A stretch of 34,254 nucleotides of DNA from Nitrospirota bacterium. GTDB taxonomy: Bacteria; Nitrospirota; Thermodesulfovibrionia; Thermodesulfovibrionales; JdFR-85. A program made the position numbers and the translations under genes. Below, piece after piece: positions 1 through 34,254 of the stretch; position 1 is the first letter of the stretch, and each line of letters begins with the position of its first letter. The stretch lies in contig JAADGG010000083.1 in the NCBI GenBank assembly GCA_013152485.1, positions 1-34,254 of the forward strand, read 5' to 3'. The notes under the pieces are model-generated. The model saw only the letters and a list, made by a program, of their open reading frames with translations, did no database searches and was not told the DNA's origin.

Positions 1-284
1 GTGCGGATGAGAGTCTTCTGTGATACAATCCTGCGTCCGGATCGATCAACAATATACGGTATCTGCCGTCCAAGGCGTGGGGTGAGTTCATTAATGTACC
101 CTCTGCTTCCTTCCTTAACGGCCATGTTTGTAGAGCCGGTTGTTTGTTTCAGCGGAATGGTATTAAGGATAGCATGGATATTGAGAGGAATTCAATATTT
201 TGCCGGGAGTGTATGGAAACAGCGTGTTCGTGATGACGGCCTGGTTGAAGTGTTCCTGTCCGGTGCATTGCGTAGGTGGGAAGT
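1..284. other. Non-coding left edge upstream of flagellin promoter
   Basis: I see no convincing gene here. One plus-strand frame stays open to position 321, but it has no recognisable protein pattern and runs through the sigma28 promoter, so I treat it as chance. No clear repeat or second promoter was found. In many flagellar clusters flgL, csrA or fliW lies just upstream of flagellin, so the left neighbour outside the window may be one of these (inference). Confidence 0.5.
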
Positions 285-311
285 TAAAGTTTTCCGCTGC
301 ATGTCCGATAT
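285..311 (+). promoter_or_regulatory. Sigma28 (FliA) promoter of flagellin
   Basis: The -35 box TAAA (285-288, followed by GTTT) and the -10 box TCCGATAT (304-311) are separated by exactly 15 bases. The known FliA consensus is TAAA-N15-GCCGATAA. Transcription would start near 318, leaving a leader of about 185 bases before the flagellin ATG. Two further copies with the same spacing lie at 17894 and 18162. Confidence 0.88.
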
Positions 312-453
312 ATTGCTTTGAGAGCAGACGATACCAAGGTCCGGAAAGGAGGTGACGAGATCCAGATGTCAGGCTGTTGACCACGGGTATCTCTATCAAG
401 CCCGGGGCGGCGGTCAGGTGAAAGGGCCGTTAGACTGTCTTTCAGCGCTTTAC

Positions 454-495
454 GATAGCCGGATGCTATCAGAAACGAGAACATTACACGGAGGT
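454..495 (+). promoter_or_regulatory. Two-site CsrA-like operator in flagellin leader
   Basis: A small hairpin (GATAGC 454-459, GCTATC 465-470) shows a GGA in its five-base loop (461-463). A second site, ACACGGAGGT (486-495), fits the known CsrA consensus ACANGGANGU perfectly and contains the flagellin Shine-Dalgarno GGAGG (490-494), eight bases before the ATG. The GGA cores are 29 bases apart. This is the architecture by which CsrA blocks hag translation in Bacillus subtilis. Binding here is inferred; no csrA or fliW is in the window. Confidence 0.6.
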
Positions 496-502
496 AAAGA
501 GA

Positions 503-1345
503 ATGGCTTTGATAATCAACACCAACGCAGCATCTCTGGTTGCACAGAGAAACCTTGCAGTCAACAACTCAGCACTCGGTAAATCAGTACAGAGGCTGTC
601 TTCAGGTTTGAGGATCAACTCGGCAGCCGACGATGCAGCAGGACTCTCCATATCGGAGAAGTTGAATGCCCAGATCAGGAGCATATCGGTCGCCATAAGA
701 AACGCTCAGGACGGTGTCAGTCTTGCGCAGGTCGCAGAGGGTGGCTTGTCAGAGATCGGCAGTATCCTTGCCAGGATGAGGGAGTTGGCAGAGCAGGCAG
801 CCAACGGTACACTCGGCGACACGGAGAGGTCCGCGCTGGACAATGAATACTCCCAGCTGATAAACGAGATCGACCGGATATCGAATGTCACGGAGTTCAA
901 CGGGATCAAGCTCCTTGACGGTTCCAAGAGTTCAGCTGGCGTAACCCTTCAGGTCGGGTTCCAGAACACAACGAACGACAGGATCACATTCTTCTCCGGG
1001 GTAGCAGCCACAGACACATCCAAGCTCGGTCTCACCGGCATATTCGGAACCATATCTTCAGCAGCAAACGCACAGTCGGCCCTCACGCAGATCGACTCCG
1101 CCATAACCACAGTGGCACAGAGGAGGGGCACCCTCGGTGCGATCCAGAACAGGCTCGACTCGACCGTGTCCAACTTGAGGGTTGCTTCAGAAAACCTTAC
1201 GGCAGCCAACTCGCGCATCAGAGACGCTGATTTCGCTTATGAGACGGCACGGTTTACCAGGAACCAGATACTCGTTCAGGCCGCGACTTCGATCCTGGCA
1301 CAGGCCAATGTGCTGCCGCAGAATGCCCTGCAGCTTTTGAGGTAG
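503..1345 (+). CDS. fliC: Flagellin
   Basis: Structural subunit of the flagellar filament, exported by the flagellar type III system and polymerised under the FliD cap. The 280-residue protein has the standard N-terminal D0/D1 helices (MALIINTNAASLVAQRNL, then RLSSGLRINSAADDAAGL and the NAQDGVSLAQVAEG region) and a C-terminal D1/D0 region ending in LPQNALQLLR. Between about residues 150 and 190 there is only a short linker, so the variable D2/D3 domains are nearly absent and the filament surface would be simple. Ser/Thr residues in this linker are the likely glycosylation targets given the downstream island (inference). Start ATG 503 has GGAGG eight bases upstream. Transcribed from the sigma28 promoter at 285-311, with possible CsrA control of translation. 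Confidence 0.96.
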   Translation: MALIINTNAASLVAQRNLAVNNSALGKSVQRLSSGLRINSAADDAAGLSISEKLNAQIRSISVAIRNAQDGVSLAQVAEGGLSEIGSILARMRELAEQAANGTLGDTERSALDNEYSQLINEIDRISNVTEFNGIKLLDGSKSSAGVTLQVGFQNTTNDRITFFSGVAATDTSKLGLTGIFGTISSAANAQSALTQIDSAITTVAQRRGTLGAIQNRLDSTVSNLRVASENLTAANSRIRDADFAYETARFTRNQILVQAATSILAQANVLPQNALQLLR

Positions 1346-1355
1346 CGTTTTCATA

Positions 1356-1384
1356 GTGGACGGTTTCCTGTTGAAACCGTCCAC
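1356..1384 (+). terminator. Strong stem-loop after flagellin (attenuator or processing site)
   Basis: A perfect 12-bp stem (GTGGACGGTTTC 1356-1367, complement 1373-1384) with a five-base loop lies 10 bases after the flagellin stop. No U-run follows, so it is not a textbook intrinsic terminator. It could partly end transcription or protect the flagellin mRNA 3' end, allowing much more flagellin than FlaG/FliD/FliS. Confidence 0.55.
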
Positions 1385-1404
1385 GTTCATTCAGGTACAG
1401 GATT

Positions 1405-1752
1405 ATGATTGTTAACAACAATAATAATAGGATGGTTTTTCATTTCAGCCAGTCCAGGGACAAGCCCGGAGAAGCCGAAGCCAAGCCCTTGGATGTGAAC
1501 AACAGGGCCAACCCCACCAAACGTGGTGATACTGACGCAGGTAAAACGAAGGTCGGGAATGAAGCGATGGTGGAGAAGTTCATGAACAGGGCGGTCCGCC
1601 TCGAGGTCGAGAAGGATTTGCACAGGGTCATAATCAAGCTTATCGATAAAAAGAGCGGTGAGGTCATACGGCAGATACCTCCTGAAGAGCTTGTAGAACT
1701 TGCCAAGAAGATGAAGGAGAGAGAAGGTATATTCCTTCGCAAGGAGGTTTAG
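1405..1752 (+). CDS. flaG: FlaG family protein
   Basis: Small flagellar protein that influences filament length in several bacteria; its exact function is not settled. The 115-residue product has a polar N-terminal half (many Asn, Lys, Pro) and a typical FlaG C-terminal domain from about residue 55: VEKFMNRAVRLEVEKDLHRV, then IIKLIDKKSGEVIRQIPPEE and a short basic/acidic helix. Position between flagellin and fliD is the classic flaG place. The Shine-Dalgarno of ATG 1405 is weak (ACAGG). Its final codons contain the strong AGGAGG that serves fliD, so the two genes are translationally close (stop 1752, fliD start 1755). Confidence 0.88.
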   Translation: MIVNNNNNRMVFHFSQSRDKPGEAEAKPLDVNNRANPTKRGDTDAGKTKVGNEAMVEKFMNRAVRLEVEKDLHRVIIKLIDKKSGEVIRQIPPEELVELAKKMKEREGIFLRKEV

Positions 1753-1754
1753 AA

Positions 1755-3119
1755 ATGTCAGTCATAGCTTCGGTTGGCCTGTCTTCGGGAATAAACTACG
1801 ACCAACTGATTACCAACCTGATGAACATACAGAGGCAGCCGTTGTACAGGCTGCAGAACAGGCAGGCGGACTACAACGACAAGATAAGTGTTTACAATGA
1901 ACTGTCGTCGAAACTGTCGGCATTCAAGACTGCTGCCGATAACCTCAAGTCGGCAAGCAACTTCTATGCAAAAACGTCGTCTGTGAGTGATACAAACGTC
2001 ATCGATGCCACTGTGAGTAATTCAGCGGCGGCAGGAAACTACTCGATAAGCATAACCTCTCTTGCTTCAGAGGAGAAAGAGGTGCACAGCGGTCTTGCAT
2101 CGTCAACTACCGTTGTGAACGACAGCGGGGCAGACCAGTACTTTCAGTACACCTATGCCGGCACTCAGCGTACCATTACAGTCGCCGACGGCACTACACT
2201 TGAAGGAATCAGGGATCTGATAAACAACGACTCCGGCAATCCCGGGGTTACAGCGACGATATTGTTCGACGGCTCATCCTACAGACTCGTCTTGACCGGT
2301 GACGACACGGGAAGCACGAACACCATCACGATCGATTCCGGTACGACGATAGACGGTGTGAATACCACGGCAGACCTTACAAGCACGGCCTTCACAGAGA
2401 CGAAAACAGCCGCTGATGCGAGTTTCAGTGTGGACGGCGTCTCCATGACCAGAAGCTCGAATACCGTTACTGATGCCATGACCGGAGTCACGCTTACGCT
2501 CAAGGGAACAGGTTCTGCCACTCTCTCGGTGACCAATGACATATCCACCATAAGCCAGAACATTCAGTCTTTTGTGGATGCGTACAACGACATCGTCTCC
2601 TATGTCTCCACCAACTCGGCATACGATGCAACCACCAGAACCGGAGAGCCCCTGTTCGGGGAGTCGACGGCGCGGAATATACTGAACAGGTTGAGCAATA
2701 TCATCGTGAGCAGGGTGGCGGGGCTTCCGGAAGACCTGAGGGCTCTTTCCCAGATAGGGGTATCCACCAACAGGGATGGAACCCTTAGCCTGGACACGAG
2801 CACGCTAAGCAGCAAGCTGTCGACGTCCCTCGGGGACGTGGAAAACCTCTTTACCGACAGCGCGGCGGGAATTGCCGTCCAGATATATGACTACATCGAC
2901 AATGCCACCGATTCAATCGACGGAACCATCACTATCAGGATCAACGGACTTGAAACACTCGTAGACGACATAGCGGATGACGTTACAGAACTGGAGGCCA
3001 AGCTGAGCAGGGCCGAGGAGAGGCTCAGGCGACAGTTTGCCGCCCTCGAAGCACTCCTTTCCGGAATGACGGCCCAGAGTACTTTCCTGAGCAACCTGAC
3101 AAATGTGTTGAACCAGTAA
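1755..3119 (+). CDS. fliD: Flagellar filament cap protein FliD (hook-associated protein 2)
   Basis: Caps the growing filament tip and folds exported flagellin into place. The 454-residue protein begins with the FliD_N domain (SSGINYDQLITNLMNIQRQP, followed by coiled heptads to about residue 60), a Thr/Ser/Asp-rich middle domain (about 70-260), and FliD_C from about 285 (GEPLFGESTARNILNRLSNI, QIGVSTNRDGTLSLD). It ends with an antiparallel coiled coil and SNLTNVLNQ, the usual C-terminal pattern. Length is typical for the family. AGGAGG overlapping the end of flaG is eight bases or so from ATG 1755. fliS follows after a 17-base gap with its own AAGGAGG. Confidence 0.94.
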   Translation: MSVIASVGLSSGINYDQLITNLMNIQRQPLYRLQNRQADYNDKISVYNELSSKLSAFKTAADNLKSASNFYAKTSSVSDTNVIDATVSNSAAAGNYSISITSLASEEKEVHSGLASSTTVVNDSGADQYFQYTYAGTQRTITVADGTTLEGIRDLINNDSGNPGVTATILFDGSSYRLVLTGDDTGSTNTITIDSGTTIDGVNTTADLTSTAFTETKTAADASFSVDGVSMTRSSNTVTDAMTGVTLTLKGTGSATLSVTNDISTISQNIQSFVDAYNDIVSYVSTNSAYDATTRTGEPLFGESTARNILNRLSNIIVSRVAGLPEDLRALSQIGVSTNRDGTLSLDTSTLSSKLSTSLGDVENLFTDSAAGIAVQIYDYIDNATDSIDGTITIRINGLETLVDDIADDVTELEAKLSRAEERLRRQFAALEALLSGMTAQSTFLSNLTNVLNQ

Positions 3120-3136
3120 GAATTAAGGAGGTAGGA

Positions 3137-3550
3137 ATGAAACAGGCTTTGGAGTACAGAAAAACGGAGGTCAATACGTCTGACAATGTCAGAATCGTCT
3201 CTTTGCTGTATGATGGTGCAATCAACTTCATCAAGATAGCACGTACGAGACTCGAAGAAGGAGACATCGCCGGCAAGGGCCTCTTCGTCGGCAAGGCAAC
3301 CGGCGTTGTGGCGGAGCTGTCGAGTTCACTCAACATGGAGGCAGGTGGTGAGATAGCCGGAAACCTCAAGAGGTTGTACGATTACATACTCGACAGGCTG
3401 CTCTATGGAAATATGAACAATGATGCGGTGGCATTTGATGAGGCGGAGAAGGTTCTCGATATTCTCAGGAGCGCATGGAAAGAGATAGAGACGAGAAAGC
3501 CTCATGCTCCGGTACCCGCAGACAATGCCAGGATGGAGCTCAGGGCATGA
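3137..3550 (+). CDS. fliS: Flagellin export chaperone FliS
   Basis: Binds the C-terminal helix of flagellin in the cytoplasm and stops it polymerising before export. The 137-residue four-helix protein carries the FliS hallmarks: a leading YRKTEVNTSDNVRIVSLLYD segment, KATGVVAELSSSLNMEAGGE, and LYDYILDRLLYGN, close to the conserved LYxYMxxRLxxAN motif. A strong AAGGAGG precedes ATG 3137. Its stop overlaps the start of the next gene (ATGA at 3547-3550), indicating translational coupling. Confidence 0.93.
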   Translation: MKQALEYRKTEVNTSDNVRIVSLLYDGAINFIKIARTRLEEGDIAGKGLFVGKATGVVAELSSSLNMEAGGEIAGNLKRLYDYILDRLLYGNMNNDAVAFDEAEKVLDILRSAWKEIETRKPHAPVPADNARMELRA

Positions 3551-3945
3551 ACGCGAAGGTTCTCGATCTCTGCAGGGAGATCCTCGACCTTGCCGAGGCG
3601 CAAAGGGCCGCTGTTTTGAATGCGAGGTTCGATGAAGTTATTCTGCTGCAGGAGAAACGTCAGAGGGTCATGGAAAGGATTCAAAGTTTTGACGGCCCAG
3701 GGTCGGCCTATAGTCATTTTGACGCATCAGCGGAAAAACGTGACCGGGTGAAGGAAGAATTTTCCTGCAGCTTGAACATGACCGTGAGGAAAATCCTCTC
3801 GATCGACAAGGAGATAAAGCAGACACTCCATCAGGAGTTGTTTGACCTGATCGAAAAGATGGAGACCGTCCAGAAACTGAAAAAGGCATTCTGTCACGGT
3901 GTCGCTTCAGGCAAGACGGGAAAGAACCTGAACGTGAACGCCTGA
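3547..3945 (+). CDS. FliT-like flagellar chaperone
   Basis: A 132-residue, almost entirely helical, charged protein starting at ATG 3547 within the ATGA overlap with fliS. The same frame is open further upstream, but that part lies inside fliS and is composition-biased, so I reject the longer start. Position immediately after fliS, size and the helical pattern (LDLCREILDLAEAQRAAVL, EVILLQEKRQRVMERIQ) fit the FliT family, which holds FliD before export and in enterics also binds FlhDC. FliT sequences are poorly conserved, so the assignment rests mainly on context. The C-terminal tail (GKTGKNLNVNA) is polar and probably flexible. Confidence 0.7.
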   Translation: MNAKVLDLCREILDLAEAQRAAVLNARFDEVILLQEKRQRVMERIQSFDGPGSAYSHFDASAEKRDRVKEEFSCSLNMTVRKILSIDKEIKQTLHQELFDLIEKMETVQKLKKAFCHGVASGKTGKNLNVNA

Positions 3946-4051
3946 CTCCCCTCGATAATATAACTATATATAAAATCTGACCCGCCCCTGGCTGATGGAG
4001 AACGTTTTAACATGACGTGCGTCCCTCCCTCGCCCCGTGTTTTGACAGTGC

Positions 4052-4068
4052 TTGGCAAGATATTTGCT
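4052..4068 (+). promoter_or_regulatory. Sigma54-like promoter of the glycosylation island
   Basis: TTGGCA (4052-4057) and TTGCT (4064-4068) place the invariant GG (4054-4055) and GC (4066-4067) exactly ten bases apart, as sigma54 requires. Transcription would start near 4079, about 97 bases before the first island gene. It is the only good promoter match in the 229-base gap after fliT. The rest of the gap (3946-4051, 4069-4174) shows no other clear element. Confidence 0.6.
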
Positions 4069-4174
4069 ATGTATTCATGAAGTCTCTGAGACGTGCTCGT
4101 GAAGTCTTGGAAACTCCGAAGTCGGGGTATGAAACGGTAACAGGGGGTAATAAGTTGTCGGAGGGAGACCTCAG

Positions 4175-6289
4175 ATGAAAAAGAAGCCTTTTATGCAGGT
4201 TCTTATCGCGTCTTCACCAAAGATGGGAAACAACTGGCTCAGCCTTCTTCTGGCGAGGATGTATCACATCCCTCAGATCACGATTCATCCTGGCACCGAT
4301 CGGGGGAAGCGCTACAGATGGATACTGAACCCCGAGCGTATCGAGATACCACGGGATGGTTTTGTAGGACATGAGCACCTGTATCCCAACGATAGCCTCG
4401 TGAGCCAGCTTGTTGACTCTGGAGTGAACGTGATTACAATGTTGAGGCACCCTGCGGATGCCTTCGTTTCCCTATATCACTATGTAAACAGAGAAACGGA
4501 TTTGCCAGAGATCGAGATAAACGGACTTCTTGCCGGGAAGGATATAAACGACGAGAGCGTCCATCTCTTTCTGGAGAAGTACTTTTATCCCGTCATCATC
4601 GGGCCGAGTTTGCGCTGGTTGGAGTCGGGCGTGGCAATACCGGTCAGGTATGAGGACCTGAAAGTTGACATCAAGAGTACCTTGACCGAACTGACCGAAA
4701 AGCTGGCTCCGGTCCCTGAAGAAAGGATCGATGAAGCGATCGAGTTCTGCAGCATAGAAAACATGAGAACACTGACCAAGGGACTGGAGACGCTCTGCAG
4801 GAAAGGGGCGGTAGGTGAATGGAGGGAGGTTCTGAACGAACGGCACCTGGAGTTGATGAGAAGGTATACAGATGACATAGCGAAGATGGGCTACGGCATC
4901 GACCCTTCTCACAGGATATCCAAACGTAAACAGTACAAGAGCAAGGGGGGGAACATGGCTAAAAAGGTTCTGCTGGTCAATCCGGCACTGGCGTACAGTT
5001 CATGGAGGGCCGATCTTGATAAACCCTCTCCTGACAGTCTGTTCATAAGACTGGGCCTGGCATACATTTCTTCAGCCCTGAAATCACGGGGGCATGAGGT
5101 TTCGCTTGCCGACCTGCGTACACTGTCGGGATGGAGTGAATATGCCGCAATGGTGGAAGAGGTGTCTCCGGACTTTGTAGGAATATCAATTCATTCTGTC
5201 GAGTTTTCCGTTGCTGTAGAGGCTGCCAGGGTGGCCAAGGAGGTTTTGCCGGGAGTGAAGACAGTGGCTGGAGGCGTGCACCCGACCATGTTTCCCCGGG
5301 ACTGTTTGGACGCGGAAGTGTTCGACTATGTCTTGCAAGGCGAGGGAGAAGTCAGCTTTCCCCTGCTGGTAGAGGATCCTTCGCGCTTCCCCAAGGTGTT
5401 CTGGGGAGAGACCTCGGACCTTGATGCCATCCCGTTTCCGGACCGGGAGCTCTGGCCCGACTTCGAAAAAAGGATGTACTCGGAGCCTTTCGGCATCTCC
5501 AGCTTCAAATTTCCCCTGCCGATGGTGGAGATGATCAACGTGAGGGGATGCCCGTACAACTGCTCGTTCTGCTGTGGCCCCGGAGAACATCAGCTTTACA
5601 CGAAACTCAACAGAGCCGGCAAACGCATCCCGTATATCCGCGGCCGAAGCGTCAAGAACGTAATATCGGAGCTTGAGGTGCTGATAGAGCGGTACGGCAT
5701 AAGGTCGGTCATGTTTCACGACGATCAGTTCATAGTTTCCCCTAAATGGGTCTCCGAGTTCGTCGATGAACTTCACAACAGAGGAATAGTCAAATACGGG
5801 CTTAAATGGATCACGTCGAGCAGGGCTGATATTATCTGCAGAAATGACGAACTGCTCGGAAGAATGGCGGAGGCCGGTCTTGCCTTGCTGATCGTCGGCT
5901 TCGAATCTTTCAGCCCGAGGATTCTGAAATGGTTCAACAAGAGGGTTACCGCTGAGCAGAACTTCAAGGCCGCCGAGATATGCCACAAACATGGAATCAA
6001 GTTGTGGGCCAACTATATTCTGGGGATTCCTACAGACACCGGCTGGCATATGGAGGACGACCTGATGACCGTTGAGGGCGTGATCAGGGTCGATCCAGTA
6101 CACTACTCCCCGGCGTTTTATACGCCGGTGCCCGGAAGCGTGCTGTACGATTTCTACAAGAACAACGATCTGATCATAGGTAACGAGGATAACGAGCGCC
6201 TCAGCAACAGGGGGGCCATGGCACCCAAGGTCAAGGGTGTCGACTATGATTTCCTTCAATCCATAATGATAGATGACACCGTTTTGTAA
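4175..6289 (+). CDS. Sulfotransferase / B12-binding radical SAM fusion protein
   Basis: A 704-residue protein with two enzyme modules. Residues 1-260 look like a PAPS-dependent sulfotransferase: SSPKMGNNWL (about 13-22) matches the 5'-phosphosulfate loop, RHPADAFVSLYHY (from R91) the 3'-phosphate motif, and VRYEDL is typical. Residues 261-704 form a cobalamin-binding plus radical SAM enzyme: KVLLVNPA start, DFVGISIHS and GGVHPTMFP in the B12 half, then the Fe-S motif C459-x3-C463-x2-C466 and a TIM-barrel core (SSRADIICRN, IVGFESFSPRIL). Such enzymes methylate or rearrange unreactive carbons. A second start (ATG 4955, residue 261, behind a run of G) could yield the radical SAM half alone. SD GGAGGGAG precedes ATG 4175. 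First gene of the island; probably sulfates and methylates the glycan (inference). Confidence 0.8.
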   Translation: MKKKPFMQVLIASSPKMGNNWLSLLLARMYHIPQITIHPGTDRGKRYRWILNPERIEIPRDGFVGHEHLYPNDSLVSQLVDSGVNVITMLRHPADAFVSLYHYVNRETDLPEIEINGLLAGKDINDESVHLFLEKYFYPVIIGPSLRWLESGVAIPVRYEDLKVDIKSTLTELTEKLAPVPEERIDEAIEFCSIENMRTLTKGLETLCRKGAVGEWREVLNERHLELMRRYTDDIAKMGYGIDPSHRISKRKQYKSKGGNMAKKVLLVNPALAYSSWRADLDKPSPDSLFIRLGLAYISSALKSRGHEVSLADLRTLSGWSEYAAMVEEVSPDFVGISIHSVEFSVAVEAARVAKEVLPGVKTVAGGVHPTMFPRDCLDAEVFDYVLQGEGEVSFPLLVEDPSRFPKVFWGETSDLDAIPFPDRELWPDFEKRMYSEPFGISSFKFPLPMVEMINVRGCPYNCSFCCGPGEHQLYTKLNRAGKRIPYIRGRSVKNVISELEVLIERYGIRSVMFHDDQFIVSPKWVSEFVDELHNRGIVKYGLKWITSSRADIICRNDELLGRMAEAGLALLIVGFESFSPRILKWFNKRVTAEQNFKAAEICHKHGIKLWANYILGIPTDTGWHMEDDLMTVEGVIRVDPVHYSPAFYTPVPGSVLYDFYKNNDLIIGNEDNERLSNRGAMAPKVKGVDYDFLQSIMIDDTVL
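4955..4957 (+). promoter_or_regulatory. Possible internal start codon for the radical SAM half
   Basis: ATG 4955 is in frame with the 4175 gene and is preceded by AAGGGGGGG (4944-4951), a purine-rich ribosome-binding candidate four bases away. The protein from here begins MAKKVLLVNPAL, a natural-looking N-terminus for a B12 radical SAM enzyme. The locus may therefore make a full fusion and a separate 444-residue enzyme. Confidence 0.45.
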
Positions 6290-6355
6290 TGAAGGATGCA
6301 GGAAACGGGCATGATATACAATGTGTGATAACAGTCAACCTGGAGGACCTTGTCT

Positions 6356-8686
6356 ATGAACTCGGGGATCAATGAGCTCTACATGTCTCGCGACAGGCAT
6401 TATGAGCTGAAGGAAGTCAAAGCAAAGGCTATAGATCTGGACAATCGGAACTCTGTCCATGCACGTATAGTGGACAGTATAGCGACTGACAGTATTGTGC
6501 TGGATGTCGGCTGCTCCTACGGATACCTGGGGGAGTGGCTTGTGAAGAACAGACAGTGCAAGGTTTACGGGATCGAGATCGACGAGATCGCCATCGACAA
6601 GGTGAGGTCCGAGGCATTCTACAATGACGTCTTCGCTGTGGACCTCGATTTCTTCGAGCGCAACGCGAGGGAGTTCAAACGGTTCTGTGATCTGGACATA
6701 CAGTTCGACTATATAATATGCGCCGATGTCCTCGAGCACCTGAAGGACCCGACCACCGCTCTCGTGACGTTACTGGATAAGCTGAAAGAGTCGGGGAAGG
6801 TCCTGGTGAGTATTCCTAATGTCGCAAACATAGATGTAACCTTGAACATCATAGAGGGCAAGTTCAACTATTCTCGAGTCGGCATACTCGACAGTACACA
6901 CCTGAGATTCTTCACCCGGACGTCTTTTTCAGAGTGGGTGCAATCGATAAACTCTAACCTTCTCAAAGACCATAGGTTGGAGGCCGAGCTGATCGGGTCG
7001 ACTGAGACGATGTCTGAGTTCGCTGCATATGTAAAATCCACATATCCGAATACATACAACCTCCTGGCCGAGGCGATCGGAGAAGATGCCACGGTGCTGC
7101 AGTATGTGTTTCTGCTTACAAAAAAGAAACGCGGTGCCGCTGAGGAGGCGGATGATGTGCTCTCAGGGCCTGATTCCGGACACATCAAGCGGATAGAGGA
7201 ACGGTTACATGAGCTGCACTGGTCGCTGGAGTGTGCCGGCCGTATTTTCAAGAAAAAACATGAAGCGAACTCGAAACACATGAGAAAACTCCTGTCTACG
7301 GAGAGGAGGGTTGCCAGCCTCGAGAGTCAGTTGAGCAAGAAAGAGGCCGTGCTCGCTGAACTGCTGAAACACTCCTATCGTATTACGCCGATGGATATCA
7401 GAAATCGTCCTCCCGCGATAAAAGAGAGGATATCCGTCATTGTTCCGGTCAAGAACGGTGGAGAACAGTTGAGGACGCTTCTTGAAAAGATCAGGTCTCA
7501 GAGAAGAGTCGAGGACGTTGAGATCATCGTTATCGACTCGGAATCAACGGATGATTCCGTATCAATAGCCAGGGCGTTCAAATCCAAGGTGATCAGCATT
7601 CCACAGAGTGAATTCAATCACGGAGCGACCCGTAATCTCGGAGCTGCAGAAGCAAGCGGTGAGTTCCTCGTCTTTACCGTCCAGGATGCGGTACCCATCA
7701 ACAGTTACTGGCTTTACAACATGATATGTCCTTTTATTGAAATTCCCGAGCTGGCGGCATTGACGTCGAAGCAGTTTGTGAACCCGGAGGCCGACCTCTT
7801 CAGTCTCTGGATGTCTGAAAGTCTGGCAGATGTGCTGGACTTCAAGAAGGATTCAATATACTCTCTCACGGATACCTTCGACTGTTTCGATTGGAAACTC
7901 CTCGATAGTCGGACCAAACGGCGGGTGACGTTCTTCGATAACGTCTCCTCGTGTGTCAGAAGACGTGTATTGAACGAATTTCAATTCAGCCCGATCATAA
8001 ATGCAGAGGATATCGATTTCGGAGTCAAGCTCTTAAGCAACAAGAAAACCCTGGGGTACCTAACCTCGACGGGTGTTCTGCACTGGCATGAAAGAGGTCC
8101 AGAGTATGTGTTCAAACGGTACTACGTGGGGACCAAGGCCAGCATATATATTCTGAACAACGACCTGTCGTACTTTTTCGACTCGAATAACATTACGTGG
8201 GAAGCCCTGCTGGCAAATATTACAGACACTTATGATCTGATCAATGCATCTATGCCGCCCCTGTCAGAGATCCAAGGTCAGCCCGTCAAGGCCATAAGGG
8301 CCTTTGTGAACGCCCTTCAGCGGAATATCGATCGTCCCGGAAGGTTTGCGTCCAAGGCCCGCGGTGACGAAGGTCTGGATATGCTGATTGCGGAGATAAA
8401 AGGGGACGGTGTAACGGCGTCAGAACCTGAACATGACTTCTCCAGGAGTTTCCTCATCCACGATTTCATGAAGGAGTTCCAGAGATTCACGGACTACCTT
8501 TGTCGTAACCATAATACGCTGGATGGACGCGAGGAAGACTTTGTTTCTTGTATCTACAAGATATTCGCAACTACGGCGGGAGAGGCGGTGGGGGCGTATT
8601 TTCTTGAAGCTGAAACCCTGAACCGTCTCACGCCGGACCTCAAGAGAATAGACCGGATGCTCGGGAAAGGAGTCTGTTATTTCTAG
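6356..8686 (+). CDS. Methyltransferase-coiled coil-GT2 glycosyltransferase fusion
   Basis: A 776-residue protein. Residues about 35-255 are a class I SAM methyltransferase (LDVGCSYGYLGEWL motif I; ADVLEHLKDP; SIPNVANIDVTLN; GILDSTHLRFFT). Residues about 280-345 are charged heptads, likely a coiled-coil spacer. From about 356 a GT2 family glycosyltransferase follows: ISVIVPVKNGGEQL, EIIVIDSESTDDS, FNHGATRNLGAAEASGEF and VFTVQDA, a pattern close to rhamnosyltransferase-like enzymes. The last 150 residues are helical and unrecognised. ATG 6356 is chosen over TTG 6350 because GGAGG (6342-6346) is nine bases before it. The methyltransferase is a clear paralogue of the one in the 10374 gene. Probably transfers and O-methylates a sugar of the flagellar glycan. 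Confidence 0.82.
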   Translation: MNSGINELYMSRDRHYELKEVKAKAIDLDNRNSVHARIVDSIATDSIVLDVGCSYGYLGEWLVKNRQCKVYGIEIDEIAIDKVRSEAFYNDVFAVDLDFFERNAREFKRFCDLDIQFDYIICADVLEHLKDPTTALVTLLDKLKESGKVLVSIPNVANIDVTLNIIEGKFNYSRVGILDSTHLRFFTRTSFSEWVQSINSNLLKDHRLEAELIGSTETMSEFAAYVKSTYPNTYNLLAEAIGEDATVLQYVFLLTKKKRGAAEEADDVLSGPDSGHIKRIEERLHELHWSLECAGRIFKKKHEANSKHMRKLLSTERRVASLESQLSKKEAVLAELLKHSYRITPMDIRNRPPAIKERISVIVPVKNGGEQLRTLLEKIRSQRRVEDVEIIVIDSESTDDSVSIARAFKSKVISIPQSEFNHGATRNLGAAEASGEFLVFTVQDAVPINSYWLYNMICPFIEIPELAALTSKQFVNPEADLFSLWMSESLADVLDFKKDSIYSLTDTFDCFDWKLLDSRTKRRVTFFDNVSSCVRRRVLNEFQFSPIINAEDIDFGVKLLSNKKTLGYLTSTGVLHWHERGPEYVFKRYYVGTKASIYILNNDLSYFFDSNNITWEALLANITDTYDLINASMPPLSEIQGQPVKAIRAFVNALQRNIDRPGRFASKARGDEGLDMLIAEIKGDGVTASEPEHDFSRSFLIHDFMKEFQRFTDYLCRNHNTLDGREEDFVSCIYKIFATTAGEAVGAYFLEAETLNRLTPDLKRIDRMLGKGVCYF

Positions 8687-8696
8687 GAAACTTGTA

Positions 8697-10355
8697 TTGG
8701 CTGAGACAAGAAGGGGTAATTTTTCAATGAAGGTGAGCTGTGATGACGGCTCCGTCAAAACCCTGCACAGCCTTTATGACCCTGAAGCAGAGGCCAGAAG
8801 CATCGTAGATGCCGTCGGCTTCGATGGAAGGGGGTTGCTCGTCGTAGTCGGCCTTGGGCTCGGTTACCACCTCAGGGAGATCGTGCAGCGGTTTCCTGCC
8901 GCGGATATCGTCGTGGTCGAGGCTGTGCCAGAGGTCTACGAGCTCGCAGAGAGCCAAGGAATGATCTCGGATCTTGAGGGAAGGGTCGAGTTCTTGATCG
9001 GTCTCCCCGTGAAAGAGGCTATCGGCGAGATTTTCAGCCGGCAGATGAAGCTGGGCATGGTGCCCTTGTCGGTTTGTGCCCTGTCTTCTGCTGTGTCTGC
9101 TTTCCGTGACTACTATACGCCCGTGCTCGATTCGTTGAGAAGTTCGATAAACGTGAGATTGTGGGACAGGTTGAGATATGCAAAGTTCAGGGGAGAGACT
9201 TGCAGTGTCCTGTTGATCGACAGCGGCTACTTCCTGACACGCGAAACAGAGAATGCGTTGCTGCAACTCGGACACAGGGTCATGAAAGTGCCGGTAAGCA
9301 AGAGAGAGAGAGGCGAGGTTGTCGTGTCGAGGCTTATCAAGGGCATCTGCGACTTCAAGCCTGACTTCATCCTCACCATAAATCATCTGGGGCTTGACGA
9401 AGACGGGACCATGACATCCTTCTTGAAGTCGATAGAGATGCCGCTGGCGTCGTGGTATGTCGACAGTCCCAATCTCATAGTGCGGGCTTTCGAGGGGAAT
9501 GTGTCGCCCTACGTCTCTCTGTTCCTGTGGGACAGGGGATATATGAAGGACATGCGGTCCTTGGGTTTCGAGTCGGTTTCATACCTTCCGCTCGCCGCCG
9601 ACGACACGGTATTCACGCCTTTAGCGGGCGGGGGAAGAAACGGTCACTATGAATGTGATGTCTCTTTCGTGGGGAATTCCATGGTGGTCCCGGCCATGGA
9701 GAGCCTGGAGAAGGTTCCCGTCAGGCTCCGCTCACTTGTTGAGGAGGCGGCGGTGATTCTGAGTTCGGCGAGGATCTCTTTCGACGAGGCGCTGACAACT
9801 CTGGAAAGGGACGCTCTGTCCATGATCGATTCACTGTCGGCTCGGGAGAGACTGGATTTCGAGGCGGCCGCCATCTGGAGGGCAACATTGCTTTACAGGC
9901 TTTCGTGTGTCAAGGCGCTCAGGGAGTTTCATCCCCGCATACATGGAGACGAGGCATGGAAGGGGCTTCTGGATGATAACTACACGGTTGGTCCTTCTTT
10001 GAACTATTATGATGAACTGCCGAAACTTTACATCGGCAGCAGGATCAACTTCAATGCCACGAGTCTCCAGATGACCGGCGCTGTCAACCAGAGAGTATTC
10101 GATGTTCCAGCTTGTGGAGCATTCCTGTTGACCGACCACCAGGAGTCCATCGAAGAACTGTTTGAGGTGGGTAAGGAGGTTATTACTTACAAGGAACGGG
10201 ACGAGATACCGGAACTGGCAGGTTTTTATCTCAATAATCCGGGGGAGAGAGAGAAGATAGCCCGTATGGGTAGAGAGCGTATCCTCAAGGAACATACTTA
10301 CAGGCACAGGCTGGCTGCAATCGTTCAGAGCATGAAGAACCGTTATGGATATTGA
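8697..10355 (+). CDS. MAF-like / CgeB-like glycosyltransferase (paralogue 1)
   Basis: A 552-residue protein. The N-terminal 150 residues carry TLHSLYDPEAEA and VVGLGLGYHLREI, patterns I know from the motility-associated factor (Maf) glycosyltransferase family. From about 165 the protein looks like a CgeB/DUF3880-type glycosyltransferase: WYVDSPNL, SLFLWDRGYMKDM, YLPLAADDTVF, CDVSFVGNS, then NQRVFDVPACGAFLLTD and a C-terminal EHTYRHR helix. Starts are uncertain: TTG 8697 (AGGA nine bases upstream) or ATG 8727 (behind AAGGGG); the conserved part begins near residue 20 either way. Lies 10 bases after the previous gene. Its closest relative in the window is the 13871 gene. Probable role: adding sugars to flagellin or its glycan. 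Confidence 0.78.
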   Translation: MAETRRGNFSMKVSCDDGSVKTLHSLYDPEAEARSIVDAVGFDGRGLLVVVGLGLGYHLREIVQRFPAADIVVVEAVPEVYELAESQGMISDLEGRVEFLIGLPVKEAIGEIFSRQMKLGMVPLSVCALSSAVSAFRDYYTPVLDSLRSSINVRLWDRLRYAKFRGETCSVLLIDSGYFLTRETENALLQLGHRVMKVPVSKRERGEVVVSRLIKGICDFKPDFILTINHLGLDEDGTMTSFLKSIEMPLASWYVDSPNLIVRAFEGNVSPYVSLFLWDRGYMKDMRSLGFESVSYLPLAADDTVFTPLAGGGRNGHYECDVSFVGNSMVVPAMESLEKVPVRLRSLVEEAAVILSSARISFDEALTTLERDALSMIDSLSARERLDFEAAAIWRATLLYRLSCVKALREFHPRIHGDEAWKGLLDDNYTVGPSLNYYDELPKLYIGSRINFNATSLQMTGAVNQRVFDVPACGAFLLTDHQESIEELFEVGKEVITYKERDEIPELAGFYLNNPGEREKIARMGRERILKEHTYRHRLAAIVQSMKNRYGY

Positions 10356-10373
10356 CAACGCAGGAGCAAAAGG

Positions 10374-13300
10374 ATGAGAACCAGGATACTGACATTCAAC
10401 TGGCATGAATCCTATATACACATGCTTGCCAAGACAGGCTGCAGCTTCGATGTCGTTGAGAAATGGAAGGGAGGCCGGTTCGGCTGGATAAGAGAGTTCC
10501 GCCCCGTCCCCGACAACTGCCGCCTTATATCCGAAGAAGAGGCATCCTACGGCCTGAGGTCGGGCGTATACGACTTGATCATTGCCCACAACATCAATGA
10601 TCTCGTCACCGTGAACGACTGCTCGGTTCCCAAGATACTGGTCTTCCACAATAAACTTTCCACCGAGATAGCCCTTGGCGGCTATGCCGTAAACAGGGAG
10701 GAATATCTCGAAAGCGTCCGCCGGCTTGTCGGGTCTGCCAAGGATCTGACGCTGGTCTTTATATCGGAGGCGAAGATGCAGGACTGGGGAATGACCGGAG
10801 AGGTTATACCCCCCGGCATAGACATAACCGAGTACGGCGGCTGGAGAGGAGATGTAGCCAAGGTGCTTAGAATCGGCAACTTCTTGATGGAGCGGGACAT
10901 AATGCTTGGCTACTCTGTACAAGAGAGGCTTCTGAAAGGCCTGTCCTCGACGATACTCGGCCTCAATCCACATATAGCCGACGCATATGTGCCGAAGGGT
11001 TGGGAGGAACTGAAGGACTTCATGCGCTCTCACAGGGTCTACCTGAATACCACGATGCATCCTTACGAGGATGGCTATAATCTCGCCATGCTCGAGGCGA
11101 TGGCTGTGGGGAGTCCCGTAGTGTCACTTGCAAATCCTTCCTCTCCCGTTGAAGACGGCGTCAACGGCTACATATCTTCAGACGAGGATTATCTGAGAGA
11201 CAGGGCTGCCGAGCTGCTGCACGATGCAGCACTTGCCGGGACTCTGGGACAGAGGGCCCGTGAAACCGTCATGGACAGGTTTCCGGCAGAGAGGTTCCTT
11301 AGAGACTGGAAAAGGATTATCGGTGTCCCTTGCCGTTCATCGATTCAGATGGTGGATGAGTGCACGCTTGGCAAGTCATCGGGTAACTGTGCAAGGAGAC
11401 TTAAGGTGTTGTTGAGCTATACCTCCAATCCTCAGACAACCGCCTTCTATATTGAAAAGGCCTTGCGCAGAAATCATGATGTGATAACCTATGGGCCGGC
11501 CATAGAAGACGAGATCATAAGGGAGTGGAAACTGGAGCAGGTAAGGGACCGGGTAACGGAGCACGACATTCCTTACTTTACTCCCGACCTTGACAAGGTT
11601 CTTGCGAGCCTGCCTCCGGGATGGGTTCCGGACCTGTTCCTCTGGGTGGAGAGCGGGGTGTCGTTTTCTCTCTTTGGCACGAGAAACCTCCCGTGTCTTT
11701 CAGCATGTTACCTCATCGACACCCACCTCAACCTCGAAAAGCACCTTGAGATCGCAAGGGACTACGATATTGTATTCCTGGCACAGAGAGAATATGTGGC
11801 AAGCTTTGAGAGGGCCGGTTTCGAACGGGTTTACTGGCTTCCTCTGGCATGTGATCCGGATATTCACCGGAAGAGAAATCTTGAAAAGATTTACGATGTC
11901 GGTTTCGTGGGAAGCCTGAACCAGCAAAGACGTGTCGATCTGTTGAATGCGATTGGAAAGCACGTCGGTCTCTACTATGAGAGATGCTTTCTGGAAAGAA
12001 TGGCCGAGGTCTACTCTCGATCAAGGATCGTATTCAATAACGCAGTCAATAATGATCTCAACATGAGGGTTTTCGAAGTGCTCTGCTCGGGAAGCCTGCT
12101 GCTTACCGATGAAGCCGACGGGAGCGGTCTGACCGATCTCTTCAAGGACAGAAAGCACCTTGTCATATATCACGATAAGGATGAGCTCGTCGAACTCGTG
12201 AAGTATTACCTGGATAATGATGATGAACGAGAGAAGATTGCGGCAGAGGGCATGAAAGAGGTTCTGCAAAAGCATACCTATGATCACAGGGTGGCCCAAA
12301 TGGTAAGAATAGTTACCCCCCTGTTGGACGGGGATATAGACAGGGAGTCCGGGAAGATATGGGATAGTCATCCCGAGGCGCTTGTGCTGCAGCCGTATTG
12401 TGTAGGGAAGGGTATCGATGTAGGTTCCGGCTTCAGAAAGACGCATCCTGACGCCATAGGCATAGACATAATTCCCAAAGGCGAAATCGGAGAACATGGA
12501 TGCATGCATGGCATGCGCTCGGTTGCCGATGTAGCGGCGTCAGGCGATGACCTGTACATGTTTGGAGACGGTGAACTCGACTATGTCGTAAACAGGCACA
12601 ACCTTGAACACTATGTGGATGTCGTCAAGACCCTGCTCGAATGGAAGCGCGTGCTTAAGGTTGGAGGAGTATTGGGCATGGTGCTTCCCGACGAATCAAA
12701 GATCGATACCATATCGCTTGATCCAACACACAAACACTGCTTCACTCCGGAAAGCATCACGCGCTTGTTGGATCTGATAGGCGGATTTGAGATCGAGAGA
12801 ATTGAACCAGTGGTGGAGAACTGGTCCTTTATGGTCGTTGCAAGAAAAGTCAGTGATAAGGGTGAGAACATGAAACAAACATCGGTGTCAGTTGATGCCA
12901 GAGCTGAAGGAAAGACCAGGAAACCGGTTGAGGGTGCTGTCCCCGGAGACTACTACAGCAGGGAACGGAGAGACGTTGAGATCCTCGTGCCGCATGATGT
13001 GAAGAGGGTTCTGGATGTGGGCTGCGGAGAAGGCGTTCTCGGCAAACGGCTGCTGGACAGAGGCGCAAGCGAGGTGATAGGGGTGGAGATTTCGGAGGAA
13101 GCTTGCAGGAAAGCCGCAAGAAATCTTACGGGGGTCGTATGTGGAGATATAGAAGATATAGCCCTGTCTTTCGAGGATGGATACTTCGACTGCATAGTCT
13201 TGGCCGATGTGCTGGAACATCTCGTAGACCCCATGTCGACGCTGAAGAAGCTCGGAAAGTATCTCTCCGACGCCGGAAGCATTGTGGCGAGCATTCCCAA

Positions 13301-13874
13301 CGTCAGATACTACGGGGTCATCAACATGCTCGTCGAAGGCAGGTGGAGATACGACGACTACGGTATTCTTGACAGGACTCACCTCAGGTTCTTCACCAAG
13401 AAAGAGATCTACCTGCTCTTCGAGAAAGCGGGGTTCGAGATAACGGGGATAACCGCCAACATCGATCCCGAATACAATTCCTTGGGTTACGGTTTTTCAG
13501 GGAACGTGTCTTTTGGTAGGACCTCTCTGAGAGACCTCAGCCCCGAAGAAGTCAAGGATCTCTTTGTCGTTCAATATATCTTGAAGGCAGAGAAGGCGGG
13601 AAGCGAGCTTAGGAGATTGAACGACGGTGTCAACAGCGCGATGGAAGCAGGGGATCATGACACGGCTGTGAAAGCGTATGAGGAATACCTTGCACTGCAT
13701 CCTGCAGACACCGATACCCTTGTCAGGTATGCAGAGTTATGCTACAGAACCGGCATGCTGGACAAGGCCCTCGAAAGTCTCGACAGGATTCTTCTGTTCG
13801 AGCCGGAGCGTGAGGACGCCATTGAACTTAGAAGGGCTGTGGAGAAGCCCTTCGTAGACGGGAGTCGATCATGA
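10374..13874 (+). CDS. Giant GT4 / CgeB-like GT / two methyltransferases / TPR protein
   Basis: A 1166-residue fusion with five recognisable parts. About 1-320: GT4 glycosyltransferase with the E-x7-E type motif in EDGYNLAMLEAMAVGSPVVS. About 344-645: CgeB-like glycosyltransferase (YLIDTHLNLEKH, WLPLACDPDIHRK, VGFVGSLNQQ, RVFEVLCSGSLLLTD, KHTYDHR). About 670-830: type 11 methyltransferase (GIDVGSGFRKTHPDAIGIDI, NRHNLEHY). About 875-1075: second methyltransferase (VLDVGCGEGVLGKRLL, ADVLEHLVDP, GILDRTHLRFFTKKE). About 1085-1160: two TPR-like units. ATG 12870 (residue 833) with GGTGAG nearby could start the second methyltransferase-TPR half separately. The stop overlaps the next start (ATGA at 13871). 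Such a chain suggests sequential sugar transfer and methylation on one scaffold. Confidence 0.8.
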   Translation: MRTRILTFNWHESYIHMLAKTGCSFDVVEKWKGGRFGWIREFRPVPDNCRLISEEEASYGLRSGVYDLIIAHNINDLVTVNDCSVPKILVFHNKLSTEIALGGYAVNREEYLESVRRLVGSAKDLTLVFISEAKMQDWGMTGEVIPPGIDITEYGGWRGDVAKVLRIGNFLMERDIMLGYSVQERLLKGLSSTILGLNPHIADAYVPKGWEELKDFMRSHRVYLNTTMHPYEDGYNLAMLEAMAVGSPVVSLANPSSPVEDGVNGYISSDEDYLRDRAAELLHDAALAGTLGQRARETVMDRFPAERFLRDWKRIIGVPCRSSIQMVDECTLGKSSGNCARRLKVLLSYTSNPQTTAFYIEKALRRNHDVITYGPAIEDEIIREWKLEQVRDRVTEHDIPYFTPDLDKVLASLPPGWVPDLFLWVESGVSFSLFGTRNLPCLSACYLIDTHLNLEKHLEIARDYDIVFLAQREYVASFERAGFERVYWLPLACDPDIHRKRNLEKIYDVGFVGSLNQQRRVDLLNAIGKHVGLYYERCFLERMAEVYSRSRIVFNNAVNNDLNMRVFEVLCSGSLLLTDEADGSGLTDLFKDRKHLVIYHDKDELVELVKYYLDNDDEREKIAAEGMKEVLQKHTYDHRVAQMVRIVTPLLDGDIDRESGKIWDSHPEALVLQPYCVGKGIDVGSGFRKTHPDAIGIDIIPKGEIGEHGCMHGMRSVADVAASGDDLYMFGDGELDYVVNRHNLEHYVDVVKTLLEWKRVLKVGGVLGMVLPDESKIDTISLDPTHKHCFTPESITRLLDLIGGFEIERIEPVVENWSFMVVARKVSDKGENMKQTSVSVDARAEGKTRKPVEGAVPGDYYSRERRDVEILVPHDVKRVLDVGCGEGVLGKRLLDRGASEVIGVEISEEACRKAARNLTGVVCGDIEDIALSFEDGYFDCIVLADVLEHLVDPMSTLKKLGKYLSDAGSIVASIPNVRYYGVINMLVEGRWRYDDYGILDRTHLRFFTKKEIYLLFEKAGFEITGITANIDPEYNSLGYGFSGNVSFGRTSLRDLSPEEVKDLFVVQYILKAEKAGSELRRLNDGVNSAMEAGDHDTAVKAYEEYLALHPADTDTLVRYAELCYRTGMLDKALESLDRILLFEPEREDAIELRRAVEKPFVDGSRS

Positions 13875-15661
13875 TGTTTGAAGACAACATAGGACTTCTC
13901 AGAAGTACGGATCCGGAACTTGCAAGCCTTCTTTCAGCAAGTGGCAGGCGGGAAGGCCTGCAAGAACTCTCAAGCAGAGAAGGCCTGCCCAGTATTCGAG
14001 CCGGCAGCATTACTCTTCACAGTCTGTATGATCCCCTGAAGGAAGCCGAGTCCTGGATTGAACATTACCGTGAGAGAGTCGACGGGGCCCCCGAAATCTG
14101 TGTGCTCGGGTTCGGACTCGGATATCATGTGCTCGAGCTCTGCAGATCCACGACGGCCGACATCGTAGTCTTTGAGCCAGACATGGGCATACTGAAGGCG
14201 GCTTTCGAGCTTATGGATCTCGCGTCTGTCATTCCCAGGGTCAGGTTCGTCACCGGGACCGAGCTTCCACGGCTGAAGAAGGGGTTTGTCGTGCTGGAAC
14301 ACATTCCGTCGGTGACCTTGAATCCCGAATATTTCAAGAGGATGCGCTACATGCTGTCTGTTCTCGGAAGCATCAGGAGGGGGCTGAAGATCATGGTCGT
14401 CGGCCCCATATACGGAGGTTCTCTCCCTGTTGCAGGCTATTGTGCCAAGGCCCTCGAAAATCTCGGGCACGAAGTCGAATTTGTGGACAACAGCAGGTAT
14501 AAGGATATTTTCCTGTCTATAGACAGGATAACCGATAACAAGGCGCATCAGGGACAGTTGAAAGAGATGTTCGTACACTTTGTCTCGGAGTCGGTGGTTG
14601 CAAGGTGTGGCGAGTTCAAACCGGACCTGGTCTTTGCCTTGGCACAGGCTCCGTTAACCGGCGACTCGCTGCAGAAATTGAGAGATATCAAGGTTCCTAC
14701 CGCCTTCTGGTTCATCGAGGACTTCAGGCTGATGAATTACTGGCAGAGGATCGCGCCTTTTTACGACTATTTCTTCACGATACAGAAGGGGGAGTTCTTC
14801 GAGCGCCTGAGGCAGATGGGCTTAAGGAACTTCTACTATCTGCCCCTTGCGGCCTCCGTTGACACACACAGGAAGGCGACTATCACTGAAGACGAGATGA
14901 AGACATACGGAAGCGACATCTCGTTCGTCGGTGCAGGATACCACAACAGGAGAAAGCTCTTTGAAGGATTGGTGGATTTTGACTTCAAGATATGGGGCAA
15001 CGAATGGGACCTCGGTTCGACACTTGGAAGATTTATCCAGCGTTCGGGTGACAGGATAGGAACGGAAGAGATTGTCAAGATATTCAATGCAACGAAAATC
15101 AATATCAATCTCCACTCGTCGACATACCATAACGGAGTCAATCCCTACGGAGATTTTGTTAATCCAAGGACTTTCGAGATAGCAGCCTGTGAAGGGTTTC
15201 AGCTCGTGGATTACCGTTCGGAGATGCTGGCACTGTTCAAGGTCGGTGAAGAACTGGTCTGTTTTGAGGACCTGAACGATCTGAGGCACAAGATCCGGTA
15301 TTATCTTCACGATCCTGACAAACGCATGGAGATAGCACGTAAGGGGAACGCCCGTGTCAGGAAGGATCATACGTATGAGCTGAGGATGGAAGAGATGCTG
15401 GACCTCGTCCTATCGAGTGGTTACGAGCTTCCCCCGTGGCATGCCGAAGGAGAGATGGTGGATACGCTTGTCGGTGCCGCCGGCGCAGATACCACACTCG
15501 GAAGATACCTGGCAAGGTTCTCCGAGAAGGGCAGTCTCGGTCTTGACGACATAGTGGAAGAGATAAGGAGAGGAGACGGTACGCTTTCAGACATTGAGAA
15601 GATATTTCTGTTCATGGATTCGATAAAGCAACAGTATACTGACAGGGCAAAGGTCTGCTGA
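13871..15661 (+). CDS. MAF-like / CgeB-like glycosyltransferase (paralogue 2)
   Basis: A 596-residue paralogue of the 8697 product. The N-terminal part has TLHSLYDPLKEAESW and VLGFGLGYHVLEL (Maf-family pattern), shifted by an extra 40-residue leader. From about 175 a CgeB-like glycosyltransferase follows: VVGPIYGGSLPVAGY, KVPTAFWFIEDFRLM, FTIQKGEFFERL, YLPLAASVDTHRK, DISFVGAGYHNRRKL, NPRTFEIAACEGFQLVDY and KDHTYELRM. The C-terminal 85 residues are acidic and helical. ATG 13871 overlaps the upstream stop (ATGA), so translation is coupled. The extra leader and different spacing argue for old duplication followed by divergence. Expected to act in the cytoplasm before flagellin export, like known Maf enzymes (inference). 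Confidence 0.78.
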   Translation: MMFEDNIGLLRSTDPELASLLSASGRREGLQELSSREGLPSIRAGSITLHSLYDPLKEAESWIEHYRERVDGAPEICVLGFGLGYHVLELCRSTTADIVVFEPDMGILKAAFELMDLASVIPRVRFVTGTELPRLKKGFVVLEHIPSVTLNPEYFKRMRYMLSVLGSIRRGLKIMVVGPIYGGSLPVAGYCAKALENLGHEVEFVDNSRYKDIFLSIDRITDNKAHQGQLKEMFVHFVSESVVARCGEFKPDLVFALAQAPLTGDSLQKLRDIKVPTAFWFIEDFRLMNYWQRIAPFYDYFFTIQKGEFFERLRQMGLRNFYYLPLAASVDTHRKATITEDEMKTYGSDISFVGAGYHNRRKLFEGLVDFDFKIWGNEWDLGSTLGRFIQRSGDRIGTEEIVKIFNATKININLHSSTYHNGVNPYGDFVNPRTFEIAACEGFQLVDYRSEMLALFKVGEELVCFEDLNDLRHKIRYYLHDPDKRMEIARKGNARVRKDHTYELRMEEMLDLVLSSGYELPPWHAEGEMVDTLVGAAGADTTLGRYLARFSEKGSLGLDDIVEEIRRGDGTLSDIEKIFLFMDSIKQQYTDRAKVC

Positions 15662-15666
15662 ACACC

Positions 15667-17403
15667 ATGAAAGAGATCCTTATAGTCAATCTGACCAGAA
15701 TGGGCGATCTTGTCCAGACCACTCCGGTGATAAGGGGTCTGAAGGAGAAGTATCCCGGTGTAAGGATAACGCTTCTTGTAAACGCGGCCTTTTCAGAGAT
15801 TTGCCGGTACATACCCGACACGGACAGGGTCTTTGCACTCGATATCGACAGGATAATTCGCGGGCTGAACGGCGGCGGACTGGTAGAGGCGTTTCGATAT
15901 GTCGAGGAGAGCATCGGAGCGATAAACGACGGCATGTATGACCTTGTCATAAACTTCACACACTCCAACATGAGTGCGGTCTTGACATCCCTTTTCAACA
16001 CGAGGGAGACAAGGGGCCTCAGTATGAACGATGAAGGGTTTACCATCAAGAGGCATCCATGGATCAGGTGCTTTTTCAATGTTATTCCCGGCAGAGGCTA
16101 TAATCCGTTTCATCTGTGTGACATGTACCTGAAGGCCGCAGGTTTGACCCCCGGCCGACAAGGCCTCCATCTTGACATGCCCGATGATGTCGATCAGAGG
16201 ATTTGCTCTCTGTTCAAAGGAAGAGGGATCAGTGATGGTGATACAGTCGTGGGCCTTCAGCTTGGAGCAAGCGCGGAGGACAAGAGATGGCCTATAGCCT
16301 CGTTTGTTGCGCTGGCCGACAGGTTGGTTGAATCCTTCGGGGTGAAGGTTGTTCTGACAGGCTCGGTCAAGGAGGCCGACTTCGGAAGGAGCTTTGAGTC
16401 CCTTGCAAGGGCAAAGCCGCTGAACCTGATCGGACGGACCGACCTGAGTGATCTTGTTGCCGTGCTGCGGCGTTGCAATCTCTTCATCAGCAACGATACG
16501 GGGCCCCTTCACATTGCCACAGCCGTAGGTACGAAGACGGTGAATATCTCTCTGGGGTCGGTCCACTTCAGGGAGACGGGACCTTATGGTGACGGTCATT
16601 ACGTGATAAAGGCCGAGATACCGTGCAGTCCTTGTGACTTCTACACTGACTGCACCGACACGGTCTGCAAACGTACCGTTAGCGTGAACAGTGTCTTCGA
16701 GCTCTCGAGCAGGTTGTTGATGGATGAAGACGTGTCATCCATGGATGATTCCCCGGTATGGCGTGATGTTCAGGTCTACAAATCGTACTTCGATGCAGAC
16801 GGGCTCATCGAGTATCTCCCCTTGGTCAGGAGACGTCCTTTGAACAAGGAGATCCTTTTTACCGCCGTATACAAGCGGACGTGGCTGAATGTCCTCGACT
16901 CCGGGGACAAGCGCAGTCCCGAAAGTATTTGCGATATGGTGTCGGAGCATATACATGCGAGCTATGACACGGACTCTTTAGATTTACGGGCTCTGGTCGA
17001 AGACGAGCTTGCCGTATTGAAAAGACTGGAAGACCTCGCCAGGAATGCCTACTCCATAATATCCATAATCGAGAGGGAAGCCAGGAAGGCTTCTCCTGAT
17101 ATAGACTTGATCAAGAAGATATGGACTGGCGTACCTCATATCGACCAGGAGATCGAAACCGCCGGTTACACATGCCCTGCCTTGAGACCCCTGACCAATA
17201 TATTCAAGTACGAGAAGGAAGAACTCGAGGAGAAAGAGATAGTTGTCCTGTCAGAAAAGGCCTGTAAAATCTATAATGATCTCGGCCTCCATGTCTCCAT
17301 GATGATAGCCGTACTCGAGTCACTACTGCAGCGTTTCCCAGGGCAACGTGTTAGTTCGGGAGATTATATCAATTCAATGCCGATGCTTCAGGACACGGAT
17401 TAA
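15667..17403 (+). CDS. Heptosyltransferase-like GT9 with unknown C-terminal tail
   Basis: A 578-residue protein. Residues 1-345 match ADP-heptose:LPS heptosyltransferase (GT9): ILIVNLTRMGDLVQTTPVIR at the start, LQLGASAEDKRWP, VVLTGSVKEADFG, and FISNDTGPLHIATAVGTKTV, all diagnostic. A Cys-rich patch follows (CSPCDFYTDCTDTVCKR). Residues about 350-578 are predicted helical and match nothing I recognise. Standard family members end near residue 350, so this tail is extra. The gene starts five bases after the previous stop. In this context it may add a heptose-like sugar to the flagellar glycan rather than LPS. gmhA, which makes the heptose precursor, is 9 kb downstream (26303). Confidence 0.84.
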   Translation: MKEILIVNLTRMGDLVQTTPVIRGLKEKYPGVRITLLVNAAFSEICRYIPDTDRVFALDIDRIIRGLNGGGLVEAFRYVEESIGAINDGMYDLVINFTHSNMSAVLTSLFNTRETRGLSMNDEGFTIKRHPWIRCFFNVIPGRGYNPFHLCDMYLKAAGLTPGRQGLHLDMPDDVDQRICSLFKGRGISDGDTVVGLQLGASAEDKRWPIASFVALADRLVESFGVKVVLTGSVKEADFGRSFESLARAKPLNLIGRTDLSDLVAVLRRCNLFISNDTGPLHIATAVGTKTVNISLGSVHFRETGPYGDGHYVIKAEIPCSPCDFYTDCTDTVCKRTVSVNSVFELSSRLLMDEDVSSMDDSPVWRDVQVYKSYFDADGLIEYLPLVRRRPLNKEILFTAVYKRTWLNVLDSGDKRSPESICDMVSEHIHASYDTDSLDLRALVEDELAVLKRLEDLARNAYSIISIIEREARKASPDIDLIKKIWTGVPHIDQEIETAGYTCPALRPLTNIFKYEKEELEEKEIVVLSEKACKIYNDLGLHVSMMIAVLESLLQRFPGQRVSSGDYINSMPMLQDTD

Positions 17404-17412
17404 CTGAAAATA

Positions 17413-17434
17413 TCTGAGCCGAACCCGACTCAGA
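17413..17434 (+). other. Small inverted repeat before the 143-aa gene
   Basis: TCTGAG (17413-17418) and CTCAGA (17429-17434) form a six-base stem with a ten-base loop in the 49-base gap. Four bases or so later comes AAGGAG for the next gene. It may tune translation, but it is short and could be chance. Confidence 0.25.
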
Positions 17435-17452
17435 CGAAAGAAGGAGAGAAAC

Positions 17453-17884
17453 ATGCAAAACAGTGAAGTGAAAAGAGATATCGAGCTTGTAGGTGCGATA
17501 CAGAAGGGTATTGCAGAGACCGACGGAGTTGTAACCGAGATAGGGGAGAAGCTGCTCGACTGTGTCAACCTGCTAAGGACGGAGCAGTCGGATGACGTTT
17601 TCATGGCATTGTCGGAAGGGATAAAGAACCTCGACTACTTGATGGAGTTCGTGCGGGAGGTCAGAAAGGGCGTAGAGCATCTGAGGCTCAGAGGATACGA
17701 TATATCCATGGAACCTTTTGCCTGCTGGGATGACTCTCTCGATATCTTCAAGGAGATGCTGTCGGCATTTGAGTCGAAAGACTGGGTAACCCTCTCGGAC
17801 CTCATACAGTATGAGCTTCCTCAAATTCTTGGAGAGGGCAGGCAGGGACTGTCTGCGATAAGAGACAGGCTCATGGAGCTTTGA
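17453..17884 (+). CDS. Small helical protein of unknown function
   Basis: I do not recognise this 143-residue protein. It is acidic and almost wholly helical, with no signal peptide, membrane segment or Cys motif. Visible features are a polar N-terminal helix, IKNLDYLMEFVREVRKGVEH in the middle, a short WDDSLDIFKEMLSAFESKDW segment and a final helix. It resembles a helical-bundle adaptor more than an enzyme. It has a good AAGGAG before ATG 17453 and is the last gene of the island, 49 bases after the GT9 gene, whose unknown tail is also helical. A partner or chaperone role for the glycosylation enzymes is possible but unproven. Confidence 0.72.
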   Translation: MQNSEVKRDIELVGAIQKGIAETDGVVTEIGEKLLDCVNLLRTEQSDDVFMALSEGIKNLDYLMEFVREVRKGVEHLRLRGYDISMEPFACWDDSLDIFKEMLSAFESKDWVTLSDLIQYELPQILGEGRQGLSAIRDRLMEL

Positions 17885-17893
17885 ACTTTTCAT

Positions 17894-17920
17894 TAAAGTT
17901 TTCCGAAAAACGTCCGATAT
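17894..17920 (+). promoter_or_regulatory. Sigma28 promoter, upstream copy
   Basis: TAAA (17894-17897, followed by GTTTT) and TCCGATAT (17913-17920) with a 15-base spacer. It lies 10 bases after the stop of the 143-aa gene and 350 bases before the next gene, with a second sigma28 promoter in between. Its transcript would begin near 17927 and include the inverted-repeat element. Confidence 0.82.
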
Positions 17921-17952
17921 ATACTCTGTGAGCAAATACGCATCGACTGTAA

Positions 17953-18121
17953 ATGAGATGATGGAATAGGTTGGAGTAATGGAGTGACTTTTTTTCGGGG
18001 CAGGGAATGCTATATCCTTATATGATGTTGTGCAATGATATTTGAGCGTGTTTTTCTCCCTCCCCTCCTCCTTAAACTCCATTACTCCAACACTATATTG
18101 TCCGTTTGCGGATGAGATGAT
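17953..18121. repeat. MITE-like element: inverted repeat inside direct repeats
   Basis: A perfect 16-bp inverted repeat (GTTGGAGTAATGGAGT 17970-17985; complement 18076-18091) encloses 90 bases. A 10-bp direct repeat ATGAGATGAT flanks it (17953-17962 and 18112-18121). The direct repeats do not directly touch the inverted repeats (7- and 20-base gaps), so this is only MITE-like. A T7 run (17989-17995) follows the left arm. No gene is inside. It sits between two sigma28 promoters. As RNA it could fold into a long stem with a 90-base loop. Confidence 0.55.
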
Positions 18122-18161
18122 CCTTCCAGATCCAGACCGGATTCCCTGAAAAAAAGCTCAT

Positions 18162-18188
18162 TAAAGTTCTCTGAAGAAAGGCCGATAT
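18162..18188 (+). promoter_or_regulatory. Sigma28 promoter of the motility-control operon
   Basis: TAAA (18162-18165) and GCCGATAT (18181-18188) with a 15-base spacer; the -10 is the best of the three copies. Transcription would start near 18195, about 50 bases before the 74-aa gene, and would carry the regulators and motAB. Confidence 0.86.
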
Positions 18189-18247
18189 AAAGAGTAGGGA
18201 CAGTTTTTTTCTCAGGTCAGGCTCCAGGAGGTAACAGGGAGGTGATG

Positions 18248-18472
18248 ATGACGATACTGCCGTCGCAGATTAATGACATGCTCAGGCTTTACTCGAAGTT
18301 TTCAGGCACGAACTCCCACCTGCCCGAAGATCCGTTCCCTGCAGTTGAAGAACCTCAGGACGTTGTGGAGATATCCACGGAGGCAAAGAAAAGGCAGATT
18401 CAGGACGAGACAAGGATGGAGGTCATGAAAAAGATAAAGGAGACGGGCATAGTTGGAAAAGAAAGACTTTAA
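18248..18472 (+). CDS. Small conserved-looking flagellar-regulon protein
   Basis: A 74-residue soluble protein and first gene behind the sigma28 promoter. ATG 18248 is preferred over GTG 18242 and ATG 18245, because GGGAGG ends five bases before it. The N-terminus (LPSQINDMLRLYSKF) is a helix, the middle is Pro-rich and acidic, and the C-terminal half (DVVEISTEAKKRQIQDETR) is a charged helix. The DxVxISxEAK pattern is reminiscent of FlgM-type anti-sigma28 factors, but the C-terminal sigma-binding helices of FlgM are not clear. I would not call it FlgM. Its 3' end overlaps the response regulator start (TTG 18453) by 20 bases, so both are probably co-translated. Confidence 0.65.
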   Translation: MTILPSQINDMLRLYSKFSGTNSHLPEDPFPAVEEPQDVVEISTEAKKRQIQDETRMEVMKKIKETGIVGKERL

Positions 18473-19055
18473 GATTCTCATCATAGACGATGATGAAATA
18501 GCGAGAGATGTAGTAGTCAGCCTGCTTTCCAAGGAAGGTTTCACTGTCTGTTCCGCCCGTGACGGTCTCGAGGGTATCAGGGCTCTGAAGCTCGATGTAT
18601 ACAGCCTGATCATCACGGACCTCAGGATGCCCGGGGCAGGCGGGTTTGAAGTGCTGAAGGCGGCCCGCGATTTCAACCCTAAGGCCGCCGTCGTCATACT
18701 GACGGCGTACGGAACGCTGGACAACGCCATCGAAGCCATAAAGTTCGGAGCATATGACTATATCACGAAACCTTTCAAGCTCCAGGAGATCATTATTGTG
18801 GTCGAGAATGCCATGAAGAGGGCCGAACTCATGGAGGAGAACGAAGAGCTCAGGCTCCATCTGCGCAATACATACAGGGATCTCGAGATGATGAACTCGG
18901 TGAGGAGGCATGCAACACCGGAATTGACGATGAACTTTCTCGAACGGCTTGCTCGGTTGAGGCAGATGGACATAATCAGCGAGTCTGATGTGGAGATTTT
19001 GAAGGATAGATTGCTTTTGGGAGCTGTAAATGCCACGGGTACTGATAGTAGATGA
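18453..19055 (+). CDS. Response regulator with receiver domain and helical tail
   Basis: A 200-residue protein with a canonical receiver at 1-125: acidic pocket LIIDDDE, phospho-acceptor D56 in IITDLRMP, switch residue in VILTAYGT and Lys in YITKPF. The remaining 75 residues form a coiled coil (RAELMEENEELRLHLRN) and a short helical end; there is no DNA-binding or enzymatic domain. It would signal by protein contact. The start is TTG 18453 with AAAGGAG about ten bases upstream; no ATG suits the receiver fold. It overlaps both the upstream gene and the following HD-GYP gene (26 bases). The histidine kinase at 22859 is a plausible partner. Confidence 0.86.
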   Translation: MEKKDFKILIIDDDEIARDVVVSLLSKEGFTVCSARDGLEGIRALKLDVYSLIITDLRMPGAGGFEVLKAARDFNPKAAVVILTAYGTLDNAIEAIKFGAYDYITKPFKLQEIIIVVENAMKRAELMEENEELRLHLRNTYRDLEMMNSVRRHATPELTMNFLERLARLRQMDIISESDVEILKDRLLLGAVNATGTDSR

Positions 19056-20514
19056 CGACGAATCGATAAGAAGTGTCCTGTCGGACATGGTGAGGACGGC
19101 CGGTCCATACCAGACGGATCTCGCCATGGACGGGCTCGACGGCCTCAGGAAGGTCATGCATGATGAGTATGATATCATTTTTACGGACATAAAGATGCCC
19201 CGCATGGGAGGGCTCGAGTTCATGCAGGAAGTCCGGAAACAGGATCCCATGATACCGGTTGTGGTGATAACGGCATACTCCTATCTTGAGACTGCTGTTT
19301 CGGCAATGAAGCAGGGAGCTGCTGATTTCATAACCAAACCGTTCACGTTCAACGATATAAGGCACATACTCAGCAAGGTTATCCGTGAGAGGGAGCTGAT
19401 AAAGAGCTTTGCATCCAACGGTAACAAGGATGCAGTTGTCGAGGCCCTCAACTCGGAGCTTTACAAAAGACTGCAGGAGATCAACACCTTGTTCACACTC
19501 AGTATAGAACTCGACGAGATAAAAGAGAACTCCAGCATCTTCAACAGGATCGTTTCAATGATCGCCAGGCTTCTCAAGGCAAAGAGGGTCGCGCTCGGGC
19601 TCATCGAGGATGGAAGCATAGAGAACCGATACACGATCGGCATTGCACATGTGGAGAAGCTCGCGCTGAAGGGCTCGGTTTATGAGGAAGTGATGGGCAG
19701 CAAAAGGCATATGGTGCTGGAGGTCGGGCAGAGAAATCCAATGAACGGCTATCCTCTGGAGTCCGAGTTCCTTATAATACCCCTTGTACTGAACAACGAA
19801 GTGCTCGGGTTCTTGAGCATAACCGACAAGACCGACGGTTACAAATTCGCTGACGAGGAGGTCAACCTCGCCCTGACGCTTGCCCACAAGGCTTGTCTCA
19901 GGCTCGAAAACAACGCCCTGTATGAAATAACATACAATAACCTCATCAACACGCTGAAGACGCTCATCCTGACTGTTGAAGCAAGGGATTCCTATACGAA
20001 GCAGCACTCCGAGAGGGTCACGAAGCTTTCACTCGAAATCGCCGATGCCATGGGCTGTGCACAGGCGGAAAGGGATGCGATAAGATTTGCCGGTTACTTG
20101 CACGATATCGGTAAGATAGGGGTACGGGATATAGTCCTGCTGAAACCCGGTGTGCTGACCGACGAAGAGTTCGAAGAGATAAAGAAACACCCGGTCGTCG
20201 GCGACAATATCGTCTCACCTCTCGGATCTTTTCCGTTGGAGCGCCTGCTTATAAGGCACCATCACGAGAGGTTCGACGGTCGGGGGTATCCCGACGGTCT
20301 CGAGGGAGAAGAGATACCGCTCATTGCGAGGATCCTCGCCGTTGCCGACACATATGACTCTATGACTACAACGAGGCCGTACAGGAAAGGAGTGGATCAC
20401 CAGACGGCCATTGGTGAGATAAAGAGATGCTCCAGCTCACAGTTTGACCCCGTAGTGGTAAGGGCCTTCATGACCACACCTACGGGACGCAGAGGCAACT
20501 TCAATGAGAATTGA
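19030..20514 (+). CDS. Response regulator-GAF-HD-GYP c-di-GMP phosphodiesterase
   Basis: A 494-residue protein. Residues 1-120 are a receiver (VLIVDDDES, D53 in IIFTDIKMP, FITKPF). About 140-305 are a GAF-like sensor domain. About 310-480 are an HD-GYP phosphodiesterase, with H358-D359 in GYLHDIGKIG and R418-GYP in FDGRGYPDGLEGEEIP, plus the trailing ARILAVADTYDSMTT. All metal and signature residues I can check are present, so the enzyme should hydrolyse c-di-GMP when phosphorylated. It overlaps its neighbours on both sides (26 and 11 bases) and precedes a PilZ protein and MotAB, which places it in motor control. Confidence 0.93.
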   Translation: MPRVLIVDDDESIRSVLSDMVRTAGPYQTDLAMDGLDGLRKVMHDEYDIIFTDIKMPRMGGLEFMQEVRKQDPMIPVVVITAYSYLETAVSAMKQGAADFITKPFTFNDIRHILSKVIRERELIKSFASNGNKDAVVEALNSELYKRLQEINTLFTLSIELDEIKENSSIFNRIVSMIARLLKAKRVALGLIEDGSIENRYTIGIAHVEKLALKGSVYEEVMGSKRHMVLEVGQRNPMNGYPLESEFLIIPLVLNNEVLGFLSITDKTDGYKFADEEVNLALTLAHKACLRLENNALYEITYNNLINTLKTLILTVEARDSYTKQHSERVTKLSLEIADAMGCAQAERDAIRFAGYLHDIGKIGVRDIVLLKPGVLTDEEFEEIKKHPVVGDNIVSPLGSFPLERLLIRHHHERFDGRGYPDGLEGEEIPLIARILAVADTYDSMTTTRPYRKGVDHQTAIGEIKRCSSSQFDPVVVRAFMTTPTGRRGNFNEN

Positions 20515-21271
20515 AGCCGGCAGGCCCGTGCAGGTCAGAACTAAAGACGGTGCCGTATGCTTCAATGCCAGGGTTGCAGATGGGAGCGGAGCGTCATACC
20601 GTCTACACTCCGATGCCGACGCAGGGAACATCAAGGGACAGAGGGTTTTGCTGTGTCAGGGCAATGCGGAGACTATGGCCTTGGTGAGGGAGGCGAGGGG
20701 AAAAGAGCTCCTTGTCGAGATTACCGATGATTTGTACGATGAGGAGAGGCGGTCTTTCTTCAGGGTCGATGATGCGTTTCCCGTAAAGATAAGAAGGGTC
20801 GGCGCTGCCGCAGTCAAGGGATCATGTCCGGCGCTTGTTTACCCGTCTTCCCTCGGGACCGGAGAGCCCCTGACGAGTCTCCAGGACAGCGCTCTCGTCA
20901 CCCTCCTGGAGGATATCAACAACAAGCTCGATTTTCTGTTGAATGCCTTGGTCATGAAAGAGGCCGGTGTCTTGAACGAGGAGGCGCGGGCCGTCAATAT
21001 CTCTGCCTCCGGGATCAGATTCGAGATCGACGAGGAGTTTTCCCCGGGAGACGTTGTGGAACTCAGGATGCTCCTTCCCTCACATCCACCACGGACTGTC
21101 GTGACCGTGGGTGAGGTCACCAGGGTGAACGTACTCGAAAGGGGAGACTCGAGGGTCTACGACACCGCAATAGAGTTTGTCGAGATGTCGGATGAGGTCA
21201 GGGAGGAGATAATACGTTACACACTGCGCAGGCAGAGAGAGACCATAAGGAAACAGAGGAAAGACGGATAA
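20504..21271 (+). CDS. PilZ-domain c-di-GMP effector (YcgR-like)
   Basis: A 255-residue protein with an N-terminal beta-rich domain (about 1-80, YcgR_N-like) and a PilZ domain. The c-di-GMP motif RxxxR is seen in ERRSFFR (about 85-91) and the second motif in NISASGIRFEI. Between them lies an insertion of about 60 residues containing a helix, LLEDINNKLDFLLNALV, probably for oligomerisation. YcgR proteins bind the MotA stator or the rotor and slow swimming when c-di-GMP is high. Location between the HD-GYP enzyme and motA strongly supports this role. ATG 20504 overlaps the upstream stop by 11 bases. motA begins four bases after the stop. Confidence 0.87.
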   Translation: MRIEAGRPVQVRTKDGAVCFNARVADGSGASYRLHSDADAGNIKGQRVLLCQGNAETMALVREARGKELLVEITDDLYDEERRSFFRVDDAFPVKIRRVGAAAVKGSCPALVYPSSLGTGEPLTSLQDSALVTLLEDINNKLDFLLNALVMKEAGVLNEEARAVNISASGIRFEIDEEFSPGDVVELRMLLPSHPPRTVVTVGEVTRVNVLERGDSRVYDTAIEFVEMSDEVREEIIRYTLRRQRETIRKQRKDG

Positions 21272-21274
21272 TGT

Positions 21275-22030
21275 ATGGAGAAGGCAAGCCTGATAGGGTT
21301 AATGCTCGGTGCCTCAGCGCTTGTCGGCGGTACCCTGCTGGAGGGCGGGGATGTGGCTTTCATCTTGCAGCCTGCAGCGGCGGTCATCGTCTTCGGTGGT
21401 ACCCTGGGAGCCACGTTGCTGAGTTTCACCCTGCGTGACGTACTCTTTGCCCTGGGCTCGCTCAAAGAGGTTTTTCTCAAGAATGAAGATCCACCGTATG
21501 CTGACTGCATTGAACAGATAATATCCCTTGCACACCTTTCCAGAAAGAAGGGACTGGTCGCCATAGAGCCACGTCTTGTCGATATAGAGGATCCTTTTTT
21601 CAGGAAAACACTCTCTCTCGCAATTGACGGTATCAGCCCGAAGCTGCTGCGCGAGACGCTCGAGGAGGAGAACGCCACGTTCGAGGACGTCAGGTTGAGG
21701 CAGTCTCGAGTCTTTGAAACCGCGGGGGGTTTTGCCCCGACCATAGGAATAATCGGTGCGGTAATCGGCCTGATACACGTGATGCAGAACCTCTCGGAGC
21801 CTGCAAGCCTTGGACAGGGTATCGCCGTCGCATTCGTTGCCACCGTCTACGGGGTCGGAGCAGCCAACCTACTGCTCCTGCCGATATCCAAAAAGCTGAA
21901 AAACAACTTGATGAAGGAACTGAAGTTCAGGACCATGATAGTGGAAGCCGTTGTAGGTATCCAGTCAGGCGTCAACCCTCACTACCTGAAAGAAAAACTC
22001 CTAGCCTTCGTCGAGAAGGAAGAATCGTGA
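21275..22030 (+). CDS. motA: Flagellar motor stator protein MotA
   Basis: Ion-channel stator subunit in the inner membrane. The 251-residue protein has four hydrophobic segments: about 5-20, 28-48 (AAAVIVFGGTLGATLLSF), and the pair around GFAPTIGIIGAVIGLIHVM and IAVAFVATVYGVGAANLLLLP. The cytoplasmic loop between segments 2 and 3 carries charged residues that contact the rotor. The TGAP-type turn is GGFAPTIG here. Length is typical of the PomA/MotA family of non-enteric bacteria. Start ATG 21275 with AGAGGA upstream. Followed by motB after six bases. Whether protons or sodium drive it cannot be decided from this sequence alone. Confidence 0.94.
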   Translation: MEKASLIGLMLGASALVGGTLLEGGDVAFILQPAAAVIVFGGTLGATLLSFTLRDVLFALGSLKEVFLKNEDPPYADCIEQIISLAHLSRKKGLVAIEPRLVDIEDPFFRKTLSLAIDGISPKLLRETLEEENATFEDVRLRQSRVFETAGGFAPTIGIIGAVIGLIHVMQNLSEPASLGQGIAVAFVATVYGVGAANLLLLPISKKLKNNLMKELKFRTMIVEAVVGIQSGVNPHYLKEKLLAFVEKEES

Positions 22031-22036
22031 CATGTC

Positions 22037-22720
22037 ATGAAGAGAAAGAGGATTACAGACAGTGACAACCCCGACAGGTGGGTTGTGTCCTATGCTGACT
22101 TCATAACCCTCCTGTTTGCATTGTTCACCACCCTTTACGCCATCAGTGTAGTGGATGCAGACAAGCTCGGCAAGTTCGTCAGTTCACTGAACATCGCTCT
22201 GGGAACCGAGAGGGAAGGGCGGAGCGGCTCACTGATACCGGAACTCGATACGCCGGTACGGCTTTCTGACAGGATAGAGTATGAGCTCAGGGGTGTAGTC
22301 GGCTCTTTCAGCAAGGACCTCGATGTGAGAAGGGACGAAAGGGGTGTGATCGTCTCGCTTGGAGAGAGCTACCTGTTTCCATCCGGTTCAGTCGAAATAA
22401 AGGAGTCTTCATTGAAGGTCCTGGCCGAACTGTCCTTGATCCTCAAGGGGATTCCGAACAAGGTGCTGATAGAGGGGCACACGGATAATATGCCGGTCAG
22501 GAACTCCCGTTACAGGTCCAACTGGGAGATTTCGGCATTGCGTGCGGTTTCCGTGTTGAGGGTCTTTGTTGAGAAGTTCGGTCTGCCTCCGGAGAGGTTC
22601 ATTGTTGCGGGATACGGAGAGTATAAGCCGCTCCGGGAGAACTCTACACCCGAGGGCAGGGCGAGGAACAGGCGTGTCGATATCGTGATACTGACAGAAC
22701 GGGAAGCAAAGATGTTATAA
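22037..22720 (+). CDS. motB: Flagellar motor stator protein MotB
   Basis: Partner of MotA that anchors the stator to peptidoglycan. The 227-residue protein has a basic N-terminus, a single membrane helix (about 15-38) carrying the ion-binding D21 in VVSYADFITLLFALF, a plug/linker, and a C-terminal OmpA-like peptidoglycan-binding domain (VLIEGHTDNMPVR, NWEISALRAVSVLRVF, RNRRVDIVI). All key residues are present. It is the last gene of the sigma28 operon; a sigma70-type promoter overlaps its 3' end and would serve the kinase downstream. Confidence 0.93.
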   Translation: MKRKRITDSDNPDRWVVSYADFITLLFALFTTLYAISVVDADKLGKFVSSLNIALGTEREGRSGSLIPELDTPVRLSDRIEYELRGVVGSFSKDLDVRRDERGVIVSLGESYLFPSGSVEIKESSLKVLAELSLILKGIPNKVLIEGHTDNMPVRNSRYRSNWEISALRAVSVLRVFVEKFGLPPERFIVAGYGEYKPLRENSTPEGRARNRRVDIVILTEREAKML

Positions 22721-22721
22721 T
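22691..22721 (+). promoter_or_regulatory. Candidate sigma70 promoter for the histidine kinase
   Basis: CTGACA (22691-22696) and a perfect TATAAT (22716-22721) with a 19-base spacer, longer than ideal. It overlaps the end of motB and lies about 130 bases before the kinase start, in a 138-base gap that holds no other clear element. Confidence 0.45.
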
Positions 22722-22858
22722 ATAGCATCCTGATACTCTTGACAGGAGACGTTTGAAGCTGAACAAGCCAGGGAAGAGCAAGTCCCCCCTGAAATAAAGG
22801 GAGAATCTCTGGTTGGAAAGTCAAGGGCTGAGATGATACCCGAAGAGTTCAGAGGGAG

Positions 22859-24391
22859 ATGATGGAGTTCAATGAAAGGCTTTTGCTGATAAACTCTCTT
22901 GTAAAAGAGATAAACAGGGATCTCAGTATTGACCATGCCATAAATATCCTCGTCGAAGGTGGAAAAAAGCTGCTCTCCGTAGATGCCGGCGCATTCGCCC
23001 TGATCGATGGCGATATCCTGAGATGTATGAGTCAGAGCAATATTCAACTTGACGGGGAGATGCTCTGCTCCGACCTTGCCCACCAGATTGAAACCACGAC
23101 GGTTGTAACTGATATAAAGCAACATCCCGGCATGTTCGAAAGGTTAGAGCATTACAGGGTGAAGAGCTTCGTTTGCACACCGGTGAACATCATGTCTGAC
23201 AGGAAGGGTGTGCTTTTCCTCGCGTCGTTCTCGTACAGGGAATTTTCAGAACCCGACATAAACTCCCTTGAGATATTCCTTGATGCGGGTGTATCAGCCA
23301 TCAAGAACAGCTTTCTCTTCGATCTGATATCCAAGAGCCATAAGCTGTGGCAGGAGACCTTTGATGCAATATCCGACTATGTCTTTGTCGTGGACGATGA
23401 CTTCAGGATAGTGAAGTGCAACATTGCTTTTGCAAAGAGCTGCGGTCTGCATCCGCGCAAGATCATCGGAAAGAACTGCTTCGATCTTCAAAGCAAGCTT
23501 TCCCCCAAGTTCTGCATAGAGGCCCTGTACAAGAACAGGAAGGCCTATACAGAGGAGATTACATGCGACGGCAAAGTCTTCCTTGTCAGCGGATTTCATG
23601 TAACGCTTCCGAGCGGCAAGAACGCAACCGTTCATATACTTAAGGACATAACAGAGATGAGGAGACTCAAGGAGCAGCTCTACCATGCGGACAAGCTTAC
23701 ATCTCTGGGGTTACTGGTTTCAGGGGTGGCACACGAGTTGAACAATCCCCTTACGGGCATCCTCGGATACTCCGAGCTCCTCATGATGAAGACGGAAGAC
23801 GAGGTCTTGAAGAAGGATCTCGACAAGATATACTCTGCTGCCGAGAGGTGTAAAAAGATCGTCGAGAACCTGCTCACATTCTCGAGACAGAGTCCGCCCG
23901 AGAGGTCGTATATCCGGATAGACGAGCTCATAGACAGCGCGATTGAACTTAGATCCTACTGGCTCCGTTCCAACGGCTTCCAGATCATCAGGGATTACCA
24001 TGATCTGCCGATCGTCTCCATAGATCCGCAGCAGATACAGCAGGTGATAATGAACATACTCGTGAATGCGGAATATGCCGTCTTGAACTCGGGCAAGGAG
24101 GAAAGAGTCATCACCCTCCATACCCACTACGACAAGGATAGAAACATGGTCGTTATAAAGATATCAGACAACGGTATGGGACTGTCGGAGGATACCCTTA
24201 CGAGAATATTTGATCCGTTTTTCACGACAAAACCGGTGAACCAGGGCTCTGGACTCGGTCTTTCCATATCTCACGGTATCGTCAAGGAGCACAACGGCAA
24301 TATATGGGCTGAAGGAGCTCCGGGAGAAGGAGCCACCTTTACCATAGAACTTCCCGTTGAAAAAGAGGGGTCTGCCGCGGTCCTCGAGTGA
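22859..24391 (+). CDS. Soluble sensor histidine kinase (GAF-PAS-HisKA-HATPase)
   Basis: A 510-residue cytoplasmic kinase without membrane segments. About 15-155 form a GAF-like domain, about 165-280 a PAS domain (YVFVVDDDFRIVKCNIAFAK). HisKA follows with the phospho-accepting H292 in GVAHELNNPLTGILGY, then HATPase_c with the N box (VIMNILVNAEYAVL), ISDNGMGL, FDPFFTTKPVNQGSGLGLSI and GATFTIELP. The HELNNPL pattern is typical of NtrB/HyTOS-like kinases. Start ATG 22859 or 22862 behind GAGGGAG. It has no receiver of its own. The orphan receivers encoded at 18453 and 19030 are the nearest candidate targets. Confidence 0.92.
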   Translation: MMEFNERLLLINSLVKEINRDLSIDHAINILVEGGKKLLSVDAGAFALIDGDILRCMSQSNIQLDGEMLCSDLAHQIETTTVVTDIKQHPGMFERLEHYRVKSFVCTPVNIMSDRKGVLFLASFSYREFSEPDINSLEIFLDAGVSAIKNSFLFDLISKSHKLWQETFDAISDYVFVVDDDFRIVKCNIAFAKSCGLHPRKIIGKNCFDLQSKLSPKFCIEALYKNRKAYTEEITCDGKVFLVSGFHVTLPSGKNATVHILKDITEMRRLKEQLYHADKLTSLGLLVSGVAHELNNPLTGILGYSELLMMKTEDEVLKKDLDKIYSAAERCKKIVENLLTFSRQSPPERSYIRIDELIDSAIELRSYWLRSNGFQIIRDYHDLPIVSIDPQQIQQVIMNILVNAEYAVLNSGKEERVITLHTHYDKDRNMVVIKISDNGMGLSEDTLTRIFDPFFTTKPVNQGSGLGLSISHGIVKEHNGNIWAEGAPGEGATFTIELPVEKEGSAAVLE

Positions 24392-24644
24392 GTCGGCGTT
24401 TTGCCGTACGCGTCCCGAAGACTCGTGAGTCGCAGGAGGCGGTGCCGCGGCTGTCCGGGGGCCGAGAGTTTCAGGCTTGCTTGACTTTAATGACGATGCT
24501 GTGTGTAAAATAGTAGTCGTCTTGCCTGCTTCCGATGTGAGAAGACAAAAGCAACCTCTTCGGACGGTCTGTCCTTTGCAGGCGTTTTGCTCAAAAAACA
24601 GGCGTTGTCATATCTTAGAGATGCAGCAGCTCGAAGGAGAAGTG
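24392..24644. other. Gap between kinase and arginine operon
   Basis: A change of transcription unit is expected here. The first part is GC-rich and holds a 12-base palindrome (GACTC-GT-GAGTC), but no stem followed by a U-run, so no intrinsic terminator can be called. The second part contains a promoter candidate at 24481. No gene is convincing; one open frame runs from 24477 to 24719 but only its last 24 codons follow a good ribosome site. Confidence 0.45.
24481..24509 (+). promoter_or_regulatory. Candidate sigma70 promoter for argH operon
   Basis: TTGACT (24481-24486) and TGTAAA (24504-24509) with a 17-base spacer. It matches the consensus at five and four of six positions. It would give a leader of about 215 bases before argH that includes the small leader frame. 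Confidence 0.45.
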
Positions 24645-24719
24645 ATGATAGAGAAAAGCGATACATACAACGAGTTCCATACCCGCCTGAACCGCTTCCG
24701 CATGGAGAGCCCGGGATGA
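24645..24719 (+). CDS. Possible 24-residue leader peptide before argH
   Basis: ATG 24645 follows GAAGGAG by about six bases and encodes MIEKSDTYNEFHTRLNRFRM plus four residues. Its stop overlaps the argH ATG (ATGA, 24716-24719), the typical sign of translational coupling. No function is recognised, and no run of arginine codons for attenuation is present. It may be a coupling leader or a chance frame. Confidence 0.3.
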   Translation: MIEKSDTYNEFHTRLNRFRMESPG

Positions 24720-26086
24720 AGAAACCATGGGCCGGAAGGTTCAAAGAGGAGACCGCCGGCAGTGTCGAGGAATTCACCGAGTCGATATCCTTCGACTGGA
24801 GGCTCTGGCCTCATGACATAGAGGGCAGTATTGCACATGCGCGGATGCTCGCCCGGCAAGGGATAATCTCGGGAAGCGATGCGGATAAGATCATAACTGC
24901 ACTTCGGGAGATCGCCTCTGAACTGGAATCGGGCAGGTTCCGGTTTCGCAAGGACCTAGAGGACATACATATGAACATAGAAGCCGCGCTCATAAGAAAG
25001 ATCGGCCCTCTCGGAGGCAAGCTTCACACCGCACGCTCAAGGAATGACCAGGTCGCTCTCGACCTCAGGCTGTACCTTCGGGCCGAGGCGGCGGGGCTTG
25101 TCGGGATGATAAAAAGGCTTCAGAGAATACTGCTGAGGCTTGCCCAAAAGCATGCGGAGACGATAATGCCGGGATACACGCATCTTCAGAGGGCTCAGCC
25201 GGTGACGCTCGGGCATCACTTGCTTGCATATGTAGAGATGTTGCAGCGCGACAAAGAGAGGCTTCTGGACTCCCTAAAGAGAATCGATACCCTGCCCCTT
25301 GGCGCATGCGCCCTCGCCGGTACCACGCTGCCCGTTGACAGGGCCTACGTGGCCAGGCTTCTGAAGTTCAAGAGGGTGGCTGCCAACAGCATGGACGCCG
25401 TTTCTGACAGGGATTTCGTGCTGGAATTCCTCGCCCTGGGCGCGATACTCATGGTTCATTTAAGCAGGATGGCTGAAGAACTCGTCCTGTGGTCGACCGA
25501 GGAGTTTTCCTTCATCGAACTCCCGGATGCATTTACAACGGGGTCGAGTATAATGCCGCAGAAGAAAAACCCGGATGTGGCGGAATTGATAAGGGGGAAG
25601 GTGGGGCGTGTCTATGGTTCGCTCGTGGCGCTGCTTACGACCATGAAGGCTCTGCCGCTCAGCTACAACAGGGATATGCAGGAGGACAAGCTGCCCCTGT
25701 TCGACACGGTCGACACGCTCAAGAGCGTGATGGGTGTACTCACCGATATGCTTCCCCGAGTCAAGTTTAACAGGAAGAGGATGAAGGAGACCGCTGCAGG
25801 AGGCTATGCCCTTGCAACCGACCTTGCTGAATACCTGGTCGGGAAGGGGCTTCCCTTTCGCGAGGCCCATGAGGTTACCGGAAGGGTCGTCGGGTATGCC
25901 ATCGAGAGAGGAGCGGAACTTCACGAACTGACACTCGATGAGCTGAGGGGGTTCTCTCCGCTGATAGGACCTGATGTCTTCGATCTGCTCACCGTAGAGA
26001 AGGCCGTCACCAGACGGAAATCAGGTGGTGGGACCGCCCCGGAAGAGGTGAGGCGCCAGGTCGAACGGCTCAGGAAGGCGTTGTAG
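24716..26086 (+). CDS. argH: Argininosuccinate lyase
   Basis: Final step of arginine synthesis: argininosuccinate to arginine plus fumarate. The 456-residue protein begins MKKPWAGRFKEETAG, the standard family start, so I place the start at ATG 24716 (GGAG eight bases upstream) rather than the upstream TTG of the same frame. Key motifs are HTARSRNDQVALDLRL, the catalytic-histidine region MPGYTHLQRAQPVTLGHHLL, and the fumarase/lyase signature GSSIMPQKKNPD at 276-287. Length is normal. It heads an operon with a small lipoprotein gene (four-base gap), gmhA and ruvC. The fumarate it releases can feed the fumarase encoded on the opposite strand. Confidence 0.96.
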   Translation: MKKPWAGRFKEETAGSVEEFTESISFDWRLWPHDIEGSIAHARMLARQGIISGSDADKIITALREIASELESGRFRFRKDLEDIHMNIEAALIRKIGPLGGKLHTARSRNDQVALDLRLYLRAEAAGLVGMIKRLQRILLRLAQKHAETIMPGYTHLQRAQPVTLGHHLLAYVEMLQRDKERLLDSLKRIDTLPLGACALAGTTLPVDRAYVARLLKFKRVAANSMDAVSDRDFVLEFLALGAILMVHLSRMAEELVLWSTEEFSFIELPDAFTTGSSIMPQKKNPDVAELIRGKVGRVYGSLVALLTTMKALPLSYNRDMQEDKLPLFDTVDTLKSVMGVLTDMLPRVKFNRKRMKETAAGGYALATDLAEYLVGKGLPFREAHEVTGRVVGYAIERGAELHELTLDELRGFSPLIGPDVFDLLTVEKAVTRRKSGGGTAPEEVRRQVERLRKAL

Positions 26087-26090
26087 CGTC

Positions 26091-26282
26091 ATGTTGAGAA
26101 CGGCAGGATTGACCTTGCTCGTGATCGTTTCAGTGATCATATTCGCATGCGGCAAGAAGGGACCGCCTACCCTTGACGACTACCGGTCTGAAGTCGCTGT
26201 TTCGGACATTGCGGCGGTTACGCCGGTATGGACACGTATTGCCGGCTGTCGATACGGTTCGGACCGGCAGTGCCGTGTATAA
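26091..26282 (+). CDS. Small lipoprotein (LptM/YifL-like)
   Basis: A 63-residue protein with an N-terminal signal (LTLLVIVSVIIFA) and a lipidation Cys at position 20 followed by GKKGPPTL, the same arrangement as the small CGxKGP lipoproteins often found right after argH. Those are outer-membrane-associated; LptM in E. coli assists LptD assembly. After about residue 30 the sequence loses any family resemblance and ends in a Cys/Arg-rich stretch, so the C-terminus may be shortened or frameshifted. It starts four bases after argH. Confidence 0.62.
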   Translation: MLRTAGLTLLVIVSVIIFACGKKGPPTLDDYRSEVAVSDIAAVTPVWTRIAGCRYGSDRQCRV

Positions 26283-26302
26283 AGACGTAAGGAGTACGAC
26301 CG

Positions 26303-26893
26303 ATGAAAGAGACCATTCTGAAGGCGGTTCAGGACAGCATAGACGTAAAGAAACGCTTTTTCGAGGAGAATCTCGATAACATAATACAGGTTGCAAGGGT
26401 CATTGCCGACGCTTTCAATGAAGGTAAAAAACTTATACTTTTCGGCAACGGGGGCTCTGCAACCGATGCCTCCCATATTGCAGCTGAGTTCATAAACAGG
26501 TTCAAGAGGGAGAGACCAGGGCTGCCCGCCATCGCACTGAACACGGATGTCGCAGTCCTGACATCCATTGCCAATGACTACGACTATTCGGAAGTGTTTG
26601 CCCGCCAGCTGAGAAGCCTCTCTGAAGAGGGGGATATAGTCATCGCCATAAGTACGAGCGGAACATCGAAGAACATCCACAAGGCCCTCGATGTCGCCAG
26701 GAGGAAGAAGCTCGTCACAATCGCTTTTACCGGGGGCAAGGGGTCGAGGATGGCATCGAAGTCCGTATATGCGTTTGTTGTATCATCGTCAGACACTCCA
26801 CGCATCCAAGAGGTACACATCACCCTCGGGCACATACTATGTCAGATGGTCGAGGAGATCCTCTTCGAAGTGCCGAGAAAGCGGTTACGCTGA
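26303..26893 (+). CDS. gmhA: Sedoheptulose 7-phosphate isomerase (SIS domain)
   Basis: First step of heptose nucleotide synthesis: sedoheptulose 7-phosphate to D-glycero-D-manno-heptose 7-phosphate, in the cytoplasm. The 196-residue SIS-fold protein has the family motifs NGGSATDASHIAAEFINRFK, LNTDVAVLTSIANDY, ISTSGTSKNIHKAL, and the late E-H metal/catalytic pair in RIQEVHITLGHILCQMVE. Length and N-terminus are typical of GmhA; DiaA is a close relative but lacks this full pattern. AAGGAG precedes ATG 26303. The product is a precursor for heptosyltransferases such as the GT9 protein at 15667. Confidence 0.92.
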   Translation: MKETILKAVQDSIDVKKRFFEENLDNIIQVARVIADAFNEGKKLILFGNGGSATDASHIAAEFINRFKRERPGLPAIALNTDVAVLTSIANDYDYSEVFARQLRSLSEEGDIVIAISTSGTSKNIHKALDVARRKKLVTIAFTGGKGSRMASKSVYAFVVSSSDTPRIQEVHITLGHILCQMVEEILFEVPRKRLR

Positions 26894-26911
26894 CCGGTTG
26901 ATGAGGACGAC

Positions 26912-27427
26912 GTGAGCTCTGTCAGGATATTGGGCATAGATCCAGGAAGCATACTCTGCGGCTACGGGATCGTAGAACAGGATGAGCGCAGGAGACTCAC
27001 GCATCTGGGATCGGGAGTTATCGCTCTTCCGAGAAAGAAGCCGCTTCACATGAGGCTGATGCATCTGTACGAGGACGTCAGGAACATTGTTAGACTGTAC
27101 GAGCCTCAACAGGTGGTTGTCGAAAAGGTGTTTTTTGCAAAGGGTGTCAAGGCGGCGCTTCATCTCGGTCATGCAAGGGGAGTCGTACTGCTTGCCGTGG
27201 CGGAAGAGGGCGTGGAGCTGCAGGAATACAGTCCCAATGAGATAAAAAAGGCCGTTGTGGGGTATGGCAGGGCTGAAAAGTGCCAGGTTCAGAAGATGGT
27301 ACAGACGATCCTCTCGCTCGATGGAATCCCTTCGCCGGACAGTGCGGATGCCCTCGCCCTCGCTATATGTCATGTAAACACGATGAATTTCAGGTCTTGT
27401 CTGGCTGGTCCCCGAGGGCCTTTCTGA
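26912..27427 (+). CDS. ruvC: Holliday junction resolvase RuvC
   Basis: Endonuclease that cuts four-way DNA junctions with RuvAB. The 171-residue protein begins at GTG 26912 (GAGG five bases upstream) and has the four catalytic acids: D10 in LGIDPGS, E71 in VVVEKVFF, D143 and D146 in SPDSADALALAICH. The segments GYGRAEKCQVQKMVQ and LHLGHARGVVLLA are family-typical. Its last 38 bases overlap the 3' end of the convergent gene on the minus strand. ruvA and ruvB are not in the window. Confidence 0.95.
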   Translation: MSSVRILGIDPGSILCGYGIVEQDERRRLTHLGSGVIALPRKKPLHMRLMHLYEDVRNIVRLYEPQQVVVEKVFFAKGVKAALHLGHARGVVLLAVAEEGVELQEYSPNEIKKAVVGYGRAEKCQVQKMVQTILSLDGIPSPDSADALALAICHVNTMNFRSCLAGPRGPF

Positions 27428-28316
27428 TCGCTTCTTCAAACCCTGCGGGCCTGAATCCGAAGAGGCGCTCAACGGCATCGGGATCGGTGATGTTGTCGGT
27501 CTGAAGAAGGTCTATCTGTTCCGAGCTCACATCCGGCATCTTCACTCCAAACCTCCTGCCGATCGATCTCAGTATCCCGACAAACGGGAGACCTGCCTTG
27601 GTGACGGCAGGCGGCACATGTAAGATGGGTTTGCTCATGCCCATCTCTTTCATTATCGTTTTCAACATCTGGTTGTAGGTCAGATGTTCTGGCCCCCCGA
27701 TCTCGATGACCCTGTTTTCAAAGGCCTCGTTGTCAAGGACCTCGAGGATGCACCTGACCCAGTCATCTATGAAGAGGGGCTGAAACCTTGCTTCTCCGTC
27801 TCCGGGGACAGGCACAACAGGTCCCAGTCTCAACAGCTCTTTCACGTTTTCCGTGAAGCCGTCTCCCGGCCCTATTATCAGCGATGGCCTGAATATGGTG
27901 TAAGGGATGCCGGAGCGCTTCACGATTTCCTCTGCCTGCGCCTTTGTCCTCAGGTATTTGAATGGTGAGCCGGGATCCGCACCGAGGGCGGACTGGAAAA
28001 AGAATCGTTCCGTGCCGGAAGCTTTTGCCTCATCTACGAGGTTCCCCGTTCCTTCGACGTGGACTTTGTCGAACCCCCCCTTGTCTCGCTCTCTTATGAT
28101 GCCTACGAGGTGTATGACGATCCGGGTTCCTTCGAGCTTTCCTTCCAGACTTTTCCTGTCAGTGATGTCTCCTCTGCAGGCCTCGAACCCGAGCTCGTGG
28201 CAAAATCGTACCCCCTCTTCGGACCTTACAAGACATCTTGCCCTGTACCCGCCGGCCTTCAGTCCTCGCAAGAGGTGTCTTCCGACAAAACCCGTTGCTC
28301 CGGCAATAAATATCAT
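27390..28316 (-). CDS. NAD(P)-binding SDR, complex I NDUFA9-like
   Basis: A 308-residue extended short-chain dehydrogenase-like protein. The start ATG 28316 is chosen because the Rossmann motif follows at once (MIFIAGATGFVGRHL) and it overlaps the upstream fumarase stop (ATGA). Other motifs: RGDITDRKSLEGKLEG, HLVGIIRE, a YLRTKAQAEEIVKRSG region with the active-site-like Y-x3-K, and FRPSLIIGPGDGF. This pattern fits the NDUFA9/NmrA-like epimerase group found in bacteria beside respiratory or metabolic genes; substrate unknown. The frame is open further upstream, but that part lies within fumarase beta. Its 3' end overlaps ruvC by 38 bases. Confidence 0.84.
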   Translation of the reverse strand: MIFIAGATGFVGRHLLRGLKAGGYRARCLVRSEEGVRFCHELGFEACRGDITDRKSLEGKLEGTRIVIHLVGIIRERDKGGFDKVHVEGTGNLVDEAKASGTERFFFQSALGADPGSPFKYLRTKAQAEEIVKRSGIPYTIFRPSLIIGPGDGFTENVKELLRLGPVVPVPGDGEARFQPLFIDDWVRCILEVLDNEAFENRVIEIGGPEHLTYNQMLKTIMKEMGMSKPILHVPPAVTKAGLPFVGILRSIGRRFGVKMPDVSSEQIDLLQTDNITDPDAVERLFGFRPAGFEEAIRKALGDQPDKT

Positions 28317-28909
28317 GAGCCTGTTTTGAGCAGCTCCTTGTAAACGCTCGATGATCTTTCTGTTACGTCCTTGTGCAGGCTGTTTCCGTGAGCATCCATT
28401 GTCACTATGGCAGGAAAGTCTTCGACCTCTATGAGCCACATGGCTTCTGGTTCGCCGAAATCATCGATCTTCCAGCCGTCGACCACCCTCTTTACCCTGT
28501 CGGCAAGGTATACGGCTGCACCGCTCATGGTATGAAAATAAACGCACCCTGCTTCCTTCATGGCCTGGAGGGTCTTTTCCCCCATGCCGCCCTTTCCGAT
28601 GATACCCCTCAGTCCGTACTCCTTTATCACCCACCATTCATACATCTCCACCCGCTGACTCGTCGTGGGACCTCCGGCTACGAGCGTGTATCCCGTATCG
28701 TCTCTTCTTATGATAGGTCCGCAGTGATAGAGCACCGCCCCTTCGAGTCCGAAAGGAATGCTGCTGCCGGGCGGCTTTTCATTGAAGAGAAACTTGTGAA
28801 TCCTGTCCCTGCCCGTTACGATCATTCCGTTCAGCATTACAAAGTCCCCCACTCTCAGGGTACCGACATCGTCATCAGAGAGCGGGGTTGTCAGTTTTCT
28901 TATGTTCAC
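28313..28909 (-). CDS. fumB: Fumarate hydratase class I, beta subunit
   Basis: C-terminal half of the two-subunit, 4Fe-4S, oxygen-sensitive fumarase (fumarate to malate). From GTG 28909 the protein is 198 residues; GAGGAG lies five bases upstream. An in-frame longer version exists, but its extra residues look non-coding. Recognisable segments: LRVGDFVMLNGMIVTGRDR, LEGAVLYHCGPI, VAGGPTTSQRVEMYE, GIIGKGGMG, and EAMWLIEVEDFPAIVTMDAHGN near the end. It could also be the beta half of L(+)-tartrate dehydratase, but fumarase is more usual. 122 bases separate it from the alpha gene. Confidence 0.88.
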   Translation of the reverse strand: MNIRKLTTPLSDDDVGTLRVGDFVMLNGMIVTGRDRIHKFLFNEKPPGSSIPFGLEGAVLYHCGPIIRRDDTGYTLVAGGPTTSQRVEMYEWWVIKEYGLRGIIGKGGMGEKTLQAMKEAGCVYFHTMSGAAVYLADRVKRVVDGWKIDDFGEPEAMWLIEVEDFPAIVTMDAHGNSLHKDVTERSSSVYKELLKTGS

Positions 28910-29031
28910 CTGAGCTCCTCCATTGTTAGGGGATTTCTTTTCCCGGCGCCCCGGCTGCGTGATTGGCTGCAGGGTGCTGCAGGTCTCCGTTACGAACCGG
29001 TTTGAAGCCGTCACGAGACTGTCATGGGCGT

Positions 29032-29877
29032 TTATCCCCACACCAGCCTTCCGCGTCTGTTGGCCCAACAGCAAACCGAGACATCAACGAAATACGATGC
29101 CGGATGACGATGGTTATAGTCGATGTTCACCCCGATCACCGTGGTTTTACCCCCGAATCCGAGCGGTCCTATCCCCATCCGGTTCAGTTCTTCAAGCACC
29201 CTTTCCTGAAGGGCGAGGATCTTTTCGTCTCCGGTCCCTTCATCGATCTTTTTAAGAAGCTGCCTTTTTGCAAGCACTGATACCTGGTCTTTTGTCGCTC
29301 CGATCCCCACGCCCAATGTATAGGGGGGACACCCCCTTCCCTGTGCCTTGAAGACCGTATCTATTATACACTTTCTTACACCATCGAGGTCCCTCTGTGC
29401 CCCGATCTCCTCAGCCGGCAGCTTGTATGTCTGTCCGGCGTTCTCGCATCCCGAGCCTTTGAGCATCAGGTCGATCGTAAGGACATGCTCGTCGGTCTCC
29501 TCAAAGTATATGATCGGCACGTTCCTGCCGGTGTTGTCTCCCGAATTCCTGTCCGTGAGGACATCCACTGCGTTTGGGCGGAGCGGCACCTTCTCCGTGG
29601 CCTCTCTTGTAGCGTCGGCAATGATATCCCGCAACTCTTTTTGACTCAACTGCTCGGGGATCCGGATGAAAAAGGTCGGTACCCCCGTGTCCTGACAAAT
29701 CGGACGCGAGATCTTCCTGGCAAGTCGGATGTTTTCAAGGACTACATCCATGGCTTTCTTGGCAATCCCGTCCTCTTCAGCTGCATGCGCCTTTTTGAGC
29801 GCGTTCTCTACATCGGAAGGCAACGAGGTCGCCACCTTTCTGTAGAGTTCCACGATACCGTCTTTCAGTTTTAACAA
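29032..29877 (-). CDS. fumA: Fumarate hydratase class I, alpha subunit
   Basis: N-terminal half of the same enzyme. The 281-residue protein holds the three Cys that bind the 4Fe-4S cluster: ICQDTGVPTFF, GSGCENAGQTY and GRGCPPYTLGVGIG. NAVDVLTDRNSGDNTG, FGGKTTVIGVNIDYNHRHP and VCCWANRR are also diagnostic. The start is TTG 29877, with AGGAGG eight bases upstream; no ATG fits the conserved N-terminus. Part of a minus-strand run with the ferritin-like and methyltransferase genes (162-base gap upstream). As an oxygen-labile enzyme it suits an anaerobe. Confidence 0.9.
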   Translation of the reverse strand: MLKLKDGIVELYRKVATSLPSDVENALKKAHAAEEDGIAKKAMDVVLENIRLARKISRPICQDTGVPTFFIRIPEQLSQKELRDIIADATREATEKVPLRPNAVDVLTDRNSGDNTGRNVPIIYFEETDEHVLTIDLMLKGSGCENAGQTYKLPAEEIGAQRDLDGVRKCIIDTVFKAQGRGCPPYTLGVGIGATKDQVSVLAKRQLLKKIDEGTGDEKILALQERVLEELNRMGIGPLGFGGKTTVIGVNIDYNHRHPASYFVDVSVCCWANRRGRLVWG

Positions 29878-30039
29878 CCCTTATGCCTCCTGATCTCCTC
29901 TTGCGGTGCACCGGTGACTGCACGGCCTGTCGCCTTCCCCCGGTTGACCAAAGAGGTCGATGAAGTTTGTCCTTTTGTCTGCAAGACGTGAAACAGCACG
30001 CTCGAACCCGCAACGGCTGCTCTTCTTCTCCTGCAGAGC

Positions 30040-30525
30040 CTATGATGTGGTCATCTTCAGGTTCCTGAGCGAATCTATGTGTTTCTCTTCTTCATGCATC
30101 ATTTCCTTGAAGATTACCCTTGCATTTGCGTCTTCTGCAGACTCGGAAAGCTCCCTGTAGAAGTTATAGGCCTTGCCCTCGATTTCAAGGGCCATGATGA
30201 TGACCTCGGTATCATCGACGAATTCCTTTTCTTCGAACATCTTCCCGGCCTCTCGCAACGGGACGCCGGACTCTGTATGAGTCGCCGGGAGCTTTTTTCT
30301 GAACTCTTCAAAGCTCAGAACTTCCAGGTCTCCCTCCAGTGAATGATAAAGGAACTCGAGGTAATGCATGTGTGTTTCCTCCCAGTCCCCGAGCCTTTCG
30401 AGGGTCTCTCTTGCGTAGGGAGTGAATGCCTTTGATGATGCAAAGTCATAGAACTCCCGTGTCCCTTTCTCCAGTGTGTACGCCTCGATGATTGCTTCCC
30501 TCAGGTCTTCTTTTCCCGTGATCAT
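30040..30525 (-). CDS. Ferritin-like (rubrerythrin-type) diiron protein
   Basis: A 161-residue four-helix protein. The start ATG 30525 overlaps the upstream stop (ATGA), so the longer in-frame start is rejected. Two iron-binding helix pairs are visible: TLEKGTREFYDFA with WEETHMHYLEFL, and ALEIEGKAYNFYREL with EEEKHIDSL, giving the E...ExxH repeat of ferritin-like/rubrerythrin proteins. No C-terminal rubredoxin CxxC pair is present, so it is a rubrerythrin without rubredoxin (erythrin-like). Likely role: peroxide or oxygen detoxification or iron handling in an anaerobe. Confidence 0.85.
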   Translation of the reverse strand: MITGKEDLREAIIEAYTLEKGTREFYDFASSKAFTPYARETLERLGDWEETHMHYLEFLYHSLEGDLEVLSFEEFRKKLPATHTESGVPLREAGKMFEEKEFVDDTEVIIMALEIEGKAYNFYRELSESAEDANARVIFKEMMHEEEKHIDSLRNLKMTTS

Positions 30526-31313
30526 GCGGCTCCCTCCAGATCTGCCTGTGAAAAGATTATCTCGTCCCTGAACGACCGTACAAGATAGACTGCCCTCATG
30601 ACCTCGGGGTCGAGAACGTCGACTATGGCTGCATCCAGTCCGGCACCGGCCATGTAAGTCAGAAAACTTGCGTTCACTATGGGTTTCAGTTTTTTGTGAA
30701 GCCCTGTAGAGACATTGGATATCCATGCTATGGTGTTTATCGGCGGATCGACCATCTCCTTCAGGGCGAGTATGCATTCGTGGGAACTCACCATGTGTTC
30801 CTGCCCCATTCCCCTGCCTATATGTACCACCGAAGGGTCTGCAAACAACCTTACGTTCGGTATGTCCGCTGCATTGGCCATCTCGATCAATTCTTCCAGC
30901 ACCTGCAGCTTGCCTTCAAGAGAAGTGGGGATTATGCCCCGCAAGGCCCTGATTATGAGCCAACACTGGTTGTTCCTGCAGAGTGTCAGAATATCTTCAG
31001 GGTTCTGTTCCTCGAGAGAGAGATAATTGATGATCGGTGGTTTCTTGCAGAAGGGGATGGCACGCTTGAGGGCATCGAAGTTTCTCGTGTCTATGCATAT
31101 AATCGGATCGTGCGACTGTACCACTACGTCGACAACCTTTGGGAGTATCTCCTCGTCACCGGAGCCGTCGAGGGAACACTGTATGTTGACGACATCCGCC
31201 CCGGCATTTACAAGTTCACCGCTCAGCCTCTTGATGGTCTCGGGGTCAAACTCCTTGATGGCTTCCATGTAAGCTGTATTCCTCGTGTTCAGATTCTCTG
31301 CTATTACAATCAT
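30522..31313 (-). CDS. Pterin-binding methyltransferase (AcsE-like)
   Basis: A 263-residue TIM-barrel protein of the dihydropteroate synthase / methyltetrahydrofolate methyltransferase family. Motifs: MIVIAENLNTRN at the start, NAGADVVNIQCSLD, ICIDTRNFDALKRAIPFCKK, INYLSLEE, and INTIAWISNVSTGLHKKL. Length and the pattern fit AcsE, which moves a methyl from methyl-H4folate to the corrinoid iron-sulfur protein in the Wood-Ljungdahl pathway. No corrinoid domain is fused. Other MtrH/MetH-like uses cannot be excluded, because acsCD is not in the window. AAGGAGG lies just before ATG 31313. It heads a run of minus-strand genes and overlaps the ferritin-like start by four bases. Confidence 0.8.
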   Translation of the reverse strand: MIVIAENLNTRNTAYMEAIKEFDPETIKRLSGELVNAGADVVNIQCSLDGSGDEEILPKVVDVVVQSHDPIICIDTRNFDALKRAIPFCKKPPIINYLSLEEQNPEDILTLCRNNQCWLIIRALRGIIPTSLEGKLQVLEELIEMANAADIPNVRLFADPSVVHIGRGMGQEHMVSSHECILALKEMVDPPINTIAWISNVSTGLHKKLKPIVNASFLTYMAGAGLDAAIVDVLDPEVMRAVYLVRSFRDEIIFSQADLEGAA

Positions 31314-31577
31314 GAAGACCTCCTTAAAATTGATTGGGATGAGCAGGCCATGGGCCCTATAAGTGTCAGAAAAATGAATTTATATTAACATATTAGCACA
31401 AATCGACAGAGTATGGAAGGCATGGCTTGAAAGGACATCCCTGACAGACAATGGCCCTTCATGCGCACCTGCTCGGGCGGACGAGAGCGCGGACCGGTAC
31501 GCGATAGGACTGTCGTGCGTGTCAAGACGGGTACGGCTGAACCGCTGAACGGGCCTACTTGGGAGGGGTTGGTCGCT
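31314..31577. other. Gap between radical SAM and AcsE-like genes
   Basis: 264 bases with no convincing gene. On the minus strand an AT-rich stretch (about 31370-31395) lies some 60-80 bases before the AcsE-like start and probably holds its promoter, but I cannot fix good -35/-10 boxes. The part next to the radical SAM stop is GC-rich without a clear terminator. Confidence 0.4.
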
Positions 31578-32609
31578 TCAGCGCAAAAGTGCCCTTATAT
31601 AGCGCTTTCCGTAAGAGAATATCGCGCCCGGAGAGGCCGAAAATATCGCGTTGGGCTCGAAGTAACAGTGAAGGAGGCATCCCTTGCAGTTGTCCACCAC
31701 ATCTAGATTCTTTCCGAGCTCTTCCCACAGCTCCCTGAAGCTCTTTTCATGGAAGGAGCCTGTACACTCCTTGAAGAACTCATAGCATGTTCCGAGCCTG
31801 CCGTCAGGCGATATACCGCAGCTGAGATATCCCGAGATACACCTCATCTTTGGCACCTTGAAACTGTACATGGCATCGAGCATCATATTGCTCATGGTGA
31901 TTGGATATCCCTTGTCACGGAGTTCCCTTATTTTCAATACAGCGTTTCTGTAATTCTCGATCCCACCATATATGTCGTCATATCTTTGTTCGAGTTCCTC
32001 GAGGGTCTTATAGTTGAAATGAGTAATGAGAGGAAAGAAGGTGAAAGACTTGATGCCGTGCTCGAAGCCCGTTGCCACGATCTTGTCGAGTTCTTTTGCG
32101 GACAACCTGGTAAGTACCACGTTGAGACCGACATGGGGCACTTTCTTGACTGCAGCCTTGATGCCTTCTATTACGGAGTCATTGAGTACTTTTATGATTC
32201 CGACCTCCTCGGGTACAACCGAGTTCACTGTATCGAAGGAAAAATTCATCACATCCAGATTTTCGTAAATCTCGTCGATCCTCTTTGCCACGAGTGAGCC
32301 GTTTGTCACTATCTTGGCTATCATGCCCCGCTGCTTGATGCGTCTGAGAATATCCGGCAGGTCTTTTCTTATGAGTGGTTCGCCGCCGCTTATCGCGTAG
32401 ACAACACACCCCATGTCAGCCACCTGATCAACGAGGTCCAGGACCTGATCGGTGTTCAATTCCTTAAGGTTGTCCTGCCATAGTGAACAGTATGAACACT
32501 TGTAATTACACTTGTGAGTTATCCTGTGGCCTACCTTTATAAGGTTTCTCTTTCTGAAGAGGTTGAACTGGATTGCGGCATTTGCCATTCTAACGGGTTT
32601 TTTTAGCAT
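31578..32609 (-). CDS. Radical SAM protein with SPASM-like Cys-rich tail
   Basis: A 343-residue radical SAM enzyme. The cluster motif is C34-x3-C38-x2-C41 in HKCNYKCSYC, followed by AISGGEPLIRKDL (the GGE motif binding SAM) and a TIM-barrel core. The C-terminus has a Cys cluster (RCISGYLSCGISPDGRLGTC, then DNCKGCLLHC), as in SPASM proteins that carry extra Fe-S clusters. I cannot assign a substrate; members modify peptides or small molecules, or act in cofactor synthesis. It stands alone on the minus strand behind its own promoter (32668-32697). Start ATG 32609 or 32588; neither has a clear Shine-Dalgarno. Confidence 0.82.
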   Translation of the reverse strand: MLKKPVRMANAAIQFNLFRKRNLIKVGHRITHKCNYKCSYCSLWQDNLKELNTDQVLDLVDQVADMGCVVYAISGGEPLIRKDLPDILRRIKQRGMIAKIVTNGSLVAKRIDEIYENLDVMNFSFDTVNSVVPEEVGIIKVLNDSVIEGIKAAVKKVPHVGLNVVLTRLSAKELDKIVATGFEHGIKSFTFFPLITHFNYKTLEELEQRYDDIYGGIENYRNAVLKIRELRDKGYPITMSNMMLDAMYSFKVPKMRCISGYLSCGISPDGRLGTCYEFFKECTGSFHEKSFRELWEELGKNLDVVDNCKGCLLHCYFEPNAIFSASPGAIFSYGKRYIRALLR

Positions 32610-32667
32610 TTGGACTATCAGGGTACGGAGTTTTTATGCAGGATAGTTAAATATGTTCGATATATTT

Positions 32668-32697
32668 ATTTTATTCTTTGTGAAGGCTTTAAGTCAA
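32668..32697 (-). promoter_or_regulatory. Sigma70-type promoter of the radical SAM gene
   Basis: On the minus strand TTGACT (complement of 32692-32697) and TAAAAT (complement of 32668-32673) with an 18-base spacer; each matches five of six consensus bases. Transcription would start about 50 bases before ATG 32609. It lies in the 158-base gap after secG. Confidence 0.6.
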
Positions 32698-32767
32698 GCA
32701 TGGATTGCTGTGTTTGCCGTATGCCGGTTTCTTTCAGTTGGCGTTTGGCGGGTGTCAGCTTGCGGGT

Positions 32768-33136
32768 TTATTTCTTTGCCGGTTTGTCTGACGGGGCATG
32801 CTCTGGTGCAGACTGGTCCGTCCTGTCCGACTGCGACGTTTCCCCTGAAGGAGCTGACGGCAAGGACCTTTCTTCCGGTATGACCGTGGATCTCACAACG
32901 GACTTCTGCTTTACGGAGACCACAGTGAGGATGAGAGAGGTAACCATAAAGGCTATCGCTATGCCGGTTGTGAGTTTGTTCATGAATGTGGCGGCCCCCC
33001 TGCCTCCGAAGATTGTCTGGCTCGACCCTCCTCCGAATGCTGATCCGAGCTCTGCGCCTTTTCCTCCCTGGATCAGAACTATGCCTATGAGCAGCAGGCA
33101 TATTATTATGTGGATGATGACGAGTATTGTTGTCAT
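32768..33136 (-). CDS. secG: Preprotein translocase subunit SecG
   Basis: Small membrane subunit of the SecYEG channel. The 122-residue protein has two membrane helices: about 2-22 (TILVIIHIIICLLLIGIVLI) and about 53-73 (TTGIAIAFMVTSLILTVVSV). Between them is the conserved QGGKGAELGSAFGGGSSQTIFGGRG loop, seen here in positions 23-48 and diagnostic for SecG. The last 45 residues are a polar Pro/Ser/Asp tail, not conserved. It begins five bases after tpiA, the common tpiA-secG order. Confidence 0.94.
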   Translation of the reverse strand: MTTILVIIHIIICLLLIGIVLIQGGKGAELGSAFGGGSSQTIFGGRGAATFMNKLTTGIAIAFMVTSLILTVVSVKQKSVVRSTVIPEERSLPSAPSGETSQSDRTDQSAPEHAPSDKPAKK

Positions 33137-33141
33137 GAAGT

Positions 33142-33891
33142 TCAGCTCTCCTGTCCGTACTTTACTATTGCGGCAAAGCTGTCTGCCTTGAGGCTCGCCC
33201 CGCCAACCAGGGCTCCGTCCACGTCGTCCTTTGACATCAGTGATGCTATGTTATCAGGTTTTACGCTTCCGCCATAGAGAATCCTTATTGTGCCTGCCTC
33301 ATCACCATACAGGTGCGAAAGCTCTGAACGTATGAATTCGTGAGCCTCCTGTGCCTGTTCGGGTGAGGCTGTTTTTCCCGTCCCGATGGCCCATACAGGC
33401 TCGTACGCGATAACCAGCCCCGTGGCTGTAATGCCCCGCAGCCCTTCTGCTATCTGTCTCTTGAGCACGCTGAAAGTGTTGCCGGATTCTCTCTCCTCAA
33501 GAGTTTCACCGATACAGAATATCACGGTGAGCCCTGCACCCATGGCAGCCTTTGTCTTTCTGTTCACGACCTCATCGGTCTCTCCGAAATACTGCCGCCG
33601 TTCCGAATGCCCGATTATAACATGCGTGCATCCCACATCCTTAAGCATAAGGGGTGATATTTCTCCAGTGTAGGCCCCTGATTCCTCATAGAAGACATCC
33701 TGTCCTGCAAGTTTTACATTGCTTTCTTTCAGGAGCTCAGCTGCAACCGGCAGTGAGGTAAACGGAGGGGCGATGACTATTTCCGTATCCTGAACACCGA
33801 CTACAAGAGGCAAAAACCCTTCGATAAACTCCCTGGTTTCCCCCGTGGTCTTGTTCATTTTCCAGTTTGCTGCCAAAATCGGTAAACGCAT
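33142..33891 (-). CDS. tpiA: Triosephosphate isomerase
   Basis: Interconverts glyceraldehyde 3-phosphate and dihydroxyacetone phosphate in glycolysis and gluconeogenesis. The 249-residue TIM barrel has all signature parts: AANWKMNKT (substrate Lys), VIIGHSERRQYFGET (catalytic His), VIAYEPVWAIGTGKTA (catalytic Glu, flexible loop), and ILYGGSVKPDN with the GALVGGASL phosphate loop. Start ATG 33891 has no Shine-Dalgarno. The best promoter places the transcription start right next to it, so the mRNA may be leaderless. secG follows closely. Confidence 0.96.
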   Translation of the reverse strand: MRLPILAANWKMNKTTGETREFIEGFLPLVVGVQDTEIVIAPPFTSLPVAAELLKESNVKLAGQDVFYEESGAYTGEISPLMLKDVGCTHVIIGHSERRQYFGETDEVVNRKTKAAMGAGLTVIFCIGETLEERESGNTFSVLKRQIAEGLRGITATGLVIAYEPVWAIGTGKTASPEQAQEAHEFIRSELSHLYGDEAGTIRILYGGSVKPDNIASLMSKDDVDGALVGGASLKADSFAAIVKYGQES

Positions 33892-33907
33892 GGTATTAAT
33901 TAAAACC
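33892..33907. promoter_or_regulatory. Imperfect palindrome at tpiA start (possible operator)
   Basis: GGTATTAATTAAAACC is a 16-base palindrome with one mismatched pair. It directly precedes the tpiA start codon and covers the -10 box of its promoter, the place where a repressor would act. AT-rich palindromes can arise by chance. Confidence 0.3.
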
Positions 33908-33928
33908 CAAACAGTGAGATAATGTCAA
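33899..33928 (-). promoter_or_regulatory. Sigma70-type promoter of tpiA-secG
   Basis: On the minus strand TTGACA (complement of 33923-33928) and TTTAAT (complement of 33899-33904) with an 18-base spacer. The -35 is perfect and the -10 matches five of six. Expected transcription start is near 33892, adjacent to the ATG at 33891. Confidence 0.65.
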
Positions 33929-33952
33929 CACTAATCTTTTGGTAATTTTCAC

Positions 33953-33981
33953 TTGACAGGGTGGAGTTTCCGTGATATTTT
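33953..33981 (+). promoter_or_regulatory. Sigma70-type promoter towards the right edge
   Basis: A perfect TTGACA (33953-33958) and TATTTT (33976-33981) with a 17-base spacer, pointing away from tpiA. It would start near 33988 and drive the partial gene at the right edge. The two divergent promoters are 24 bases apart at their -35 boxes. Confidence 0.6.
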
Positions 33982-34034
33982 CTTTAAAAAACAATGGGTT
34001 GAGCTCATGTGTCTGTACTCCAAGGACTTCATAA

Positions 34035-34254
34035 ATTTTCAGGTGGCAGTATGGAGTACGGATTCAACTTCCGACAAGGAAGTACGAGGAGAGGCTGAAG
34101 ACGCTCAGGGAGCGTCTTGAAGAGATAGAGAGGGCGGGGACAAAGGAAGAGATGGAGGCGGCATGCCGGAAGGCAAGGGAGTTTTTTGAGAAGATAAGGC
34201 CGCCGAAGAGGCATGTGCCTCTTGACCCTGACAAACTGCCCCACAGGACGGCGG
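34035..34254 (+). CDS. Unidentified partial gene at right edge
   Basis: One plus-strand frame is open from the stop at 34032 to the window end (73 codons). It reads as a real charged protein: RKYEERLKTLRERLEEIERA (likely coiled coil), then a Lys/Glu-rich helix and RPPKRHVPLDPDKLPHRT. I do not recognise the family. The start is a problem: there is no ATG, GTG or TTG in frame before the coiled coil. ATG 34007 and ATG 34051 (behind AGGTGG) are in the other two frames and soon stop. Either a frameshift or sequencing error lies around 34040-34090, or a rare start such as ATT 34035 is used. The right end is cut by the window. Confidence 0.45.
   Translation, partial: MFRWQYGVRIQLPTRKYEERLKTLRERLEEIERAGTKEEMEAACRKAREFFEKIRPPKRHVPLDPDKLPHRTA

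Follow-up and report, generated by a model that had tools for sequence, protein, structure and literature searches.

A row of seven mostly multi-domain genes for glycan assembly, placed directly behind a flagellin gene cluster, raises the question of which acceptor it serves and what it makes there. The row lies in the window, by which we mean the whole 34,254-nucleotide stretch of DNA that was analysed, contig C8 of a Nitrospirota assembly of 2.06 Mb and 91.5% completeness. An initial annotation had seen in it a possibly undescribed flagellar glycan system, built by fused assembly-line enzymes and marked by sulfate and methyl groups. Judged by gene order, by its occurrence together with flagellin, by its mutual exclusion with canonical Maf and by the sigma-54-like site conserved at its head, the island reads, with a probability that we put at roughly 0.8, as a flagellin glycosylation locus related to the Maf type, in which a CgeB module would take the place of the Maf catalytic domain. 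The flagellar part of the earlier proposal is well supported by synteny and co-occurrence, its sulfated, C-methylated part much less so.

Composition of the locus

Seven plus-strand open reading frames (P1 to P7, 4175-17884) follow immediately 3′ of fliC-flaG-fliD-fliS-fliT (Table 1). They were recovered as initially annotated, and Pfam agrees with the domains that had been listed for them. The central residues 141-195 of FliC hold 17 Ser/Thr. The fliT frame overlaps the end of fliS, with a true start probably at about 3547, and P2 probably starts at ATG 6356 rather than TTG 6350. The response regulator-PilZ-motAB flank on the far side of the island is kept in relatives. A recent foreign island was ruled out, since the GC content of the island equals that of its surroundings.

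P6 found its best matches among heptosyltransferase models and folds, and P7 is conserved in several families, where it holds the same position. Neither P7 nor the C-terminal domain of P6 gave any indication of a FliS-like chaperone in profile-profile comparison, nor did such comparison relate P7 to the P6 C terminus. Elsewhere in the window, a SIS-domain protein (GmhA/DiaA-like, 26303-26893) is a possible heptose-precursor enzyme near this GT9-bearing locus, and a radical SAM protein with DUF3463 (HpnH-like, hopanoid synthesis) is encoded on the minus strand at 31578-32609.

Table 1. Features of the flagellar region and glycan island, in window coordinates
Feature	Position	Strand	Evidence
Sigma-28-like promoter 5′ of fliC	285..311	+	14/16 positions match the consensus; shuffles predict 0 sites with this score
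fliC, short flagellin of 280 aa, putative acceptor of the glycan	503..1345	+	Flagellin_N/C
flaG	1405..1752	+	PF03646
fliD, filament cap	1755..3119	+	FliD_N/C
fliS, flagellin chaperone	3137..3550	+	PF02561
fliT	3475..3945	+	FliT 9e-6, slightly under cut-off
Sigma-54-like promoter TGGCAAGATATTTGCT, between fliT and P1	4053..4068	+	1 mismatch
P1: PAPS sulfotransferase (aa 1-255) + B12-binding radical SAM (aa 261-704)	4175..6289	+	Pfam
P1 internal junction AAGGGGGGGAACATG / AAGGGGGGGAACATGGCTAAA, G7 tract	4943..4963	+	Likely ribosome-binding site + radical SAM start codon
P2: SAM methyltransferase + GT2	6350..8686	+	Pfam
P3: Maf-type N-domain + CgeB-type glycosyltransferase	8697..10355	+	Pfam, profile-profile comparison
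P4: GT4 + CgeB + methyltransferase a + methyltransferase b + TPR	10374..13874	+	Pfam
P5: Maf-type N-domain + CgeB-type GT-B; core protein	13871..15661	+	Pfam, profile-profile comparison, structure model
P6: GT9 heptosyltransferase-like + helical C-terminal domain	15667..17403	+	GT9 Pfam 2.1e-27
P7: conserved protein, last island gene	17453..17884	+	No Pfam or NCBIfam match
Sigma-28-like promoter 3′ of island	17894..17920	+	Score never reached in shuffles; also in G006
Second sigma-28-like promoter 3′ of island	18162..18188	+	Score never reached in shuffles; also in G006
Right flank: response regulator, HD-GYP, PilZ, motA, motB	18453..22720	+	Pfam for HD-GYP to motB

P3 and P5 join a Maf-type N-domain to a CgeB-type glycosyltransferase

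Two MAF-like N-domains had been recognized in the initial annotation. The two miss the Pfam cut-off (PF20157), with E values of 1.8e-4 and 4.9e-4, but the N-domains of P3 and P5 were borne out by profile-profile comparison with the canonical Maf N-domains of the same phylum, which gave a probability of 99.7 and E = 2e-26 over 160 columns for P5, and a probability of 98.2 and E = 2.8e-14 for P3. Both proteins continue into a CgeB-type glycosyltransferase (P3, PF13524 at 6e-34, with DUF3880; P5, 1.6e-36), and the CgeB-type pair PF13524 and PF12996, the catalytic module of P3, P4 and P5, exceeds the cut-off in all three. By Pfam, the PF01973 catalytic domain was absent from P3 and P5, and none was found in 17 genomes of the window's family. 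No NCBIfam model covers P3 or P5, so that neither takes a specific name from that source. The structure model of P5 matched GT-B enzymes with low-to-moderate confidence from a shallow alignment, the models being built on 3-4 sequences with pLDDT of 68-69.

On sequence and model comparison, P5 resembles a Maf protein that has exchanged its catalytic domain for a CgeB-type GT-B domain, a reading that draws on its Maf-homologous N-domain, its place near fliC and its exclusion of strong Maf matches. Canonical Maf (Maf_flag10_N plus PF01973) shares with P5 the homologous N-domain and a gene beside fliC, and the two are phyletically interchangeable within the phylum; P5 differs in having the CgeB-type GT-B domain instead of PF01973. 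Compared with other CgeB-type glycosyltransferases (PF13524, PF12996), P3 and P5 add the Maf N-domain and a tie to flagellin. This hybrid, tied to short flagellins, is the most distinctive feature of the locus and was missing from the initial annotation.

Distribution and association with flagellin genes

Full-length P5 was found in 130 of 396 Nitrospirota genomes belonging to many families, in one of the 130 in two pieces. Flagellin (Flagellin_N match) is present in 129 of these genomes, and the exception may reflect an assembly gap; among the 155 genomes that lack flagellin, a single one has P5 (Fisher 6e-35, with no correction for relatedness). As the genomes are related, independent gains and losses are fewer than these counts. 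The gene order near fliC-fliD-fliS, for which a search of other genomes had been proposed, recurs: P5 and fliC share a contig in 62 of the 72 genomes with listed coordinates, at most 35 kb apart in 60 of the 62 and at most 15 kb apart in 54. In the loci that were read out, P6 follows P5, and the pair mostly has either fliC/fliD/fliS or the response regulator-PilZ-motAB flank as its neighbour. Whereas P5 and P6 are kept across families, the other glycosyltransferases vary.

Strong PF01973 matches, by which canonical Maf was judged present or absent, were detected in 20 genomes of the phylum, none of which has P5; weaker matches occur in three P5 genomes. Canonical Maf lies 1.3-6.4 kb from fliC in the 14 P5-lacking genomes with coordinates, a place that in other genomes is taken by P5.

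A second phylum, Nitrospinota, from which a Nitrospinaceae hit had come, was also compared, and P5 was matched there at E <= 1e-30 in 43 of 77 genomes, two of the matches covering the CgeB part only and a few lying in two pieces in draft genomes. Ten loci (L002, L003, L117-L124) carry P4-P5-P6 as a conserved trio away from flagellar genes, in L002 and L003 near PGK and RNase E/G genes. The two trio-bearing genomes that were checked encode many short flagellins each. Homologous islands beside LPS or capsule genes had been named at the outset as evidence against a flagellar role; the neighbours found are flagellar in Nitrospirota and, where they could be identified, housekeeping genes in Nitrospinota.

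P5 accompanies short flagellins

Flagellin length was compared across the 149 genomes in which an open frame could be read (72 P5-positive and 77 P5-negative), open-frame length being the true length or slightly above it. All 72 P5-positive flagellins are short (open frames of 276-341 aa), and 48 of the 77 P5-negative ones reach at least 480 aa; canonical Maf goes with flagellins of 611-802 aa. Within the five families that contain both P5 states, 51 of 51 P5-positive flagellins are short (stratified permutation p <= 5e-6, with relatedness partly controlled). The window's own genus has both states, with a flagellin of 281 aa in G006, which has P5, and of 522 aa in G004, which does not. Flagellins of at most 345 aa also occur in 15 of the 77 P5-negative genomes, so P5 is not required for a short flagellin.

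Promoter-like sites

A sigma-54-like site with at most one mismatch is present in the gap corresponding to that between fliT and P1 in all five relatives compared (G006, G001, G048, G033 and G015), so that, with the window, all six genomes have it at the head of the island although the first gene differs. In the window by itself, sites of this type occur no more often than chance would predict; it is their conservation that counts as evidence. Sigma-28-like sites of the same kind precede fliC in G006, G001 and G015, and those at 17894 and 18162 precede the operon behind the island. The conserved sigma-54-like site together with the recurrent sigma-28-like sites indicates that the island has its own conserved start within the flagellar region. 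A sigma-70 promoter was sought before P1, and none was found.

Enzyme fusions and the variable island interior

The view of the island as fused assembly-line enzymes holds for P4 and is unproven for P1. The GT4-CgeB-methyltransferase(-TPR) fusion of P4 is kept in other families and in Nitrospinota, with the layout GT4-CgeB-MTa-MTb-TPR in the window, GT4-CgeB-MTb-TPR in G240 and G158, GT4-MTb-TPR in G006 and others elsewhere. This conservation across families and phyla shows that P4-type fusions are real, and rules out stop-codon reassignment or a frameshift behind them. Only the P1 fusion stays doubtful, because its junction resembles the ribosome-binding site of a following gene and relatives carry the radical SAM half alone, as a stand-alone gene (G240, G058, G022 and G001). 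With one extra G at the junction, the sulfotransferase would be 262 aa long and its end would overlap the start of the following gene; as judged from these sequences, the fusion could have arisen recently or could result from a mistake in assembly.

Among relatives, the island interior is reshuffled between conserved flanks. A methyltransferase-TPR protein comes first in G006 and a sulfotransferase-TPR protein in G048, and an aminotransferase-sulfotransferase is among the early genes of G015. P5 bears extra N-terminal glycosyltransferase domains in some genomes (GT17 in G001; GT4 in G012 and G016). Full-length P2 homologues were found in G240 (L078) and in an alternate copy of the locus in G001 (L096). 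The latter, a short contig (G001:C5:1-4592), holds the end of fliT, a sulfotransferase remnant, the radical SAM gene, P2 and P3, and G001 carries a different island on C94 besides. L096 is either a second copy of the locus or another strain in the bin, and suggests that the flagellar glycan locus exists in different alleles.

The sulfotransferase and radical SAM halves of P1

Pfam assigned P1 to the sulfotransferase (PF00685; 2.5e-13), B12-binding (2.9e-19) and radical SAM (9.5e-19) families, and its nearest solved sequences are a plant sulfotransferase, StaL and radical SAM enzymes. By inspection, the sulfotransferase motifs SSPKMGNNW, RHPADAFVSLYHY and RKGAVGEW are recognizable. The genome encodes an APS kinase, which makes a supply of PAPS plausible, so that the N-terminal half has both the family match and the donor supply expected of a PAPS-dependent sulfotransferase. 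This sulfotransferase occurs in 1 of the 396 phylum genomes and as one pseudogene remnant in G001; the islands of G015 and G048 have different sulfotransferase domains.

The C-terminal half combines a B12-binding domain with a CxxxCxxC radical SAM core (C459-C463-C466 in the alignment). It matched none of the NCBIfam methylase equivalogs over cut-off, all being far below, and its sub-cut-off NCBIfam matches point variously to the chemistry of oxidative cyclases, methylases and diol dehydratases. C-methylation by this half would be a guess from sequence. Sulfate plus methyl as the defining chemistry, the core of the initial annotation, is not upheld by a sulfotransferase near-unique to the window and by radical SAM models that are mixed.

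Alternative explanations

An island that makes LPS core or O-antigen, capsule or another surface polysaccharide, with flagellar neighbours by chance or co-regulation, would suit the heptosyltransferase-like P6 and the Nitrospinota trio away from flagellar genes; CgeB-type glycosyltransferases may, moreover, serve other acceptors elsewhere. It would not suit the single P5 case among flagellin-negative genomes, the way P5 tracks flagellin length within families, its mutual exclusion with canonical Maf or the sigma-54-like site between fliT and the island, and the annotated neighbours include no LPS transport or ligase gene. Co-occurrence and synteny lead us to reject this explanation as very improbable.

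Flagellin could also be glycosylated with P3 and P5 as ordinary chain-extending enzymes whose substrate is a carrier or the glycan itself; their Maf-like N-domain would then be no more than a docking element or a degenerate methyltransferase fold, and another enzyme would make the first protein-sugar bond. We consider this rather unlikely: the Maf N-domain has weak methyltransferase similarity and no proven function (PMC11339370), and the island offers several further glycosyltransferases, but it is P5 and P6 that persist from family to family, those others being variable, and P5 substitutes for Maf phyletically. Doubtful, too, is the version first annotated, in which a sulfated, C-methylated flagellin glycan is the window-specific hallmark of the system. 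The recognizable motifs, the APS kinase with its plausible PAPS and the different sulfotransferases of G015 and G048 speak for it; the rarity of the present sulfotransferase (one genome and one remnant) speaks against it, as does a radical SAM reaction that cannot be told from its models. Sulfate and C-methyl are possibly local decorations and not a hallmark of the system.

Proposed mechanism and relation to known systems

For the flagellin glycosylation locus favoured here, we infer the following enzymatic steps, linkage, order and products. FliC would be positioned by the Maf-type N-domain of P5 (and of P3) while still in the cytoplasm, ahead of its FliS-dependent export; the Maf protein of Aeromonas interacts directly with flagellin, at a step that precedes the chaperone (PMC4065374). 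The fused CgeB-type GT-B module, standing in for the nonulosonate-transferring domain of canonical Maf, would attach or extend an O-glycan on Ser/Thr of a short FliC surface loop. P6 (GT9) and the fused glycosyltransferase/methyltransferase proteins P4 and P2 may then lengthen and O-methylate the chain, and the variable first genes, here the sulfotransferase and B12 radical SAM enzyme, would decorate it. The glycan probably supplies part of the filament surface that D2/D3 domains give in long flagellins. More tentatively, and at somewhat less than even odds, the Maf-N/CgeB hybrids may form an undescribed class of flagellin O-glycosyltransferases in two phyla, having replaced Maf along with the loss of D2/D3, with a modular glycan made by fused enzymes as the filament surface, here capped with sulfate and methyl.

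The Geobacillus (PMC5109656) and Aeromonas (PMC7874193) islands likewise combine glycosyltransferases with modifying enzymes, are variable and lie beside flagellar genes, and methyltransferases are common in those of Geobacillus (PMC5109656). The window's island differs in its large multi-domain fusions, Maf-N/CgeB hybrids, conserved sigma-54 site and sulfotransferase modules. Known loci had initially been described as using separate small enzymes or one Maf/FGT, which is not strictly right: the type B GT2 of Clostridioides difficile appears to be a glycosyltransferase-methyltransferase fusion (PMC5207246). Flagellin glycans that are sulfonated and O-methylated have already been described from C. 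difficile, although made there by different chemistry (PMC5207245). That type B locus resembles ours in an O-methylated, sulfur-bearing flagellin glycan and a glycosyltransferase joined to a methyltransferase domain; it differs in its taurine-derived sulfonate in a peptidylamido cap and its GT2-type enzymes, and the available portions of the two papers report no Maf-N, CgeB or PAPS sulfotransferase (PMC5207245, PMC5207246). Its GT2-led set with taurine-cap genes (PMC5207246) is not matched by the gene content of the window. In the open-licence literature, nothing relevant was found on sulfated flagellin or on flagellin glycosylation in Nitrospira or Nitrospirota, and nothing of substance linking CgeB to flagellin, the single match being a vaccine review.

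If the proposed enzyme class is real, a large part of the flagellated Nitrospirota, Nitrospira nitrifiers probably among them, and of the Nitrospinota would use enzymes absent from the literature found, and long Maf-modified versus short GT-B-glycan flagellins would form a natural experiment on flagellar glycan function. The reshuffled, modular island may also yield glycosyltransferase-methyltransferase-sulfotransferase fusions usable in glycan engineering. In probable Nitrospira loci (L068-L071, L073, L075-L077), open reading frames of 1422-2176 aa with GT2 and other domains lie upstream of P5-P6 by fliC. In a Geobacter metagenome-assembled genome (L005:11493-17087), a protein 42% like the CgeB part of P4 is encoded two genes before a flagellin-like open reading frame, an arrangement that hints that a third phylum has a locus of this kind.
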